A stretch of DNA of 64,000 nucleotides from a virus, in IMG/VR virus record IMGVR_UViG_3300022602_004075, positions 1 through 64,000 of that record, one strand, 5' to 3'. Numbering within the stretch: the first letter of the stretch is position 1; the number at the start of each line of letters is the position of its first letter. Below the pieces are notes generated by a model that saw only the letters and a list, made by a program, of their open reading frames with translations, did not search any database and was not told the DNA's origin. Both the position numbers and the translations under genes were made by a program. Shown here in pieces: positions 1 through 64,000 of this stretch.

Positions 1-2
1 TG

Positions 3-524
3 CAACAACAGATCGAGTCCACTGTTAAATCTGACTTTACTTGGGCACGTCCAAGTCGTAGAAGCTGGCATATGGACGCTGTGATGCCAGGTATGAAACC
101 CGGCGAGCAGATTGACGTTGTTATTGGTATTGATACTTCAGGTTCGATTACCGACAACGATCTCAAGATCTTTCTAAGTGAAATACAAGGTATCATGGAA
201 AGCTACGACGAATACCGTATCACAGTGATGGGCTGGGACACCGAAGTACACAATGTGGCCACATTCACTTCAGACAACCTGGAAGATATCAGTTCGTTTG
301 AACCCGGAGGCGGTGGTGGTACAGATCCACATTGTGTTTGGAACTACTTGCAAGCCAACGACATTGAGCCTAAGAAGTTGATTATGTTTACTGACTTCTG
401 TTTCTTTGGTTGGAGCCCAGAAGAAGTTGAGCAGTATTGCGATACTGTTTGGATTATCAAAGGCAACAAATCAGCAGAACCAGAGTTTGGTGTATATGCT
501 CACTATGAGGATGCAGAAAAATGA
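3..524 (+). CDS. VWA-like domain protein, 5'-truncated (DUF2201-type)
   Basis: The reading frame is open from base 3 and continues upstream of the window, so only the C-terminal part (173 residues) is seen. It carries a VWA-like fold: a hydrophobic strand followed by GIDTSGS, a MIDAS-type DxSGS metal site, then a GGGGGTDP loop and the strand LIMFTDF. This resembles the C-terminal VWA-like domain of DUF2201 putative metallopeptidases, which in phages and bacteria often sit beside a MoxR-type AAA ATPase (family knowledge). The peptidase-like half and any MoxR gene would be left of the window. The stop overlaps the next start (ATGA). An internal ATG at 72 could be a start, but the upstream codons remain open and read like protein. 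Confidence 0.75.
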   Translation, partial: QQQIESTVKSDFTWARPSRRSWHMDAVMPGMKPGEQIDVVIGIDTSGSITDNDLKIFLSEIQGIMESYDEYRITVMGWDTEVHNVATFTSDNLEDISSFEPGGGGGTDPHCVWNYLQANDIEPKKLIMFTDFCFFGWSPEEVEQYCDTVWIIKGNKSAEPEFGVYAHYEDAEK

Positions 525-688
525 GTGTTAAATCTTGGTATTTAAGCGTGGTAGATAGCTCTACACACAAGCCTGTGGTACATAAGATGTTTTTTACTGC
601 AGGTGAAATGAACAAGTTTCTAAAGGACAATGAGATACTGGAACGGTATCCTAAACCACAACACTACATTGTCAAGGAAAATTACTGA
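521..688 (+). CDS. Small hypothetical protein (55 aa)
   Basis: A 55-residue reading frame starts at the ATGA overlap with the VWA-like gene and ends in a TGATG overlap with the next small gene. It begins MSVKSWYLSVVDSSTHKP and ends YPKPQHYIVKENY. There is no membrane segment and no recognisable domain. The start/stop overlaps on both sides are typical of translationally coupled phage genes and are the main support that it is real. No function can be assigned. Confidence 0.6.
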   Translation: MSVKSWYLSVVDSSTHKPVVHKMFFTAGEMNKFLKDNEILERYPKPQHYIVKENY

Positions 689-789
689 TGATAGACGCAT
701 GGATAACCGAGGCTCTTTGTATAATAGCTATTGCTTTTGTACTGTGCGTGTTGATTATTCATGTTCTTAAACTGATAGGTGAAGAATGA
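688..789 (+). CDS. Very small single-pass membrane peptide (33 aa)
   Basis: A 33-residue frame overlaps the preceding stop (TGATG) and the next start (ATGA). Residues about 8-31 form one uninterrupted hydrophobic stretch (ALCIIAIAFVLCVLIIHV), so a single transmembrane helix is predicted, with a short acidic N-terminus and a GEE tail. Such small membrane peptides are common between phage early genes, but no function can be read from this one. Support is the coupling to both neighbours and the strongly biased composition. Confidence 0.5.
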   Translation: MIDAWITEALCIIAIAFVLCVLIIHVLKLIGEE

Positions 790-1022
790 CATTTACTGTT
801 GCAGAAACTCCATGGGTTACCTTAAAGCCGGGCGATGCCAGTTTTCAACTGCAAGGTGATTTTAGCATAGCCAATCGTGCCAGTTTAGAAATAACCGAAA
901 AATGCCCGGCCACTTATGTACACCCGTTGGCCAATGCTATCCGTCAAGGTTGGATCAGACCTGTGGCCACGGTGCCCAAAACTGATCCTACACTGATGTG
1001 GGACACTTTACAAAAGGAATAA
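786..1022 (+). CDS. Hypothetical protein (78 aa)
   Basis: A soluble 78-residue protein whose start overlaps the stop of the small membrane peptide. It begins MTFTVAETPWVTLKPGD. The middle has a short helical segment with HPLANAIRQGWIRPVATVP. I recognise no domain. It belongs to the tightly packed rightward run that leads to the nucleotide metabolism genes. The next gene starts two bases after its stop codon. Confidence 0.6.
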   Translation: MTFTVAETPWVTLKPGDASFQLQGDFSIANRASLEITEKCPATYVHPLANAIRQGWIRPVATVPKTDPTLMWDTLQKE

Positions 1023-1023
1023 T

Positions 1024-1320
1024 ATGGAATTTCAAGACCCAACCAAACTAAAACCCAAGGCGGCACGTCAGCTGGCGCTGGATCTACAGATACGTATGCT
1101 CAAACTGGAGAATACATTAGATGATCTTATGCGATCAGTAGAGATCGCGCAATACACACGACAATACGCAGTAACTGAGGTCTTTGTACGTGACGCAGAA
1201 GAACTGTTACAAGACCGTCTGGTATTGCCTGAAATCGCACAGGGCGACACCAAATTCAAGATCATTGAAGGCGAATTGAGCCAGGAAACCATAGACTCAA
1301 TCAAACAAAAGAATGCTTAA
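1024..1320 (+). CDS. Hypothetical helical protein (98 aa)
   Basis: A charged, mostly helical 98-residue protein. The segment from about residue 11 to 60 has the heptad-like hydrophobic spacing of a short coiled coil (LALDLQIRMLKLENTLDDL), and the C-terminus is acidic and lysine-rich. No enzyme motif is visible. The gene overlaps the next by 8 bases. A complementary frame on the opposite strand (1068-1304) was judged a shadow, because this one fits the operon and has sensible amino acid use. Confidence 0.6.
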   Translation: MEFQDPTKLKPKAARQLALDLQIRMLKLENTLDDLMRSVEIAQYTRQYAVTEVFVRDAEELLQDRLVLPEIAQGDTKFKIIEGELSQETIDSIKQKNA

Positions 1321-1603
1321 ATACGGCGAAGCCAATCCCTTGGCAGTATTTGGACTGCGTGAAATGACGCATTGTCCACCGCATTTTACTCGTGTGGAAT
1401 TTGATCTACGAGCCAATGAAAAAATCATTAGCGATTGGATCTGGGCCAATCTGACTGGACGATTTTGGTACGGCGATTGGTATTCAAAGCACGAGGACTT
1501 GGTCAATATGCAGAAATGTGCGGCTTTTGAAATAGCCGGCGAAGCGTCAATGTTTGCACTAATTTTGGATCAAATTAACCAAAATAACTTTTTCGATATA
1601 TAA
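1313..1603 (+). CDS. Hypothetical protein (96 aa)
   Basis: A 96-residue soluble protein rich in aromatic residues (FWYGDWYSKHEDL in the middle), starting 8 bases inside the previous gene. No domain is recognised. It ends the first small-gene cluster: after it comes the first clear intergenic gap of the window (60 bases), so its stop may coincide with the end of a transcription unit. Confidence 0.55.
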   Translation: MLKYGEANPLAVFGLREMTHCPPHFTRVEFDLRANEKIISDWIWANLTGRFWYGDWYSKHEDLVNMQKCAAFEIAGEASMFALILDQINQNNFFDI

Positions 1604-1663
1604 AAAATTTTTCCACGGCTGTTGTAGATCGTAAATATATGCATAGTTTATTACGGAGACACT
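1604..1663 (+). promoter_or_regulatory. Intergenic leader with possible late promoter and RBS
   Basis: This 60-base AT-rich gap contains GTAAATATA, one mismatch in the core from the GATAAATA/AATAAATA boxes seen before structural genes elsewhere in the window. It lies about 30 bases before the ATG at 1664. A good ribosome binding site (ACGGAGAC) lies just upstream of that ATG. The promoter call is weak, since no other copy of this variant was found on this strand. Confidence 0.35.
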
Positions 1664-1927
1664 ATGACAGATCAAACAACACAATCAACAGACGCACCAG
1701 CAGAAGGTTCTGTACAATTACAGTTACAAGACCTAATGGCGGCAGCACAAGTTATTCAACTTGCCAGCCAGCGTGGTGCAATCAGAGCAGAAGAAATGGA
1801 AACCGTGGGTGGTGTATACACTCGCTTGGTTACATTCTTGCAAGCCAGCGGCGCACTGACACCAGCTGCTCCTGCAGGCGATACACCAGCCGAGCCAGCA
1901 TCTACCGATGCTCCAGCCGCTGAATAA
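1664..1927 (+). CDS. Small conserved phage protein with A/P-rich tail (87 aa)
   Basis: An 87-residue protein with three parts: a T/Q/A-rich N-terminus (1-15), a compact helical core (about 16-64: VQLQLQDLMAAAQVIQLAS, then GAIRAEEMETVGGVYTRLV), and an Ala/Pro/Thr-rich disordered tail. The core pattern matches a small protein of unknown function that I recall from marine T4-like phages, but I cannot name a family. It is preceded by a clear GGAG ribosome binding site and followed after 11 bases by the next gene. Confidence 0.65.
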   Translation: MTDQTTQSTDAPAEGSVQLQLQDLMAAAQVIQLASQRGAIRAEEMETVGGVYTRLVTFLQASGALTPAAPAGDTPAEPASTDAPAAE

Positions 1928-1938
1928 AGGAAAACAAA

Positions 1939-2640
1939 ATGATTAAACATATCGGTAAACACAACGGCAAAAAAATCGTTGTACTATGGCGCAAGGTGCC
2001 AAACGAAGATCACATGGCTTTGGTAGCTTACAGTGATACATTGCCAAGAATGATTCACGACGAAGTGATGAAGGCACTGGAAAGCCCAATTGGACAAAAC
2101 GCTGTAGACTTCAGCGATGTATTGTTCCGTACTACCATGGCCGACGGTCGCAATGCATTGGAAGTAATGCACAGAGAAGGTTTTATCAAGAAGGTACCTA
2201 CAAGTCAAATCTTGGTTACACCCACAGCAAAATCCAGTGTACGTTTGGACGAACTAAACAACATCTTGGACGAAATGACCAAAGGTGAAGAAGCCATCAA
2301 GCGTTTGGCCGATATTGACAAAAATTCAGGTATGCAAACCAAACAACGTCGCACAGAAGGTCGCGAAGTTGGTATGCCACCAAACAATCAAAGTGTAAGT
2401 CGTACCAACCTTGATGTAGAAGCCACTGATACGGCTGCTGCATATTTAAAAGGTGCCTTGTCCGATGACGATCTGGCCACTCAACGATTGAGTCAAGCCG
2501 ACTCAATGAAGAAGCAAGCTGAGCAGTTGCTTGCCGAAGCCAAGCGTCTCGAATCAGAAGCAAAACAACTTTCACCTGCGAAAAATGTCAAAACAACAAG
2601 AGCCAAAAAAGCCACGACGCCCAAAAAGCAAGCGGCTTAA
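1939..2640 (+). CDS. Conserved T4-superfamily hypothetical protein (233 aa)
   Basis: The N-terminal half (about 1-130) is globular, beginning MIKHIGKHNGKKIVVLWRKV and containing the conserved-looking segment HDEVMKALESPIGQNA. The C-terminal third is a charged helix (LSQADSMKKQAEQLLAEAKR) followed by a Lys/Thr/Ala-rich basic tail that ends KKQAA. This architecture resembles a protein of unknown function in aquatic T4-like phages. The basic tail could contact nucleic acid, but that is inference. An AAGGAAAAC ribosome binding site precedes the ATG, and the 3' end overlaps the next gene by 56 bases. Confidence 0.65.
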   Translation: MIKHIGKHNGKKIVVLWRKVPNEDHMALVAYSDTLPRMIHDEVMKALESPIGQNAVDFSDVLFRTTMADGRNALEVMHREGFIKKVPTSQILVTPTAKSSVRLDELNNILDEMTKGEEAIKRLADIDKNSGMQTKQRRTEGREVGMPPNNQSVSRTNLDVEATDTAAAYLKGALSDDDLATQRLSQADSMKKQAEQLLAEAKRLESEAKQLSPAKNVKTTRAKKATTPKKQAA

Positions 2641-2932
2641 TTTAAATAGAAAAGACCAATGGGAAAGATTGCTCAAAGAAGTAAACAAAGAGCAAGTTCC
2701 TATTGGCGTATTACGCTACATTACTGTTAATCTCAAAGACGGAACCGCAGTTGATGTCAACATTGCCGAGATGTTGGAAGAAGGTGCTGAACCCGAATTT
2801 GTAGAAAAATTGATCAATAAAAAACTACTGGATCTTGACGATATCATCCAAGACGTAGATTTTCATATCAGTGTAGATAGTGTAGCACGAGTAATTCAAC
2901 CTTTCACAGACGAACTCCTAAAAAACTTATGA
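2585..2932 (+). CDS. Conserved phage hypothetical protein (115 aa)
   Basis: I chose the ATG at 2585 (MSKQQEPKKPRRPKSKR) over an in-frame ATG at 2531, because the later start gives a shorter overlap and a plausible basic N-terminus. The basic head is followed by a globular acidic domain (KDQWERLLKEVNKEQVPIG, then a two-strand unit around VNLKDGTAVDVNI, then helices). It looks like a conserved neighbour of the previous gene in T4-like phages, with unknown function. Its stop overlaps the DHFR start (ATGA). Confidence 0.65.
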   Translation: MSKQQEPKKPRRPKSKRLNLNRKDQWERLLKEVNKEQVPIGVLRYITVNLKDGTAVDVNIAEMLEEGAEPEFVEKLINKKLLDLDDIIQDVDFHISVDSVARVIQPFTDELLKNL

Positions 2933-3435
2933 TTAATGCCATATTTGCCGTTGACTTCAACGGCGGTATGGGGTTTAACGGTACATTGCCGTGGCCTCAT
3001 AACGCTGAAGATTTAGCCAACTTTCAACGTATCACCACCGGACATGTAGTGGTATGTGGCCGACGCACTTGGGAAGATGCCAAGATGCCCAAGCCGTTGC
3101 CTGGTCGTACAGTATATGTAGCCACACACAAACCTGTCAAATATGCCATGCCATTCAGTGGCGATATTGTAACCAAGCTGTTGGAAATTGAAGCGGCACA
3201 TTCAGATAAAACTGTATTTGTAATTGGCGGCCCTGCTATATTGGAATTGGCCAAACCGGTATTGGATAGGATATACTTGACACATATCAAGGGATCGTAT
3301 AAAGCAGATACCAGAATATATGTTAAAGAATTTTTGTCAGGATTCACACCTGTGAGAGCCCAAGTAAGCCAAGATTTTCAATCAACATTTACAGTATATG
3401 ATCCAATATTTAAACGCACTCCAACAAGTACTTGA
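2929..3435 (+). CDS. folA: Dihydrofolate reductase
   Basis: Reduces dihydrofolate to tetrahydrofolate with NADPH, replenishing the cofactor used by the adjacent thymidylate synthase. The fold signatures are present: AIFAVDFNGGMGFNG at the N-terminus, LPWP at about 20-23, the NADPH-binding VVVCGRRTW at about 40-48, LPGRTVYVAT, and VFVIGGPAI before the C-terminal strands. At 168 aa it is full length for the bacterial/phage family (T4 frd type). It overlaps thyA by 38 bases, so the two are translationally coupled. No truncation or missing motif was seen. Confidence 0.95.
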   Translation: MINAIFAVDFNGGMGFNGTLPWPHNAEDLANFQRITTGHVVVCGRRTWEDAKMPKPLPGRTVYVATHKPVKYAMPFSGDIVTKLLEIEAAHSDKTVFVIGGPAILELAKPVLDRIYLTHIKGSYKADTRIYVKEFLSGFTPVRAQVSQDFQSTFTVYDPIFKRTPTST

Positions 3436-4309
3436 TCAAGGAGAAATCCGAGATGATCGCACCGGTGTAGGCACTATCAGCCTGTTCGGTATGCAACAAC
3501 GCTATGACTTGTCCAAGTCATTTCCAGCAGTGACTACCAAACGATTGGCCTGGCGTGCCTGTGTAGGTGAACTGCTATGGATGATCGAAGGATCCGGCGA
3601 CGAACGTCGTTTGGCTGAAATCACCCACGGTACAAGAGATGGTAACACTACCATCTGGACCCCAAATGCTCAAGCACCTTATTGGAAACCCCGAGCCCGA
3701 TTTGAAGGTGACTTGGGTCGTGTGTACGGAGTGCAATGGCGTCACTGGCGCAACGCACAACATGTACCATCTGGTAGCATTAAAAATGACTCCGGCAGTT
3801 CATTCAGCATACAAGGCGGCATACGAGAAATTGAAATTGACCAACTTGAAAATCTGATACAAGGCATACAACAAAATCCTTACGGACGTAGACACATACT
3901 GACGGCGTGGAATCCAGGCGAGCTGGATCAAATGGCCTTGCCACCATGTCATGTTTTTGCACAGTTTTATGTAAGTAAAGATCATAAACTGTCTTGTCAA
4001 ATGTACCAAAGAAGTTGCGATATGTTTTTGGGAGTACCCTTTAACATAGCCAGCTACAGTTTGCTTACTCATTTGATTGCACATGTGTGCGGGTTGGAGG
4101 TGGGCGAATTTGTTCATGTGTTGGGCGACGCTCACATTTATCTCAACCATGTTGAACAGGTACGAGAACAGTTAAAGCGTGAACCATTGCCGGCTCCGAC
4201 TCTGTGGCTCAATCCTGTAATAACCGATATCACCAAATTCGCCATGTCAGACATACGCTTGGATGGGTATCAATCACACGATGCTATACCGGCACCAATG
4301 GCAGTATGA
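3398..4309 (+). CDS. thyA: Thymidylate synthase (ThyA type)
   Basis: Methylates dUMP to dTMP with methylene-tetrahydrofolate, for phage DNA synthesis. Visible signatures: DDRTGVGTISLFG near the N-terminus, WRACVGELLWMIEGS, GRVYGVQWRHW at about 108-117, the catalytic Cys184 in LPPCHVFAQF, QRSCDMFLGVPFNIASY at 204-220, and GDAHIYLNHVEQ at the C-terminal side. Length 303 aa, slightly above bacterial ThyA. The start lies inside the DHFR gene, giving the folA-thyA pairing usual in T4-like phages. The stop overlaps the next start (ATGA). Confidence 0.97.
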   Translation: MIQYLNALQQVLDQGEIRDDRTGVGTISLFGMQQRYDLSKSFPAVTTKRLAWRACVGELLWMIEGSGDERRLAEITHGTRDGNTTIWTPNAQAPYWKPRARFEGDLGRVYGVQWRHWRNAQHVPSGSIKNDSGSSFSIQGGIREIEIDQLENLIQGIQQNPYGRRHILTAWNPGELDQMALPPCHVFAQFYVSKDHKLSCQMYQRSCDMFLGVPFNIASYSLLTHLIAHVCGLEVGEFVHVLGDAHIYLNHVEQVREQLKREPLPAPTLWLNPVITDITKFAMSDIRLDGYQSHDAIPAPMAV

Positions 4310-4947
4310 TCATAGTACATTTTCCACCCGGCGCACGAGGAGATTTTCTCAGTGGATTTCTATTGGACTGTATTTCCGAAAGAGATAATTTTGCTGTACA
4401 TGCGCCAGAAAAAGATTATGTAAAAATACATCATGTGAGTGGATTTGATTTTTTAAATCAAACAGATGCTATAAAAATTCGAATTGATCCAAATTTCAAT
4501 GCCAACAACTATGTGGAAATAGCTGTCAACCATATTATCAAAAACAAAGCACGAGTGGTGTTGGATGACCCTATGGATCAGCACTACATGTATATCAAAG
4601 ACATCATCAGCAAAGATCAATTGGTACATCAACACCGAAATCGTTATGATTATTGGCTTGACTTTTCTGCAATTAACAACTATAATTTCTTATATGATCT
4701 ATACACTACCATAAACAACACTACCCCCGACGAAAGACTGTTGTTGTGTGCCATAGAAAATATCAACAAGCAAGTACAGCTTCCGTCCAATTATAAAAAA
4801 TTGGCCAAACTGTTGGATTTTGAAATCAAAATGAATGTGTTGAATTTGTATAGATCTTTTGACTACAGCAGTTTTATAAATTCAGATGATCCCGACAGTT
4901 TCTTAAAATTAAGCAACTACTCTAAAAACAAGTTTATATCAGAATAA
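4306..4947 (+). CDS. Unknown protein with PPGARGDFLSG motif (213 aa)
   Basis: I start the gene at the ATG overlapping the thyA stop (MIIVHFPPGARGDFLSGF). An in-frame ATG 102 bases upstream would lie deep inside thyA. The N-terminal hydrophobic strand plus PPGARGDFL looks loosely like a sulfotransferase or P-loop-like nucleotide/PAPS-binding start, but no canonical Walker A (GKS/T) is present. The rest is helical and Asn/Tyr-rich. It directly precedes two nucleotide-sugar enzymes, so a glycan role is possible by context only. Confidence 0.6.
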   Translation: MIIVHFPPGARGDFLSGFLLDCISERDNFAVHAPEKDYVKIHHVSGFDFLNQTDAIKIRIDPNFNANNYVEIAVNHIIKNKARVVLDDPMDQHYMYIKDIISKDQLVHQHRNRYDYWLDFSAINNYNFLYDLYTTINNTTPDERLLLCAIENINKQVQLPSNYKKLAKLLDFEIKMNVLNLYRSFDYSSFINSDDPDSFLKLSNYSKNKFISE

Positions 4948-4948
4948 C

Positions 4949-5908
4949 ATGAAAATATTAGTAACCGGCGGCGCAGGATTTATTGGACACGGTATTGTGG
5001 CCAAGCTGGAACGTCAAGGACATGATGTTTGTGTGCTGGATAATTTTACCAACTACAACGGTATTGTTCCTGAACGAGAAATGTCAAAATTACATCAAGA
5101 ACGTCTTGAACTGATCACAACAAAAAAGATACATCGTGTGGACATTAGAAATCACGCTGAATTGACAGAAGTGTTTGCTGAATGTCGCCCTGATGTGGTT
5201 ATACATTGTGCAGCCTATCCTCGAGCCAAAGCAGTGGATCAAGATCCTATCGAAGGGTCGGCTGTGTTGATTGCCGGGTTAATTAATCTGTTGCGACTCA
5301 GTGAGTATTATGCAGTACGTAGATTTGTCTACGTGAGCTCCAGCATGATCTACGGTGATTTCCATCCCATTGGCTACGAAGATATGCGATGCAATCCCAC
5401 TGGCATTTATGGAATACTCAAATTGACCGGAGAGCAATTGACTCGAGATCATTGTGAGCGTACCGGCATAGATCATGTGATACTACGTCCGTCGGCAGTA
5501 TATGGACCGCGTGATGTGCGAGATCGTGTGGTAACTAAATTTTTACTGGCGGCCATGCGAGGCCAAGAACTGGTGGTGAACGGTGCCAACGAAGTGCTGG
5601 ACTTTACCTATGTGGACGATTGTGTGCGCGGTATTGTTCGTGCTGCCAACAGTTTCAACAGCAGTGGACGTACTTACAATATCACAAGAGGATCTGGGCG
5701 TACCTTGTTGGAAGCCGCAGAATTGGCTATCAAAATTGTTGGGTCAGGTACCATACGCATAGCCGAATCCAATCCGTTGTTTCCCAGCCGAGGCACATTG
5801 AGTACCATACGTGCCGGTATGGATTTTGGCTATCGAGGTCGTGTGGACATAGAACAAGGTTTTCAATTATATTATGAGTGGCTCAAAGATTCCGTTCTTT
5901 GGCGTTAA
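4949..5908 (+). CDS. NAD-dependent epimerase/dehydratase (extended SDR)
   Basis: An extended short-chain dehydrogenase/reductase of the GalE/RmlB type acting on a nucleotide-activated sugar. It has the NAD-binding GGAGFIG at residues 7-13, the acidic strand end VLDNF at about 29-33, the adenine-side HCAAYPR, the Ser cluster SSS at 130-132, and the catalytic Y154xxxK158. The C-terminal substrate domain includes VILRPSAVYGPRD and FTYVDDCVRGI. At 319 aa it is full length. It overlaps the sugar aminotransferase by 35 bases, so the pair probably makes an amino- or deoxy-sugar nucleotide. The exact substrate cannot be read. Confidence 0.9.
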   Translation: MKILVTGGAGFIGHGIVAKLERQGHDVCVLDNFTNYNGIVPEREMSKLHQERLELITTKKIHRVDIRNHAELTEVFAECRPDVVIHCAAYPRAKAVDQDPIEGSAVLIAGLINLLRLSEYYAVRRFVYVSSSMIYGDFHPIGYEDMRCNPTGIYGILKLTGEQLTRDHCERTGIDHVILRPSAVYGPRDVRDRVVTKFLLAAMRGQELVVNGANEVLDFTYVDDCVRGIVRAANSFNSSGRTYNITRGSGRTLLEAAELAIKIVGSGTIRIAESNPLFPSRGTLSTIRAGMDFGYRGRVDIEQGFQLYYEWLKDSVLWR

Positions 5909-6980
5909 TCGCCAATACAAAACCCTGCGTGAAGAAATCATTGACGCCATGGATGAAGTGTATCAGACTGGGCAAGTTTTAGACGGCCCGTGTACTCGTG
6001 CATTTGAAGAAGCTGTGGCTCGACGTTGCGGACGGCAGTGGGCTGTGGCAGTGGGCAGTTGTACACAGGGTTTGGTATTTGCACAGCAGGCCTGTATTCC
6101 GGCCGAAAGTCGAGTGCTGATTCCCACCTTGAGTTTTGCTGCCACAATCAATAGTGTATTGTATGCTGGACATACTCCGGTGTTTTGCGATACCGATCAT
6201 CGTGCCCTGTTAGATTTGGAAAGCATGGATACTGCGCTTGACGGTGCCGGGGTAGATTGCATCATGTATGCCAACCTGTTTGGCCATACCATAGATTGGG
6301 ATCGCTTTAGATTACAAACTGAGTTTTTCAACGACGACATGTTGGTAATTGAAGATGCTGCACAAAGTTTTGGTGCCGCATACAAGGGTATACCATCAGG
6401 TAGCCTGGGTCACATCAGTGTGTTGAGTTTTGATCCTACCAAGAACTTGAACAACTACGGATCTGGTGGCATGGTCCTAACCGACAGCTATAGTGTGTAT
6501 GAAGATCTGTTGGATCTTCGCGACAACGGTAAAAAGATGGGACACCAAGCGCATGGAACCAACAGCAAAATGTCGGAAGCTGATTGTGCTGCCATGTTGG
6601 TCAAACTAGATCACTTCGATTCCTGGCAAGCACGTAGAACCGACATTGCCGACTACTATACCGAACAGTTGGATGGATATGTTGATATAGCAGGACCCGG
6701 ACCTGATGTTGAATCGGCTTGGTCAAAGTTTGTTATACGTTTAACAGAACGCCATGGCCTGAAAGATTACTTACGATCAGAAGGCATCGAAACTCGACTC
6801 AACTACGACAAACCGTTGTTTGAACTCAGTGTGGGCTACAATTATATTGATTATGCTCGTGAATTATTTAGAGAAAGTACAGCATTCAGCAGAGAGTGTT
6901 TGAGCTTGCCAATCTATCCTGAAATGACCGACAACGAAGTTGAAATCGTTGCCGAATCCATAATCAATTACCTGCGTTAA
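5874..6980 (+). CDS. DegT/DnrJ/EryC1/StrS sugar aminotransferase
   Basis: A PLP-dependent aminotransferase that aminates keto-sugar nucleotides, the step after the SDR enzyme encoded just upstream. Family features: IPFFGVNRQYKTL at the N-terminus, GSCTQGL at 61-67 (phosphate-binding loop), PTLSFAAT, IEDAAQSFGA at about 159-168, and the PLP lysine K190 in SFDPTKNLNNYGSGG. Length 368 aa is normal. The 3' end converges on and overlaps the next leftward gene by 17 bases. The product could be any 3- or 4-amino sugar. Confidence 0.93.
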   Translation: MSGSKIPFFGVNRQYKTLREEIIDAMDEVYQTGQVLDGPCTRAFEEAVARRCGRQWAVAVGSCTQGLVFAQQACIPAESRVLIPTLSFAATINSVLYAGHTPVFCDTDHRALLDLESMDTALDGAGVDCIMYANLFGHTIDWDRFRLQTEFFNDDMLVIEDAAQSFGAAYKGIPSGSLGHISVLSFDPTKNLNNYGSGGMVLTDSYSVYEDLLDLRDNGKKMGHQAHGTNSKMSEADCAAMLVKLDHFDSWQARRTDIADYYTEQLDGYVDIAGPGPDVESAWSKFVIRLTERHGLKDYLRSEGIETRLNYDKPLFELSVGYNYIDYARELFRESTAFSRECLSLPIYPEMTDNEVEIVAESIINYLR

Positions 6981-8796
6981 AACGTTCCTGTAACCAGGCC
7001 CATTCAAAGCTCAACATGAGCTGGTTGTAATCCCCGCCCACTTCGGTATAATAATCCACAGCATCACGAGCACCTTTCAAACACCAGTCAGCATGGTCAC
7101 CTTTGGCAACTGTTAACCATGTGTTGAGCCTGTGCTCAGTTTCTAAAGTGGGTTCGGTAGCCATAAAATGCTTTAGCTTGACCACTTCGCGGAATGCAGT
7201 ACGCCAGGTCATCCACGGATTTTGATTGAAGTGTGCTGTACCCGACAACATCGGAACTGATTCGTGCGGTTGACTCAGAGTAAAGTCAATGCCAGGCGTG
7301 TTGTTTTCCAATACCAATCGCTTGTTGTAAGCAATCATGCCTTGGTGTCCGTATTCTAATCCGTTTACTGGATTGCGGCTGTTGAAGATATAGTGCTTGG
7401 GCTCCTGATAATAGTCCGGAACCCAGGCCCAATCAAATTGATTGCCTAATACTTCCAATTTAGCAAACACAGCCAGAAACCATGGTGTTGCACTTTGACG
7501 TGCGGCTTCCTGATAAGCGGCCGTTCTTCCATTTACCCCACGTACCCATTTGGCTGTAGTGTTGCTCATATAGCACAAATGATCGTACCATTTCTCTTCG
7601 TCGGGTTCGCCGTTGCTGATGTATATGATGTCCAGTCCTGGAAATACTTTCTCTCCGTAGTACTCGTTAACACGGTAAACCGAGTCCTCAAGGTAGGGAT
7701 AATCGTAGATTTGTGTCTTCAAATCAGCCTTGATATCTCTGGGTACTATGCAGGTAGCTCCGGACTCACTACAACGCAAAACAACACGGTCTTTTTGTGT
7801 CCACAAGCAAGGCGTATCATTTAAGGTTATATCTTTTTGGTTGGTAAAGAACACGTATGGAGTTTTGAACTCATGCTGTTTGATTTCCTCTACCAGGTTG
7901 TCTGATTCGTAGTAGTGTTTGGGCATGCTGAATCGTTCTACCGATTGATCATCGGTGTAGTTGATCACATTGAACCAATCCAGCAATTCTAAATCTACCA
8001 TTTGTTGTGTAAAACTGGGCACGTGTATGTAGAATGTATCTCCACGTCGCTGAGTACCCGACGGAAAGCAATGTATCATTTCGCGCTGTGCATCTGATGG
8101 ATGCCAAGTAAAATCAAATTGTGTATAGTCGCATACACTACTGATAATCCATACATATTCGGTAGTGGCCAAATTCATGATACGTTTGAATACTGTAAGG
8201 TGATTGTCTACGTAGCGTGTGAGTTTGATGTCAGGATGATGTTCCTTCAGCACATCAAACTGGTGACGTGCTATTGGGCCATTCATAAAGTCCATGTAGA
8301 ATATTTGTGTAGCACCAGCTCGTATGCGTTGATCGGTCATGTACTTTTTGCCCGCAGTACCTGGATATACCGGTCCACCTTCTCTTTGCCACTGTGTAGG
8401 AAAATGATATTCGTATGGCTCTTCGGTGGTGTCCGGGTGCCAGCTGTAGTCAAACTCTGAGTCGTCGATGTTGTCAGGTACCAACCATATGCTACGGTCA
8501 GGTCGACGTTGCACTGATTGTTCTGTGCGGAAATTGTATTCTCTATTGGCCACAGTGAGTCTGTTGGCAAAGAATACTCCGCCGGTACGTTGCCACTGGC
8601 TGGGCCAGGTGTGTAGTTGATGTTGTTCCCATGGCGCTGGACGCCAATCAAAATCAAATCCAGTGTAGTCGTTGCCCCCATAAATATACCAGTAGTAGCC
8701 AGTGCAGCACAACTCAGCCGCATGTTCTAAACTATCAGCCGGGCGTTCAAATTCAAAGAGATTGGGTTTTGGTCCCCAGTAAAAAACATCAAACAT
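6964..8796 (-). CDS. Repeat-containing phage glycosyltransferase-like protein (610 aa)
   Basis: A large protein with four internal copies of a Trp/Phe/His-rich unit. Their cores are FDFDW (47-51), FDYSW (115-119), FDFTW (227-231) and FDWAW (454-458). The first three continue into a conserved HxFPxxWQRxGG-like turn. The C-terminal part (about 388-600, starting IIYISNGEPDEEKWY) resembles the 298-aa protein encoded at 27892-28788: both have an xxEPxxExxW start, a NGLxYGxxGM motif and a WRxxFREXVK motif. I recall this family from aquatic phages, where it is annotated as glycosyltransferase-like. The catalytic chemistry is not proven here. Confidence 0.6.
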   Translation of the reverse strand: MFDVFYWGPKPNLFEFERPADSLEHAAELCCTGYYWYIYGGNDYTGFDFDWRPAPWEQHQLHTWPSQWQRTGGVFFANRLTVANREYNFRTEQSVQRRPDRSIWLVPDNIDDSEFDYSWHPDTTEEPYEYHFPTQWQREGGPVYPGTAGKKYMTDQRIRAGATQIFYMDFMNGPIARHQFDVLKEHHPDIKLTRYVDNHLTVFKRIMNLATTEYVWIISSVCDYTQFDFTWHPSDAQREMIHCFPSGTQRRGDTFYIHVPSFTQQMVDLELLDWFNVINYTDDQSVERFSMPKHYYESDNLVEEIKQHEFKTPYVFFTNQKDITLNDTPCLWTQKDRVVLRCSESGATCIVPRDIKADLKTQIYDYPYLEDSVYRVNEYYGEKVFPGLDIIYISNGEPDEEKWYDHLCYMSNTTAKWVRGVNGRTAAYQEAARQSATPWFLAVFAKLEVLGNQFDWAWVPDYYQEPKHYIFNSRNPVNGLEYGHQGMIAYNKRLVLENNTPGIDFTLSQPHESVPMLSGTAHFNQNPWMTWRTAFREVVKLKHFMATEPTLETEHRLNTWLTVAKGDHADWCLKGARDAVDYYTEVGGDYNQLMLSFEWAWLQERFNAGN

Positions 8797-9976
8797 GTAT
8801 AATATCGACAGTCATTATTCAAATATATTTCGTTATCTTGAAACTATTATAACAGATCCCAGGGTCATATATCTACATCCTTTTGGGTCAACTCAGCCAG
8901 AAAACGTAGAAATCCTTCGGGATGATTACTATGCGGATCGTCCCAGACGCGGTCCATTGTTCATATTTTACGATCAAGAGCCATTGAACTTTGTTTATAA
9001 TCTTCCGTTGTTCGAGCACATCAAGAACAAATTTGTGGGTCCGTTCATATTAGTTAGCACCGAACGCGACAGCGATGAAAAAATAAAGATCTGTGACCAC
9101 TTTGGTTTTGCCCATCTGGATTATTTTTTCCATATATTTGCTGCAGCCGATTGGTATCGCGGACACGAATTTTTACCCGACTATGTGAAACCGTTCAATC
9201 GTGCGCTGAAAAAATCTTTTATAACATTCAACAGACTGACCAGTAATGAACGAGTATATCGCAGTTTGTTTGTAAATGAACTTTACAAAAACGATCTACT
9301 GGACCATGGCTATGTCAGTTTCAGCAAGGATTGTCCCGATGGCGGAAACTACGCTGAAAATCTAAGATTGAGTATTGCCAACCAACGTGTTGATCCTGCT
9401 GTTATTGAAGAAACTATACAAAATCTTGATTTGTTGCCTGAACTGCGTATTGACTTTGATCAGGATCAGCACATACCCAATCAGAGCATGCTGTTGACTC
9501 CAATGACACAGTTGATGGAAAGTTTTGTATTTGTGGTCACCGAGACCTGCTACTGGCAAAACAAAACCCACCTGACCGAAAAGATATTCAAACCCATTGT
9601 TCTTCGTATGCCTTTTATCTTGGTAGGATGTCCACACAACTTGGAATATCTGCGCAGTTACGGATTTCGTACTTTTGGTAATTTCTGGGATGAAAGCTAT
9701 GACGAAATCGAAGATCCCATTGAGCGACTTCGGGCTGTGGTCAAAATTCTCAAACAATTGAGCGACATGACTGCCGAAGAACAGCACAACATGTTGGCGG
9801 CCATGCACCCAATATTAGAACACAATTATCAACTGTTCAACACGCCGGCATTTGTAAATGGCGAGTGGCAAAATCTCAAAAACAGTTTAAAAAATATCAC
9901 ACAGTTTTATCAATTCAATCCGCCCTACACCATTGATGCCAAAACAGGACAGGCTATTCCACTCGATTCCAAATAG
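8795..9976 (+). CDS. Putative glycosyltransferase (393 aa)
   Basis: A soluble 393-residue protein. The C-terminal half carries ETCYWQNKTHLTEKIFKPI followed by MPFILVGCPHNLEYLRSYGF, which resembles the sugar-nucleotide-binding half of GT-B enzymes of the fucosyltransferase/exostosin kind, where a TEKIFK/SEKF-type motif precedes a small-hydrophobic-proline strand. The N-terminal half (YDQEPLNF, FILVSTERDS) is consistent with an acceptor domain. It is divergent from the gene at 6964-8796, sharing a CATG at the two starts, and convergent with the DUF2061-like gene. Donor and acceptor are unknown. Confidence 0.6.
   Translation: MYNIDSHYSNIFRYLETIITDPRVIYLHPFGSTQPENVEILRDDYYADRPRRGPLFIFYDQEPLNFVYNLPLFEHIKNKFVGPFILVSTERDSDEKIKICDHFGFAHLDYFFHIFAAADWYRGHEFLPDYVKPFNRALKKSFITFNRLTSNERVYRSLFVNELYKNDLLDHGYVSFSKDCPDGGNYAENLRLSIANQRVDPAVIEETIQNLDLLPELRIDFDQDQHIPNQSMLLTPMTQLMESFVFVVTETCYWQNKTHLTEKIFKPIVLRMPFILVGCPHNLEYLRSYGFRTFGNFWDESYDEIEDPIERLRAVVKILKQLSDMTAEEQHNMLAAMHPILEHNYQLFNTPAFVNGEWQNLKNSLKNITQFYQFNPPYTIDAKTGQAIPLDSK
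8846..8854 (-). promoter_or_regulatory. Extended -10 promoter candidate
   Basis: On the minus strand this reads TGTTATAAT, a perfect TATAAT with the TGn extension of extended -10 sigma70 promoters. It would start transcription roughly 40 bases before the gene at 6964-8796. No good -35 hexamer lies 16-18 bases upstream, which is acceptable for extended -10 sites. It lies inside the coding sequence of the divergent gene, because the two start codons leave no intergenic space. Confidence 0.45.
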
Positions 9977-10133
9977 TTTCGTGCAGATAGTACAGTACGG
10001 TATTTGCCACAACCTGTGTCACAGCAATGGTACTTGATACTGCTACCTGTCCGGTGATCAAGTAACTGATCAAAAATGTACTGGTTGACCCAACCACTCG
10101 CCAGGTCACAGTTTTCAACAAAGTCCTACTCAA
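9954..10133 (-). CDS. DUF2061-like small membrane protein (59 aa, TTG start)
   Basis: This short gene starts at a TTG overlapping the stop of the fusion gene upstream and gives a 59-residue product. It reads LLKTVTWRVVGSTSTFLISY, then LITGQVAVSS and a second hydrophobic stretch ending VLYYLHETIWNRVE. The K-T-(I/V)-T-W-R start, two membrane segments and the YYLHE-(R/T)-x-W-N end match DUF2061, a small membrane protein family often found beside sulfate-activation and sugar genes. Its 3' end overlaps the convergent gene by 23 bases. A TTG start is inferred because no ATG or GTG is available. It is the last gene of the leftward operon. Confidence 0.8.
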   Translation of the reverse strand: MSRTLLKTVTWRVVGSTSTFLISYLITGQVAVSSTIAVTQVVANTVLYYLHETIWNRVE

Positions 10134-10962
10134 GTCCCAAGGTCTTTCTAATCTTGGTAGCAGAGATATCAGTTACTGCTTCATCAAATGTTTCTTCGCC
10201 AGCGGTATAACCCACGCCACGACCCCAGCCAATGTGTACAATGTTGGGTACCACTTGTACTTCGTACTGCCCTTGATACAAGGGATCCAAGTCTCTGCGT
10301 ATAAAACTTTTGACCTGTTCTATAGCAAACGGATTTGATCCTTGCCAACCCTGCACATCACGCACTTGAATAACTACTTGTCCTGTACGTTGAATTAGGC
10401 GTTCAAATAAAGCTCTGTGCCCATCATGCCATGGTTGCCAACGTCCCAACATCTGTACTGTTTCTTTCTTCCAATCAAAAGTGGGTCTGCGACGATTGTC
10501 AACAATATGGCTACCGATAAACTCAGCCCACTTGTCTGCTGATTGTTCTGTTACACGAAAATCATAGTGTTCAGGTTCAACAAATGCTTTGTTAGTATCA
10601 GCATAACGTCCTTCACGGATAGTGTCTACCCATATGGTCCAATCGGCTTTGAAATTGTTACGCTGTTCAACCAACGGTGCAACAAAGTCACAGATCACAT
10701 AGTCTCCACCGGACTCCATACTGAATTGGAACATGCGTAGGCTTTGACGTATACGGCCTTCATTTGAAAAATCCCAATCGTTGTACTTGCGACGCACATC
10801 ATCGGCATTGAACCACGTGACTTTTACTGCGTTGTCCATCGGTTCCATCAATGCACGTGCATAGGTAATCTCGCCGTGCAATTCCAAGTATTTCTTTAAT
10901 GCCTCGGCCAAGGTTGTTTTTCCTGCGCCAGGCAATCCCATGATTAAAATACGCTGTGACAT
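10126..10962 (-). CDS. Adenylylsulfate kinase-like / nucleotidyltransferase fusion
   Basis: A two-domain enzyme of 278 aa. Residues 1 to about 165 resemble CysC: Walker A GLPGAGKTT at 9-17, then FNADDVRRKYNDWDFSNEGR at 51-70, the region that binds APS in APS kinases. Residues about 168-278 are a cytidylyltransferase/NMN-adenylyltransferase-type HxGH domain, with GRWQPWHDGHRAL (HDGH 179-182) and a C-terminal ISATKIR (266-272) equivalent to the ISSTxIR motif. The substrate may be phosphate-, sulfate- or sugar-based; true APS phosphorylation is not certain. It abuts the SGNH gene upstream (1-base overlap). Confidence 0.8.
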   Translation of the reverse strand: MSQRILIMGLPGAGKTTLAEALKKYLELHGEITYARALMEPMDNAVKVTWFNADDVRRKYNDWDFSNEGRIRQSLRMFQFSMESGGDYVICDFVAPLVEQRNNFKADWTIWVDTIREGRYADTNKAFVEPEHYDFRVTEQSADKWAEFIGSHIVDNRRRPTFDWKKETVQMLGRWQPWHDGHRALFERLIQRTGQVVIQVRDVQGWQGSNPFAIEQVKSFIRRDLDPLYQGQYEVQVVPNIVHIGWGRGVGYTAGEETFDEAVTDISATKIRKTLGLE

Positions 10963-11621
10963 TATATTGCTCCTTTAAAATTGAATTTGGTCAAATCAAA
11001 TTGATACTTTCCATCTGCTTGCTCAACTATATTGTAAATCTGTTCTGCTAATATTTGGTTGTTGTCTTCGGTAAAATGATTCACACGATTGTAATCGGCT
11101 TGTAAGATCCAAATATCTTTGGTTCCTGCTTCAAGCAAACTCAGACTGGTCAAGTCAGGTACCATGTGCTTTCCCGTCAATTGATCACAAAAATTCAAAC
11201 TTTGATCAAATCCGTGCAAATGAATTGTGACCGGCCTGGTCCACTGTTGATTTATTTCTGCAAACCAAGCCTGTTGTGCCCAGGTTAAAAATTCATCATT
11301 GTGTATATACTTGTAGTACAGTCCCACGGCATTATCTATCTCTTTGTCAGGATTCAATTTGCTAAAGTTGACCTGAGCCAACTTGGGATCCAGATTGGGA
11401 ATACGATTTACAAAAGTGTGTACAAACACAATTACTTGTGTTGCGTTCCATTGCTCTTGGTTGATTGTTTTTAAAAAATTTCTGGTAGCCCACCAGTGTT
11501 GTCCGCTGGCACCATTACAGATCAAATTCAAATTCAATCGTTGTGCCAGCATTGCAGGCCACCCTCCAGAGTATGTGCCCGACGAACAAAAGCTATCGCC
11601 CACTATCACTATGTTGGACAT
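10962..11621 (-). CDS. SGNH/GDSF-type hydrolase-like protein (219 aa)
   Basis: The N-terminus IVIVGDSF (GDSF at 8-11) is block I of SGNH hydrolases, whose Ser is the nucleophile. A Gly-Asn-type block II is plausible at NGASGQ. A C-terminal NHFTEDNN segment gives a His near the place of the catalytic His. These folds remove or transfer acyl groups on carbohydrates and peptidoglycan. No signal peptide is seen, so it acts in the cytoplasm. It is one of three related proteins in this operon (also 13080-13724 and 13794-14600). Confidence 0.65.
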   Translation of the reverse strand: MSNIVIVGDSFCSSGTYSGGWPAMLAQRLNLNLICNGASGQHWWATRNFLKTINQEQWNATQVIVFVHTFVNRIPNLDPKLAQVNFSKLNPDKEIDNAVGLYYKYIHNDEFLTWAQQAWFAEINQQWTRPVTIHLHGFDQSLNFCDQLTGKHMVPDLTSLSLLEAGTKDIWILQADYNRVNHFTEDNNQILAEQIYNIVEQADGKYQFDLTKFNFKGAI

Positions 11622-13105
11622 CAGCTACAAACTCGTACATTGTACATCTGTTCAAATCTATCAGCGTCAGAGCGATCGTTGACCATGGGTTCGCCACGTA
11701 TGTTGAGACTGGTATTCAACAACATAGGGCAATCAGTTACCACATACCACTTTTCTAATAATTCTCTGATTCCAGAACCGTCAGCTGGTACTGTCTGTAT
11801 ACGACTTGTGCCGTCATGATGAACGATAGCAGGAAATAGGTCAGGACGCCGGCAACGACCGACGATCTGCATATACCTACTGTCAACCCAGCCGCGAGGC
11901 ATATCAAAATAGTCATTGACATGCTCCTCCAAAATGACCGGCGCAAATGGCCTAAATCGTTGTCTACGTTTGATTTCATTTACTCGATCCTTTATATCTG
12001 GTCCACGCGGGTCGGCGAGGAGACTTCTGTTTCCAAGGGCTCGGGGCCCAAATTCTGCTCTTCCGGAGGCCACCCCCACGATCTTATCACGGAGTAAGCA
12101 ATCAAGGACGGCATTGACAGGGTACGCACCGCCAATATCTGTACCAAGGTAGGCATTCTGGAAGTTGATTGGGCCGCCGTAGACCAAGGCCGCAGATCCA
12201 AGACTACTACCAGCATCGCCAGGATTAGGCATAATCCAAATTTTTTCAAAATAATCACCGAGGTTTCTATTAGCAAGACAATTTAGGGCAACACCGCCCA
12301 TGTAACACAAATTTGTGCTCCAGCCAAAATCTTTGGCTCGACGCATAACATTATATATCAAATTTTCACATAAACTCTGTGCAGAACTGGCAATATCTTG
12401 TACATCGTAATGTACGTTCCAGTTCCAGCTAAGTCCGGCGTGTAAGTTTTCCTTAAAACGTATATCCCACTCATCTTCAATTAACTGCATCTTCATTAAG
12501 GCGCCGGCCTGCTTGCTACCGTAGGCAGCCATACCCATAGTGATATATTCATCTTCCATGGGCTTTAGGCCAATTTCTTGGGTCATTGCTGTATAGAACA
12601 ATCCTATTGAGTGTGGATACTTTTGGCTCCATAGTCGATGATACTCGGCTCGCCCATCGACGTAGTGAGCACCCCAGATACTGATAGTGTCCCATTCTCC
12701 AATGGCATCAATTACTACTACAGTAGCTCGCTTAAATGAGCTGGTCTGGAATCCGGCTGCTGCATGACTAAGGTGATGACTGTGTGTGCTTATTGGTACT
12801 CCACTAAAATAACCACGCAACTGTTGTTTGAGTACTTGCCGAGTGGTCAGCTTGTTCCACTCAATACCTTGCCCCGAATACAGTTGACGCAGTTGTTTTT
12901 TCCACGGAGTTTCATAGTATGCGATATGATCAATGTGTCTGCCATCGGTCAATTCCCAAAACATTGCTTCATGCAGGTTGGCATCATTTTTGATTTTGCT
13001 GTAACGCTCGGCATGGCCAGCATAGACTATTTCGCCATGCTGATCAATCACTGTGGCAGCGGCGTCATGAAACCCGGCGCTAATTCCTAATATATTTTTT
13101 GACAT
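11621..13105 (-). CDS. Carbamoyltransferase (NodU/TobZ family)
   Basis: Transfers a carbamoyl group from carbamoyl phosphate to a hydroxyl of a sugar or similar substrate, via a carbamoyl-adenylate (family knowledge). Signatures: GISAGFHDAAAT at the N-terminus, the metal-binding HHLSH at 110-114, GMAAYGS, MGGVALNC near 269-276, PNPGDAGSSLGSA, and the YrdC-like C-terminal FGPRALGNRS at 352-361, followed by NTSLNIRGEP. At 494 aa it is shorter than many family members, but both domains are complete. It lies between SGNH-like genes and overlaps them by 1 and 26 bases, consistent with decoration of a glycan. Confidence 0.92.
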   Translation of the reverse strand: MSKNILGISAGFHDAAATVIDQHGEIVYAGHAERYSKIKNDANLHEAMFWELTDGRHIDHIAYYETPWKKQLRQLYSGQGIEWNKLTTRQVLKQQLRGYFSGVPISTHSHHLSHAAAGFQTSSFKRATVVVIDAIGEWDTISIWGAHYVDGRAEYHRLWSQKYPHSIGLFYTAMTQEIGLKPMEDEYITMGMAAYGSKQAGALMKMQLIEDEWDIRFKENLHAGLSWNWNVHYDVQDIASSAQSLCENLIYNVMRRAKDFGWSTNLCYMGGVALNCLANRNLGDYFEKIWIMPNPGDAGSSLGSAALVYGGPINFQNAYLGTDIGGAYPVNAVLDCLLRDKIVGVASGRAEFGPRALGNRSLLADPRGPDIKDRVNEIKRRQRFRPFAPVILEEHVNDYFDMPRGWVDSRYMQIVGRCRRPDLFPAIVHHDGTSRIQTVPADGSGIRELLEKWYVVTDCPMLLNTSLNIRGEPMVNDRSDADRFEQMYNVRVCS

Positions 13106-13724
13106 GTTCTGTTATTAACTGGTGTCCAAGTTCAAGTGGATGTCCGGCTGGTCCTTTGGGGCAATCGCCCATGTATTCTGTTAATCCACCATGTGGCCAT
13201 CCAATGTAAAATTCTGGATCCACTGCTTGGGCCATGTGGCGGAATCGATCTTTGATATTTTTAAATCCTTGCATACTGACAAACAAATAAGATTGACCTT
13301 GTTGTTTAAAATGGTTTTGCAATGTGACTACCTGTGCCAACCAAGTTTGCATGGCATGATCGTCATTGTAATGATTTTTATAATATTGATCAACCGCAGG
13401 TACTTGTTTATGCAACCAATGACTGTTGGCTGTTACAGGAAAGTCACGTTGGTTGAGTTGCCAATCTATTCTGGAAATTTCGGTCCACTGACATATGATC
13501 AAATCATATGAGTTTTTCAGTGATTTGTCCAAGGCCAATCTAAAAATTCTGCTGTTGCTTCCGCCTGGAATACTTAGATTGGTCAGCTCATACCCCAAGT
13601 CACTGGCCAACTTGGACGCCCAACTCAGCTGACTTGGTGCAGACGTGGCACTACCTTCGTGTATTGGACAATCAGGTAATTCTAATCCGTGGGTAAAGCT
13701 GTCACCAATGGCCAGTAGTTTCAT
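13080..13724 (-). CDS. SGNH/GDSF-type hydrolase-like protein (214 aa)
   Basis: Starts MKLLAIGDSFTHG, with the block I nucleophile motif GDSF at 7-10. Near the C-terminus GHPLELGHQL offers a His in the position of the catalytic block V. The GGSNSRI segment supplies an Asn. It is closer in layout to the neighbouring 13794-14600 protein (HPLE-x-x-H in both) than to the 10962-11621 one, so the first two are probably a duplicated pair. Its start overlaps the stop of the 33-aa basic peptide gene (ATGA), and its end overlaps the carbamoyltransferase by 26 bases. Confidence 0.65.
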   Translation of the reverse strand: MKLLAIGDSFTHGLELPDCPIHEGSATSAPSQLSWASKLASDLGYELTNLSIPGGSNSRIFRLALDKSLKNSYDLIICQWTEISRIDWQLNQRDFPVTANSHWLHKQVPAVDQYYKNHYNDDHAMQTWLAQVVTLQNHFKQQGQSYLFVSMQGFKNIKDRFRHMAQAVDPEFYIGWPHGGLTEYMGDCPKGPAGHPLELGHQLITEHVKKYIRN

Positions 13725-13822
13725 TTATAAATAAACGGATCTCTTTTGCGTAGTTCTTTTAATTTTTTACGATAACGATATTCGAGTACAATTCTATTGT
13801 ACAGATTTTTTAACCAATTCAT
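13721..13822 (-). CDS. Small basic phage peptide (33 aa)
   Basis: A 33-residue frame joins the two SGNH genes: it starts 29 bases before the end of the upstream gene and its stop overlaps the next start (ATGA). The peptide is strongly basic (KLKELRKRDPFIYK at the C-terminus). I recall small proteins ending in this KLKELRKRDPFIY pattern in aquatic T4-like phages. Function unknown; a helical RNA- or protein-binding peptide is possible. Without it the 69-base gap would be the only sizeable hole in this part of the operon. Confidence 0.65.
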   Translation of the reverse strand: MNWLKNLYNRIVLEYRYRKKLKELRKRDPFIYK

Positions 13823-14600
13823 TGAATTTTCCTTGCATTAATTGTGTAGCCGCTTGATGTGCTGATTCTAATGGATGTGTGGCACCTACTGGGTATTTAT
13901 TCTCTACTGCCCATTGGTAAAAACCTCTTGGCTGACAAGTATCTTGTGGGTCAACTCCGGCTGGAAACCAAAACCAATGGTCATGATCAATTTGATTGTG
14001 TAGTGCTTGCACATTGGCATCGCTCATGCTGTGATTGTAAAACAGCAGGTTATCTGCGCAGGTAAACATGTAAGGTATATTGTTTAATTTTAGGTAATTT
14101 TGCAAGTATACTATTTCTTTGATACTGGAATATATTTCCCATAATTCGCTACTGCCCACATGCCGATAAAATACATTGGCAAATTCAGACATGCCAGTTT
14201 CATTTGACACTCGGGTGGCTCGTCTATGATCTTCAATCACAGAATCAATGGGATTTATAAACTCTTTGGTAACAGCATTGACGTCACCAATTCCGGTCCA
14301 GGGAGTTATAGTATACCACGGACTGTTGCGTTGACGGGTGTTGTAATCAAATCTAAATTCATAGCGTCCAGGAAAGGTCCAACTTACCAAGACTGCTAAC
14401 TGTTGTTTGTCTGATTGTTCGCATCGGTTTATAACTGTACGAGCTATCGAATCGTTGCCGTATCCGGGCCAAGCTACACAATCGTATGTGTGCTCCTGTG
14501 ACAGCAGGGCCGCAAAGGTACAGCGACTAGAACTGTCGTTGGTACAGTCCTGCAACTCGCTACCATAAACAAAACTGTCACCGCCGGCTACTATAATCAT
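13794..14600 (-). CDS. SGNH/GDSF-type hydrolase-like protein (268 aa)
   Basis: Starts MIIVAGGDSFVYGSEL, GDSF at 7-10. A GNDSIAR segment after VAWPGYG gives the block II/III Gly and Asn. The C-terminal ATHPLESAHQAA resembles the block V region of the 13080-13724 protein. This third and longest SGNH-like protein carries about 50 extra residues in the middle. It overlaps the unknown paralog gene upstream by 23 bases and the small basic peptide downstream by 29. Activity on acyl or carbamoyl substituents of a glycan is inferred from neighbours only. Confidence 0.6.
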   Translation of the reverse strand: MIIVAGGDSFVYGSELQDCTNDSSSRCTFAALLSQEHTYDCVAWPGYGNDSIARTVINRCEQSDKQQLAVLVSWTFPGRYEFRFDYNTRQRNSPWYTITPWTGIGDVNAVTKEFINPIDSVIEDHRRATRVSNETGMSEFANVFYRHVGSSELWEIYSSIKEIVYLQNYLKLNNIPYMFTCADNLLFYNHSMSDANVQALHNQIDHDHWFWFPAGVDPQDTCQPRGFYQWAVENKYPVGATHPLESAHQAATQLMQGKFNELVKKSVQ

Positions 14601-15663
14601 ATCCAGGTTTCATCATATCTATTTGCATTTGTTTGTAATTGGGATCACTCCAACAATAGTCAAATTGACCTGCAACCCCATCCACTTCAATGCTGTGTAT
14701 GTCCAAATGGTTGCCAAGTATGTTCCAAATTTGTTGATAATCTGTTGTGCCAAAGCTGGACTGTAGATCTATCTGACCCAAGGGCAGGTAACCCAGGCTC
14801 AACGTGGTATCACTGGGATCTCTATTGTTTTTGATCAACCACGCTTCAAATTCTGTTTGTTCTTGATCGTGCCACGGATGCCCACCATTGCGAACAACAT
14901 CATTGCCCCACTCAACATCAAACTCGCCCGAGTAATATTGCAGTTCAGTAATGGCTTCGCATACTGTGTCAGTGAGTTCGGGTGCGTGTTCATCACGGAA
15001 CACTTCATATAAGGTTTTGCCTATCTGTGTCCAATGCATATAAACACCACCCATGACACGATCGTATCCGTTGGTAAGAAATCCTTGTCTATGCGAATCT
15101 TTTAAATCATAGCGTTGTGCTTGTAGGAATGTGGTGATTTGGCTGGGTCGTACCCAGTAAGGATCTGTGGACAATTTGCGTTGACTCAAGATCAAGTTTT
15201 CCATTTCGTGGCAAATATTGTTTAGTTGACGAATAGCATACTTGGTGTTGTAGTCGGCACGTCGATACCAATCACTGAGCTCGCCCACAGTACCTTGTAG
15301 TCGTTCAAAGTGGTTGTGTAACCGGTTCATCATGTCATGATTGATGCCGTTTTCAGCATAGTCAAAGCCGACCACATTGTCAGGTGTGAACAATTCCCAA
15401 ATAAAGTATTCGCTATTGAAGAAAAGATTAATGGTGCGTGTGTGATTATTGAGCTCGTTGCAGAGATATTCCAATGTACGAGCAGTCCGCGGAAAGCCCA
15501 TGAAGCAAAAGTTCTTTTCCAACAGGCGACCACTTTGTAATTCGCCTTTTAGTGCGGTGATCCAATCCCGTGCCAATTCTGTATCCGTGGCCGTAATGCT
15601 GTAGTCAACTGTGTCTGTGACATCCAACGGATTGCGTAAGATTACCTTAACTGATTGAGTCAT
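14578..15663 (-). CDS. Unknown protein, paralog A (361 aa)
   Basis: I start it at the ATG at 15663 (MTQSVKVILRNPLDVTDTV), which overlaps the upstream radical SAM stop by 17 bases. No known domain is recognised. It shares a pattern with the 262-aa protein at 17939-18727: a helix with Leu-x-x-Leu/Ile-x-His-Glu (H152, E153 here), about 50 residues later a GxVxMxWxxxG segment, and near the C-terminus a GYxPLGxxDL-like segment. Both paralogs follow immediately after a radical SAM gene. The His-Glu pair could bind metal, but that is speculation. Confidence 0.6.
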   Translation of the reverse strand: MTQSVKVILRNPLDVTDTVDYSITATDTELARDWITALKGELQSGRLLEKNFCFMGFPRTARTLEYLCNELNNHTRTINLFFNSEYFIWELFTPDNVVGFDYAENGINHDMMNRLHNHFERLQGTVGELSDWYRRADYNTKYAIRQLNNICHEMENLILSQRKLSTDPYWVRPSQITTFLQAQRYDLKDSHRQGFLTNGYDRVMGGVYMHWTQIGKTLYEVFRDEHAPELTDTVCEAITELQYYSGEFDVEWGNDVVRNGGHPWHDQEQTEFEAWLIKNNRDPSDTTLSLGYLPLGQIDLQSSFGTTDYQQIWNILGNHLDIHSIEVDGVAGQFDYCWSDPNYKQMQIDMMKPGYDYSSRR

Positions 15664-16939
15664 ACCATTCCAGAGCCGCAGGTCTTGCACTCATTATGTC
15701 TCTAAAAGTATACTGATCTTTTCGAATTTTTTCAAGAGTTAATATACGTTGTTTGCCACGCAGTAAACCTGCTTGATAGGTATCAGGCCATTGTTCAGCA
15801 AATGTTGGGCGAGTTTTGAGTTGGATCATGATGTCTCGCAAGGCACCTGGATCCAACTCAGCTACAATTTCGTCTACCCAAGGATGCAATATGTCTCTGG
15901 GCAATGCCAAAGGCGACATAACAATGTCTGGACTAAACGAAAATACCACCTTTGCTAAAACGTCTACTCCGAGTTCTTTCGCGAGCGATTGTATCGCTTG
16001 TACTTCAAAGAGTCCTGGTGTAGTAAGAGTGAAGTCCATACGGACTTGGCGGCGGTGGTTGCTGTACGCAAGTCCTTCAGTGAAGTTTTTAAGCCATTCA
16101 TCAAAATCAAGACCTGATCTAATATACTCTCCAATTCGGCCCGTGCCGTCGATGCTTGCGCAGATTTGCCAGTCACGTAGCCCAGAAAGAATATCCCTAA
16201 ACAAGTTGATACCGCGATAATTGATGCGACTAAGATTTGTATTATACCGAGCGTAAACATTTTTTCCATCTCCAAGTTCTATGATGCGCTTCATGTACCG
16301 CCAGTGTTGCTCGTACATTAAAGGCTCACCTCCCACCCAATACACCTCTTCCACACGGTGTTCCTCAACAGCAGTAGCAAACTCTTGCTCTACCTGGGTG
16401 TCTTGAAACTTTTCTATTTCTACCTTGACTTCAGGACGCATCCAATTGTTTTTTGGATTTGTAAAGTCGATCATCTCGTGTTGTCGTTGCTCACTCTCCC
16501 AAGCACTACTCAACATGTCACCGCACATGCGGCACTTAAAATTACAAAGATTGCTAAATCTGTAATCCCACGAAACTGGCTTCATTGTCGTGTGGCCTGT
16601 CGCATCAGTATGTTCCATGGCTTGTAAGTACTTATGCCCAAACAAACTGTTAAAATAACTCCTGTAAACGTCGGTATTTAATATACGATCGTTACATACC
16701 TCACACTCTGGTAGTGTTTCTCCTGCCATCATCCGCCGACGTACACTCTTCATGTGCTCGCCGTTCCAGTGTTCGTCCAAAGTGATTGGTATGTAACGTC
16801 CAGTACCTGCGGCTGTGTCTATGTACTGAGTAAAACTCTGCGCAGGTTCTCTGCTGGCACAGCACATGCGTCGTTCAGTTTGTGGACTTAGGTAAGTGTG
16901 TGTCCACGGTGCCATGCACAAGGTATCGGGTCGGTTCAT
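15647..16939 (-). CDS. Radical SAM protein with N-terminal SPASM-like module (430 aa)
   Basis: The radical SAM core has CNFKCRMC (C132, C136, C139), which binds the SAM-cleaving 4Fe-4S cluster, and the SAM-contacting GGEPLM at 203-208. Before the core, not after it, sits a SPASM/twitch-like set of cysteines: CMAPW (C8), MCC (C26, C27), and CEVC (C79, C82). That set probably holds an auxiliary cluster. The segment YIRSGLDFDEW and the general layout match the other array members. It is the last radical SAM gene of the array, overlapping paralog A downstream. Substrate unknown. Confidence 0.9.
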   Translation of the reverse strand: MNRPDTLCMAPWTHTYLSPQTERRMCCASREPAQSFTQYIDTAAGTGRYIPITLDEHWNGEHMKSVRRRMMAGETLPECEVCNDRILNTDVYRSYFNSLFGHKYLQAMEHTDATGHTTMKPVSWDYRFSNLCNFKCRMCGDMLSSAWESEQRQHEMIDFTNPKNNWMRPEVKVEIEKFQDTQVEQEFATAVEEHRVEEVYWVGGEPLMYEQHWRYMKRIIELGDGKNVYARYNTNLSRINYRGINLFRDILSGLRDWQICASIDGTGRIGEYIRSGLDFDEWLKNFTEGLAYSNHRRQVRMDFTLTTPGLFEVQAIQSLAKELGVDVLAKVVFSFSPDIVMSPLALPRDILHPWVDEIVAELDPGALRDIMIQLKTRPTFAEQWPDTYQAGLLRGKQRILTLEKIRKDQYTFRDIMSARPAALEWYDSIS

Positions 16940-17955
16940 AGTGAAATATTTAATTGTTTGATCATGTCAGTAAATGTTTTATAGTCCGGACTGGTGGGCA
17001 AATGCACACATTGCGATTCAAAATCATGCCAAGTTCCCCAATCCTCCAGTACCACATAATTTGGAATCATATTATAGGTTTTGCACAGTTGGGCAAAATT
17101 TGGCATGTCCAACAGATTGTTTTTTTGTATTACAAAGTTGGCAGTGACTGGAAATTGATCAAGATCTTTGAGATATTGCAAGTTCTTTATCAGTGCTTCC
17201 CAACGACCACCACGTCGGACCTGTTCGTATACAGTCTTGGATCCAGCATCAATACTGATAAAAATATTCTTCAATTTGCTGTGCAATTGACCAAATTTCA
17301 AGGTACCATTGGTGCGTATAGTCAAACTCACATTGGTCAACGGATCAATTTGTTCCAGCAAATACAAATAAACCGGGCTGGCAAATGGTTCCCCGTTGCT
17401 GCCCAAGGTGATATCAAACTGTTTGCTGGATTTTGAAATCCACTGCACAATACGATCAACCCACAGTTGTTTTTCTTTGACATAGTCCGCGGATGCATCA
17501 AATATAACACGTTCACGGCAACTTGGGCAACTGAGATTACACCCATTATCTATTCCTATGTGCAGATATATGCAATTGGTACCAGGCTGACCTTGAGCTT
17601 GTTTTTGTATACCGCAATAACGAATATCACAAAAATCAAAAGTACGATTTGTTATGGTTGATTGTATTTGTTGCAGTTGAGTAGATGCCAACACCCGATC
17701 AATCGAGTCAAAATCCAATATGTGGCCTGAAGGAAATGGCAACCAGCCATCGCAATCACAATGAAACACACGTCCTTTGTAGTCCATGTTAATGGTGTTG
17801 AAAGGTTTATGGCAGTGATGAACTACGCCAGACTTGACTCGCGGTAGTTGATCCAGCTGTTGTTTGTATTTGATATCATGGTCCACATCGTCCCAGTTGT
17901 CAGGACGAGTTTTGATATTCCACGATCCGTGTGTGGGCTTAGTCACTGAATTCAA
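16936..17955 (-). CDS. Radical SAM protein, divergent member (339 aa)
   Basis: Core motif CNLSCPSC (C139, C143, C146) and a GGEP-equivalent SNGEP at 186-190. The N-terminal cysteines differ from the other members: C48, C66, C68, C109, C114 and C128, with MDYKGRVFHCDCDGW in place of the usual pdG-x-x-x-PCC line, and the CxPW start replaced by CHKPF. An auxiliary cluster is still plausible. It is the shortest complete radical SAM protein that keeps the N-terminal cysteine module, and lies directly downstream of paralog B (17-base overlap) and upstream of the 430-aa member (ATGA). Confidence 0.88.
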   Translation of the reverse strand: MNSVTKPTHGSWNIKTRPDNWDDVDHDIKYKQQLDQLPRVKSGVVHHCHKPFNTINMDYKGRVFHCDCDGWLPFPSGHILDFDSIDRVLASTQLQQIQSTITNRTFDFCDIRYCGIQKQAQGQPGTNCIYLHIGIDNGCNLSCPSCRERVIFDASADYVKEKQLWVDRIVQWISKSSKQFDITLGSNGEPFASPVYLYLLEQIDPLTNVSLTIRTNGTLKFGQLHSKLKNIFISIDAGSKTVYEQVRRGGRWEALIKNLQYLKDLDQFPVTANFVIQKNNLLDMPNFAQLCKTYNMIPNYVVLEDWGTWHDFESQCVHLPTSPDYKTFTDMIKQLNISL

Positions 17956-18727
17956 TCCGATCCAACTCCAGTACTGGTGCCTGGGCCACTGTTGCCAAAT
18001 CGTCCAAGTTGGTCACATGACCAACCACTGGATAGCCTATATAACTGGCAATTTTTTCTTCAGTATGTTGCTGAACAAATGCCGGTGCGTGGATTTTGAA
18101 TTTGTTTAGGATCTCGTCAACATTGACCTGATAAGTAAAATTGTGTATTGCAATGTTGATACCGGGCCTAACAAAATTGTGAAACTTACAGGTTTGTGGA
18201 ATGTTTGTAAAATCTTGTTCCAAGTAGACCTGTAACGGTCCATGCCCGACCCAGGGATTTTGCAATTTTACTTGACCAAATTTGAGATTGTGTTGGAATA
18301 TGTCGGTGGTTGCTAATTCAAAGCCAGCATCATTGAACCATTCAATCTGTAGCCAAGCATCTCTCAATGAGTTTTGCGGACTCTGTATGATATGTAAACA
18401 GTAGTGTAACTCGTGCAACAGGTGATCCAGTTCAGCTGGCACAGAATCAAATCCATTGGCCAACAACTGTTCTATATCTTTGTGTAATAGTGCCGTAACA
18501 CCAACATCGTACTGATCAAAAGTCCACTCCCACCCTAAGCATTGTTTGGCCTGCTGTGCCAACGATAACATGTAATCAACCGTGTATTTGGGCCTGTCTC
18601 TAAATATGGGAGTTTGTTGTTGATAATTTTCTTTGACCAATTGGTAATAGCTTCTGCCAAGATCGCTGGTGTCAATTGACAAATGTACCGCAGGCAAATT
18701 TTTAAATACAATATCAATCACTGACAT
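17939..18727 (-). CDS. Unknown protein, paralog B (262 aa)
   Basis: No known domain. Compared with paralog A (14578-15663) it has the same spaced pattern: LDHLLHELHYC with H105-E106, then FGQVKLQNPWVGHGPL at about 150-165, and YIGYPVVGHVTNL near the end. It is about 100 residues shorter, lacking the extended N-terminus of A. It sits between two radical SAM genes (overlaps of 10 and 17 bases). A role as partner, carrier or substrate of a radical SAM protein is inferred only from this repeated arrangement. Confidence 0.55.
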   Translation of the reverse strand: MSVIDIVFKNLPAVHLSIDTSDLGRSYYQLVKENYQQQTPIFRDRPKYTVDYMLSLAQQAKQCLGWEWTFDQYDVGVTALLHKDIEQLLANGFDSVPAELDHLLHELHYCLHIIQSPQNSLRDAWLQIEWFNDAGFELATTDIFQHNLKFGQVKLQNPWVGHGPLQVYLEQDFTNIPQTCKFHNFVRPGINIAIHNFTYQVNVDEILNKFKIHAPAFVQQHTEEKIASYIGYPVVGHVTNLDDLATVAQAPVLELDRIEFSD

Positions 18728-20361
18728 AACATTGCTATTTCCGGTATAACATCAAATATATTTTCGTTGCGAATTTTGTCTAGTTTGGCAGTCCTGTCCC
18801 AGAATTCTCGTTGTACAACTTGATTGTCTTGTCCCATCATAAAATCTATAGCCGAGGTCCACAAATCAATTTGTCGTTTTGTACCTGTGTGTGTGGTTAG
18901 CCAATCAATATGATTTAAATATTTTTGTCTGACTTGTTCTTTTGAGTACTTGTGTGCTATATCAATTCGCAGATGTGTCGGTTGTAACAACAGATGAAAT
19001 TTGATATTTTTTGCCTCTACCAGACCTTGCTCTATCCAGGACCTGTGAAAATCTGGCAAGTGCCACATGTTTAATACACTCAAGGTTGACGAAATCCCAA
19101 AACGTGCATCTGGACACACTGACATCATTTCTCGACGGTTTTGTTCTATAGTTGACCAATCAGTACCTTTTCTCATATACTCGGCATGAGGGCCCATTGC
19201 ATCTAAACTGGCATCAATGATCACAGTCTTGAACCGTTTCCATCGTTCAAATACCGGGGTTCCTTTGTATTTCAAATTGGTAAAATTGGTATTGTAATAC
19301 AGTATTACATCAAATCTGTTTCGTTTTTCCAGTTCATCCAAGATCCAATAGTGCTCGTCCATGATCAAGGGTTCTCCGCCAGCAAAATAAATGTGTTCAA
19401 CAAAATCCAAATGCGGTATCAACTGTTCTTGAATATCCAATTTATGTCGACCTGCTTTGATAACAGCAACCGGGTGTTTACTAACAAAGTTGGGTTCTAA
19501 TTGAAGTTGATCTTTGTACCAGTTGCTTGATAAAGTAGGGCCACAACTGCGACAACTCAAATTACAGATATTGCTGAATCTGACATCCCATCTTATCAAT
19601 TCAAATTTGTCCAAATGGCCGGTCTCTGTGGTGTTGTGTATTTTATGCACATGATGTTTAAATTTGCCATTGGCCATTAGCCGTCCAGATTCAAGTCCGT
19701 ATATTTCGCTTTCGTAACACTTGACACAGGTTGCGGACAAGTTTTCGGTCAACATGGATACACGTAATGTTTTCATTGCATCTGAATTCCATATGGTCTC
19801 CAAGGAATCTGCGTTGGAATCGCCGAGTGGTTCTGATGCTTCACAACATGGCATGACAGAACCGTCTGGATTTATATTAAGATGCATCCACGGGTACATA
19901 CAAAAAGTTTTTGATTTTGTTAAGTAATGGTGTTCTTTTTCTTCGGTATCAGCAAATTCAACATTGACTGGTTCAATTGGCGTTTCAGTTGATGTGTAAT
20001 ATTCAATCAATATTGGCATGTCGTGATTGTGTTTGTCAAGCGTGTGTCTTAGCTCTTTATTGTGCTCAGTCCGATTCAACAGTAACACAACAAAAAACGT
20101 TGGTATGTCAACAGTATTGAGTACTGTCTGCAACACTTTAACACATTCAAGAGTGGTTCTGGTATTACAAATGGTTGAATCAAAAGTAAAAATTAATCTA
20201 TCATTATCATCAAATTGATCGTACCGTTGCGTTAATAATTTTAATTGTTGGGTTAACACCAGCTCCATTTTAAAAAAATTGTCAGCATGTTGGTTCATAT
20301 CAATGTATTCTAACACATTGTATTGTTCTGTGTATGACAGCATCAATTGATCTTTGGTCAT
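18718..20361 (-). CDS. Radical SAM protein with extra N-terminal domain (547 aa)
   Basis: The longest member. Residues 1 to about 145 are an additional domain with alternating helices and strands (DRLIFTF, DIPTFFVVLLL, MPILIEYY), not seen in its neighbours. Then come the SPASM-like module (C154 in CMYPW, C172-C173 in PCC, C212 and C215) and the core CNLSCRSC (C266, C270, C273) with AGGEPLIM around 327-334. The segments RFSNICN, YYNTNF and DFHRSWIEQGL are near copies of those in the 22558-23865 protein, so these two are close paralogs. The upstream neighbour ends one base before its ATG. Confidence 0.9.
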   Translation of the reverse strand: MTKDQLMLSYTEQYNVLEYIDMNQHADNFFKMELVLTQQLKLLTQRYDQFDDNDRLIFTFDSTICNTRTTLECVKVLQTVLNTVDIPTFFVVLLLNRTEHNKELRHTLDKHNHDMPILIEYYTSTETPIEPVNVEFADTEEKEHHYLTKSKTFCMYPWMHLNINPDGSVMPCCEASEPLGDSNADSLETIWNSDAMKTLRVSMLTENLSATCVKCYESEIYGLESGRLMANGKFKHHVHKIHNTTETGHLDKFELIRWDVRFSNICNLSCRSCGPTLSSNWYKDQLQLEPNFVSKHPVAVIKAGRHKLDIQEQLIPHLDFVEHIYFAGGEPLIMDEHYWILDELEKRNRFDVILYYNTNFTNLKYKGTPVFERWKRFKTVIIDASLDAMGPHAEYMRKGTDWSTIEQNRREMMSVCPDARFGISSTLSVLNMWHLPDFHRSWIEQGLVEAKNIKFHLLLQPTHLRIDIAHKYSKEQVRQKYLNHIDWLTTHTGTKRQIDLWTSAIDFMMGQDNQVVQREFWDRTAKLDKIRNENIFDVIPEIAMLCQ

Positions 20362-21573
20362 TTAATATCCCATTGCTGTTGCTATTTCTGTGTGTGTATC
20401 TGCAAAGTTTTGTTTTCTGTAAGCATCAGTTTGTTGCATCTGTCGCAAAAATTCTGCGCCGTCACTGCCTGATCCCAATTCAATAAATTTGATCACATTG
20501 TCTATTTCTTGTTGATAGCGGCTGGTGGACCAGAATGTTGTTTTTAGTTTGTTCAACACCAGTTGTTTGGCCTTGGGTGTCATGTGCTGTACGTTCATGT
20601 GTTCAGGACTGTGCAACATGTTGAAATACACGCTGCCCCATGGTTTGGTATCAGCCCAGGCCAACAGCTCGTCCAAGTAGTACACATTCTGTATATTGAT
20701 AGTAAAGCATAATTGCGTTGTGATGTTGGGGCACATGTCTTTTTTGGCAAAGTGAGTGCGATCAATATTGTCATTGACTTCGGCCCACTTGGCGCCAAAA
20801 CGCTCGTATTCAAAACGTTCGCCCACATTGTCAATACTGAAAGCAATGTCTACTCGACCAAATTGATTCCATAATGGCACATGTGGCAACGGACTTTGAG
20901 TACCATTGGTGTTGTAGTGTATGTCAATGTTCTGACTGTAACCTTGATCCACTGCGTATTGTAGCAGATCAAAATGTTCCTGGATCATCCAAGGTTCGCC
21001 GCCGGTGAATTCAAAATATTTGATATTGGGAATCAACTCTCGCATGTTGTCCCAAAAGGTTTTGGTTTTGCGTGGCCAAGCACCTTGCTTGAGCCAGGTA
21101 TAGGCTATGTGCGACTTTTTAGGAACGTCAGCGGGCAAATAAGCCATTTCTTCCTCGGCCCATTTGCTACTGCTCCATGACCCACAAATACGACATTTGA
21201 GATTACAAATATTGCCCAGTTTCAAATCCACAAACCACAGTTGGTCAGGATTATCGTTGGCCCAGTCAACTTGATTGTACAGGTGTTTTAGTCTCACTTG
21301 ACTGTGTATACGTTTACTGTCACGACCAGCTGCCTCTTCATCCCAACAACGTCTACAAGTTTCTGGCTTTTCACCTTGACGAAATTCTTTGCGTAACTGT
21401 TGCATATATTCGCTGTGATAAACGGTTTCCAAGTCAGTGTGATTTAAATCATACTTGGCTCCGTACTCGTCACGTATTTCGTCGTGTGCCAAACAGCAAG
21501 GTCGTGTAGTACCCATTGGACTGGTTTCAATTGAAATCCAAGGCAACATACAGATAGTTGATGGTAGTGTCAT
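20362..21573 (-). CDS. Radical SAM protein with N-terminal SPASM-like module (403 aa)
   Basis: N-terminal module: CMLPW (C8), PCC (C26, C27), CRRC (C73, C76). Core CNLKCRIC (C123, C127, C130) and GGEPWM at 191-196. An INIQNVYYLDELLAW segment aligns with the equivalent segment of the other members. The start overlaps the stop of the 331-aa member by 4 bases (ATGA). Members of this kind use the 5'-deoxyadenosyl radical to modify peptides, sugars or cofactors; which applies here is unknown. Confidence 0.9.
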   Translation of the reverse strand: MTLPSTICMLPWISIETSPMGTTRPCCLAHDEIRDEYGAKYDLNHTDLETVYHSEYMQQLRKEFRQGEKPETCRRCWDEEAAGRDSKRIHSQVRLKHLYNQVDWANDNPDQLWFVDLKLGNICNLKCRICGSWSSSKWAEEEMAYLPADVPKKSHIAYTWLKQGAWPRKTKTFWDNMRELIPNIKYFEFTGGEPWMIQEHFDLLQYAVDQGYSQNIDIHYNTNGTQSPLPHVPLWNQFGRVDIAFSIDNVGERFEYERFGAKWAEVNDNIDRTHFAKKDMCPNITTQLCFTINIQNVYYLDELLAWADTKPWGSVYFNMLHSPEHMNVQHMTPKAKQLVLNKLKTTFWSTSRYQQEIDNVIKFIELGSGSDGAEFLRQMQQTDAYRKQNFADTHTEIATAMGY

Positions 21574-22565
21574 ACTCGTACTCCGCAGGTGGCGTTGCAG
21601 GCAAACAGTTTGCCCTCAGGCACACTGGCACAGTTCCAGGATTGTTCTACACGAGTAAACCACTCAATTGCAGTTTCAAGTCCGTGTTCAAGTGCGTTGT
21701 TGTGTTCCATTATTTGTTTCAGTTGAGGATTGGTTGGTTGACGATCACTGTGTCCAGGATAAAAGCCCAACCAACAGCAAGGGTACACTTCGCCATTGGC
21801 TGCCACATATACATCTGCATTTCGTTTGGCATAGCAATCGATTGAGTAGTTGCGTGTTTCATTTTGTACTGTACCCCATGGTTCAATTTTGTAATGCTCG
21901 GTATGTAGGTGTACTGTTTCAAAATCTGTAGGACCTTTGTATTTGCCAATGGTGTGACTGAACTTGCGGTCTGGTGTAAACACCGGCATGGTGTCACGAC
22001 CAGCATCTACCAAATCAAAACGATCAAAGCCCATGCTTTTGCTGAGTTCGCGAGCTGTTTCAATTTGATGTGCGTTATGATCAAACTTTATCATGGCCCA
22101 CACCGCACGACCACCAGCGGCAATAAATTTCTTGGCATTGTCCAGTATGAAATTGTAGTCGGTATTTTGTCTATACAGATGATGTGTATCTGCCAGGCCA
22201 TCCAGTCTAAAATACACGGTGCATCCGAGTTCGCCCAGTCTGGACCAAATTTTAGGTTGTCCACTGGCATTGGTACTGATCTGTATCAACAGACCAGGAT
22301 TGATCTCACGCAGATATTCAACTATGACCAAGCCGTCTCGGGCCGTAACAAAGTCTCCGTAGTTGCCATTGATCAAAAAAACTGTGAGTTGACGTATAAA
22401 ATCTGGCTGGAATATTTTTTTAAATTGTTCCAGTTTCATGTCTAATACCGGATAAGTATCAACAATATCCACACCACGGAAATTGCGAGGGCAGTCAGGA
22501 CAAGCAGCATTACAACGTGTGCTGATTTCTAAATGAACTCCGCGTATATCTCGATAGTTATACAT
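21570..22565 (-). CDS. Radical SAM/SPASM protein, canonical domain order (331 aa)
   Basis: The only array member with the usual order: the radical SAM motif CNAACPDC comes first (C18, C22, C25) and the SPASM-like cysteines last (C244, C263-C264 in PCCW, C312, C323, C327). The GGEP motif is replaced by INGNYGD at 65-71, a variant seen in SPASM enzymes that process peptides or nucleotides (family knowledge, from memory). The position in mid-array suggests the same pathway, with a different reaction. Overlaps are 4 and 8 bases. Confidence 0.9.
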   Translation of the reverse strand: MYNYRDIRGVHLEISTRCNAACPDCPRNFRGVDIVDTYPVLDMKLEQFKKIFQPDFIRQLTVFLINGNYGDFVTARDGLVIVEYLREINPGLLIQISTNASGQPKIWSRLGELGCTVYFRLDGLADTHHLYRQNTDYNFILDNAKKFIAAGGRAVWAMIKFDHNAHQIETARELSKSMGFDRFDLVDAGRDTMPVFTPDRKFSHTIGKYKGPTDFETVHLHTEHYKIEPWGTVQNETRNYSIDCYAKRNADVYVAANGEVYPCCWLGFYPGHSDRQPTNPQLKQIMEHNNALEHGLETAIEWFTRVEQSWNCASVPEGKLFACNATCGVRV

Positions 22566-23865
22566 TCTTGATATCTGTCAACTCAGGAAATACTGCAAAG
22601 AAGTCTTCTTTGCGTACTTGGTCTATTAGGTCGTTGGTCCTAAAAAAGTTAGGTAACTCGTGTGTGCTGTCGTTGGCCATCATAAAGTTGATAACTCCTT
22701 CGTAGCCAGATGTGGCACGAGTAAGTGTATCTAATGGACGTAACCATTCCAAGTGTTGCTCAATTTTGTCACGTGCTTGTTCTTTCAAGTGTTGAGGCAA
22801 CACATCAACCCGATAGCGGAACGGATGCTGTAGTATATTGATGTTCCAATCCATCGGACGTAACAGTCCCAGATCTACCCATTCACGATGGAAATCGGTG
22901 ATATGCAACACATTCATCATGCTGACTGTGCTGGACACATAAAAGTCCACGTTGGGACATATTTCAATCATGCGTTCGCGATTTTCAACTGTTTGCTTCC
23001 AGTCCTGTCCCTTGCGTATATATTCGCCGCGCTCGTAACTACCATCAAGGCTGGCTCCAACACTGACGCAATCAAACAGTTTCCACATTTCAAATACATC
23101 ACGACCTTTGAACTTCATTTCACTAAAGTTGGTGTTGTAGATCAAACGCACATGGAACATTTCACGCTTGACCAATTCGTCCAGCACTTTCCAGTGCTCT
23201 TTCATGATTAGTGGTTCTCCACCAGCCCAGTAGATCTGTTCAAGATGTGGAATATGCTCTTGCATCTGTTCCCACATGTCGTCTTCGTCTTTGCCGGCAT
23301 ACATGATCATTGGATGTTTTGGGTCCCATCCTGCAGCCTTTTCATCCTTGTACCAATTGCTACTAAAGATACCACCGCACGTACGGCAAGCAAAATTGCA
23401 AAGGTTACTAAAGCGGATATCATAGTAACGTAGTTTAAAATCATCATATTGTCCATCCGGTTTGGTGTCGTCCACAATGTTGATCAAGTGTCCAAAGTTC
23501 TTGTTGGCACTTTCTCTCATGCTGAACAGCTTGGCTTTTTCTTGTTCATAGCACTTGGTACATTCGCGACTGGGTTGTTCAGTGAGCATGTTGTGACGCA
23601 TGTCTTTGAGCGGTTGTTGATTCCAAATTTCACGCATGGTGTGTGTTTTGAGATTGCCAATGGGATAGTCGGGCTCGCTTAGACAACAAGGAAAAGCACG
23701 ACCATCTGGAAAGGCATGCATATGAATCCACGGAATCATACAGAACGAGTCGCTCTTGATCAAGCGATCAAGTTGATCGGGTCTTAGATCTTTTTCGTCA
23801 ATGTATACTGGCTTGCGAGCGCCGTAGTTGTAATTTTTGTAATAATCGTTGATATCTTCTGCCAT
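22558..23865 (-). CDS. Radical SAM protein with N-terminal SPASM-like module (435 aa)
   Basis: Module: CMIPWIHMHAFPDG (C42), PCC (C60, C61), CTKC (C102, C105); the pDG-x-x-x-PCC line is the textbook SPASM signature placed N-terminally. Core CNFACRTC (C156, C160, C163) with WAGGEPLIM at 213-221. The C-terminal half is closely similar in pattern to the 547-aa member (WYKDE, DFHREWVDLGL). The first 40 residues are acidic and Tyr-rich. The start shares one base with the stop of the upstream member (TAATG). Confidence 0.92.
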   Translation of the reverse strand: MAEDINDYYKNYNYGARKPVYIDEKDLRPDQLDRLIKSDSFCMIPWIHMHAFPDGRAFPCCLSEPDYPIGNLKTHTMREIWNQQPLKDMRHNMLTEQPSRECTKCYEQEKAKLFSMRESANKNFGHLINIVDDTKPDGQYDDFKLRYYDIRFSNLCNFACRTCGGIFSSNWYKDEKAAGWDPKHPMIMYAGKDEDDMWEQMQEHIPHLEQIYWAGGEPLIMKEHWKVLDELVKREMFHVRLIYNTNFSEMKFKGRDVFEMWKLFDCVSVGASLDGSYERGEYIRKGQDWKQTVENRERMIEICPNVDFYVSSTVSMMNVLHITDFHREWVDLGLLRPMDWNINILQHPFRYRVDVLPQHLKEQARDKIEQHLEWLRPLDTLTRATSGYEGVINFMMANDSTHELPNFFRTNDLIDQVRKEDFFAVFPELTDIKNV

Positions 23866-25214
23866 TATAATGTCCTATACCATTCTGCCAATGCAGGGAA
23901 TGTTTGTTCAAAGTTCTTGTTGCGACGTTGGTCGTATTGTTGATAAAACAGTTTGAAATCTCTTTGTAAAACAGTTTGTTCCATTGCACCCGAATGTGGT
24001 GTTATGACCACATCAAGGTAATCAATTAATCGCTTCAATTGATCAATTTCAAAGCCATGCAACGCACCGGTGTCTTGGTGTGTTTTGTAAAATGTACTTA
24101 ATCGTGTTCTATACTGGGTTCGAATATGATCTGGCAATACCAGCGGACTTTGAAAACTTGGAAAGCGTAATATATTTAGCGAGAAATTGATCGAGTCACG
24201 ACCGTATTCCAATTTCCAGTTGTATACCATTTCTAAGAAACTGTCCAGGCTGTCCAAACATAGTGCATTGATGGTTGCCATCACATGCAGGCCGCGGAAC
24301 TTGCCACTGTTTAACAGGCGTTCTACATTGTTGGCCCAGTCATCAAATACCAAACCGTCTCGGACATATTCAGCCTGCAGATTCATAGCTTCGTTACTGG
24401 TATATAAATCAACTTCGACGCCATCTATGGCTGTCAGCAATCGATCAATGTCTACATCGGTGCCCAGGTTGCTGTTGATTGCAAGACGTGTTGTTGATTT
24501 GCCCTTGTTGGTTTTGAACCATTCTATCAGCTTCCAGGTTTCTGCACTCATCAGAGGTTCGCCCCCGGTGATGCGCAATTCTTTTAGTGTTCTGTGCAGG
24601 TCTGATTCCCACCACTTGTGGAACGCTTCCACATAAGGATTTGGTTCGCCAAAACGATACAATTGACTTGAATCATGAGTGTGAGTAAAGTGATTGCGTC
24701 CGTCGCTGACAAGATTGACATAGGGACCATTTTGTTTGATATCTTTGACCCAGGTGCTGCTGAATGCCGGATTACAATAACTGCAAGCAAACTGGCAAGT
24801 ACGGTCAAACGCAATTTCCAGTGTTTGTAAATCCACGTCTTGATCTGCAGGAGTATTGTAAGCGAGATCCAAATCTGCGTCATTGTATATAACTGTTTTG
24901 TAAACACGGTCGCTGATGTTGTCGCGGCCAATGTCTTCAATCTTCCAGCAGTATTCACAACCTGTAGGACGTTCGCCCGCTTGCATTTGAGCACGTTCGG
25001 ATTTTTTCTTTGGCGTATTGTGTAGGGCTTTGGGGTTTGCTTCGACTTCGGCCACACTGACTTGATGCGGTAGCGGATGATGACACGAAGTGGTCTGTCC
25101 TGACCCCAACCAGATGGTAGCATTGTACCACTTGGCTCCACAGAAGCTGTCCGACTTGATGTCGATCACTCGGCGGCGATATTCTAAATCTGTTTCGTTA
25201 TTAATTCTCGGCAT
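23865..25214 (-). CDS. Radical SAM protein, CxxKW subtype (449 aa)
   Basis: Module variant with CGAKWYNATIWLGSG (C25), a single SCHHP cysteine (C44) in place of the CC pair, and CEYCW (C86, C89). Core CQFACSYC (C140, C144, C147) and TGGEPLM at 216-222. The same variant (CLAKW, SCYHPP, CSYCW and an N-P-Y-V-x-A-F segment) occurs in the 26476-27861 protein, so the two form a subtype pair. Both end with a QRRNKNFEQTFP/QRRQTNFLETFP motif. The start lies 31 bases inside the previous gene. Confidence 0.92.
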   Translation of the reverse strand: MPRINNETDLEYRRRVIDIKSDSFCGAKWYNATIWLGSGQTTSCHHPLPHQVSVAEVEANPKALHNTPKKKSERAQMQAGERPTGCEYCWKIEDIGRDNISDRVYKTVIYNDADLDLAYNTPADQDVDLQTLEIAFDRTCQFACSYCNPAFSSTWVKDIKQNGPYVNLVSDGRNHFTHTHDSSQLYRFGEPNPYVEAFHKWWESDLHRTLKELRITGGEPLMSAETWKLIEWFKTNKGKSTTRLAINSNLGTDVDIDRLLTAIDGVEVDLYTSNEAMNLQAEYVRDGLVFDDWANNVERLLNSGKFRGLHVMATINALCLDSLDSFLEMVYNWKLEYGRDSINFSLNILRFPSFQSPLVLPDHIRTQYRTRLSTFYKTHQDTGALHGFEIDQLKRLIDYLDVVITPHSGAMEQTVLQRDFKLFYQQYDQRRNKNFEQTFPALAEWYRTL

Positions 25215-26479
25215 TGTTCCAGTTCCGGTATGTAATCTGCAAGTTTAACTCCCCTGCTGTGGTCAAGTGTGTCGTTGTAATCAAAAAATGCAGTCAATTG
25301 ATGTTTATCAAATTCGGTTTGTTTGATCATGTTAATGAAATAATCTACTTTGTTGGCAAAGTATGATTCGGTACAATAACTTTTTGTTTGCTTCAACTGC
25401 TCCAGGCGCTCAATAGCAAGTTCTTTATTGGGAAAATTAAATGGCCAATACACGCCTTTGGAGGACTGGTTTAATAAAATTGTGGGTGGATGCGGTAATA
25501 CATCATCCAAGAACACCACCAACTCATACAGTCTTGTGATGTTGTACAAACTGACAGTGACGTTGACCGAAATATCTTCAGTGATTGTTTTGAGTGTTTC
25601 AATATTTTTTGTGATTGTTTCCCAATCAGCTGGCCAACGAATGTATTTATTCACCGAGCCATACCCATCCAAACTCAAAGTAAAAGATATATTTTTAAAA
25701 CGTTTCAACAAAGCCAAAATATTTTTATTTACATTTGTGGTATTTGTAATAATGGTCAACGCAATATCAGTGCGTCCTTTACTGATTGCAGTTTCTAAAA
25801 ATTTAGTGAACTCTGGCATGATAGTGGGTTCGCCACCGGCAATATATACCTGTTCTACTGTATCATAATCTACTATTTCTGACAGTTTGGTTTGATTGCT
25901 GTTTGGTTTAAATTTCCAATGCAATTTTTTATATTCTTTTTCAAGTTGAGTGCTGGAAGCCGGGCGGCAAGTACGACAAGCAAGATTGCATAGGTTATCA
26001 TTGCGTATGTCGTAGTATTTTAATTTTGGTTCTACGTTGTTGATGTCGGTACTGCCCAATTTGGATAACCACATTTTGGTATAACGCATCCGAGAACTTA
26101 CACCACCGCTGTCTTCCATTGAATAACAATAGTTGCAAGATTTTACACGTTCCCCCGATTTCATTGCAGATCTAACTTTTTCAAAATCTGCATCTTTATA
26201 AAAATCAAATGAGCTGTTGTTTTCTTTCAAGCTGTCGCTGTAGCAACACAATGCAATTTGGTTAGTTTCATTTATGTACATCTGTACAAATGGCAGTATG
26301 CAAAACGCCTTGTTGTCAAGCAACTGTTGATCGATCAAAAAACTGCCAGGAACATAACCAAATTTGCCAACACACTCGTCTTTGATGTTGTCGGGTAACA
26401 AATAGAACTGTTCTTCTGATGGGCAATCTGGCCAGGAATCGGCACGTATTGTATTATAAAATGATTGCCAGTCGTTCAT
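25184..26479 (-). CDS. Radical SAM protein with N-terminal SPASM-like module (431 aa)
   Basis: I use the ATG at 26479 (MNDWQSFYNTIRADSW), which overlaps the upstream stop (ATGA), rather than one 30 bases earlier. An extra N-terminal segment (1 to about 55) precedes CILPFVQMYIN (C60), LCC (C78, C79) and CNYC (C115, C118). Core CNLACRTC (C164, C168, C171) and AGGEPTIM at 214-221. The protein is Asn/Lys/Thr-rich and its gene is more AT-rich than the flanking members, hinting at separate origin rather than recent duplication. Confidence 0.9.
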   Translation of the reverse strand: MNDWQSFYNTIRADSWPDCPSEEQFYLLPDNIKDECVGKFGYVPGSFLIDQQLLDNKAFCILPFVQMYINETNQIALCCYSDSLKENNSSFDFYKDADFEKVRSAMKSGERVKSCNYCYSMEDSGGVSSRMRYTKMWLSKLGSTDINNVEPKLKYYDIRNDNLCNLACRTCRPASSTQLEKEYKKLHWKFKPNSNQTKLSEIVDYDTVEQVYIAGGEPTIMPEFTKFLETAISKGRTDIALTIITNTTNVNKNILALLKRFKNISFTLSLDGYGSVNKYIRWPADWETITKNIETLKTITEDISVNVTVSLYNITRLYELVVFLDDVLPHPPTILLNQSSKGVYWPFNFPNKELAIERLEQLKQTKSYCTESYFANKVDYFINMIKQTEFDKHQLTAFFDYNDTLDHSRGVKLADYIPELEQCRELITKQI

Positions 26480-27861
26480 TGTTGTCCGTAGTACTTGCAC
26501 TCGTTCCAAAACTCCCGCATCTCCGGGAAAGTCTCTAAAAAATTGGTTTGTCGACGCTGATCGTGTTCATTAAAGAAACGATAAAAGTCTGCACGTTGTA
26601 GTTTAACATAGCCAGGATCCAAATTGCGACCTTCCTTCATCCAGTCGATGTCACGGCGCATACGTTGTACTTCGTAGTCCTTGAATCCGTGAAATGGATC
26701 CTCGGCTGTTTCTAAATTCAGCTCCATCCAGTCGGCCACACGTTCCAATACCCCCACATACACTTCAGGCAATATTTGTAAACTTTGCCAAGTGGGTGTG
26801 CGTAGTAATGGAGTATCAAACCAAACACGTTGGTAGGTTGTGCTGTGGGCTCTACGTAGACTCAATATCCAATCCAGCTGGCTTTGTAAGCCCAGTACAC
26901 TGAGATTGTTCATGGTGATAATAAATGTCAGGCTGTTGCGATATGGAACTTCGGTAAGGTATCTTTCAACATAGTGCGACAGTCTACGTGGATCCAACCC
27001 GTGTCTAATGTAAGCAGCATGTTTCCAGTTGCCTGAATCCAAGCTGACATATTGCATAAAATGTTCAATGTTGGTATTGCATAGATTTTTAACATAGCCC
27101 AGGTACCGTTCAAACAGGGCCGGCTCTACAGAGAAGTTACTGGTCACATTTAAGTGTAGTTCAGGATTGGGCATGGCCAACACATAGTCAAACACTTTGT
27201 AGGTGTTTCGATCCATCAATGGCTCACCGCCGGTCATACGGAAATGTTTTAGCTGGGGGTACAGTTCAGGCCACCACTCCCAAAATGCGTCAACGTAGGG
27301 ATTGGCGTCACGAGCAGGAATAGGGCGATTGCGACCAGTAAAGTGACTGGGATCATTGTGTATAGTGCTAGTAGGATATCCGCCCCAACGATCGGCTTCT
27401 GCTTGCCAACTTGAACTAAATTGTGGACTGCAATAACTACAAGCCAAATTACAGGCGTGATTAAAATTAACTTCAACATAACTAGGAACCACATCATTTT
27501 CTTCTCCGGTTGAATTTTTGATTGTATCGTATGCTTCTGCTGCCCAAGGTTCGCCTGATCTATAATGACGATCACTCAATTGATCGTGCGCTTCAATATT
27601 CCAGCAATAAGAGCACTCGCTGGGTTTTTCGTTTTTAAGCATGATAACACGTTGCTGTTTCTTATGCTCGGTGTTGTGTAGTGCACCAGGATTTGTTTTG
27701 ATTGCTTCTGCGTCAATGGCATGCAAGGGTGGGTGATAGCAACTGTTGTTGAGCCCGGTGGGCAAATGTAGACTCACCTGCTTCCATTTGGCCAAGCAGA
27801 GTGCAGGACCAAGATCCTGTTTCATTTGTTCGGCTGCTGATAAAAACTTACTTTTGCTCAT
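26476..27861 (-). CDS. Radical SAM protein, CxxKW subtype (461 aa)
   Basis: First radical SAM gene of the array in transcription order. Module: CLAKWKQVSLHLPTG (C22), SCYHPP (C41), CSYCW (C83, C86). Core CNLACSYC (C137, C141, C144), TGGEPLM at 210-216. It resembles the 23865-25214 protein throughout, including the NPYVDAFWEWW segment before the GGEP strand and the C-terminal QRRQTNFLETFPEM. It is preceded by a 30-base gap, the only non-coding gap between genes of this operon. Confidence 0.92.
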   Translation of the reverse strand: MSKSKFLSAAEQMKQDLGPALCLAKWKQVSLHLPTGLNNSCYHPPLHAIDAEAIKTNPGALHNTEHKKQQRVIMLKNEKPSECSYCWNIEAHDQLSDRHYRSGEPWAAEAYDTIKNSTGEENDVVPSYVEVNFNHACNLACSYCSPQFSSSWQAEADRWGGYPTSTIHNDPSHFTGRNRPIPARDANPYVDAFWEWWPELYPQLKHFRMTGGEPLMDRNTYKVFDYVLAMPNPELHLNVTSNFSVEPALFERYLGYVKNLCNTNIEHFMQYVSLDSGNWKHAAYIRHGLDPRRLSHYVERYLTEVPYRNSLTFIITMNNLSVLGLQSQLDWILSLRRAHSTTYQRVWFDTPLLRTPTWQSLQILPEVYVGVLERVADWMELNLETAEDPFHGFKDYEVQRMRRDIDWMKEGRNLDPGYVKLQRADFYRFFNEHDQRRQTNFLETFPEMREFWNECKYYGQQ

Positions 27862-27891
27862 TTATATATTTTCTAAGATTTGATGAATTGG

Positions 27892-28788
27892 TCATTCTCT
27901 TATCATGGGTCCACGATTGCGAAATTGACTCTTGTAGTGTTGCTTGAAAAATGCACTGGCATCAGGATCCATATCCACTATAGGCAAACTCAGTTTGGTA
28001 CGTAAAATATCGCCTATGTTGGCACATTGGTCTGCTCCATCATGTTCAAAACTTTTCCATAGTGCAGACAACACATCAAAGTTCTGCACATCTCGATAGT
28101 TCCACCCTTCCAGCATCATCATATATGTGCCAAGACGTGCTCCATATATGGCCCAAAATCCGTTGTCGGCATCGGCTCCCACTGATTGCCAAATACACAG
28201 GTTGTCATAGTTGCGACTGTTTACCCGACTTTCAAATTCTTGTAGCGTGGGCTTGGCACCACGATCTAAACACATCTTGACACCTTCTCTAAAGCCGGCA
28301 CGCCAGGCTTGGAATGGTGTGGCATTGGGATATGTGGTGCTATAGCAATCGGCCATGGCCCAGTAGTTGGGATAAAAGCAAAACTCCACATCGTTGGCCG
28401 CGGTTCCATCTGAAGCTTCGTGTGTACGCATTGCGTAAACAAATTCTTTGGTCCAGCAACTCATACCACCGTTGCCGTACATCAATCCGTTAACAGCGTT
28501 ACGAGCCCGCCAACGAAAAACGCAAGAGTCATTAGTATTGTTAAGGGCCAGTTGCAGGTTGAAAAAATCAGGATCTGGAATATTATCTCCGTCAATAAGA
28601 ATAAAACGGTCTGTATCGCTTGCATCTGCAGCCGCTTTGTGAGCGGCATCACTGCCTTTAACTCCGTCCACTCGCTTGGCCCACGGTACCATGTTTTGGA
28701 TTCTGATCCAGTTGGTTTCTTTGTTTGGTTCGTCATAGGTTAAAAATATACAATCCAAGTCTGCTACATCAATAATTTGGTCGCTCAT
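27892..28788 (-). CDS. Glycosyltransferase-like protein (298 aa)
   Basis: GT-A-like start: LDCIFLTYDEPNKETNW, then RFILIDGDNIPDPDFF (about 77-92), where DGD is a DxD-like metal/nucleotide-sugar site. Later motifs are NGLMYGNGGM and PFQAWRAGFREGVKM. The same motifs appear in the C-terminal part of the 610-aa repeat protein at 6964-8796, so this is a compact version of that family. It probably transfers a sugar in the cytoplasm. It overlaps the upstream gene by 20 bases and lies directly before the radical SAM array. Confidence 0.65.
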   Translation of the reverse strand: MSDQIIDVADLDCIFLTYDEPNKETNWIRIQNMVPWAKRVDGVKGSDAAHKAAADASDTDRFILIDGDNIPDPDFFNLQLALNNTNDSCVFRWRARNAVNGLMYGNGGMSCWTKEFVYAMRTHEASDGTAANDVEFCFYPNYWAMADCYSTTYPNATPFQAWRAGFREGVKMCLDRGAKPTLQEFESRVNSRNYDNLCIWQSVGADADNGFWAIYGARLGTYMMMLEGWNYRDVQNFDVLSALWKSFEHDGADQCANIGDILRTKLSLPIVDMDPDASAFFKQHYKSQFRNRGPMIRE

Positions 28789-29134
28789 AAAATTCTGTCT
28801 CTGTGTATGTTTCTCCGGATTCTACAATCAATCCAGCGTGTGCTTTTACTACTTGAAATCCAGTGCTACCGGGTTCCAATTGTCTTCGATATGCCAGATC
28901 AGTTTCTATTTTTATCAATTGGCCTTTGGTCACTCGATAAAGATAATGTTGCTGATAGGTCTCTTGATCAACCACAACATAATCGCCCGACGCCGGGTGA
29001 TCGTTGGGTGAATTGGTGCAAAGATAAATGCGCCCTTTGGTATCGTAATACAGTCTGTATTCTGGTTCTATTGTCGGCCATACCACAAGTGCGGCCTTGA
29101 CTTCATCCCAAAATGCTTGTTCTTCTGGACTCAT
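28769..29134 (-). CDS. Hypothetical protein (121 aa)
   Basis: A soluble 121-residue protein with acidic helices at the start (SPEEQAFWDEVKAALV) and a beta-rich middle (RLYYDTKGRIYLCTNSP, DYVVVDQETY). I recall similar small proteins beside phage glycosyltransferases but can name no family. It overlaps both neighbours (20 and 32 bases), so it is translated together with them. Confidence 0.55.
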   Translation of the reverse strand: MSPEEQAFWDEVKAALVVWPTIEPEYRLYYDTKGRIYLCTNSPNDHPASGDYVVVDQETYQQHYLYRVTKGQLIKIETDLAYRRQLEPGSTGFQVVKAHAGLIVESGETYTETEFYERPNY

Positions 29135-29966
29135 AATATTTAATTAATTCCTGGGTGGCGTATGTTTTATCGTGATAGTGTACTGGATCATATTGATTGA
29201 GATTGTTGATCCTGATCATATCTCCATCGCGTTCTGGCATCACAGTTTCCAACCAGCTGTGTGTATCTGACCAGCCCTGGAAACCAGACTTCATGTGTAC
29301 AAAATTAACAAAGTCCATGGTAGGCATGGTTACAGATTCTGTGCCCACTATCAAACTGGCAATGGCATACAATACATCGGTGCTGGGTGTATCTTCTCTG
29401 CAATTTTTTAATTCGTCCCGATACAGATCCCAGTGTTCAAATACCATTTTGGCCACATTGAAAAAATCTGCGGCCTCGCGACTGTATCTAAAATACATCA
29501 ATCCATTATAAACATCAGGCAATTGATTGCTGTCAAACAGTTCTCTGTACTTTCTCACGCCTGAACGAATACCACGATATGTTTTGGCACCGGTACTTAA
29601 ACAAACATTTCGTAGTCTAAATGCAGTCCACCAGTGATCAATATTGCGTGTAAACAACAAATCACTTTCCAGTTTTATTGTTTCTTTAAAAGGCGTAAGA
29701 CCAAACACTTGCCATTCGTTAGCAAATTTTCTATCATTGGCAGGGTCATTATAATCCCGGGGCAAATCAATAATGTAATCAAAAGTACGATGATGACGTT
29801 CATCAAGTTTCTCCTTTGTGGCAGCATCTACAATCACTGCATAACTGTTGTTCTTCTGTGTTGCTTTGACATTGAGTGCTTGCAGATAGGCCAGCTCCAA
29901 ATAATCCACTGTGTCTGTATTTTGTGCAAATGTAACAAATCCCAACTGTTCTTTATGTTGGCTCAC
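29103..29966 (-). CDS. GT-A type glycosyltransferase-like protein (287 aa)
   Basis: An N-terminal Rossmann-like start (LGFVTFAQNTDTVDYLELA), then ETIKLESDLLFTRNIDHWW at about 95-113, where ESD takes the place of the DxD of family 8-like retaining glycosyltransferases. Further on VYNGLMYFRYS matches the acceptor-side loop of such enzymes. It is paralogous in pattern to the next upstream protein (29953-30774), sharing the F-(A/N)-x-x-T-x-TVDYxxxA start. It overlaps both neighbours. Donor sugar unknown. Confidence 0.65.
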   Translation of the reverse strand: MSQHKEQLGFVTFAQNTDTVDYLELAYLQALNVKATQKNNSYAVIVDAATKEKLDERHHRTFDYIIDLPRDYNDPANDRKFANEWQVFGLTPFKETIKLESDLLFTRNIDHWWTAFRLRNVCLSTGAKTYRGIRSGVRKYRELFDSNQLPDVYNGLMYFRYSREAADFFNVAKMVFEHWDLYRDELKNCREDTPSTDVLYAIASLIVGTESVTMPTMDFVNFVHMKSGFQGWSDTHSWLETVMPERDGDMIRINNLNQYDPVHYHDKTYATQELIKYYESRRTSILG

Positions 29967-30774
29967 AGACTGCCTCCACTATTTGTTCAAAATCTCTGCT
30001 TTGTAAATACTCTTTGTCCATCACATGTATGTTTTGATACGGAACCACTATGGCTTTTTCCTTGTGGTAAACTTGTACAAAATTATCAGTCAACATTATG
30101 CGTTCAATCTTTTTTTCTATGGTCAGCATGGGCCAAGGAATTCCTTGCGATTCATTCAGTGTATAACCATTGACAATGTTGTTGGCCATAGCAAACGCAT
30201 AGTCATTGCGATAGTTGCCTTCTCTCACGTGATACAACAAAGAATAATAATCGTAATTTCTTTGTATGCGACCCACCAAGTTAAAAAACAACCGACTGCG
30301 TTCAGTTTTTCTAAAAACTACCACTGTGGCCCAAACAAAAGGCAACCCAACAGCACCCATTTCCTCGGCCATTGGGCCAGCTGGTGTTACGCTATGATGC
30401 ATGAGTCTATAATCAAACGGTGTGTCAAACAATTTTAACAAGCTGTTATCCAACACCAGATAGTCAGTGTCTATCAAAACAGTTTCGTGGTACGGACTCA
30501 ATTCATATGCAAGATAACGATCAAAGTTACGCCATTGCAGTACCTGATTGTTGGTGTTTCTATATGTACTACCTGATGTATCGATCTTTATTACCTGATC
30601 GTAGGCAAATCCAGGTGTGGCATCTGTATCGGTTATCAAGGTTACGGGTAATTGTAGATGTCGATCAATCAATCGGCTGGTCAAATCAGCTATGCGAACA
30701 TAGTCAACTGTGCCGGTGTTGAAAGCGAATACTACAACTCCTCTAGATTTTTCTGAGTCGTTTGAGTTCTGCAT
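29953..30774 (-). CDS. GT-A type glycosyltransferase-like protein (273 aa)
   Basis: Starts VVVFAFNTGTVDYVRIADL, then LPVTLITDTD. The DxD motif of GT-A enzymes is clear in ETVLIDTDYLVLD (about 93-105), and LPFVWATVVVFRKT gives the second-domain strand. It resembles a family 8-like glycosyltransferase. With the 287-aa neighbour it forms a tandem pair near the promoter-proximal end of the operon, overlapping both neighbours (14 and 32 bases). Confidence 0.7.
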   Translation of the reverse strand: MQNSNDSEKSRGVVVFAFNTGTVDYVRIADLTSRLIDRHLQLPVTLITDTDATPGFAYDQVIKIDTSGSTYRNTNNQVLQWRNFDRYLAYELSPYHETVLIDTDYLVLDNSLLKLFDTPFDYRLMHHSVTPAGPMAEEMGAVGLPFVWATVVVFRKTERSRLFFNLVGRIQRNYDYYSLLYHVREGNYRNDYAFAMANNIVNGYTLNESQGIPWPMLTIEKKIERIMLTDNFVQVYHKEKAIVVPYQNIHVMDKEYLQSRDFEQIVEAVCEPT

Positions 30775-31057
30775 GTTGTTGATGCCAGGTATTCATCACT
30801 TGTTGATAGTGCTCACGTGCCAATTGTAACAATTCTGATCTATTGACCGCTATGGGATTTTGGTAGGTATCTTCCAGATACAGTTGATCCTCGGGCCAGG
30901 TAGTTAAAAAACTGATCAGGTCCATTGATATCAAAAATAAACCTCCGTTGTAAGGCACGTGCAGATCTGTTTGGATCTTTTCGCGTAGAATACGTTTATT
31001 GACCTGGTAATCAGTGGCCAGACGTATTTCGGCTGTGAGTTTTTCGAGTTCAGTCAT
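30743..31057 (-). CDS. Hypothetical protein, first gene of leftward operon (104 aa)
   Basis: A helical, charged 104-residue protein with a central PYNGGLFLISMDLISFL segment and a basic C-terminus (HAELKRLRKI). No domain recognised. It starts just downstream of a strong sigma70-like promoter, with a predicted leader of only about 18 bases and no visible ribosome binding site, so initiation may be near-leaderless. It overlaps the first glycosyltransferase gene by 32 bases. Confidence 0.6.
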   Translation of the reverse strand: MTELEKLTAEIRLATDYQVNKRILREKIQTDLHVPYNGGLFLISMDLISFLTTWPEDQLYLEDTYQNPIAVNRSELLQLAREHYQQVMNTWHQQHAELKRLRKI

Positions 31058-31065
31058 ATAGAATA

Positions 31066-31102
31066 AAAGGTGTAGATAGCTATTATACTACTCTACACCT
31101 TT
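31066..31102 (-). terminator. Hairpin terminator after the tail-fibre genes
   Basis: A 10-base perfect inverted repeat (AAAGGTGTAG and CTACACCTTT, 31066-31075 and 31093-31102) with a 17-base loop follows the stop at 31127. In leftward RNA the stem ends CUACACCUUUUAUUC, giving a short U-rich tail. It would end transcripts from the structural operon. The loop contains the -10 box of the next operon. The long loop makes the terminator call less certain than the promoter. Confidence 0.6.
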
Positions 31103-31110
31103 AAGGTCAA
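31082..31110 (-). promoter_or_regulatory. Sigma70-like promoter of the sugar/radical SAM operon
   Basis: On the minus strand TTGACC (31110-31105) is followed after exactly 17 bases by TATAAT (31087-31082), a perfect -10 and a 5-of-6 -35. The expected start is near 31075, about 18 bases before the ATG at 31057. This is a host-type, probably early, promoter, unlike the GATAAATA boxes before virion genes. It lies inside the hairpin described at 31066-31102. Confidence 0.8.
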
Positions 31111-31126
31111 CCTAATTAATCAGGTA

Positions 31127-32095
31127 TTAAGATACTACGATTGTGCTTCCTACTGTGCCCCAACTGTTGTTTGTCAAGTAAGTGGATTCTGGGTAAATGA
31201 TATTGACCTGGTGTGTCCAAGTGGTATTGATAGTTTGGTTAAACAGGTTGTTGGAGTTGTGTGCCGCTGCATACAAGTACATGTCAATGTAAAATACAGT
31301 TCCAACGTCTCCATTGGATCCTTGTGTGCCGTTGGTACGTATAGCAACCTGAGCATAGTCACCGGTGTAGGTATAAGCAGTACTGGTAATTTGTGATATG
31401 CTGGTACCACCCAAGAATGAACCACTTGCGCCACAGTTGAAATAACCGTAACCGGTGTTGTTGGTGGTTTGACTGTTGCCCGAACCACTGCGTCCTGAAT
31501 TTGAAAGTGCACCAAAAGTAATGGTACCAATACTGGTAATACAACCAGCCAAGTCAGTTGAACGAGTACTGCCCGAACCTGATCCACTCATGACAATTTG
31601 GATTTGTCCGCCAGCGTTGAAGAAATAACGCATGGCATCTGTACTGGCACTGAATGTTATGGCACGAGTAATTGACAATGACTGAGCTGCATAGGTGTTA
31701 CCAACTGACAAGTTAGGAGTGTATGATGATCCGGCAACGTTACTGCCTTGACCTGCACCGTAAAGAAGGTGGTTGTTGTAAAGTGTGTTGATAGCGCCTT
31801 GCAAACCACTTTGAGCAATGTTCAAAGTAGCACTGGTTGGAACAGTAAGAGCTGTTGCGGCATTGCTTTGATGACGGTTTGCGGCATTGATAGTGTTGAT
31901 CAAACTGGCCCATTGTGTTGCAGTTACCAAACCGGCACTGGTAGCTGACTGACTCACCGCAGTTTGTCCGTAACCATATTGTCCATTTCCGGTGGCCCAA
32001 ACTGTGTTTAAAGCATTGTTGGAGGTACCGACAGAAGGGCCAACAAAATTGTTGTATTCTGCTGTTGTTATTAACTGGCCGCTTGCGTATGTCAT
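31127..32095 (-). CDS. Putative tail/virion structural protein (322 aa)
   Basis: A Ser/Thr/Asn/Gly-rich protein with the low-charge composition of phage fibre proteins. The N-terminus (TYASGQLITTAEYNNFVGP, then GYGQTAVSQ and TQWASLINTINAANRHQ) matches a domain I recall in tail-associated proteins of aquatic T4-like phages. The C-terminal half is beta-rich with many SGSGS runs. A good AAAGGA ribosome binding site precedes it. It is the last gene of the structural operon, followed by the hairpin terminator. Confidence 0.6.
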   Translation of the reverse strand: MTYASGQLITTAEYNNFVGPSVGTSNNALNTVWATGNGQYGYGQTAVSQSATSAGLVTATQWASLINTINAANRHQSNAATALTVPTSATLNIAQSGLQGAINTLYNNHLLYGAGQGSNVAGSSYTPNLSVGNTYAAQSLSITRAITFSASTDAMRYFFNAGGQIQIVMSGSGSGSTRSTDLAGCITSIGTITFGALSNSGRSGSGNSQTTNNTGYGYFNCGASGSFLGGTSISQITSTAYTYTGDYAQVAIRTNGTQGSNGDVGTVFYIDMYLYAAAHNSNNLFNQTINTTWTHQVNIIYPESTYLTNNSWGTVGSTIVVS

Positions 32096-32115
32096 TTACT
32101 GTTGTTCCTTTATTC

Positions 32116-33930
32116 TTACGAATTAATCTTCACTATTGCTTCAATTATACTTTCGCCTGGATCTGTTTTGTCAACCAAACTGCGTCCAATCACATTCCAC
32201 GGCGTTAATTCTTCTGGTTTTCCTGCACGAGCACGACCATTACCAGCACTAACAAGTCGATCACCTTTGGCAATTGATCCTACTACTCTTACAGGAACAC
32301 GCCCACTCATAGCAATTGGTGGATGCGTAGTATCTGTTCCAGCTTTAGAATTCATTAGATAAGCTGCATTAGTACTTATGACGCCAAACACTTTATCGCT
32401 TAATTCTGCTACTACTTTGGTGATTTCTGCGGCGCCGCCCAGTTCAACCACTGTGCCTGCAGGGTATTCCGCATCAGATTCAAAACGTTCAGCCAAGTCA
32501 GCATATAAAGAATGTATTGCTGTACCATAGATGTTGTTGAACCATTTTGTAGTGGATCCAATGTTTACACCGTTTGCAGTTGATGGCACAAGGCCGCCTG
32601 ATACTGTTACATAGGCTACCGAAAGGTTGCCAGAACTGGAACCACCACCGCCCACGCTGATACTGTTAAAAATACCAATGTTGCCGCTGATGTTGCCGGT
32701 TACCGAAACGCTGGTACCAGTGTGGTTAGTAATATTAGCGGTGGTTATGTTGGCTGTGGTGAATACTGCTGTGCCTGGTGCTACATTACCAATGGCCTGC
32801 GCTTGTAGTCCAGCTGTTGTTATTGTGGTAAAATTGCCGGTACTGGGCACGTTACCGCCAATTGGCTGTCCGTCGATATAAGTCGAATTGCTGGCTCCGC
32901 CCACTGTGGCAATTTGTGCACCGTTATAATAAGCTGATCCATATAAATTTGTTGTGCCAGCCACTGACAACGCTGTCAAATTACCAAGCGAAGTAACATA
33001 GGGCTGAGCAGCTGTATTCAGTGTTCCTACCAGGCTTGTACCAGAGTTAAATCCAATGGTACTGGCATTGACTGTGGTTGCTGTCACGGTGGTAGCAACC
33101 ACGTTACCAGTTATGGTTGGAGCAACAACCGATGCTGTTGCTGTCACTGTTGGTGCAGTGACACTGGTGGTACCAACAATGGAACTGGCGGTTACTGTTT
33201 GGCTGGCTGTCAATACAGTTACGTTGGCACTACCGTCGCTGCCGCGTTGTACCAAGGTACTTGGTGTTGCTGAAACGTCTTGGGTATTTAATCCCAATGC
33301 CTGAGAACCACCGGGATAAAAATTAAGTCCAGCACGTATACCCGATGCATATCCAGGCACGCTGGATACGAATGGAGCTAAATTGGCTTGCAAACCAGTG
33401 GTAGCTGGAGTAAAACCAGTTGTGGATAAAATAGCGTAAGGCACACCGGACACTTGTAGTTCCAATACCAAGCGCGGTGTTCCATCTGTTCCGTTTACAA
33501 ATACCGGAAACGCACCTGTTTGTCCAGCACCCGGTACATTGGGTGGTCCAATCACAGCCCAGTTAGTGCCGTTCCATACATTCAATTGCTGATACGAAGT
33601 GTTGTTAAACCATAAATCGCCCGACGCCGGAGTTGAAGGTGCAGTAGGGCTGACCACTGACCCACCAACTGGTTTCCATGCACCGGTAGTGGTGTTGTAG
33701 ACTTTTATAACCTGATTGGTAGAATCATACCAAAGCTGTCCTGTTAAGGGATTTGCTGGGGATCCAGAATTGGAAAAATTTTCTAATAGGTAAACAAAGT
33801 TTTCATTGATAGCAGTACCATATCCAGCATAGTTTCTACCAATCAGTGTTAGGCTGGAAGTATTGTCTATGCTTCCGTCAGAAATAGTAGTAAGAGTAGC
33901 ACTATTTGACAGTTTAATTGTATATGACAC
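32116..33930 (-). CDS. Tail fibre protein with Peptidase_G2/chaperone-like C-terminus (604 aa)
   Basis: GTG start, supported by AAAGGA upstream. The N-terminal about 150 residues (SLTLIGRNYAGYG, NFVYLLENF, LTGQLWYDS, GDLWFNN) form a domain shared with the proteins at 33971-35932 and 38903-40606, probably for baseplate attachment. The middle is a Thr/Val-rich repetitive shaft. The C-terminal about 120 residues (YADLAERFESDAEYPAGTVV, then FGVISTNAAYLMN, then GRVPVRVVG) resemble the Peptidase_G2 intramolecular chaperone of tailspikes, which folds the trimer and can self-cleave. No cleavage residue was verified. Confidence 0.75.
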   Translation of the reverse strand: MSYTIKLSNSATLTTISDGSIDNTSSLTLIGRNYAGYGTAINENFVYLLENFSNSGSPANPLTGQLWYDSTNQVIKVYNTTTGAWKPVGGSVVSPTAPSTPASGDLWFNNTSYQQLNVWNGTNWAVIGPPNVPGAGQTGAFPVFVNGTDGTPRLVLELQVSGVPYAILSTTGFTPATTGLQANLAPFVSSVPGYASGIRAGLNFYPGGSQALGLNTQDVSATPSTLVQRGSDGSANVTVLTASQTVTASSIVGTTSVTAPTVTATASVVAPTITGNVVATTVTATTVNASTIGFNSGTSLVGTLNTAAQPYVTSLGNLTALSVAGTTNLYGSAYYNGAQIATVGGASNSTYIDGQPIGGNVPSTGNFTTITTAGLQAQAIGNVAPGTAVFTTANITTANITNHTGTSVSVTGNISGNIGIFNSISVGGGGSSSGNLSVAYVTVSGGLVPSTANGVNIGSTTKWFNNIYGTAIHSLYADLAERFESDAEYPAGTVVELGGAAEITKVVAELSDKVFGVISTNAAYLMNSKAGTDTTHPPIAMSGRVPVRVVGSIAKGDRLVSAGNGRARAGKPEELTPWNVIGRSLVDKTDPGESIIEAIVKINS

Positions 33931-33954
33931 CGTTGATCCTTTATTCTCTTAGTA

Positions 33955-33962
33955 TATTTATC
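33955..33962 (-). promoter_or_regulatory. T4-like late promoter box GATAAATA
   Basis: Minus-strand GATAAATA, 24 bases before the GTG start at 33930, in a 40-base gap. It matches the T4 late consensus TATAAATA at 7 of 8 positions and recurs at 35950 and 55615. Late transcription from it would need the gp55-like sigma factor encoded at 62170-63066. Confidence 0.65.
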
Positions 33963-33970
33963 GCTTGTAA

Positions 33971-35932
33971 TTAGAACATTTTTTGTATGTAACACAATGC
34001 ATAATAAGGCGGAATTATGTTAAATGGCTGATTATTTCCGTAAAGGCCGGTGGTACTTGAAATATTCACGGCGTGTTGATGGTCAGTAGCTTGACTCAAC
34101 GATGTTGATACCGCAATACCTGTTGTTGCCATGCCGGTATAATATCTGGTTTGATCACCGTCGGTTGCTGCGGATCCAGCAGCGCCCCAGGTATTTGGTA
34201 CTTGTGGGAACGGTACTCCGCCTTCGGCATAGGGATCTTCGTGATGATGTCCAGGATCACTAACTGATGAACTGGCGGTATGTGTGTGACCACCAGCTGA
34301 TCCGGTGGTTCCAATAATAGAAACTGTATGATTGTGTGAAGGTATATTTACGTTGGCCAGTGTTACTGAACTTGCACCACCACTGGCACCAGGATTATAA
34401 CTGCTACCAGCACCGACAATAAATTGATTGCGTAGATCTGGAGTTCCGTTGCTGCCGTCGCACAGTTGCCACCCAGCTGGAATATTCAAAGTTGTACCAC
34501 CCCACATCACTATAACTCCAAGCGGCAATACATTTTGCACAAATGCTGTGGTTGCCACATTGGTACTGTTGTCACTGTATGATTCGGTAGTTGCTGTGGA
34601 ATTTGTCAGCTGAGCCGACGTGAAAGTGTTGTTAACGCCAACCACTCCAGAAACATTGCCGCCGGTAATCAATGCATTGGCAGTTGAAAAATTATTAAAT
34701 GTACCTTGTGTGCCCACTACAAAAGATACACCAGCTATTTGACCACCTGTAATCACTGCGTTGCCAGTTGATATATTGGCAAATTGAGCTGTGGTTGCAG
34801 AAGTGCGAACAATACCAGTGACATTGCCCCCGGTGATTTGAGCATTGGCTGAACTAAAATTGGTTGCTACTTCAGTTGTTATTGTGGAATTGGTTGCAGT
34901 TGATGTGGTAACAGATACTGCTGTTAGTCCAGTAGCGGATCCTCCAGTAATTTGCGCATTGCCTGAGCTGAAGTTTGTGGCTTGTAATGTGGTAAATGTG
35001 CCACTGGTATCTCCAGTGATTGAACCACCAGTGATCACTGCGTTGCCTGAGCTGAAGTTTGTGGCTTGTAATGTGGTAAATGTGCCACTGGTATCTCCAG
35101 TGATTGAACCACCAGTGATCACTGCGTTGCCTGAGCTGAAGTTTGTGGCCACAATGCAATAACTGGTTGCATTGCCGGTCAGGTTACCATACACGTTTGT
35201 GGCTGTTACCACGGCACCAGTCAGGTTGCCAGTGACGTTGCCAGTTAGGTTGCCATACACGTTTGTGGCTGTTACCACAGCACCAGTCAGGTTGCCAACG
35301 ACATTTCCTGTGACATTTCCCACAAGATTGGAATTAATAGTTGCAGGTATACCACTGTTAAAAGTGATGCCAGGATTGATTTGTGCGAACCCAGAAATAC
35401 CAACGCTGGGAGTAAAAGCAGGATCTCCGCTTACAATAGCATAAGTTTGTGTACCGTACTTTAATTCTAATATGTTGTGTTGGTTGGTACCGTCGCTGAC
35501 CTGTACAGGAATAGCACCACTGATACCTTGTGTTTTTGTGTATATTGGGCCTACCAATTGATATGCTGTACCATCATACACTGAAAGCTGATTGGTTGTG
35601 GTATTGAACCAGCTGTCCCCAGTTCTTGTAAGAGTTGGAGTAACAGCAGCCACTGCGGTAGTTCCGCCCACAGTGACATATCCATCTGTGGTATAGACTT
35701 TCAAGGTTTGATTGCCTTTGTCAAACCACAATTGACCGTACAAACTGGGCTGTGTAGGCGGTGTAGTTTTGGCAAAATTTTCCAGTAACGCTACCAGATT
35801 TATATCAAGGAATTCGCCGTAGCCAGCATAATTTGGGCCAGGAAGGCTCAATGCAGTAGAACTTTGATTCAACGCACCATCAATAATGTTGAATGTAACT
35901 GTTCCATCGGTATTTGTAAAATTATATGGCAT
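33971..35932 (-). CDS. Tail fibre protein with phage tail-collar tip (653 aa)
   Basis: N-terminal attachment domain shared with the two other fibres (SLPGPNYAGYGEFL, NLVALLENFAK, LYGQLWFD, GDSWFNT). The shaft is made of near-identical repeats (FSSGNAVITGGSITGDTSG and GNLTGNVTGNLTGAVV). The C-terminal about 180 residues are a tail-collar domain: LPLGVIVMWGG, IPAGWQLCDGSNGTPDLRN, FIVGAGSSYNPG, a His-rich loop (PSHNHT, GGHTHT, DPGHHHE) likely to bind metal, and the end NIIPPYYALCYIQKMF. Such tips contact the cell surface. A late-promoter box lies 17 bases upstream. Confidence 0.85.
   Translation of the reverse strand: MPYNFTNTDGTVTFNIIDGALNQSSTALSLPGPNYAGYGEFLDINLVALLENFAKTTPPTQPSLYGQLWFDKGNQTLKVYTTDGYVTVGGTTAVAAVTPTLTRTGDSWFNTTTNQLSVYDGTAYQLVGPIYTKTQGISGAIPVQVSDGTNQHNILELKYGTQTYAIVSGDPAFTPSVGISGFAQINPGITFNSGIPATINSNLVGNVTGNVVGNLTGAVVTATNVYGNLTGNVTGNLTGAVVTATNVYGNLTGNATSYCIVATNFSSGNAVITGGSITGDTSGTFTTLQATNFSSGNAVITGGSITGDTSGTFTTLQATNFSSGNAQITGGSATGLTAVSVTTSTATNSTITTEVATNFSSANAQITGGNVTGIVRTSATTAQFANISTGNAVITGGQIAGVSFVVGTQGTFNNFSTANALITGGNVSGVVGVNNTFTSAQLTNSTATTESYSDNSTNVATTAFVQNVLPLGVIVMWGGTTLNIPAGWQLCDGSNGTPDLRNQFIVGAGSSYNPGASGGASSVTLANVNIPSHNHTVSIIGTTGSAGGHTHTASSSVSDPGHHHEDPYAEGGVPFPQVPNTWGAAGSAATDGDQTRYYTGMATTGIAVSTSLSQATDHQHAVNISSTTGLYGNNQPFNIIPPYYALCYIQKMF
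34961..35148 (-). repeat. 84-bp in-frame tandem repeat in fibre shaft
   Basis: Two perfect 84-base copies (34961-35044 and 35045-35128) plus the first 20 bases of a third. Each encodes 28 residues of the shaft (ATNFSSGNAVITGGSITG and ten more). Because 84 is a multiple of three, copy number can change without a frameshift. The exact identity at DNA level suggests recent duplication. Confidence 0.9.
35181..35299 (-). repeat. 66-bp in-frame imperfect tandem repeat
   Basis: A unit of 66 bases (22 codons) starting at 35181 recurs at 35247 with only a few changes (for example GGTTACC against GGTTGCC). It encodes NVYGNLTGNVTGNLTGAVV of the same fibre shaft. It lies next to, but is unrelated to, the 84-base repeat. 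Confidence 0.8.
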
Positions 35933-35949
35933 ATTTTGTCTCTTTTACT

Positions 35950-35957
35950 TATTTATC
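35950..35957 (-). promoter_or_regulatory. T4-like late promoter box GATAAATA
   Basis: Minus-strand GATAAATA in the 39-base gap upstream of the fibre gene at 33971-35932, 17 bases before its ATG. It is identical to the boxes at 33955 and 55615, including the preceding CGAT shared with the 33955 copy. Confidence 0.65.
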
Positions 35958-35971
35958 GCTTTATTGCTGTA

Positions 35972-38899
35972 TTACAAGTGTGACAATGCATGGTCGCCTG
36001 GAACACTAAAGGTATGTACCACATATACTGTTCCTTCTGTTCCGGCGCTGTAAACCTGTATTGTTCCTCCAGCAAATAGTGGAAATCCTGACAGACTGGT
36101 ATATCCCACAATCACTGCTCCAGATCCGCCAGTACCAGCACCAGTTGCTCCGCCATGCAAACAGCCGCCGCCACCTCCACCAGTTCCATCTACACCATTG
36201 CCGCCATTTCCGTCTCCGCCACCACCTACACCACCTGCTCCACCGGGACCGCTACCGCCGTAGCCCTGTGCGCCATAACCGCCACCACCTCCACCACCCA
36301 CAGTAACAGGTTGGCCACCAATGATAAATGTTGCTCCAGGTCCACCCTGGCCGCCTTGATTTCCGTTTGAGCCTCCGCCTGCACCGGCATAACCACCACC
36401 ACCGCCGCCACCGGCTGCTCCGTATCCTTGCCAATTACCAGTTCCGCCAGCATTGCCTTGTCCTGATACTGCACCGCCACCACCTTGTGGGTAATCGAAA
36501 CCGGTGCCACCACCACCAGATCCACCTGATTTTCCGTTGCCGCCCGAGGGTAAACCGCTACCGCCACCACCAGCACCGCCGCCAATGGCTATGCTGCCAA
36601 TGCGTTCTTGTTGTCCATTCAACGGACTTCTTGTGTTCCAGACCACGCTACCAGCTGAATCAATCAGTGCTGCAGCCACTGATCCTGGACTGCCACTGTC
36701 AGCGTTGTATGCCGTAACAGATATAGTGGTTACTCCAGATGGTATACTAACAGTGGTTTGGGCAGTTTCCCACCATTGGTATTCTGACAATAAATTACCA
36801 CTGCCATTGATGGTTATGCTGTTGACATAGTTGTCGGCACTGGCTATCAAAGTATATTCGCCACCGGTAATCAAATAGGTAGTATAGTTCAGTGTGATAG
36901 TGTCGTTTGGTGCGTAAGGTGCGTTCCATACTCCGTAATTGTTTAAAAAATTGTTGTAGACTCCATTGCTTTGTGCATATAGAGGTTGATCGCAGGTGTC
37001 AGTAAAGAGTGTAACTGCACCCCAACTTGAATTGCCACCATTGTTATCTGCGGTACCACCTGCACCAACTGTTAGATTGTATGTTCCGTAGGCACAATCC
37101 AGTGATTGATTTTTTAATAAGATAACTCCGCCGGCTCCACCACCACCGCCACCTTCCCATCCACTTGGGTATCCACCACCGCCACCGCCACCTACTATCA
37201 ATACATCCGCTGTGACCCGATCAGGTGGCCAAAATTGTTTCCATGCGCCGTTGACGTTGGTATAACCAGCTTTGATTTTGTCCCATGGACCATAATTTTG
37301 TGGTATAGAAGTCAGTGTGTCCGAACTGGTAAATGTATGAGTATATGTTGTTCCCGATGTTGTTACAGTACCACCAAAAAAATACGGAGATCCACTGGTG
37401 CTGGTATAGACAATTTGTACCACCCCATCCGCACCAGGTGCGCCACGGCCGCCATAGTTTTTACCACCACCGCCACCACCGCCATATGCATAGCCAGCGG
37501 TATTATTACCAGCGTTCCACCCAGCACCGTACCCGCCATGTCCAGCTAATCCGCCACCTTGGCCGTTTCCACCAGGTTCAGCTGATCCGTTGTTGCCATC
37601 TATTTCTCCACCACCACCGCCAGCGCCTGCAATTGGTCCATCAATTGCACCATCGCCACCATGGTTATTACCGCCGCGAGCACCTGCTCCGCCGTAGCCA
37701 CCATTGGCATTGTAGTCACCGCCTGATGCAACACCGCCGGGTGCAGGACCGCCAAACACATTAGATCCAGCTGCGCCGCCACCGGCTGTTATTGATCGTG
37801 TATCTCCAGTAAATTTACTTGCGGATCCGGGTGCGTATGCACCGCCACCAGTGCCAACCACCACTGACCACGAACCTGGAAAATTTAACAACATGTTGGC
37901 CTGAGCAGTTGCTCCGCCACCGCCACCTCCGCCAGCATCAGACCCACCACCGCCACCTCCACCCACAGCAGTCACAGTCACAGGAACGCTGAAATTGCGT
38001 ACTGGATCTAATGTACCTGATGCAGTAAATGCGTGTGTGTATACGGTGCCAGATGCGTCAACTGTGGCTTGACCACCGGTAAAAATTATACCTTGATAGC
38101 TAACATAGCGTACTAATATTACACCTGAACCGCCAGCACCCACTGGGGTTCCACCAGCAAATTCACCTGATGCTGTACCGGCACCACCGCCGCCGGTATT
38201 GGGTAATCCGTTGGGACTGGCCGGACTTCCGCCGCCACCTACGCCGCCTTGATTTCCATAGCCAATTTGAGTGTGCGATAAACTTTGATATCCGCCACCA
38301 GCACCACCACCAGCAAAATATCCATTTTGTCCATAGGCCGCAAAATCAGCAAAATATAGTCCAGCTCCGCCTGGCCCTGTGTCACCTGCAGCACCTGCTC
38401 CGCCTCCGCCTGCACCAATGGTATAGTTGGATCCGCCACGACTGCCAGAAGTTCCACCAGCATGACCGTAACTGGCTGTACCACCTGATCCAGGTATGGC
38501 TGCACCGCCCACGCCCGACCAATTTCCGCCACCGCCACCAGATCCGCCAGCAGATCCTGTGCTTCCGGCGTTTACTCCAGCACCAGCAGTACCACCACCA
38601 ACGGCTGTGATATTTACTGCACCACCAGAAAAATTGGAATTGGCACCATTTTGGCCAGGACTTCCGCCACCACCGACTGTTGCTGTAAATGATTGTCCTA
38701 CCGGAACTGCGATTCCGCTGTGATATTCGATACCACCGGCTCCACCGCCACCATCATTTTGGCCGCCACCGCCTCCGGCTACAACCAGAATTTCTAAATT
38801 GATGGTGGTGGCACCCAGACTGTATGATCCGGTGTTGACAGCAGGTAATTTTGTAGGAACCCACGTGCCGTTGTTGTTATACCAAATATTTCTTGACAT
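35972..38899 (-). CDS. Very glycine-rich tail fibre/adhesin (975 aa)
   Basis: Four long glycine-rich modules (about residues 55-265, 310-495, 568-625 and 795-945) are full of GGGGG and GGxGG runs, separated by short beta segments such as GVILVRYVS and YTHTFTSSDTL. Such composition fits stacked polyglycine-II helices known from receptor-binding tips of phages such as S16 gp38 (established for that protein, inferred here). The N-terminus SRNIWYNNNGTWVPTKLP and the repeated NGAWKQFWP-like motif are typical fibre features. Antisense frames in this stretch are shadows of GC-biased glycine codons. Confidence 0.7.
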   Translation of the reverse strand: MSRNIWYNNNGTWVPTKLPAVNTGSYSLGATTINLEILVVAGGGGGQNDGGGGAGGIEYHSGIAVPVGQSFTATVGGGGSPGQNGANSNFSGGAVNITAVGGGTAGAGVNAGSTGSAGGSGGGGGNWSGVGGAAIPGSGGTASYGHAGGTSGSRGGSNYTIGAGGGGAGAAGDTGPGGAGLYFADFAAYGQNGYFAGGGAGGGYQSLSHTQIGYGNQGGVGGGGSPASPNGLPNTGGGGAGTASGEFAGGTPVGAGGSGVILVRYVSYQGIIFTGGQATVDASGTVYTHAFTASGTLDPVRNFSVPVTVTAVGGGGGGGSDAGGGGGGGATAQANMLLNFPGSWSVVVGTGGGAYAPGSASKFTGDTRSITAGGGAAGSNVFGGPAPGGVASGGDYNANGGYGGAGARGGNNHGGDGAIDGPIAGAGGGGGEIDGNNGSAEPGGNGQGGGLAGHGGYGAGWNAGNNTAGYAYGGGGGGGKNYGGRGAPGADGVVQIVYTSTSGSPYFFGGTVTTSGTTYTHTFTSSDTLTSIPQNYGPWDKIKAGYTNVNGAWKQFWPPDRVTADVLIVGGGGGGGYPSGWEGGGGGGAGGVILLKNQSLDCAYGTYNLTVGAGGTADNNGGNSSWGAVTLFTDTCDQPLYAQSNGVYNNFLNNYGVWNAPYAPNDTITLNYTTYLITGGEYTLIASADNYVNSITINGSGNLLSEYQWWETAQTTVSIPSGVTTISVTAYNADSGSPGSVAAALIDSAGSVVWNTRSPLNGQQERIGSIAIGGGAGGGGSGLPSGGNGKSGGSGGGGTGFDYPQGGGGAVSGQGNAGGTGNWQGYGAAGGGGGGGYAGAGGGSNGNQGGQGGPGATFIIGGQPVTVGGGGGGGYGAQGYGGSGPGGAGGVGGGGDGNGGNGVDGTGGGGGGCLHGGATGAGTGGSGAVIVGYTSLSGFPLFAGGTIQVYSAGTEGTVYVVHTFSVPGDHALSHL

Positions 38900-38902
38900 T
38901 GT

Positions 38903-40606
38903 TTAGCCTATTTGGAACCAGAAATCTCCTGGATTTCCACCGCTCGGGGGGTTGGTTGATACAGTATATCTAAATTGTTGTTGTGCTATCTTACCGGTAA
39001 CGTAAGCTGTTGTGGCAACTGTTTGACTGTTATCTCCCAATGCCACTGTAGGAGCTGTTACCGTTCCTGTAAAGGCCGGACTGGCCAGGTTGGCCTTGAT
39101 CAACAAGGCATTGGCAATGGCTGCTGTTCTTGCTGCCACTTCGTTGGTAATTTTGCTGTTGTAATCTCCGTACAGTAAATTTGCTGTGCTGTCTACATAG
39201 TTGGTATCAGCAATGGTTTGACTACTGTCACCAATGCCGCTGAATGCCAAACTACCGCCAATACTGTTCAAATAGTTGGTCAATGCTGTGACATCTGGCA
39301 CAGTTGGAGTACCAGTAAATGCTGGACTGGCAATGTTTGATTTATACTGTATTAGATTTTCCAACGACTGTACACGATTGGTTTTGTCGCCTATGTTGGC
39401 ATTGGTAGCCAATTCGTATGCACCAACGTTGGCTGTCAGTACAGCTATGTTGGCATTGATTGTTGTGGTAGCTGTGGTTAGATTTGAATTGGTTGATGTG
39501 ATTGACGTAGCCAAATTGGAAGTGTAGTCAGCACGTAACTGATTTATTTCACCATTGAGATCATTGAACTGATTGGTCAACGCTGTGTTGATATTCAAAT
39601 TGGAATTGTCGACATAATTCTTTGTGGCCACGCCATTGGAATAGATTGGATCCGAACTCACTGTCAATTGACCAGTATTGCCATTGATATGCAAAGCACG
39701 GACGTTTCCGGCAGAACCATTTACATACACATCAACGTTGCCTTGATAGGCTGTGTTCAATAGTACCAAGTTTGTACCATCATATGCAACATTGGCAAAA
39801 CCAAAACTTAAATTTCTGGTCAAATAAATGTCACGCATACGTGCAGTGGCAGATCCAATGTCATAGGTATTGGTCACAGAAGGCAACAATGCTGGACCTG
39901 GCTCAGCTACACCATTGTTGGCCCAAGCCAAATATAATTGGCCCAATACTGTGGTATCATCACCTAATTCAGTAGTTCCGCCCACAGCAAAAGTTTCGCT
40001 GATCACCGCAGCATTGGCTGAATTGATTCCAGACGCTATTTGTGTAAAACCATAGTATGGAGCAGATAAATCAAATGAATCTGCGCTGACTATACTGACC
40101 AACTGTCCATTGGTGTATTCGCTAACCACTGAGTGTGCTTGTGAGCTGGTGTCTGTCAATGTTTCGGCAAATGCACCAGTCTTTCCCTGTGCAGATGAAT
40201 AGGCCGGACCAACCACGTCCCAATTGCTACCATTCCAAGTACTTAATTGTTGAGTAATTGGATTGTACCATTGGTCTCCGGTGCTGACACTCAGCGTTGG
40301 AGCGGCATTGGCCACTGTGCGTCCACTGACTGGAACAAAATTTGTACCATTGTACACTTGCAAAGTACGATTACTGGTATTGTACCATAGTGTACCTGTT
40401 AATGCTGTTCCGTTGCCCGAACTGCTTTGTGTTGGTGGAATAGAGTCAGCAAAGTTTTCTAACAGTTTGATAAAATTTTCATTTTGTGCATCGCCGTAGC
40501 CAATATAGTTGCGACCAATCAAATTCAGTCCGGTGGTAATGTCAACTGTACCGTCCAATACTGTTGTATAAAGTGTGCCGTTGGTTAAGTTAATAGGATA
40601 TGCCAT
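38903..40606 (-). CDS. Tail fibre protein (567 aa)
   Basis: N-terminal attachment domain (GLNLIGRNYIGYGDAQ, NFIKLLENFAD, LTGTLWYNT, GDQWYNP) shared with the other two fibres. The middle has Ala/Asn/Thr-rich helical repeats (NLTTATTTINANIAVLTANV) that look like a trimeric coiled coil. The C-terminal repeats SPAFTGTVTAPTVA and SQTVATTAYVTGK are classic fibre-shaft units, ending with NPPSGGNPGDFWFQ. Its stop is three bases before the glycine-rich gene, so both are probably one transcript. Confidence 0.75.
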   Translation of the reverse strand: MAYPINLTNGTLYTTVLDGTVDITTGLNLIGRNYIGYGDAQNENFIKLLENFADSIPPTQSSSGNGTALTGTLWYNTSNRTLQVYNGTNFVPVSGRTVANAAPTLSVSTGDQWYNPITQQLSTWNGSNWDVVGPAYSSAQGKTGAFAETLTDTSSQAHSVVSEYTNGQLVSIVSADSFDLSAPYYGFTQIASGINSANAAVISETFAVGGTTELGDDTTVLGQLYLAWANNGVAEPGPALLPSVTNTYDIGSATARMRDIYLTRNLSFGFANVAYDGTNLVLLNTAYQGNVDVYVNGSAGNVRALHINGNTGQLTVSSDPIYSNGVATKNYVDNSNLNINTALTNQFNDLNGEINQLRADYTSNLATSITSTNSNLTTATTTINANIAVLTANVGAYELATNANIGDKTNRVQSLENLIQYKSNIASPAFTGTPTVPDVTALTNYLNSIGGSLAFSGIGDSSQTIADTNYVDSTANLLYGDYNSKITNEVAARTAAIANALLIKANLASPAFTGTVTAPTVALGDNSQTVATTAYVTGKIAQQQFRYTVSTNPPSGGNPGDFWFQIG

Positions 40607-40612
40607 GGTCCG

Positions 40613-41299
40613 TTATCCTTGTGTGCTTAAATTTGTCAATGTTTGAATTCGCACAGTATAGTCAATTTGAATCAATCGGTTCAGTGATTTTTGTACCGGC
40701 ATAAACACCACGTGTGTCAATAATAATCCAGTGCTGGTCAATCCACTGGTTCCATCGGTACTACGACCACGCAGTCCCAGTTCGTCAAACACATACAGTC
40801 CATTGATATTTTGACTGTTGTCAAAGTTTGCTTGTCCGTTGGGCTCACCGTAGTCCAACAAACAGCTGACCAGGATATCTGTGTATACTGTGCCAGGAAT
40901 GTGGCTCACTGTCATTTTGTTGTTTAGCGGAGACAAGTTTGCGGCGCTGGTGTTGTCTACAATTTTGCTGTAGGTTGGATTGTACAAATTGGCATTTTGT
41001 CCAGTTGTATTGGTGGGCAAATAAGTGATAATACCGGTTGGGTCTACACTGGTTCCACCGTTACCAAAATCCATTTCGTAAATAAAATTTTCACCTTTGT
41101 TGGCTATACTCCAGGCCAGGGCTTGACTAAAATTTTCATAGTGGATGGCATTGGGCTTGTCAATAAAGACTTCCTGTGTGTCAGGGTCAAATATCTTGAT
41201 ATGCCCTCTTAGATAAATTCCAGATGATTCATCTGGGCGTTTTGGTGTATTTTCCACTTGTTTTTCCTCTAAATTTTTTGTATTTTCAGTATTTATCAT
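40613..41299 (-). CDS. Virion structural protein, baseplate/tail associated (228 aa)
   Basis: Starts with a charged linker (to about residue 25), then GIYLRGHIKIFDPDTQEVF and NAIHYENFSQALAWSIANK, a pattern I recall in small structural proteins next to the baseplate in aquatic T4-like phages. It lies where T4 has genes 8-10, but sequence-level homology cannot be claimed. It overlaps the giant gene by 4 bases. A GATAAATA box (41290-41297) overlaps its own start codon. Confidence 0.6.
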   Translation of the reverse strand: MINTENTKNLEEKQVENTPKRPDESSGIYLRGHIKIFDPDTQEVFIDKPNAIHYENFSQALAWSIANKGENFIYEMDFGNGGTSVDPTGIITYLPTNTTGQNANLYNPTYSKIVDNTSAANLSPLNNKMTVSHIPGTVYTDILVSCLLDYGEPNGQANFDNSQNINGLYVFDELGLRGRSTDGTSGLTSTGLLLTHVVFMPVQKSLNRLIQIDYTVRIQTLTNLSTQG

Positions 41300-44200
41300 G
41301 GTGTAGTTCCTGGGGTTGCTAAGAATCCTGGGCGAGCTGTCAAGAAGTTGGCTTGTGTAGTAGTACTGGCGTCTAAACTACTGTTGGGTGATGTCCAAAT
41401 GTTGCTGGTCACTATTACAGTATTGGCAGGTAATGTTACGTTACCGGCCAAATTGACTTGACCAACTATGGCTGAAGTCACGATGCCAACAGTATAAGCT
41501 GTGCCATTTACTGTGATGGTATTTGCTGCCAATGCGGTAATATTACCCGATGTTATGATTATTGGTGCCACGGTAGAATTGATCACATTGCCAAGCACAC
41601 GCAAGTTGGCTGCTACCGCAGTATTGGCAAATCGTTGCTGTATCACATCGCCAATGTTTGCTGTTATTGCACCAGACAAAGTCACAGCAATGGTCACATT
41701 TGATGTGACATTGTATGTGTGGCTCGTTGGTCCAACATTGGAACTGACCACGTAACTACCAGGAACATGTTGTTGCTGACTGCCGTCGACCACACGCAAA
41801 TTGGCCAAATGAACTGCTGGGGTGTATGTGCCGTCAACACCTCTGCGTATTTGTGTCAGTGTGTTGGTACCGACTGGATAAACATTGGCAGAAACATTGG
41901 CAAATGTTCCACCGGCATCAAACACATTGCCAGTGATTACATAAAGATTGCTGTTGTATGTGAGCAATGTATCAATTCCAGCAGTGGTCAAAGTCAGCCC
42001 GGCTGTCCATGCAGTTTTGTTTTCGGTTGCATAGTTTCTCCAATACACAATTTTTTCACCATTGATGTACACTATGCCAGGAATATTGTACTCCACGTTT
42101 GGAGTTGCCAGTGCGCTGGCATTGGCTACAAAAATGTTTCCATCTGTCATTGACAAATTGGCTGTCAATGTGGTTACATTGGCATTGGCAATGGCATAAA
42201 ATTGTATGTTACCAGCCATGTTTTGGAATTGTCTAAACGACACATCGGCGCCACTGTCAGAAGCATTGTTGCTGTACACCGTCAAGTTTAAACTTTCACG
42301 CATGTAACCAGGTACCAACTCTTCTGGTGCATGACTGGTAAAAGTATTCACATAGGAGCTGCCATCAATAACGATGTCGCTGGGGTTTACTCCCAGTACA
42401 TTGCTGTAAAAACTTTGTATAGCGGTATCGTATACATTGCCCACAAAAGTGTTGCCATCTATAGTAACACCAGGGTATTCAATTCCAGATTGTGTAAGAG
42501 CCAAATCAACGTTTCCGTTATAGGCCACAATGCGATCATTGGCATTGTCAAATGAGTCTGCGGAAATTGTAGTCACATTGGCAATTGGAAAATCAACATT
42601 GGTATCAATGGTATAAGCATTGGCCAACAGATACAGAGTATTGTTGTTGACAATAATGGTATTTGCTGGAATCGTTGTGCCAACGTTGGCAGAAGTAATG
42701 TTGCTCCAGAATACAAATGTATTGGCTGCAGTATATCCAACTCGGTCAAATTTGATAGTGGTTGCAATACTACGCACAACGTTGTGTCCAGTATTGTTGC
42801 CGTCATACACATTGTCCAACACCGGATAGGCCAATCCGCCAAATCCAGGTGGATTGATAACCACAGTTGGAGTACTGGTATAGCCCGACCCCGGATTGGT
42901 TATCACAATGGAAGATATACTGCCATTGCCGTCAATGGTTGAATATGCAGTGGCTCCGGAGCCACCTCCTCCAGCAATGGTGATTTGCGGCGCTAAAACA
43001 TAACCTGATCCAGGATTTTCTATCACAATATCAACCACTTTGTATTGATAATTGTTGGTCCACTGACTGTAAGCTCCACTGGATAACTTGGCAGCATCGT
43101 AGGATTGAGAACCGTCTGGACTGCGATACACTTGCAAATTGGCATCCCAATACGATGGCAAGTCAAAGTCTGTGGTGTCTCCACTGTAGCTGTCGTTGCC
43201 TTGATAGTCCAGTACAAACTCTCGCAGGAATGTTCTGTATGGTTTGACTTCGTTGATGTAATCCAGATAGTAGTTTTGGTTATCTGCCACATAAGCAACA
43301 TATTGTTGCAGTTGACGAATGTATTGTGTTGCACTCAAGAAACTGGTTTTGAATACCCATTCAAGATTTTTTTGTTCTGTTAGAACATATTTGATCATTG
43401 TAAAGAACAATGTGTTATACTCAGCGGCCAAATCATCAACCAAGATATCTTTTTGTATAGCTATTGCAATCTGTCGTAATTCCAACGGCGGAATACTGCC
43501 AGTGCTGATTTGCAAGGTACCGTTTTGAATACCATAGAGATTTTGATTCATCTGACTATCAATGTAGTAAACAACAAACTGATTGTTACCGTTGTTCAAT
43601 ACCTTGATATAGGTGTTGGGTTGCAGAGTCAATTTACCAAATTCAATATGATCCGTCACTGTCACGTCTGGAGTTACTGTATAATCGTAACCGGCCTGAT
43701 ACCAGTCAGCATGGCTCCAGTAAAGATTTGTTTTGTAACTTTGTACTCGTGTCAAGTTCCAAATACCGGCAGTGGGCGTGTTCCAGGTGTAGATTGACCA
43801 TTTACCTGATTGATTGCTGTCGTTTTCAACCAATACTGTATATCCAGTTGATAACAAGCCAGTGTCAATATAGGTTAAATCACTTGATGTGGCTACTGCT
43901 TGACTGTAGGCCCCAGATCCAGCCAATGGAACAGATTCACTGCTGTTCAAAGTGGTCATTAGTTTACGCTCAACCACTGGATAAGCAATAAGATAATTGT
44001 TGATCAATGTCACATAGTTGGACAAAGCCAATTCACGATTGATAAACATGGTCTGTCTTGGACGTATGCTTATACCATAGGCCTGTGCCGGTGTCAATGC
44101 TGGATCTGGTACTGTATTTCCAACCAAGTCTTGACCGGCCAAACTGTCAATTAATTTGTTTTCAATAGCAACTGGTATCTGACTGGCAGGGTTGCCTTCC

Positions 44201-47200
44201 TGTACCAAAGCATATTCGCTGTGTATTAATCCAGCACCAACAGAATAGTTGCCCAAGTGCAATATGCTGTTTTGTCCTTGCAAGTCTCTATTGACATTGT
44301 ACAATGCAATAGTATCATCGCGCAATACTGTTGCATAGGCAATGCCTTGAGATTGCGGATTTTCAATTGCGGCTGCAATACTGTAGGCACTATTTGATTT
44401 TCCAGCCACAGTATTGACCGAAGTCTTGTTGGCTACCCAGAAATAATAGTTGACATTGACACTTCCACTCTGAGTCACATATCCGCTGGTAGAGTACTTG
44501 CCGGTATTCAATGGCGTGCCGTTACCACCAGCGGCCACATATTGATTGGGCGGTACTGTGCTTTGTACCCATTCATATACCAAAATTTCACTGCCAGGGA
44601 ATGTGGCACCCCAGTTGTTCATACGATAGATCAATGCATCTTGTTCGTAGTCAATATAGCGTACTGCATCGGTATTCCACCAAATTTTACCAACTTGGTT
44701 TGAGCCCCAGTGGAAGTCAGTATGTATGGTACCTGTGCCGGCATTGTAAATTGCTGGGTCAGCTGATTGTTGATAGTCAATATCAACAGCCACTGAGTTT
44801 AACACTTTGCCTTTGGCTGGATCTATGTAATCCAGTGCTGCCAATATAACATTGTTGGATTTGTTGTAGATAAAAGTACGATTGATAGTGGTGATATCAA
44901 CGGTAGGGCCTTGTTGTCGGGTCAATGTCCACGCAGTTGATGCAACATTGCTTGAAAATACATGGGCATTGCCAGCACCACTGTCGGATCCAGGTGCACC
45001 AACCAAAATTACACCACTGTTGATATCGACAGCAGCACCAAATTGATCGCCAGCATTGACTTGTGCAATCAATTCTTGTACAAAAGAAAAATGTCCAACG
45101 TCTGGATCGGTCAAATCTGTCAATGGCTCAAACACATATACTCCACCGCTGCCACTGACATATTCTGCAAAGTATGTGGTTCCACCGTCAATGGTCAATT
45201 GGGCGTTGTCAAAAGTTGTTACTGCTTCTGTTTTGTCACCGGCGCTGCCTACAGCCACAGCACGAGCCAATGGGTCAACACGTAAGCTGGTACCAAATGA
45301 GCCAGGATTTCCCAATGGGTGTGTAAATGACTGATCAAATGTGTATGCTGTGCCAGAGTAAACATAACGCTCAACCACTCCCAAGCCAGCGTCGCTGATT
45401 ACCGCAGTAGGAGCACCCACAAACAAATTACCACCAAAACTGTCGGTATCTAAACTGGCACCAAAGTTTGCTGATCCTTTGGTTACATTGCTGGTAAGTG
45501 TTTGACTCAAGGTAAACACATTGGCCGACTGAGTGTAAACATAAACATTACCTGAATTAAATGCAGTACCAAAAGCAGCAGGTGCACCAACTATGACCAC
45601 ATTGCCGGTGGTGTTGGTTTTGATTTGTGTGCCAAACGCTGTGGCCGCTGAACCTGTAACTTTGCCGACCCAACGATATGGAGTAGAAGCAACATTGGCA
45701 CTATAGTAGGCCTCAAACAGGTTGTTTGTTTTATCGCCAATGTACAAACGAGTTTGGTCCTGACTGATTGCAATACTGGAAACCTGTGCAATGTTGGCGC
45801 TGACAATAGTTTGTAATTTTGTAGGTGTGATACTGTTGTGGTGTTGATAAATGTGTACATTGGACTGTGAGCCAATGGCTACCAAATTTCCCTGACTGTC
45901 AATTACATTTCCAAAATAAGCATTGGTGTTGGACAACGTAATATTTGCTGTGTGCGTGTTGATGTCAAATATTTCAACCGTGCTGTTTCCTGGACTACCA
46001 ACATACAAGTACTGTGCATTGTCACCAATGCGTACTGTGGTACCAAATTTGTTGCCGGCAGTGATGGTATTTGATGTTATCTTAACATCGGCATTGGACT
46101 GCCATGGTTGTGTAAATGTATACACTCCCCAGCCATCATTGGTAGCTGAATTGACCCATACACGATCGTTGTTGATCCAGTTATTGATTGGAGTTATGGT
46201 ATCAATGTCTAACACTGAATTGACAATCATTGAATCCAGTCGATAGATAGTACCTGTGCCAGTGGCCACAGAATTGGTCTTGATCAAGGCCGCTGGATTG
46301 GTTATACTAATTGTAACATTGAGTTGATTTGGCACATTGACCACTTGATATAGTCCGTCAAATGCCGAATTAAAATGTTGCAACACAAAATAATCACCAA
46401 CCGCAAGACTGTGTGGATTGCTAAAGGTCAATTTTGCAAAATTATCTAAGGTATAAGTCAAGGTGGTTGCAGTTGTTGGGGCCACTGCGTCGACTCTATA
46501 CACATTCCAATTGGTGTTGGTATCTTTGGCTACCCAAATCTTTTTACCAACCGACAACGTTGGTAATTGATTAATTTTGGAAATATCAAAAATTTGATAA
46601 TCTATATCGGCGGTGTTTACATATCCTGCTGTGATCAAATCATTTTGATAAACCACGTTGGCAGATCTGTTATTGTACAGCGAAGTACTCACGCTTGATA
46701 AATTACTGGCATTGTAGATATTGGCCAATGACAAATCAACTATGATATTTGCAGTACTGTAGGTGTTGGCAGTCAATGTAAATGACACTGGATTGTTTAA
46801 GAACACACTCTGATCCAGTACAAACTCTCTGTAAGGATTGTTGTCAAGATCGCCGTAGGTACCAACACGGAACGCCCATTCTTCATAGGTTGTTACCGGG
46901 CTGGTCACATTGTCAAAGGTGGCCTTGGTCAATGCGCCAATTGCATTGGGTGTACCTTTTTGCGTTATGTAGCCTTGATAGAATTTGGTCTGTGTAGGTA
47001 TAGTGATACCCAAATTACTCAGGAATGGTCTTTCGCGGAATCCGATCAGGCCAGCACTGAATTTCTGATATACTTCGTCCAACGGAGGATTATCTACATC
47101 GTAGATATTGTTGAATATCTGTGCATTGTGTCCAAAGCTGGGCAATAGGCCTGTTTGGATAGCTGACTGATTGATCAAAGTCCAGTTGCCAATGGTAAAA

Positions 47201-50200
47201 GTTTGACTGGCCGGAGAATCAATAATGGCTGTGTAGTAGTTGTTGTTGTATACCACAATATCACCCTGGCGATAATCTACCCCAGGTTGCCAGTTCTTGA
47301 TTGTTGGATTGCTGTAAATGTATCCGGCAGCGCTCAATGCTCCGTCCCAGGCACCAGTCTTGCTACCATGTAACTTTAATCTATACTGTCTGGTTCCTTG
47401 ACTTGGCACATACAGTATGTCTCCAAAACTGTCAACATTGTCAAATATCAACACACTTTCAAATTGAATCAAATTCAATCTTGCAAATGCAATAGGTGTA
47501 CGACCGTCCACAGTATTGATTCTAAATTGATTGCCGGTTATGGGGTTGTCAACTCGTAATATATTGAAGCTGCTGTTTTTTATTGGTTCAAAGTTGGTAT
47601 CAAGCAGTTGACTGTTACCCAACAGGTTGGTTATTTCGTCAACGGTTGAGCCAACATAGTTGAATTTCAACAAATCAAATACTGGATTCAACACAATAAT
47701 TGTACCAGGTGCCCAGTTTTGCTGAGCCCAAAATACAAATTCTTGAATACTCAATATCCAATCTTTGGTAGTTTGTAATTCAGTATCGGTTTGATCAAAT
47801 ACAAATCCCTCAGCGGTCAAATATCGTTGATAGCTGATTAAAAAATCTGCCACCTGTTGCACTGAAGCAAATGTAGTGCCATAAGATATTGGAGTTATTT
47901 TTCCAGTGCTGTTTTGATAAATCTTAACTGCCGCCGTACCCACAGTGAGTGTAGAAGCATTGTTGTTGGCAATGCTGGGTATGATATTGAAGAAAGGATT
48001 TGCTGTATCGTAACCAGACACGCTGTATCCGTTGGCAGTACGTGTGACTATGACTCCGCTGTAGGTTACAATATTGTTGGGTACCGGTTTTCCAAAGTAC
48101 ACACTATAATTTTGATCAGGTATAATAACACTGGCATTGGTGCTGTTTGGACTGGTTTGTTCTGCAGAAACTGTGATTAATTTTTGATCAGTAAACCCGG
48201 CCACTTTGTAAGTGAGCTGTACAGAAAAATTTGTAAAATAATCATTTAATGTTTTGACTGGATCTATTCCCAGATTTTTTATGCTGTCGGCAATCCAGTT
48301 TAGATAACCGCTGGAACGCAAAATGGTACCGGGCTTGGTAACTGAGTCTCCGTTGACCACAATCAACTTGGGACTGATACGCTGATTGTCCACCGTGGTA
48401 AATTGTTTGGTTATTGGATTTGTATAAAAGCGACTGGTATCAACCTGTGTGGCAAAGTATTCAGCCGGTTTGGTCAATGCCACTGCCACTTGTATAGAGA
48501 ATGGATAATCGCTTGATCGACGCCAAGCAGTTTCTACTGGACCTTGTTCTCCAACTTGGAAAACATTGCCAGCATTGTTGATATTGTATGTTTTGACTAT
48601 GCCAATATCAGCTGGGCTACGTAAATTTCCAGCTGAATCAACTGGAATAAATTTGCTCAGACCAGGACGAGCAAATCGTGTATCAGTATAGGCTGTAGAA
48701 TCACTGCCGTTCCAGATATAGCCACGTTCTAAATCTTCCCATAGTGTTCCATTGCCGCCGGTATAAGGTGCTGGACCGTAGCGTGTTTTCCACCAGGCTG
48801 GCTCTGCGCCAATGCCCAACATTACCCAAGGCGTTATGTGCGGAGTATCAGTGTCGTACCAGTAGTTGTAAACTGCTCGCCAAGATCCCTGCAAGAAACT
48901 GCCATCAACCGAATCAACAAACTGATCATAGTTCCATGTCCAGGAGTTGTTGGCATCATACCAACTGTTGGTTGTGTAATCAAGATTGTGTGATCCAACC
49001 CATTGTAAAAAGTTCTGTGTCAGTACCTGATTCCATTCTGTCAATGAATAGTCAGTGGTTCTGAATCGGCCAGGAATGATATTGTAAAAATCAATCTGAT
49101 TTTGATTGTAATCAGTTTTGATATTGTTGTAAATTCTGCGTTCTAACTCCAGCAAATAGTTGTCGCGGAAGTCACCAAATGCTGGAGTGATTGATCCGTC
49201 ATGCCCTTGTATGACATTGACCGGAGTTCTATAGGTGTTGTCTAAATACAGTTTTGGTTCAAATTTTGGATACAGTCCCAACTTGGTTGGAGTCTCTGGA
49301 ATATAGTTTCCGTCGGTGCTGGTATAATCTCGTATCAGTACCGTATCGTTTACAGCAAGTGATCGTGAAAACACAATGGACGGAGTGGATGTGCTGAAAG
49401 TGTAATCCACTCCCAGAGTCAATTGCACTCCATTTAGATATACCAATACTGCACGATTACTCAATTTTGTGTTGTCAAAAATTGATTTAATTTCATATGC
49501 TGTCTGACGAGCATTTAAAACTGTGTAGGTAATTTCGTTATAGTTGCTGCCTTGTGGTACCATGTCTGAATAGTACCAAGGGAAGCTGATATTTTTGACA
49601 CCGTTGATACTTTTCAATATTGCATCAACGCCAGAAATTGGATCGTTATAATTTAGTCCTGGCTGTGTGGCACACAAAGTTAAAAATTTATTTTTAAATT
49701 TTGTATATTCTTTACGTGCCAATGTTATACCATTGATAAAATTGACCGAAGGGTTGGTCAACATGCTCATGGCATAAACCACCGGATTGGTCTGTTGTAG
49801 TAGTGTGCCGCCTTGTGCTTTTAGGTATCGATCCTGATGTGGTATTGCAGCGCCAGTACTTTGACTGGTATTTTCAATCAATTTGTTGTAGTGATTGCGT
49901 AATTGTCCCAGTGTAATGGTTGAAAACTTTTCGTTCAGTGGATTGAAATCAAGGTTGTCAGGAACTTGATAGTAAGCTGTGGCACTTACATCATTACTAA
50001 AAATCAATACGTCAATTTTGTCTCCAATCACCGGAGTCACATTCAGGGTGACCGCAGTATAAATGCCATACGTGGATACTTGATAATCAGTCAATGAATT
50101 CAACAGTTTGTTGTTTAAAAACACTTTTAGATTGGGTACTGTACCAGTGTTGCTTGGAGCAATGTCTATCTGCACAAAAGGATAATTTTTTCCATCAACA

Positions 50201-52602
50201 GGCAACACATAGCCATCATAAAATTTTGTGAATATTTGATACTGTCCTGGTGCAGGTACATTTGCTACCCAATCGGTCAGTTTGACCGATTCTGTTAGGC
50301 TTAGATTTTTTTGTAAGTATCCGGTACTGTAATCTTTTGTTACGGTGATACCATTTTCAACATAGTTAAAGGTATCGGTTTCGTAGTTGTTTTGGAACAG
50401 TATGTCGCCAATGTTGTTAAAATTTGAGTAGGCAAATTTTACGTTGGTCAATACAGAATCGTAGTTTCCGGTGCCGGCAGCATAGCCAAAGAATCTTGTT
50501 CCTGCAAATGTTGATCCAGGATATACTGTGGTATTGCTAAAACTGTATCCGTCAGCATCAACCAAATCAAACAACGGATACTGGTTGAAAGTGGTTTTTT
50601 CCTGGCACTCGGACCAGGTTGATCCGTTGAATTTAAAAGTTTTGTCTGCGTTATTACCTTGGGTAGCCAATACAGTTTGCCCAGCAATAACTGGATCATC
50701 ACCAGTTGGCAATAGGCGTATGAAGTTTTGCGAATTGATAATTTCAAAATCAACAGTATAAATCTCCCCAAGAACATTAGGGTCATAATCGTTGGCAAAT
50801 ACAATACGTAGGCCTGGAGTAAGATTGATACCATCAAGAATGTAACTAACCTGTCCTTCAATGTTGACAAACGCATTGGTTGAGTCAAAAGTAATGATAT
50901 CAATGTTTTGTTTGGCCTGTATGCCACTGTTGAACAACTGTAAGTTGGGTTCAAATTCAATAATAGCTCGGCGGCCAGGAATGTTAGGACCATAGTCTAC
51001 CACTGTTTGATTGTATTTGGCCGTGGCCAACAGCACGTCTTTATGGAACCAGCGATTTGTGCGACTCCATGGATTACGATCTTGGCTACCACGATTGACA
51101 GTGAAATAATCAGCAGTAGTTTGGATAGTGTCAGCAAATACCAGCGGAACAGTCAATTGATCAACCGGTACCAACGTGATAGCAGTTCCAACACCTTCCA
51201 CATAGTATTGATTACTGGCATAGGTATTGGGTGTTACCAACGTATCAAATTCTACCTTTAGCCCATTGGTAAAAATTATTCCATTGGGGCTGGTGTAACT
51301 TGATTGACCAATGATGTCCTTGTTGATGTCAATAGGGGAACTGACGTTGTCAACCAGTTTGATTACTCCGGTAAAATTGGGATTGCTGTCGTCTTGGTAA
51401 TACAAGTAATCGGCATTGGCAGTGATTGGCGGCACTTCGTTATAGCGATAGTTTCCATCAAGCCAAAACTGTCTGGATGCATAGGTGTTGCCAGAACCAA
51501 CAAAAACCTTTTGATTGGGGGCCAATGCAGAAATATTGTTTATCTGAATCAGATAGTCACTGCCGGATGGTACCAAATTGATTTGCCATACGCTGGCACG
51601 GGTCGCACCAGAAATAATTGATCCTGGTAAAATTGCACTGGTACTGACGCCAGAGAATCCGCCAGGCAATGCTGGAGTGGTCCATTGTGTAGCATCAATT
51701 TGATTGCCTACAAAAATAAAAGTTTTATTTTGTAGCGAACTGGTCAGTCCATCTAACCCAGTTGGGTGATTGGCCAGGAATGTGCTCAGCAGTTGGTTTT
51801 GTATTTCGGTATAGTCAAAGCTAACAGCTGCATTAACTGATGCAGAAATAGGAAGTCCGGTATAAAATTGTTGTGCATTGGCCAACGGTACGTTGAATCT
51901 TATCACTCCTGATTCAGTGCCGTTGTTTGATACTCCCAGTACCTGTCGGGTACTCAATGATGGAATATTGGGATCAATACCACTGGTACCCGGTTTGGTT
52001 TGTATCCAGAATTTGTGCCCTGGTTGATTCACAGTGAAGGTATAACTGCCTCCACGTACCAAGGTGATCTGTGTGTCAGGATGTCCGCCCAGCCCACTGA
52101 ATGTGTATCCACCAACGGCGGTGTCTCTAACAACAGTATAATCGCCCACAGTTGGTGTTGCACCAGAACTAACAAAAACTGGATCGGGTCCATTGGGCAA
52201 CCAATAGTAATTGTTGTAGTTTACAAATTTGTCGTAATCAAAGTGCCCGTCATAGTTGTAGCTGTCGGCTGTAAACAGTCTTGATTGATTGCGGTTGAAT
52301 GCACCATTGTTTTCTATGCTTTGCAATAGATCCAAATAGTCGGCAGTAAATGTTACCTCGGCATTGGCATTTTTTACTACCACGCTGGGTTCAAGTTGAT
52401 AGTTTGCTCTGTTTGCAGTTGGTTCAACCACATAATTGTCGCCTACTTTATAGGTAGGAGCAAACTTGCGACCAATGTAACCTGACAACGGAACGTTGAT
52501 AGCATCGGTGGCCAATTGATCCATGGTAGCACCCAGGAATCGTTGGTTAGTTACTGATCTAAATGCCTCAGGTAAAAAGTTGATTGTGTTTCTTAAGGCC
52601 AT
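41296..52602 (-). CDS. Giant baseplate-region structural protein (3768 aa)
   Basis: One uninterrupted frame of 11.3 kb, almost 18% of the window. The N-terminus (LRNTINFLPEAFRSVTNQRF, then HFDYDKFVNYNNYYWLPNGP) looks like a baseplate-anchoring region. Residues about 2165-2560 carry FG-GAP-like repeats of an integrin-type beta propeller (FGTQI..VVIVGAP, FGASL..LFVGAP, FGAAV..VILVGAP). Near residues 3195-3255 there are twin NPGSGY units. It follows gp6, the place of T4 gene 7, and is several times larger than gp7. It may combine wedge and host-contact roles. No frameshift was seen. Confidence 0.75.
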   Translation of the reverse strand: MALRNTINFLPEAFRSVTNQRFLGATMDQLATDAINVPLSGYIGRKFAPTYKVGDNYVVEPTANRANYQLEPSVVVKNANAEVTFTADYLDLLQSIENNGAFNRNQSRLFTADSYNYDGHFDYDKFVNYNNYYWLPNGPDPVFVSSGATPTVGDYTVVRDTAVGGYTFSGLGGHPDTQITLVRGGSYTFTVNQPGHKFWIQTKPGTSGIDPNIPSLSTRQVLGVSNNGTESGVIRFNVPLANAQQFYTGLPISASVNAAVSFDYTEIQNQLLSTFLANHPTGLDGLTSSLQNKTFIFVGNQIDATQWTTPALPGGFSGVSTSAILPGSIISGATRASVWQINLVPSGSDYLIQINNISALAPNQKVFVGSGNTYASRQFWLDGNYRYNEVPPITANADYLYYQDDSNPNFTGVIKLVDNVSSPIDINKDIIGQSSYTSPNGIIFTNGLKVEFDTLVTPNTYASNQYYVEGVGTAITLVPVDQLTVPLVFADTIQTTADYFTVNRGSQDRNPWSRTNRWFHKDVLLATAKYNQTVVDYGPNIPGRRAIIEFEPNLQLFNSGIQAKQNIDIITFDSTNAFVNIEGQVSYILDGINLTPGLRIVFANDYDPNVLGEIYTVDFEIINSQNFIRLLPTGDDPVIAGQTVLATQGNNADKTFKFNGSTWSECQEKTTFNQYPLFDLVDADGYSFSNTTVYPGSTFAGTRFFGYAAGTGNYDSVLTNVKFAYSNFNNIGDILFQNNYETDTFNYVENGITVTKDYSTGYLQKNLSLTESVKLTDWVANVPAPGQYQIFTKFYDGYVLPVDGKNYPFVQIDIAPSNTGTVPNLKVFLNNKLLNSLTDYQVSTYGIYTAVTLNVTPVIGDKIDVLIFSNDVSATAYYQVPDNLDFNPLNEKFSTITLGQLRNHYNKLIENTSQSTGAAIPHQDRYLKAQGGTLLQQTNPVVYAMSMLTNPSVNFINGITLARKEYTKFKNKFLTLCATQPGLNYNDPISGVDAILKSINGVKNISFPWYYSDMVPQGSNYNEITYTVLNARQTAYEIKSIFDNTKLSNRAVLVYLNGVQLTLGVDYTFSTSTPSIVFSRSLAVNDTVLIRDYTSTDGNYIPETPTKLGLYPKFEPKLYLDNTYRTPVNVIQGHDGSITPAFGDFRDNYLLELERRIYNNIKTDYNQNQIDFYNIIPGRFRTTDYSLTEWNQVLTQNFLQWVGSHNLDYTTNSWYDANNSWTWNYDQFVDSVDGSFLQGSWRAVYNYWYDTDTPHITPWVMLGIGAEPAWWKTRYGPAPYTGGNGTLWEDLERGYIWNGSDSTAYTDTRFARPGLSKFIPVDSAGNLRSPADIGIVKTYNINNAGNVFQVGEQGPVETAWRRSSDYPFSIQVAVALTKPAEYFATQVDTSRFYTNPITKQFTTVDNQRISPKLIVVNGDSVTKPGTILRSSGYLNWIADSIKNLGIDPVKTLNDYFTNFSVQLTYKVAGFTDQKLITVSAEQTSPNSTNASVIIPDQNYSVYFGKPVPNNIVTYSGVIVTRTANGYSVSGYDTANPFFNIIPSIANNNASTLTVGTAAVKIYQNSTGKITPISYGTTFASVQQVADFLISYQRYLTAEGFVFDQTDTELQTTKDWILSIQEFVFWAQQNWAPGTIIVLNPVFDLLKFNYVGSTVDEITNLLGNSQLLDTNFEPIKNSSFNILRVDNPITGNQFRINTVDGRTPIAFARLNLIQFESVLIFDNVDSFGDILYVPSQGTRQYRLKLHGSKTGAWDGALSAAGYIYSNPTIKNWQPGVDYRQGDIVVYNNNYYTAIIDSPASQTFTIGNWTLINQSAIQTGLLPSFGHNAQIFNNIYDVDNPPLDEVYQKFSAGLIGFRERPFLSNLGITIPTQTKFYQGYITQKGTPNAIGALTKATFDNVTSPVTTYEEWAFRVGTYGDLDNNPYREFVLDQSVFLNNPVSFTLTANTYSTANIIVDLSLANIYNASNLSSVSTSLYNNRSANVVYQNDLITAGYVNTADIDYQIFDISKINQLPTLSVGKKIWVAKDTNTNWNVYRVDAVAPTTATTLTYTLDNFAKLTFSNPHSLAVGDYFVLQHFNSAFDGLYQVVNVPNQLNVTISITNPAALIKTNSVATGTGTIYRLDSMIVNSVLDIDTITPINNWINNDRVWVNSATNDGWGVYTFTQPWQSNADVKITSNTITAGNKFGTTVRIGDNAQYLYVGSPGNSTVEIFDINTHTANITLSNTNAYFGNVIDSQGNLVAIGSQSNVHIYQHHNSITPTKLQTIVSANIAQVSSIAISQDQTRLYIGDKTNNLFEAYYSANVASTPYRWVGKVTGSAATAFGTQIKTNTTGNVVIVGAPAAFGTAFNSGNVYVYTQSANVFTLSQTLTSNVTKGSANFGASLDTDSFGGNLFVGAPTAVISDAGLGVVERYVYSGTAYTFDQSFTHPLGNPGSFGTSLRVDPLARAVAVGSAGDKTEAVTTFDNAQLTIDGGTTYFAEYVSGSGGVYVFEPLTDLTDPDVGHFSFVQELIAQVNAGDQFGAAVDINSGVILVGAPGSDSGAGNAHVFSSNVASTAWTLTRQQGPTVDITTINRTFIYNKSNNVILAALDYIDPAKGKVLNSVAVDIDYQQSADPAIYNAGTGTIHTDFHWGSNQVGKIWWNTDAVRYIDYEQDALIYRMNNWGATFPGSEILVYEWVQSTVPPNQYVAAGGNGTPLNTGKYSTSGYVTQSGSVNVNYYFWVANKTSVNTVAGKSNSAYSIAAAIENPQSQGIAYATVLRDDTIALYNVNRDLQGQNSILHLGNYSVGAGLIHSEYALVQEGNPASQIPVAIENKLIDSLAGQDLVGNTVPDPALTPAQAYGISIRPRQTMFINRELALSNYVTLINNYLIAYPVVERKLMTTLNSSESVPLAGSGAYSQAVATSSDLTYIDTGLLSTGYTVLVENDSNQSGKWSIYTWNTPTAGIWNLTRVQSYKTNLYWSHADWYQAGYDYTVTPDVTVTDHIEFGKLTLQPNTYIKVLNNGNNQFVVYYIDSQMNQNLYGIQNGTLQISTGSIPPLELRQIAIAIQKDILVDDLAAEYNTLFFTMIKYVLTEQKNLEWVFKTSFLSATQYIRQLQQYVAYVADNQNYYLDYINEVKPYRTFLREFVLDYQGNDSYSGDTTDFDLPSYWDANLQVYRSPDGSQSYDAAKLSSGAYSQWTNNYQYKVVDIVIENPGSGYVLAPQITIAGGGGSGATAYSTIDGNGSISSIVITNPGSGYTSTPTVVINPPGFGGLAYPVLDNVYDGNNTGHNVVRSIATTIKFDRVGYTAANTFVFWSNITSANVGTTIPANTIIVNNNTLYLLANAYTIDTNVDFPIANVTTISADSFDNANDRIVAYNGNVDLALTQSGIEYPGVTIDGNTFVGNVYDTAIQSFYSNVLGVNPSDIVIDGSSYVNTFTSHAPEELVPGYMRESLNLTVYSNNASDSGADVSFRQFQNMAGNIQFYAIANANVTTLTANLSMTDGNIFVANASALATPNVEYNIPGIVYINGEKIVYWRNYATENKTAWTAGLTLTTAGIDTLLTYNSNLYVITGNVFDAGGTFANVSANVYPVGTNTLTQIRRGVDGTYTPAVHLANLRVVDGSQQQHVPGSYVVSSNVGPTSHTYNVTSNVTIAVTLSGAITANIGDVIQQRFANTAVAANLRVLGNVINSTVAPIIITSGNITALAANTITVNGTAYTVGIVTSAIVGQVNLAGNVTLPANTVIVTSNIWTSPNSSLDASTTTQANFLTARPGFLATPGTTP

Positions 52603-55595
52603 TAATACGTTCCTATTAGGGTGTTGCCAAGATTAAGTTTTGCGGCTGTTACTGCACTGATAATATCAACGTTGTCTACCGTTGCTGCACTGGTGATAAT
52701 TTCCCATGGTTCTGAATTGATCTGGAAATAGTTACCAAATACCAATGTGTCATCGGCTGGTACTATCAGCACACTGGCAATGTTGGGTACCAAGGTTGTA
52801 TGTAGATATGCGGCCAATTCTGAGAAATAAAATGTGTCACCAAAGTCCCAATTGGCAAGATTAAAGTATGTGTTGATAGCAGCAATCACACGAGTTTTGA
52901 TTTCGTTGTCGGTGATACTGACTGCAGGGTTTTTGACCACTTGGAATCGAGCCTGCAAACTGGGATCAGCTTTGGCACCAAACAGAGGTTTGAATTTGGC
53001 TGAATTGTAAATCAATGTGTCACTGACAGTTTTGTAATTGTCCAAGGTGCTGTAGGCTATTTCCAAACTGCTGGTAGTTGGAGCAACAGGCTCTTTTAAT
53101 GTGCCGGTCAAATCTCTCAACCAATTGGTATAGCTGGTAGCATAATCGGCTGTCAATATATAAAGGTCAATCAGATTGACCGGAACTGGGTCAATTCGAT
53201 TTCGACTTGGACTGTTGTGTTTGTACTGGAAATATAATCCTGCACGTGAAGTAGCTGTTCCTGCAACCTCTGTAAAGAAGTCAGGATTGTCAGGAACTCC
53301 GGTCAACTGTTGAGTAGGACTGCTCACATAAACTTTTGTTTGATCCACATATCCGTCGGCTTCTACCAGCACATTGTAAATCTGGCAAGTCACATCAGTG
53401 GCCAATGGGTTGTTGTTGGTAGCTTGGCTGTTGATCTTTAAAACTTTAACAGTATCGCTGACAGTTGCTCCAATCAAGCTGTCATATACCTTGACTGTTG
53501 GATCAAAGTAAAATTTGGTTTGCGTGGCGCTACCAAACGTGTAGTTGAGTGTGCGATACTGTACATTGTATAAACCGTTGTTGTAGGTAAACTTGATCAA
53601 CCAGGTTGAATTGCTCCCTATGCTGCTTGGAGGAATGTTGACCCAGATTTGATTGGCCTGATCATAGGTCAATCCAAAGTTGGTTTGAGCCACAATCTGA
53701 TTGGCCACGGTGGTCACCAATGTATTGCTGATGTCATTCTTAAAGGTTGGTATGATTGAACTGATCACTTCAGCATTGGCCACAATACGACCAAAGGTCA
53801 CTGCGGTATTACTGGTTGTTCCTGTAACTGTGGCAAAACTGTTGTCGGTAAACTGTACTATGGCACCAACGTCAACATATTTTAACGTGTCTGTGGCACC
53901 GCCAGCTACCGGTTGAGCGGCATTGGCATATACCAGGGTTCCAGTACTGCTGACTGTAGTGTTTGCAGTCTGATTGAAGTAAATGTTGGCATGCGGTGGT
54001 GTGTATCTGTTGTAGTTGGCATAATAGTAATTGCTCATACCAACTGAATTGATAATAGGAATTATTTCGTTGTAGATGGCATTGTACACATCGGTAGTTG
54101 TCAAGAAACTAAAAGTACTTGAACCAATGGTACTGTTGGCAGTCAATATGCCATCATCACCAAAAATGTTGGTACTTGAAAAGGTACCAGTTGGATCCAA
54201 TGTGTCAAGATACAGGCTTACTCCACTGCTGACCCGATTGATAGCTTTGATTTTTTGTATGCTGGTAAATGTGGTCTGTGGAAAGATTTGATAATCTTCC
54301 GCAGTGATCATGCGATTTTGTGTATAATACTGCTGTGGCGCATAGGTTTTGATACTGGCCAAACTCTGGGTTGCGCTGGCATTGGTCACTGTGTATTTCA
54401 AACTGGCAGTGACTGACAATGTTTCTGTTACGCCGCGTGTGTTGACATAACTGAATGCGATCGTGACTGCCGAAATATCATCGGGTGTGATACTGTAGTT
54501 TGTTCCGTTACTGGTACGGAAATAGTATCTGAATGTGCCTTGCGGAATGTTACTGAAACTGCCGTCACCAAACACCAGATTGATTTGATCGTTGTTTCTT
54601 GTGGTCACTTGATATAGATTTTTGTTTGACTGCTGATTGTAAATCACGTTGATACCAGCAATCGCAGGTACCTGTGTCCACTTGGTTTGAATTCGGTTGT
54701 TGACATCCAAGCTGTACAGCCAACCATCGTTGTTGTTGATGTTGTTGGTGTTGACTGGAACATAATTGTTGGGAATAGCATTGGTAACATTGAAGTCTGT
54801 AGACTGCAAACTGCCTTGCTTAAAATACAAGAAGAAGCCGGTGTTGTCACTGCCATTGCCGTTGTTGTCGTTGCGATACAGAACGTTGAACTTGCCAACA
54901 TTAGTTGGATCAGCTTCGTACAGATATGTTTGTCCCAACGAAGTACCACTGACTGCTTCAAAGTTCACACGTTGATTCTGAATGTTGACAGAAAATGGTG
55001 CCACTGGCAACAATGTGGTAATAAGATTGATAGCATACTCATCGGTCTGTACGCCGTTGATTGCTTGACTGTTGCCAGGTTTACCAACAGCCTGCCCGGA
55101 TACCAATGCTGAGTTTAAAATTGTAGTAAACTGTTCTAACCAGTTGTCATTGGTCAAGTCATTCCAATTGATTGTTCGGTTGGCCAGACTGATACCGTTG
55201 CTGTCCAGCAAGTTTTCTGTGGTGGAAATTTTGTCAATTTTGAGTAGACCAGATGCACTGACAGTACGAGTAGGGTTGTAGCTCAACATGCGAGCCAGCT
55301 TTAAGATACTGTCACGACGTTGTGCGGTGTCAATGAAGTTTTCGCGAGCATTTAGATCGGTACGAAAGGCCAAACTCTGCCCCAGGAACGCAATCATGTC
55401 AATCAGTGCCAGATATTCGCTTGACTCTAAGAAATCGTTGAATGTTTCTGGGTAGTATGTCTGCAAATAGTTGATCATACTATTGCGCAGGGTTTCAAAG
55501 TCGTAACTGGTGAAATCAGCGTTTGTAAAGCTCTGGTAAACTTTAGTCCAGTCCTGAGAAACTAATAAATTCGATTGACGTGTGGTTTGTGCCAT
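52602..55595 (-). CDS. gp6: Baseplate wedge protein gp6
   Basis: T4 gp6-like protein (997 aa) that forms the inner ring of the baseplate. N-terminal signatures: DFETLRNSMINYLQTYYPE, FNDFLESSEYLALIDMIAFL and GQSLAFRTDLNARENFIDTA, followed by RRDSILKLARMLSYNP. These are the best-conserved blocks of the family (Baseplate_J-related). It is longer than T4 gp6 (about 660 aa), mostly in the middle. It shares one base with the giant gene and has a late-promoter box 19 bases upstream of its ATG. Confidence 0.9.
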   Translation of the reverse strand: MAQTTRQSNLLVSQDWTKVYQSFTNADFTSYDFETLRNSMINYLQTYYPETFNDFLESSEYLALIDMIAFLGQSLAFRTDLNARENFIDTAQRRDSILKLARMLSYNPTRTVSASGLLKIDKISTTENLLDSNGISLANRTINWNDLTNDNWLEQFTTILNSALVSGQAVGKPGNSQAINGVQTDEYAINLITTLLPVAPFSVNIQNQRVNFEAVSGTSLGQTYLYEADPTNVGKFNVLYRNDNNGNGSDNTGFFLYFKQGSLQSTDFNVTNAIPNNYVPVNTNNINNNDGWLYSLDVNNRIQTKWTQVPAIAGINVIYNQQSNKNLYQVTTRNNDQINLVFGDGSFSNIPQGTFRYYFRTSNGTNYSITPDDISAVTIAFSYVNTRGVTETLSVTASLKYTVTNASATQSLASIKTYAPQQYYTQNRMITAEDYQIFPQTTFTSIQKIKAINRVSSGVSLYLDTLDPTGTFSSTNIFGDDGILTANSTIGSSTFSFLTTTDVYNAIYNEIIPIINSVGMSNYYYANYNRYTPPHANIYFNQTANTTVSSTGTLVYANAAQPVAGGATDTLKYVDVGAIVQFTDNSFATVTGTTSNTAVTFGRIVANAEVISSIIPTFKNDISNTLVTTVANQIVAQTNFGLTYDQANQIWVNIPPSSIGSNSTWLIKFTYNNGLYNVQYRTLNYTFGSATQTKFYFDPTVKVYDSLIGATVSDTVKVLKINSQATNNNPLATDVTCQIYNVLVEADGYVDQTKVYVSSPTQQLTGVPDNPDFFTEVAGTATSRAGLYFQYKHNSPSRNRIDPVPVNLIDLYILTADYATSYTNWLRDLTGTLKEPVAPTTSSLEIAYSTLDNYKTVSDTLIYNSAKFKPLFGAKADPSLQARFQVVKNPAVSITDNEIKTRVIAAINTYFNLANWDFGDTFYFSELAAYLHTTLVPNIASVLIVPADDTLVFGNYFQINSEPWEIITSAATVDNVDIISAVTAAKLNLGNTLIGTY

Positions 55596-55614
55596 ATTTT
55601 TTACCTATATTCAA

Positions 55615-55622
55615 TATTTATC
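55615..55622 (-). promoter_or_regulatory. T4-like late promoter box GATAAATA
   Basis: Minus-strand GATAAATA in the 51-base gap between gp25 and gp6, 19 bases before the gp6 ATG. Same sequence as the boxes at 33955 and 35950. It would give the gp6-giant-fibre part of the operon its own late start. Confidence 0.65.
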
Positions 55623-55646
55623 AGGTTAAATTATATGGTCAGTTAA

Positions 55647-56033
55647 TTATTGTGTGGTGCCGGTAGTGAGTGTTTGATTGTTGCGATTGAAATTCATCAA
55701 CATGGTATTTGTTTGATTTGTCGGCACATAAGTCAGTGCTATTGCAATTTGTAGCCCGGTGTCCTGTTGATTTACCGTGACATTGTCTACTCGTAGACGC
55801 GGATCGTACCCAATTATGCGTTTGATATCTTGTGTGATAATTTCTTGCGTGGTTTCATTCAGTGGCTCAAACAACTGATCCCAAATTATAGTGCCAAAAG
55901 TGGGTTGCATCAGCTTGGAACCTTTGCGAATATTAAAGTAGTTGGTTAAATCTTGCTGAGCCAATGCAAAATCCGTAAGGGTATACTTTTTTAAACTTTG
56001 TAAGGTACTGAATCCGCGATAGGTTATGGTCAT
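55647..56033 (-). CDS. gp25: Baseplate wedge protein gp25
   Basis: T4 gp25 / GPW-type wedge protein of 128 aa, full length for the family. It contains DFALAQQDLTNYFNIRKGSK, the conserved PTFGTIIWDQLFEPLN segment, and VNQQDTGLQIAIALTYVP. It sits directly upstream of gp6, its physical partner in the wedge, as in many contractile-tail phages. Preceded by AATAAATA. Confidence 0.93.
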   Translation of the reverse strand: MTITYRGFSTLQSLKKYTLTDFALAQQDLTNYFNIRKGSKLMQPTFGTIIWDQLFEPLNETTQEIITQDIKRIIGYDPRLRVDNVTVNQQDTGLQIAIALTYVPTNQTNTMLMNFNRNNQTLTTGTTQ

Positions 56034-56039
56034 AATTAG

Positions 56040-56047
56040 TATTTATT
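56040..56047 (-). promoter_or_regulatory. Late promoter box AATAAATA (weaker)
   Basis: Minus-strand AATAAATA only 6 bases before the gp25 ATG at 56033. If used as a T4-type late promoter, the RNA would start at about the ATG, giving a nearly leaderless transcript. It also overlaps the stop region of the upstream gene, so chance is possible. Confidence 0.35.
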
Positions 56048-56708
56048 GGCTTAAAACCGTGATGGCGTAACGACCACTGTTGAATGCTTCTGCTCCAGAT
56101 CCGACGTTGTTGTAGCGCCAGGCCCATGCTCCAGTGCCCTTGTCATTGTCAACTGTGGGCTTTGATCCTACTCCCAATGTCCAGCCCACATAGATCATTC
56201 CAGCAATGACATCAGCTGAATCATCACCGACTATGGCACCTATTTGCACACTGGTCAAATAGATATCAACTATGCGTTGATAGGCCAAGTGTTCCTGCGC
56301 CACCGCAGTGGTTAAAAAACTGTTCAAACTGGTTATGTTGTAGAAATAATTTTGATATCCGTTGACTGTGCCGTTGTTGAAATAAATGGGTGTCCAACAG
56401 TTTCTATAGTTCACACAATCTGTTCCGTAATGCTTATTAGATCCTGGAGCCAACAAGCCGTAGGCTTCCAATATCACAGAAGAAAATTGATATCTGCCCA
56501 ATTGGTTATTGGCACCAATTTTGCTGTAATCCCACGTGCTGAGATCATATGCAATTTGACTTTGTAAATTGCGTATTTCTACGGTGGACAATGCACCTAT
56601 GTTGGCCCAGGTCGGCGGACTCAGTGGAGCATCTGCTCGGCCCAGCCAACTGATCGGCAAAGGATTTGCTATTGATACTCCCAAGGCGGATTTGATTCCA
56701 CTATCCAT
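56043..56708 (-). CDS. Hub-associated protein, possible peptidoglycan-active (221 aa)
   Basis: Contains NNQLGRYQFSSVILEAYG, whose GRYQF resembles the GKYQF-type motif of lytic transglycosylases, and a C-terminal GAWAWRYNNVGSGAEAFNSGRYAI. Since the gp5-like protein next to it has no visible lysozyme domain, a separate cell-wall enzyme here would be logical. The catalytic Glu was not identified, so this remains a suggestion. It lies between gp5 and gp25, 9 bases from each. Confidence 0.5.
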   Translation of the reverse strand: MDSGIKSALGVSIANPLPISWLGRADAPLSPPTWANIGALSTVEIRNLQSQIAYDLSTWDYSKIGANNQLGRYQFSSVILEAYGLLAPGSNKHYGTDCVNYRNCWTPIYFNNGTVNGYQNYFYNITSLNSFLTTAVAQEHLAYQRIVDIYLTSVQIGAIVGDDSADVIAGMIYVGWTLGVGSKPTVDNDKGTGAWAWRYNNVGSGAEAFNSGRYAITVLSQ

Positions 56709-56717
56709 ATTGTTCCG

Positions 56718-58211
56718 TTAGAAAAGTTTACTTGCTGCACCGGCTCCAATGCTGGTTGCTGCTCCAACCAATGAAGCTCCAGCACCTGCTGTGACTGCTG
56801 CTGGCCGTTTGTTGGTGCCTGGGTCAAACCAAGGCTCATGTGCAGGAACCTTGGAGCAGATACTTTGTACTGCACCTGGTTGTAATACCCAGCTGGTACC
56901 AGCCCAGGTAACATCTGGCAATGAACTTCCCAGTTTGGGCAGTACCGGGGTTGGTGGACTGGGCAATGCACCATTCAGCGTCAACAATCCTGCGCTGTCA
57001 ATGGCCACCACACCAATTCCACTCAGTTTGAGTGCGCCACCGGCCGCCACGGAGGCCGCGCCTATTGCCGACAGTTTTAACAGACCGTCGGATGCAACTG
57101 TGGTAGAAATTACACTCTGTATTGATACTGAAGTCAGTGCCGATATGCTGACTCCCATTTGACCGTTAATAGCAACTGATCCGCCACTGTCAATTACCAC
57201 TGCACTATCGCTGTACAGGTTCATTGGACCTTTGCTACGCATGTTGATACCGGCTGCACCAAACACATTGATACTGCCGTCGTCGCTGAATTCCATCCAT
57301 TGATTACCGGTACTGCTGGCAATATACAAGACTTTTTCTGTGTCGTTCATCAAGATCTGATGTCCGCCAGCGGTACGGAACCTCATTAATTGATCTGTAC
57401 CGTTGGCGTCACCGTCGTCCATGACAAACTGGTGTCCACCTTTGCGGGCTATCACTGCTTGTGCAGGATTATCACCCAGTGCCTTGCCAGTTACCTGTGG
57501 GGTGGTAGTGGCACTACGACCCGGCGTACTGATACCGTACACATTGCTGGGACTTTCGCGTAGACTACTGGAACTGATGGCTCCTCTGATGGGATCTCGA
57601 TCCAAACCTTGCGCTATCAATTGCATGGACTGGAATTCGTGTGGAAATCTTGACGTGTTGGGAATACCATCGGGTGCAAAATATTCACCATTTCCAGAAT
57701 CTGCTTCCACGGCTGGCAAACTTTGGTCACTGGTCTGATACTGTGCAATGTCAGGTCCCACCAATGAGTTTGATGCCCCGCCCACGTTGCGACCCAATCC
57801 AGGCACCATGTGATGGCTGGCTGTGTCGTAGATACAACCGATCCAGTATCCGCGATCTCTGTCACCGGCAGCAAATATTACTAAAACTTTGTTTCCTACA
57901 TCGGGTGGTACAAACCAAAAGCCATAGCTTTGACCAGTGGACATGGGACTGTTGGGACTTTCCAATTGGCTGTCTGATCCAAATGTTTGTCCAAAGAACG
58001 GACTGCAATAACTGACTTTGACTTGATTGTCTGGATCATTTTGTAATCCTCCCCAATCTGGAATATAAACTTTAAGTTGCCCACTGCGAGTACCGTCCAC
58101 GTGACTGATTACCACTGCTTCATACGGACCAACGTCAACGGTATAACCGCCTTTGCTGGAAGCTGTTGCGCTGGAAGAGGCTTTGCTGGATTGTATGCTA
58201 CTGGTTGCCAT
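56718..58211 (-). CDS. gp5: Baseplate hub/spike protein gp5-like (497 aa)
   Basis: The central tail spike that pierces the outer membrane. Residues about 25-145 are the OB-fold of gp5/VgrG proteins (YEAVVISHVDGTRSGQLKVY, FWFVPPDVGNKVLVIFAAGD, RGYWIGCIYD). GGHQFVMDDGD and GGHQILMNDTEK follow, then a repetitive beta segment (about 320-420: INMRSKGPMNLYSDS, VAINGQMGVSISALTS) forming the triangular needle. The T4 lysozyme domain is absent, as in cyanophage gp5. The C-terminus (DVTWAGTSWVLQPG, then APAHEPW-like HEPWFDPGTNKRP) is less typical. Confidence 0.85.
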   Translation of the reverse strand: MATSSIQSSKASSSATASSKGGYTVDVGPYEAVVISHVDGTRSGQLKVYIPDWGGLQNDPDNQVKVSYCSPFFGQTFGSDSQLESPNSPMSTGQSYGFWFVPPDVGNKVLVIFAAGDRDRGYWIGCIYDTASHHMVPGLGRNVGGASNSLVGPDIAQYQTSDQSLPAVEADSGNGEYFAPDGIPNTSRFPHEFQSMQLIAQGLDRDPIRGAISSSSLRESPSNVYGISTPGRSATTTPQVTGKALGDNPAQAVIARKGGHQFVMDDGDANGTDQLMRFRTAGGHQILMNDTEKVLYIASSTGNQWMEFSDDGSINVFGAAGINMRSKGPMNLYSDSAVVIDSGGSVAINGQMGVSISALTSVSIQSVISTTVASDGLLKLSAIGAASVAAGGALKLSGIGVVAIDSAGLLTLNGALPSPPTPVLPKLGSSLPDVTWAGTSWVLQPGAVQSICSKVPAHEPWFDPGTNKRPAAVTAGAGASLVGAATSIGAGAASKLF

Positions 58212-58226
58212 TGTTGATTTCCATTA

Positions 58227-60734
58227 TTAATCTCTGCTGTAATTCACTATTGTTTCGCCAGCGCCAAGACCAGCTGCTGGAGCAACTTCTGACTTTGCTG
58301 TACTGTTTGAACTGTTGCTGTTGGGAACCACAGTGGCATTGGTGCCGTTTCCATTGCCCTGGCTGGTACTGACGCTGTCAGATCTACTGCTGTCGCTACT
58401 GCTTTTGCTGGCAGAAGTATATGCGTCGTGAATATGTCTGGTCATACTCAACACCTGTAAAAACTTTCCATTTTCAAAGGTATTTTTAATAGTGTTGATC
58501 AAGTATTGTCCGCTGAATAGGCTGGTAACTGAACCTGGATTGGGAAACACCAAGCCAGTTCCGGTCCAATCGGTATCGTTGTCTATGGGAGTATTGATGG
58601 TGACTGTGGCCACCAATTGACCTTTGTCCATTCTAATCGAGCCCCATTTTTGATAAAAGTCAAATTGATTTAGATTGGTATTGTTGTAGTCAGATCCTGT
58701 GTTTACCGGGCTTGGTGTGTATAACCAATCGTCCTGTTTGATCAGGCTTGGATCACCAACAATCGTCAGTTCCAATTCCAACATGTCTCCGCCGGGTCTG
58801 CTGTACAAACTGCTGAGTACATCGGCTGCAACTTGACTACCAGGATTGTTGATAATTCCAAAGCCCACGTTGTTTTGTGCATTGTTCACTGTGGCTGCAA
58901 TACGCAACGGCGTGGGATTAAGTATTGATCCAAACTGTGGTATAGCAGTGGCTGCCAAGAACTGCGGAGTCAACACTACCACTGGTGCACCGGCCAACGC
59001 AGTATCAACACCGGTACTGCTGCTGACATTGGTAGAAGGTTTTTGATTGGTGTACGTGGCCACCGGCAAATACCAAGTGGTATCAAAGTTTATTTTTAGA
59101 TCTACTATGTCTATATTTTTTCCTGTATAGATATAGTTGTAAACTTTGACTGTGTTGGGTCTGGTATCGTTTAAAAATGATGTGGCCGGATGAACATTGT
59201 TTTGTACAGTATACTGATGCACACCAAAATAATAACTCTTGGCATATTCATGTTTGATGTTGTCGTATACACCATCTTGCAAATTGCCCGATGCATCTGC
59301 GCCAGAATATCTTGTACGTGCAACTGTTTTAAAAGTCTTAAACGGCCCAGTGAGATTTTGCTGAGCCTGTTGATTGGTTGCTGTTTGAGCTTCTGTTAAT
59401 CCTTGCTGATTTACTCCCAGCTGATTTTGCAAATATCCTGACTGTGTCATTACCTTGTTGATAACTTCGGTAATTTTTGTTCCGGCCGGAATAGAAAATC
59501 CAGATTTGGTCAAATCAATGCTGCCGTCGCTTTGCGGATTGGCCTGTAGTATGTTCAGCTGTTTACTGTAAACTATCTGAGTCTGTGCAATGGTTGGATC
59601 AAATTCAAATGTGTACACGCTGGCATATTGGCGATCGCCGTGATTTACAGAGTCTTGATAAAATTTATTCAGTTGCGAAGTGAAGCTGGTGGGTTTGTTG
59701 GGATCAAAGAATTCTGCCACTGTGCCGGCCGTGACCGTAAAGTTCTTGGGTGTGGTATCTTGATTGATACCTGGCAAGTGTGGTTGGCTAAATGTTGGAG
59801 AAAAGCTCAACACATATTCAGCTCCCTTGGTAGTGACATCAACTTTGACTTCAGTTAGAATGATAGGAAAGCGTTTTCTATATATGGCTGTTTGTGATGT
59901 TGGGATCGGATTGCCAGCATCATCGTATCCGGTAAAATCCAGTTGCAACATAAACGGTTGCTGTGTCCAATTCACGTACTGATTGCTGTTGAAACTGTTT
60001 TTTATCAAGGTATCAATAAAAGTAACACCGTAGGGTTCCAGTATGGTCACTTTACCGTCGGTCAGGTTGGTACTTTTATTGGTAGTCATGAGTCCAATCA
60101 CTGTGTCAAATTCTACTTTTTGTATTTGATAGTTTAGTCCCAACGATCCTGCCAAACGACGATTGGGATATAAACCAGAATCTTCAGCTACCACATAGCT
60201 GGTTGGTCCCATGGGTGTACTGAGTCCGGGGCCCACATCTGTGGCATTGGCAAATATGTTGTTGTAGTCAGCAATGCCCACCAACCAAAGGCTCCATGCA
60301 TAGGTGTAGGAGGCAAATTGATGCAGTGGGTTGGGTATTGGCTGTGTGGCTGGTTCTGCTTGTATAGTTGCAGCCGGTGGTGCAGTTACCGCATTGCCGG
60401 TGCCGCTCGAGTTGTTGTTATTGTTGGCGCCGGTACTGCCGCCGTCTCCGCCAGTGCCATTGCTGCCACCAGTGGATCCATTGCTGTCGTTTGAACTGCC
60501 ACTGCTGGATCCTGTGGTATCTGTGGGTGACGTGTTGGACTCGCTGGCCGGTGTTTCTGTTGAAGAAACCAATTGTTCGCTGTCGGACCCAAAATTTGTA
60601 TAAGTGTTGGTTGTACCGTCTGAATTTGTTACCGTGGTGGTTCCGTCGCCATTTCTGACTATGGTTGTAGAGGAAGTGTTGGTTGTGCTGACCACATCTG
60701 GGCCAGGACTAATTGTTACGGTAGCTTCTGTCAT
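58227..60734 (-). CDS. Putative baseplate hub protein (835 aa)
   Basis: The N-terminal about 125 residues are a low-complexity Ser/Thr/Gly/Asn region. A globular part follows (SYTYAWSLWLVGIADYNNI, GLNYQIQKVEFDTVIGL, FMLQLDFTGYDDAGNPI). The C-terminal third has GDMLELELTIVGDPSLIKQ and GQYLINTIKNTFENGKF, resembling hub proteins of the gp27/late-control-D kind that bind the tail tube above gp5. It lies next to gp5 as a hub protein should. Identity with gp27 is inferred, not proven. Confidence 0.55.
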   Translation of the reverse strand: MTEATVTISPGPDVVSTTNTSSTTIVRNGDGTTTVTNSDGTTNTYTNFGSDSEQLVSSTETPASESNTSPTDTTGSSSGSSNDSNGSTGGSNGTGGDGGSTGANNNNNSSGTGNAVTAPPAATIQAEPATQPIPNPLHQFASYTYAWSLWLVGIADYNNIFANATDVGPGLSTPMGPTSYVVAEDSGLYPNRRLAGSLGLNYQIQKVEFDTVIGLMTTNKSTNLTDGKVTILEPYGVTFIDTLIKNSFNSNQYVNWTQQPFMLQLDFTGYDDAGNPIPTSQTAIYRKRFPIILTEVKVDVTTKGAEYVLSFSPTFSQPHLPGINQDTTPKNFTVTAGTVAEFFDPNKPTSFTSQLNKFYQDSVNHGDRQYASVYTFEFDPTIAQTQIVYSKQLNILQANPQSDGSIDLTKSGFSIPAGTKITEVINKVMTQSGYLQNQLGVNQQGLTEAQTATNQQAQQNLTGPFKTFKTVARTRYSGADASGNLQDGVYDNIKHEYAKSYYFGVHQYTVQNNVHPATSFLNDTRPNTVKVYNYIYTGKNIDIVDLKINFDTTWYLPVATYTNQKPSTNVSSSTGVDTALAGAPVVVLTPQFLAATAIPQFGSILNPTPLRIAATVNNAQNNVGFGIINNPGSQVAADVLSSLYSRPGGDMLELELTIVGDPSLIKQDDWLYTPSPVNTGSDYNNTNLNQFDFYQKWGSIRMDKGQLVATVTINTPIDNDTDWTGTGLVFPNPGSVTSLFSGQYLINTIKNTFENGKFLQVLSMTRHIHDAYTSASKSSSDSSRSDSVSTSQGNGNGTNATVVPNSNSSNSTAKSEVAPAAGLGAGETIVNYSRD

Positions 60735-60738
60735 TGTT

Positions 60739-61041
60739 TTATAAACCTAGTGCTGTACTTACCACTTGCAAAGTTGGCACATAGATGATTGTGGGTGCTA
60801 CAAAATTATATACTGGATCCAACAGCACGTCTGGATTGCGTACAGCAAATACCCACCACAGGTTGCTGTCTTTATACATGTCGTAGGCCAACAAATCGGG
60901 TCTTAGATTATAAGGCGGATCAATTTGATACAGAGCGTCGGTCACGTCGGCTGGAATGGTTTTGCCTATCCATACATCAAGGAACTGTCCCCAATTGGGA
61001 GTACCATAATACGGACTGGTGGTAGAGTATGTTGCTGACAT
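60739..61041 (-). CDS. gp53: Baseplate wedge protein gp53-like
   Basis: A 100-residue protein with YQIDPPYNLRPDLLAYDMYK, then NLWWVFAVRNPDVLLDPVYN and APTIIYVP. This Y-x-x-R-P-D-x-x-(A/S)-Y-x-x-Y-x-x-x-x-x-WW pattern is the core of the gp53 wedge family. It is shorter than T4 gp53 (196 aa), lacking the C-terminal half, as in many aquatic relatives. It overlaps the upstream gene by one base and precedes the putative hub gene by 4 bases. Confidence 0.85.
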   Translation of the reverse strand: MSATYSTTSPYYGTPNWGQFLDVWIGKTIPADVTDALYQIDPPYNLRPDLLAYDMYKDSNLWWVFAVRNPDVLLDPVYNFVAPTIIYVPTLQVVSTALGL

Positions 61042-62045
61042 TATAAGAATCCTCCAGTGCCGGGTTTGCCACCATATGCCGGTTGTGTTGTTGCACCAAA
61101 CGAGCTGGCTTTTCCGCCAGTGCCCTGTGCATTGATCAATGCGCCACGAGCAAAATCGTTGAGACTAAATCCTTGACTCTGTGCCAAGCGACTGTAAACA
61201 GGTTGTAAGGTCACCGATATGGTACTGTGTGTTGGCAAACGAGTACTGTTCAATACCGGATTGGTCAACGTTGGATTGTAGGCAATACCTGGTTCAGGAA
61301 TGTTTATGTAGTCAACTGAGTCTGGCATGACATGACTAAAACTTGTTACCACACAAGGCACATTGGGCAGGTAGTATTCGCCGTAGCCGTTTAAAAATAC
61401 CATTGGTGGCGGATTGCCGGCAAAACTGTCGTTGCCAAAAAACATTTTGGTCACTGACCTAAAGAAGTAGATAGCGGCCAACAAGTATTGACCTTCGTTG
61501 ATGTTCTGTACTGTGAATTCAGCATTGATGGTTATGGCCGACACTTCACTGTTGTTGTAAAAGTAATTTGCATAGTTGTTGTGTGTCAACTTTTGTGGTT
61601 CGTAATTGGCCAAATGTTGCACAGTCACTGACGGAGTGTACGGGAAAATCACACCAACACGTTGCTGACTGCCTGATCCGCCAAATCCGCCAAACAAGTT
61701 GTTGACTCCTTGAACCACGGCTGACGTCACATTGTTGGCCACTTCGGTTCTCAGTGGACTCAATAGATTGTTGCTGGGATCATTGTAAAAATAATTGCTG
61801 CCCGGAGCCAAAGTAACACGCACACGCCAATCATAGCTGGCCTGCGGGTAGTTCACCACCAAGCTGGGTCCTTGGGTGTTGTTGGAATAGGCAAACATAC
61901 TGGAAACGTTTTGTCTATTCATGAAAGGATTAAACCCAACACCGCCACTGAGTGTTCCGCCAATGGCCGAGCCAATCTGAGCACCCAGACTCGAGTTTTG
62001 ATTTGTTCCTGTTGTTTGCAACGGTTGGTTAGGCAATACTGGCAT
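61041..62045 (-). CDS. Baseplate tail-tube protein, gp48/gp54-like (334 aa)
   Basis: I use the ATG at 62045 (MPVLPNQPLQTTG), which follows a late-promoter box by 20 bases, rather than the in-frame ATG at 62108 upstream of that box. A Gly-rich N-terminus leads to YDWRVRVTLAPGSNYFYND. The C-terminal half (FLNGYGEYYLPNVPCVVTSF, then MPDSVDYINIP, then LPTHSTISVTLQPV) follows the same order of features as T4 gp48, the tail-tube cap on the baseplate (GPCQIQSIRF, then LPSTFTLEITM). The final 45 residues are flexible. Confidence 0.55.
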   Translation of the reverse strand: MPVLPNQPLQTTGTNQNSSLGAQIGSAIGGTLSGGVGFNPFMNRQNVSSMFAYSNNTQGPSLVVNYPQASYDWRVRVTLAPGSNYFYNDPSNNLLSPLRTEVANNVTSAVVQGVNNLFGGFGGSGSQQRVGVIFPYTPSVTVQHLANYEPQKLTHNNYANYFYNNSEVSAITINAEFTVQNINEGQYLLAAIYFFRSVTKMFFGNDSFAGNPPPMVFLNGYGEYYLPNVPCVVTSFSHVMPDSVDYINIPEPGIAYNPTLTNPVLNSTRLPTHSTISVTLQPVYSRLAQSQGFSLNDFARGALINAQGTGGKASSFGATTQPAYGGKPGTGGFL

Positions 62046-62064
62046 AGTGTTTCCGGTTATACTG

Positions 62065-62072
62065 TATTTATT
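62065..62072 (-). promoter_or_regulatory. Late promoter box AATAAATA for structural operon
   Basis: Minus-strand AATAAATA located 20 bases before the chosen ATG at 62045. It heads the whole leftward virion operon. The next 40 bases upstream separate it from the oppositely oriented sigma70-like promoter of gp55, so both classes fire outward from one 125-base region. Confidence 0.55.
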
Positions 62073-62115
62073 AAAGTCATTAACGGCTAAGATAATGTTT
62101 GATTTCAAAAATAGG

Positions 62116-62145
62116 TTGACATAGAGATGATAATTATGTTAGTAT
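62116..62145 (+). promoter_or_regulatory. Sigma70-like promoter of the gp55 gene
   Basis: TTGACA (62116-62121, perfect -35) is followed after 18 bases by TAGTAT (62140-62145, 4 of 6), with a TGn extension (TGTTAGTAT). It would start transcription near 62152, about 18 bases before the ATG at 62170, so the late sigma factor gene is itself read from an early-type promoter. An AAAGGA ribosome binding site lies between. Confidence 0.65.
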
Positions 62146-62169
62146 GTGCTAACTTTAAAGGAACTAAGG

Positions 62170-63066
62170 ATGGCTCGCAACAATTATCTAAATAACAAAG
62201 ATATACTCAAAGAAATTCACAAAAGCAAAAATACCTACTGTTGTTTTGTCACACCAGATGTAGCCGACTACGACATGATCTTGCCAGATGTCAGCAAAAT
62301 AAACAAAAAGAACATACTACAGGCACGCAAAGATCGTGCTGTGCGCCTTACCAAATTGGCACATGAAGCTGCTACTGCAGATGGTACCAAACGCAAAATG
62401 GACGAATTCGAAGTCAAGCTCAAAGACGTGGCCGATACTGATGTGGTATTTAGAGTCATGACCTGGGACCATATTCCAGTTGATGATGTCAAAAGCCGCA
62501 AAGCTGCTGTCAAAGCATTGGAATTGGAAGACGAAGGACCTGCACGTTCAGAATACGACGACGATGAGTTGGATATTGCCGGCAATACCAAATATGTCAA
62601 AGTGAACTTTCCACCATTTGAACACTACCAAGTGGACGAAGCCGGCGAACCTGTTTGTGTGGGCCGCAGTCACTGGGTAGGCACACTGAAAAAAGGTCAT
62701 TTTTCAAAGGATCATGGTAAAATGACTCCCAAACTGGCTCACATGTTTATCAAGCTGTGCGAACGCTATGCCACACGTAGCAACTGGCGTGGTTATACCT
62801 ACAACGACGAAATGCGCAGCCAAGCATTACTACAACTATCACAGATTGGACTACAATTCGATGAGTTTAAGAGTCAGAACCCTTTTGCTTATTATACTGC
62901 CGCTATCACTAATAGTTTTACTCGCGTTCTTAACATAGAAAAGCGTAATCAAAACTTACGTGACGACATTTTAGAAATGAACAACTTGACCCCAAGTTAC
63001 ACACGCCAAGGCGCCAAAATCAGTTCTTCATCTGGTGGCAGCGACGGCGGCAGTTACGATGACTAA
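62170..63066 (+). CDS. gp55: Late-transcription sigma factor, gp55-like (298 aa)
   Basis: Directs RNA polymerase to late promoters. I choose the ATG at 62170 (MARNNYLNNKDILKEIHKSK), behind AAAGGA, instead of the in-frame ATG at 62146 that overlaps the promoter. The C-terminal part has the sigma region 2-like helices LAHMFIKLCERYATRSNW, GYTYNDEMRSQALLQL and NPFAYYTAAITNSFTRVLN. The DILEMNNLTPSYTRQ end is like that of gp55 homologues in aquatic phages. At 298 aa it is much longer than T4 gp55 (185 aa), because of an insertion before the sigma helices. The tail is Ser/Gly/Asp-rich. Confidence 0.85.
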   Translation: MARNNYLNNKDILKEIHKSKNTYCCFVTPDVADYDMILPDVSKINKKNILQARKDRAVRLTKLAHEAATADGTKRKMDEFEVKLKDVADTDVVFRVMTWDHIPVDDVKSRKAAVKALELEDEGPARSEYDDDELDIAGNTKYVKVNFPPFEHYQVDEAGEPVCVGRSHWVGTLKKGHFSKDHGKMTPKLAHMFIKLCERYATRSNWRGYTYNDEMRSQALLQLSQIGLQFDEFKSQNPFAYYTAAITNSFTRVLNIEKRNQNLRDDILEMNNLTPSYTRQGAKISSSSGGSDGGSYDD

Positions 63067-64000
63067 AGCGGTTTATTGTACCGCACCTTGGAACGGACTG
63101 ACAATACGAGAAAATGGCATTGTCAGAACCTGTTGCAACGGCATATCACCACTTGGCGATCTAAAACGAGAATCAATCGAAACTGTAGAAAAGTCTGCAG
63201 TTTTGACCGACATCAAACAGACGTTGTTGCAAAACAAACCGCACCCCAATTGTCAAAGCTGTGTTGACGCTGAACGTACATCGGGATTTTCTTCCCTACG
63301 TCATCACTACAATACTTTTTATCCAACTATCAATGCCGATATTGAACTTAAATTTATTGATATCAGATGGAACAACACCTGTAACCTAAACTGTTTGTAT
63401 TGTGGGCCGCAGTTCAGCAGCACGTGGGCAGATCGATTACAGATACGTTCAGACCGTCCGGTCAAGCCCTATCAGGATGAGTTGTTGGATTGGATACTGA
63501 CCAAAATTGATACTGTTGAGGAAATCATGCTGGTTGGCGGCGAACCCATGTTGATGAAACAAAATCATGTGTTGTTTTCAAAGTTGCCCCAAAACACCAA
63601 AATCAGTATCATAACCAACCTGTCCTATGACATTGAAAAATTGCCGTGTATATCAGATTTGTTGGCAAGACCCAAAGACCGAATCATGTGGAACATCAGC
63701 GCAGAAAACACCCACGACAAATACGAATACATAAGGTCTGGTGCCGAGTGGTCTCAGGTTGAGCGTAATCTTAAATTTTTAGTACAGCATTGGCCCGATA
63801 CTGTGTCAATGGACATGGTATATTGCCTGTTTAGTGCGTTTGACCTTCCGGATACCATTACAAAACTATCGGCTCTGGGAATCAAAAAAATCCTGTTGAG
63901 TCCAGTGCAAGGTCAAAAAGAAATCACATTGGGCAATATGCCACGTGAAATCAAACAACAGGCCAAACAACTGTTGATAGCAGCAGAGACCCTACATAAA
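63059..64000 (+). CDS. Radical SAM protein with N-terminal SPASM-like module, 3'-truncated
   Basis: The ATG at 63059 overlaps the gp55 stop by 8 bases, and the frame is still open at the window end (314 codons seen). Module: CTAPWNGLTIRENG (C7), TCC (C25, C26) and CQSC (C65, C68). Core CNLNCLYC (C108, C112, C115) and VGGEPMLM at 159-166. The segments YEYIRSGAEW and WNISAEN match the array members. It has the same N-terminal-SPASM order as the nine-gene array 36 kb away, but lies on the other strand and behind the gp55 promoter. Confidence 0.92.
   Translation, partial: MTKAVYCTAPWNGLTIRENGIVRTCCNGISPLGDLKRESIETVEKSAVLTDIKQTLLQNKPHPNCQSCVDAERTSGFSSLRHHYNTFYPTINADIELKFIDIRWNNTCNLNCLYCGPQFSSTWADRLQIRSDRPVKPYQDELLDWILTKIDTVEEIMLVGGEPMLMKQNHVLFSKLPQNTKISIITNLSYDIEKLPCISDLLARPKDRIMWNISAENTHDKYEYIRSGAEWSQVERNLKFLVQHWPDTVSMDMVYCLFSAFDLPDTITKLSALGIKKILLSPVQGQKEITLGNMPREIKQQAKQLLIAAETLHK

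Follow-up and report, generated by a model that had tools for sequence, protein, structure and literature searches.

In an uncultured giant bacterial virus, nine genes for radical SAM (rSAM) enzymes, iron-sulphur catalysts of demanding reactions, lie head-to-tail on the minus strand at 15647–27861 of the DNA analysed here, a window of 64,000 nucleotides (positions 1 to 64,000 of IMG/VR record IMGVR_UViG_3300022602_004075). Ten minus-strand genes, designated A to J, fill this interval with gaps of –34 to 0 bp, i.e. they overlap or abut, and nine of the ten encode a CxxxCxxC motif, which is absent from C (17939–18727). Among six-frame open reading frames of at least 100 aa, the window holds 12 CxxxCxxC matches, nine of which belong to this run and one to a further real rSAM gene. 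The concentration of 9/12 matches in the run, together with cysteines that are invariant or nearly so, argues that the nine proteins are not a product of chance. A first-pass annotation of the window had recognised the nine CxxxCxxC proteins in one run, as we confirm here; the length range it gave (339–547 aa) is corrected to 331–547 aa, F being the shortest.

Comparison across about 300 loci divides the nine rSAMs into a fixed five-enzyme core, J-H-G-E-A, and four accessories, I, F, D and B. The core comprises A (15647–16939, 430 aa), E (20362–21573, 403 aa), G (22558–23865, 435 aa), H (23865–25214, 449 aa) and J (26476–27861, 461 aa). The accessories are B (16936–17955, 339 aa, with a TTG start), D (18718–20361, 547 aa, with an N-terminal extension of ~147 aa), F (21570–22565, 331 aa) and I (25184–26509, 441 aa), the last found in a minority of operons. 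Seven of these proteins score 275–409 bits against N_Twi_rSAM (NF033640), above its curated cut-off of 170 bits over the whole profile (A 290, D 375, E 339, G 409, H 290, I 275 and J 283 bits). B (60 bits) and F (15.6 bits) fall below it, so that we rejected the assignment of all nine to this one family; both match the Pfam Radical_SAM profile (PF04055) above its cut-off, with 43 and 30.4 bits respectively. Two more N_Twi_rSAM genes lie downstream, outside the range first noted, and bring the 68.7 kb record to 11 rSAM genes. The tenth, K63, occupies 63035–64000 on the plus strand and continues to 64207 of the record (206 bits); the eleventh, at 65272–66726 of the record (301 bits), is flanked by putative homologues of gp47 and gp46.

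C, an accessory gene of 262 aa with orthologues in 12 loci, has no match in Pfam, NCBIfam or PHROGs. It is indeed the only gene of the run without CxxxCxxC; a comparison with X, the gene that follows A, does not establish its proposed paralogy (hhalign probability 3%, E 0.014 across ~90 residues).

CxxxCxxC was found in every full-length distinct orthologue checked of all nine rSAM genes, and the rSAM and auxiliary cysteines of each core gene are invariant or nearly so in 114–128 sequences. In A, the auxiliary cysteines are N-terminal and twitch-type (C8, C26, C27, C79 and C82), CxxxCxxC lies at 132, and nine cysteines are 100% conserved in 116 sequences. The cluster cysteines of B are conserved in 15 sequences. 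F carries CxxxCxxC near its N-terminus and a C-terminal SPASM/twitch-like set (C244, C263, C264, C323 and C327), conserved in 9/9 sequences. A conserved auxiliary set, as for a SPASM/twitch auxiliary [4Fe-4S] cluster, is thus present in all nine rSAMs, and not in the eight originally credited with one. Only D, E and G pass the cut-off of the Pfam SPASM profile itself.

The predicted model of a natural G-E fusion has the rSAM fold, a partial TIM-barrel, in both halves (pLDDT 90), with uncertain domain packing (pTM 0.60); the other members of the run are assigned by profile only. Structural neighbours of the model at Z ~11–12 include the sugar and nucleotide enzymes BlsE, DesII and viperin as well as the peptide enzymes anSME, SkfB and SuiB, and CteB and ChlB are further neighbours. 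Degenerate, cluster-free cores, which the first-pass annotation had named as a sign against its pathway reading, were not seen: both halves fold as rSAMs and the cluster ligands are conserved. By profile and motif, and for the G-E fusion also by fold, the nine proteins can be placed in the rSAM superfamily and are predicted to cleave SAM reductively to the 5′-deoxyadenosyl radical.

On the J side, the run is bordered by minus-strand glycosyltransferase and presumed tail-fibre genes. GT1 (27892–28788, 298 aa) is a GT-A-like glycosyltransferase with an invariant DGDN (D66, D68) and a weak match to Pfam Glyco_tranf_2_3. Upstream of it lie u121 (28769–29134), a small conserved protein defined by synteny, and two putative glycosyltransferases, GT2 (29103–29966, 287 aa), which has a weak likeness to GT3 (25% by blastp), and the GT8-like GT3 (29953–30774, 273 aa), with an invariant DxD (D102, D104). 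The small conserved protein u104 (30743–31057; 63/65 loci) adjoins TF322 (31127–32095), a Thr/Ser/Gly/Asn-rich protein presumed from composition and conservation to be a tail fibre. Neither u104 nor u121 has conserved cysteines or repeated core motifs. Four more presumed tail fibres of 604, 653, 975 and 567 aa occupy 32116–40606, as judged by composition and blastp among window proteins; the N-termini of three of the four are related, and the 975-aa protein is 31% Gly. The window also encodes a baseplate wedge gene (52602–55595) and, on the plus strand, a T4-type late sigma factor gp55 (62146–63066; phrog_12791, 271 bits; 45% identical to that of PA5oct). The T4 late promoter motif TATAAATA is not enriched (1 match versus 2.65 expected) and so lends no support to late expression together with the tail genes, and scans for sigma-70 promoters and terminators gave no excess above shuffles.

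Beyond A, the minus strand continues with X (14578–15690, 370 aa), SGNH2 (13794–14600), SGNH1 (13080–13724) and a carbamoyltransferase, CTase (11621–13105), which places the glycosyltransferases, carbamoyltransferase and SGNH proteins in the same gene run, as the first-pass annotation had it. X yields a confident model (pLDDT 90), whose fold has no PDB match and recurs only in uncharacterised phage proteins; its best VIA-align rows are cyclophilin-like at Z ~8, the stated noise level of the tool. SGNH2 resembles SGNH/GDSL-type hydrolases or acyltransferases, with GDS, GxxN and HP blocks that are invariant or nearly so, and is related to the SGNH-like SGNH1 (Pfam DUF6071, 29.7 bits; weak GDSL). 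CTase matches Carbam_trans_N and the C-terminal domain (PF02543 and PF16861) far above cut-off, at 117 and 160 bits, and has TobZ, GdmN and the novobiocin carbamoyltransferase as PDB relatives, identifying it as a member of the NodU/TobZ O-carbamoyltransferase family. Enzymes of this type carbamoylate sugars and antibiotics. The P-loop kinase-like k278 (10126–10962, minus strand; weak APS_kinase/AAA) lies 3' of CTase in many relatives, and a DegT aminotransferase and an epimerase (4949–6980) are encoded on the strand opposite to the operon. Searching the PDB by profile from X, GT1, u393, GT3, SGNH2 and C returned no significant relative.

The core and the sugar genes recur in 85 distinct operons in one order: the TF322-u104-GT3-GT2-GT1 block, then J-H-G-E-A, then X-SGNH-carbamoyltransferase. 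These operons hold five rSAMs in 49 cases, six in 26, seven in nine and eight in one; with nine, the window operon has the highest count. J, H, G and E are all present in 50/52 distinct loci selected by GT1 with at least 8.5 kb downstream, and in 61/62 loci selected by A with at least 8.5 kb upstream. X and CTase follow A in 64/64 loci, while GT2 and GT3 precede GT1 in 65/65 and TF322 does so in 64/65. Such synteny can endure inside one phage lineage without functional linkage. Mean identities are 57–73% for the rSAM enzymes, 68% for GT1 and 41% for TF322; since the enzymes and GT1 are far better conserved than TF322, the latter is not obviously a co-evolving substrate. Mirror-tree correlations among the module proteins are moderate (0.2–0.8, with no baseline) and are not counted as evidence.

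The accessory rSAMs differ between close relatives, and some marine relatives have fewer rSAMs than the core set. Among 43 marine loci, u104-GT3-GT2 is retained in 43 and TF322 in 40, with one to six rSAMs and never none; J is the usual one when single, and follows GT1 in most of these loci. This suggests that the extra rSAMs are added decorations, and a tail-fibre/glycosyltransferase block that runs with a single rSAM implies that most rSAMs cannot be obligatory consecutive steps. The multi-step pathway proposed in the first-pass annotation is thus borne out in part: the five core rSAMs co-occur with the sugar genes in a fixed order and form fusions, but nine steps of a single pathway are not supported, since operons can lack I, F, D and B and the marine block makes do with as few as one rSAM.

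Neighbouring core genes are naturally fused, G-E in 19 loci and J-H in one contig (L112/L190), all as intact open reading frames, and an rSAM(+SPASM)-GT1 fusion is found in a bacterial MAG of the Oligoflexia (L312). These fusions link the enzymes concerned functionally. Each of J, H, G, E and A has a clade of its own in our tree, and each has its counterpart in a chromosomal cluster of Bacteriovoracaceae; D is placed beside a Bacteriovoracaceae gene (SH-aLRT 95) and not with phage G. Separate clades with individual bacterial counterparts support the view that the core rSAMs diverged anciently and did not arise by recent amplification, in agreement with the earlier judgement that the nine are diverse. 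On the chromosome of the Bacteriovoracaceae MAG UBA6144 (L233), counterparts of H, A, E, G and J are clustered, with eight rSAM genes in ~12 kb; GT1, X and tail-fibre genes are absent. As the whole core set exists there without GT1 and X, the rSAM chemistry can evidently do without the phage sugar and tail genes. Bdellovibrio-like bacteria have 9–17 N_Twi_rSAM matches each, and a Pfam tally of 109 genes flanking chromosomal N_Twi_rSAM genes revealed no dominant partner. We found no published description of these chromosomal clusters in the literature searched. Single members occurring freely had been named as a sign against a joint pathway, and this is seen to a degree: members occur without the others in marine phages, and without GT1 and X in Bdellovibrio-like bacteria.

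The expectation that phages carry none to a few rSAM genes is broadly right, although phages with 8–12 have been published (PMC2853527, PMC5332604, PMC12390700). The T4-related Campylobacter phages CP220 and CPt10 have 11–12 rSAM genes, and a swappable cluster holds five of these (PMC2853527). The 11 Radical_SAM matches of CP220, a cultured phage, include no N_Twi member (best 31 bits against the 170-bit cut-off) and represent a different rSAM family, partnered by a glycine amidinotransferase instead of the glycosyltransferase/CTase set seen here. Aeromonas phage 332-Vera encodes eight rSAM genes in a structural cluster with five tail-fibre genes (PMC12390700); it belongs to a different, Chimalliviridae-like family, and the likeness drawn here is by description only. 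The 183-kb uncultured T4-like genome TARA_ERS488813_N000010 has 12 rSAM genes, read only as Fe-S proteins served by a phage IscU/ATC, and its description includes no gene-order or partner analysis of them (PMC5332604). Our marine loci (e.g. L293 and L321) resemble the pelagimyophage host-recognition cluster, a variable island of T4-like phages with tail fibres, glycosyltransferases and rSAM cassettes (PMC7029224). That cluster is defined by tail fibres and glycosyltransferases between VrlC and gp14; the locus described here adjoins tail-fibre genes and a baseplate wedge gene in a genome with a T4-like late sigma factor, and gp14 was not located. Whereas the pelagimyophage rSAMs are described as cassettes added in variable fashion, the rule here is a core of five rSAMs in constant order, extended to up to nine. 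The literature searched describes neither a fixed set of five N_Twi_rSAM members nor such fusions, nor the coupling of the set to a tail-fibre/glycosyltransferase block.

These data are best read as a modular tailoring system that acts on a glycan or protein of the host-recognition surface, be it of the virion or the host. With a probability of roughly 0.4, the run would form one end of such a system, tied to the tail-fibre region in a clade of large, uncultured T4-like phages. GT3, GT2 and GT1 may assemble a sugar on some surface component that is produced or needed late in infection; the tail fibre or virion of the phage itself is the likeliest candidate. The rSAMs, with J paired to H and G to E, would then take hydrogens off that sugar or its carrier protein, leading to epimerisation, dehydrogenation or cross-linking, and the SGNH proteins and CTase would put on or take off acyl and carbamoyl groups. 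How elaborate the product is could depend on how many rSAMs there are, from one in some marine relatives through the fixed core of five to the nine of this phage; a variable number would fit a fast-changing surface decoration. More tentatively, we envisage a radical-enzyme assembly line that puts non-canonical carbon-centred chemistry on the receptor-binding tail fibre, with the rSAM set as a variable decoration code and a core that is self-contained in predatory Bdellovibrio-like bacteria.

The same enzymes could instead remodel a host envelope glycan (O-antigen or capsule) against superinfecting competitors, acting on nucleotide- or lipid-linked sugars like BlsE and DesII, which are among the nearest structures of the G-E model. 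An envelope-glycan role was proposed by Zaragoza-Solas et al. 2020 (PMC7029224) for the host-recognition glycosyltransferases of pelagimyophages, where the rSAM cassettes were seen, and related CTase and rSAM genes lie close together in some bacteria. We consider this less likely, as the operon itself has no recognised gene for a membrane protein, a flippase or a nucleotide-sugar pathway, and almost every locus ties the block to tail-fibre genes. Peptides are the substrates of most characterised SPASM/twitch rSAMs, and anSME, SkfB, SuiB, CteB and ChlB are structural neighbours here; the rSAMs might accordingly be RiPP-like maturases of a secreted or virion-borne phage peptide or protein, with the sugar genes as a separate neighbouring system, a view to which the core set without GT1 in Bdellovibrio-like bacteria lends weight. 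The overlapping run genes leave no space for a precursor-peptide gene, however, the neighbouring u104 and u121 lack core-peptide features and an rSAM-GT1 fusion is known, which makes this explanation unlikely.

DNA hypermodification, in which CTase, the glycosyltransferases, the k278 kinase and the rSAMs would decorate hydroxymethylated bases as in thymidine and cytosine pathways, has a precedent in a phage 5-hydroxymethylcytosine carbamoyltransferase with the same Pfam pair as CTase (PMC8670742). The module genes sit with tail fibres, however, no TET/JBP-type or hydroxymethylase gene is recognised, and a PF00303 gene is absent from 5/14 module-bearing (possibly incomplete) records. The thymidylate-synthase-like gene of the window and all nine such genes of relatives carry Asn at the 177-equivalent (PFN[IV]), as in dUMP enzymes; with Asn and not the Asp of dCMP hydroxymethylases at this position, we rejected cytosine hydroxymethyl-DNA modification, and hypermodification as a whole appears very improbable. 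Hardly more credible are auxiliary metabolic genes that raise host metabolism or cofactor synthesis, a reading published for the rSAM genes of CP220 and CPt10 (PMC2853527): there is no above-cut-off match to rSAM families of known cofactor pathways, and the set keeps company with genes for tail fibres and glycosyltransferases, not metabolic ones. That paralogues of little function merely piled up in a recombination-prone tail-fibre region would explain why accessory rSAMs vary among close relatives and why all N_Twi members belong to one family. Against a fixed core order, cluster cysteines that do not vary across more than 110 sequences per core gene, ancient core clades and natural fusions kept as intact open reading frames, we deem this the most improbable explanation.

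For 15 years, phages rich in rSAM genes have been on record but unexplained. Here, the rSAM count resolves into a five-enzyme core with defined partners and fusions that name enzyme pairs; the marine single-rSAM version provides a minimal form and the Bdellovibrio-like MAGs a bacterial chromosomal counterpart. The role of the phage rSAM enzymes thereby becomes directly testable, with GT1 and J as the smallest set. The system, seven of whose nine rSAMs share an N-terminal twitch-like Cys cluster and rSAM core with N_Twi_rSAM, also offers a first handle on this family, whose entry names no function. Should the tail fibre prove to be the target, this would represent a new kind of virion modification.

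The window covers bases 1-64000 of an IMG/VR virus record that is 68,749 bases long. The ten minus-strand genes at 15647-27861 of the window (A to J) overlap or abut one another, and nine of the ten ORFs encode a CxxxCxxC motif; the tenth, C (17939-18727), lacks it. Full-length matches to NF033640 (N_Twi_rSAM), at 275-409 bits with a cut-off of 170 bits, were obtained for A, D, E, G, H, I and J, and the general Radical_SAM family was the only family matched by B and F. The motif and the profile matches confirm the observation of the first-pass annotation, nine radical SAM (rSAM) genes in one run. Some of its details had to be revised: the shortest enzyme has 331 residues rather than 339, additional conserved cysteines occur in all nine rather than in eight (N-terminal in eight, C-terminal in F), and C did not emerge as a paralogue in the comparisons made. 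Two further N_Twi_rSAM genes on the plus strand, one adjoining a gene read as a T4 gp55 homologue (63035-64207 of the record) and one beside genes read as gp47 and gp46 homologues (65272-66726 of the record), bring the record to eleven. D (18718-20361, minus strand) and this eleventh rSAM align over an N-terminal extension of about 110 residues preceding the twitch region (blastp from residues 38 and 33, respectively), where the other rSAMs differ.

Three viral scans, with G, A and the putative glycosyltransferase GT1 as queries, returned at least 210 loci, so the system is abundant. The gene order is constant: TF604-TF322-u104-GT3-GT2-(u121)-GT1-J-H-G-E-A-X-(SGNH2-SGNH1)-CTase-(k278), where TF604 and TF322 are presumed tail-fibre proteins, u104 and u121 small conserved proteins, GT2 and GT3 putative glycosyltransferases, X a conserved 370-aa protein, SGNH1 and SGNH2 SGNH-like proteins, CTase an O-carbamoyltransferase and k278 a kinase-like P-loop protein. 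Co-occurrence was counted over distinct sequences with sufficient flank, fusions being allowed. Among the matches listed, J, H, G and E lie together downstream of GT1 in 50 of 52 loci and upstream of A in 61 of 62; all 64 loci counted for A have X and CTase downstream of it, and GT1 is preceded by GT2 and GT3 in 65/65 loci and by TF322 in 64/65. Since the counted loci are the best-scoring for each query, these counts describe this clade and not phages at large. Five rSAM genes are present in 49 of the 85 distinct GT1-to-X operons among the matches listed, six in 26, seven in nine and eight in one; the window operon, with nine, has the highest number of the operons compared. Its extra genes occupy slots in which other operons also have accessory genes: the J-H slot takes I, the G-E slot F, and the E-A slot B, C and D. 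Relatives often have copies of another family, u393 (8795-9976 of the window, plus strand, with paralogues in operons), inserted beside J or A. This family has no Pfam match, and by eye we take its conserved TEKIFKP...PF motif to resemble GT10/GT47 glycosyltransferases. Residues 388-577, in the C-terminal part of a 610-aa protein (6964-8796, minus strand), are related to GT1 at 29% identity.

Nearly all loci that apparently lacked E or H in a first count carry a fusion instead. In 19 loci (L029 and L162 among them), G and E are one fused ORF of about 840-860 aa; J and H share a 903-aa ORF in one contig (L112/L190). L312:16386-18293 of an Oligoflexia MAG encodes a further fusion, between a GT1-like glycosyltransferase domain and an rSAM whose SPASM domain scores near the threshold. 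Fused neighbouring genes are classical evidence for partners that act together.

A smaller version was found in a survey that started from the GT1 protein of L293, a marine relative, and yielded 80 loci, 52 of them distinct. All 43 marine loci that include the flank retain the u104-GT3-GT2-GT1 block, and 40 of them also retain TF322. Directly after GT1, an N_Twi_rSAM gene stands in 42 of 50 marine loci (counted by hand from the listing), mostly of J type and once of B type, and the number of rSAM genes within 9 kb downstream ranges from one to six and is never zero (29 marine loci). Thus what stays constant is the tail-fibre and glycosyltransferase block plus one or more rSAMs, to which others have been added; this favours modular decoration over a series of nine obligatory steps. 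The multi-step modification pathway proposed in the first-pass annotation is therefore partly supported: co-inheritance, fixed order and fusions speak for it, but nine obligatory steps do not fit marine relatives with one to six rSAMs.

Each of the core enzymes (J, H, G, E and A; 114-128 sequences per gene) retains its rSAM and auxiliary cysteines in 99-100% of sequences. A model of the natural G-E fusion of L162 (851 aa; pLDDT 90, pTM 0.60) is confident for the individual domains but not for their packing. Both halves match rSAM enzymes, namely viperin, BlsE (cytosylglucuronate decarboxylase), anSME, SkfB, CteB, DesII, SuiB and ChlB; as sugar/nucleotide and peptide enzymes are both among these, the fold is compatible with either kind of substrate. 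X was also modelled with a pLDDT of 90, and profile and fold searches of the PDB found no solved relative; its only fold matches are uncharacterised phage proteins. SGNH2 carries the SGNH catalytic blocks, the DxD motifs of GT1 and GT3 are invariant, and CTase belongs with the NodU/TobZ enzymes.

A tree of 101 sequences divides phage A, E, G, H and J into supported clades of their own, each with a counterpart from a single cluster of eight N_Twi_rSAM genes in a Bacteriovoracaceae UBA6144 MAG (L233:6046-18042). This cluster looks chromosomal because it is flanked by genes that, by eye, we take to be Obg, L27 and Lgt. The window's D groups with the G-like gene of UBA6144 (SH-aLRT 95) and not with phage G. 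Seven Bdellovibrio-like MAGs hold 9-17 N_Twi matches each, X being present in one and GT1 in one. From these sequence comparisons, the core set is ancient, moves as one unit and has no strict need of the phage sugar genes.

The record is T4-like, with the late sigma factor gp55, a baseplate hub and a baseplate wedge, and its T4-like proteins are closest, among cultured phages, to those of large phages such as PA5oct, GAP32, CBB and Sinorhizobium phage Phosso (36-45% identity). Of these, the three searched for N_Twi_rSAM genes (GAP32, PA5oct and Phosso) lack any gene above the cut-off. GT1, J, X and TF322 had no match among 50,697 phage records, and for A and G there were only weak Vibrio phage relatives; among the records searched, the system is therefore known from uncultured phages only. 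Related records (24, of 96-374 kb) hold 5-16 N_Twi matches each. The cultured jumbo phage Phosso (PV764938) has a cluster of four non-N_Twi rSAM matches at 185.9-192.4 kb. Module-bearing phage contigs also lie inside bacterial MAG bins (L222-L225, L259 and L293; Verrucomicrobia, Pelagibacter, Rickettsiales and Rhodobacteraceae). Amid the structural genes of the window, one 3768-aa ORF (41296-52602, minus strand) takes up about 16% of the record, and a presumed tail-fibre protein of 975 aa with 31% glycine (35972-38899, minus strand) coincides with the strongest GC skew of the window (-0.234).

Phages with many rSAM genes have been described before: there are 11 in Campylobacter phage CP220 and 12 in CPt10 (PMC2853527), 12 in a T4-like Tara genome (PMC5332604) and eight within the tail-fibre cluster of Aeromonas phage 332-Vera (PMC12390700). 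In pelagimyophages, the host-recognition cluster has been observed to contain rSAM cassettes (PMC7029224). The CP220 enzymes belong to a different rSAM family from the N_Twi_rSAM of this module, and we found no description in the literature of the fixed core, its fusions or its association with GT1 and the tail fibre. The arrangement is real, abundant and undescribed; the enzyme family itself is known.

Co-inheritance, order, fusions, conserved cluster ligands, the rSAM fold of G and E and the tail-fibre neighbourhood are established for the module. In the mechanism we propose, the glycosyltransferases would attach sugars to a surface component, the rSAMs would modify either the glycan or its carrier, and J/H and G/E may act as pairs. 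Hydroxymethylation of DNA cytosine is disfavoured as the role of the module, because the ThyA of module-bearing records is of the dUMP type (Asn177 equivalent) or absent; the residue at 177 separates the dUMP type from the hydroxymethylating type of enzyme (PMC8670742). Among the candidate targets of modification, the host envelope comes next after our leading choice, the virion.
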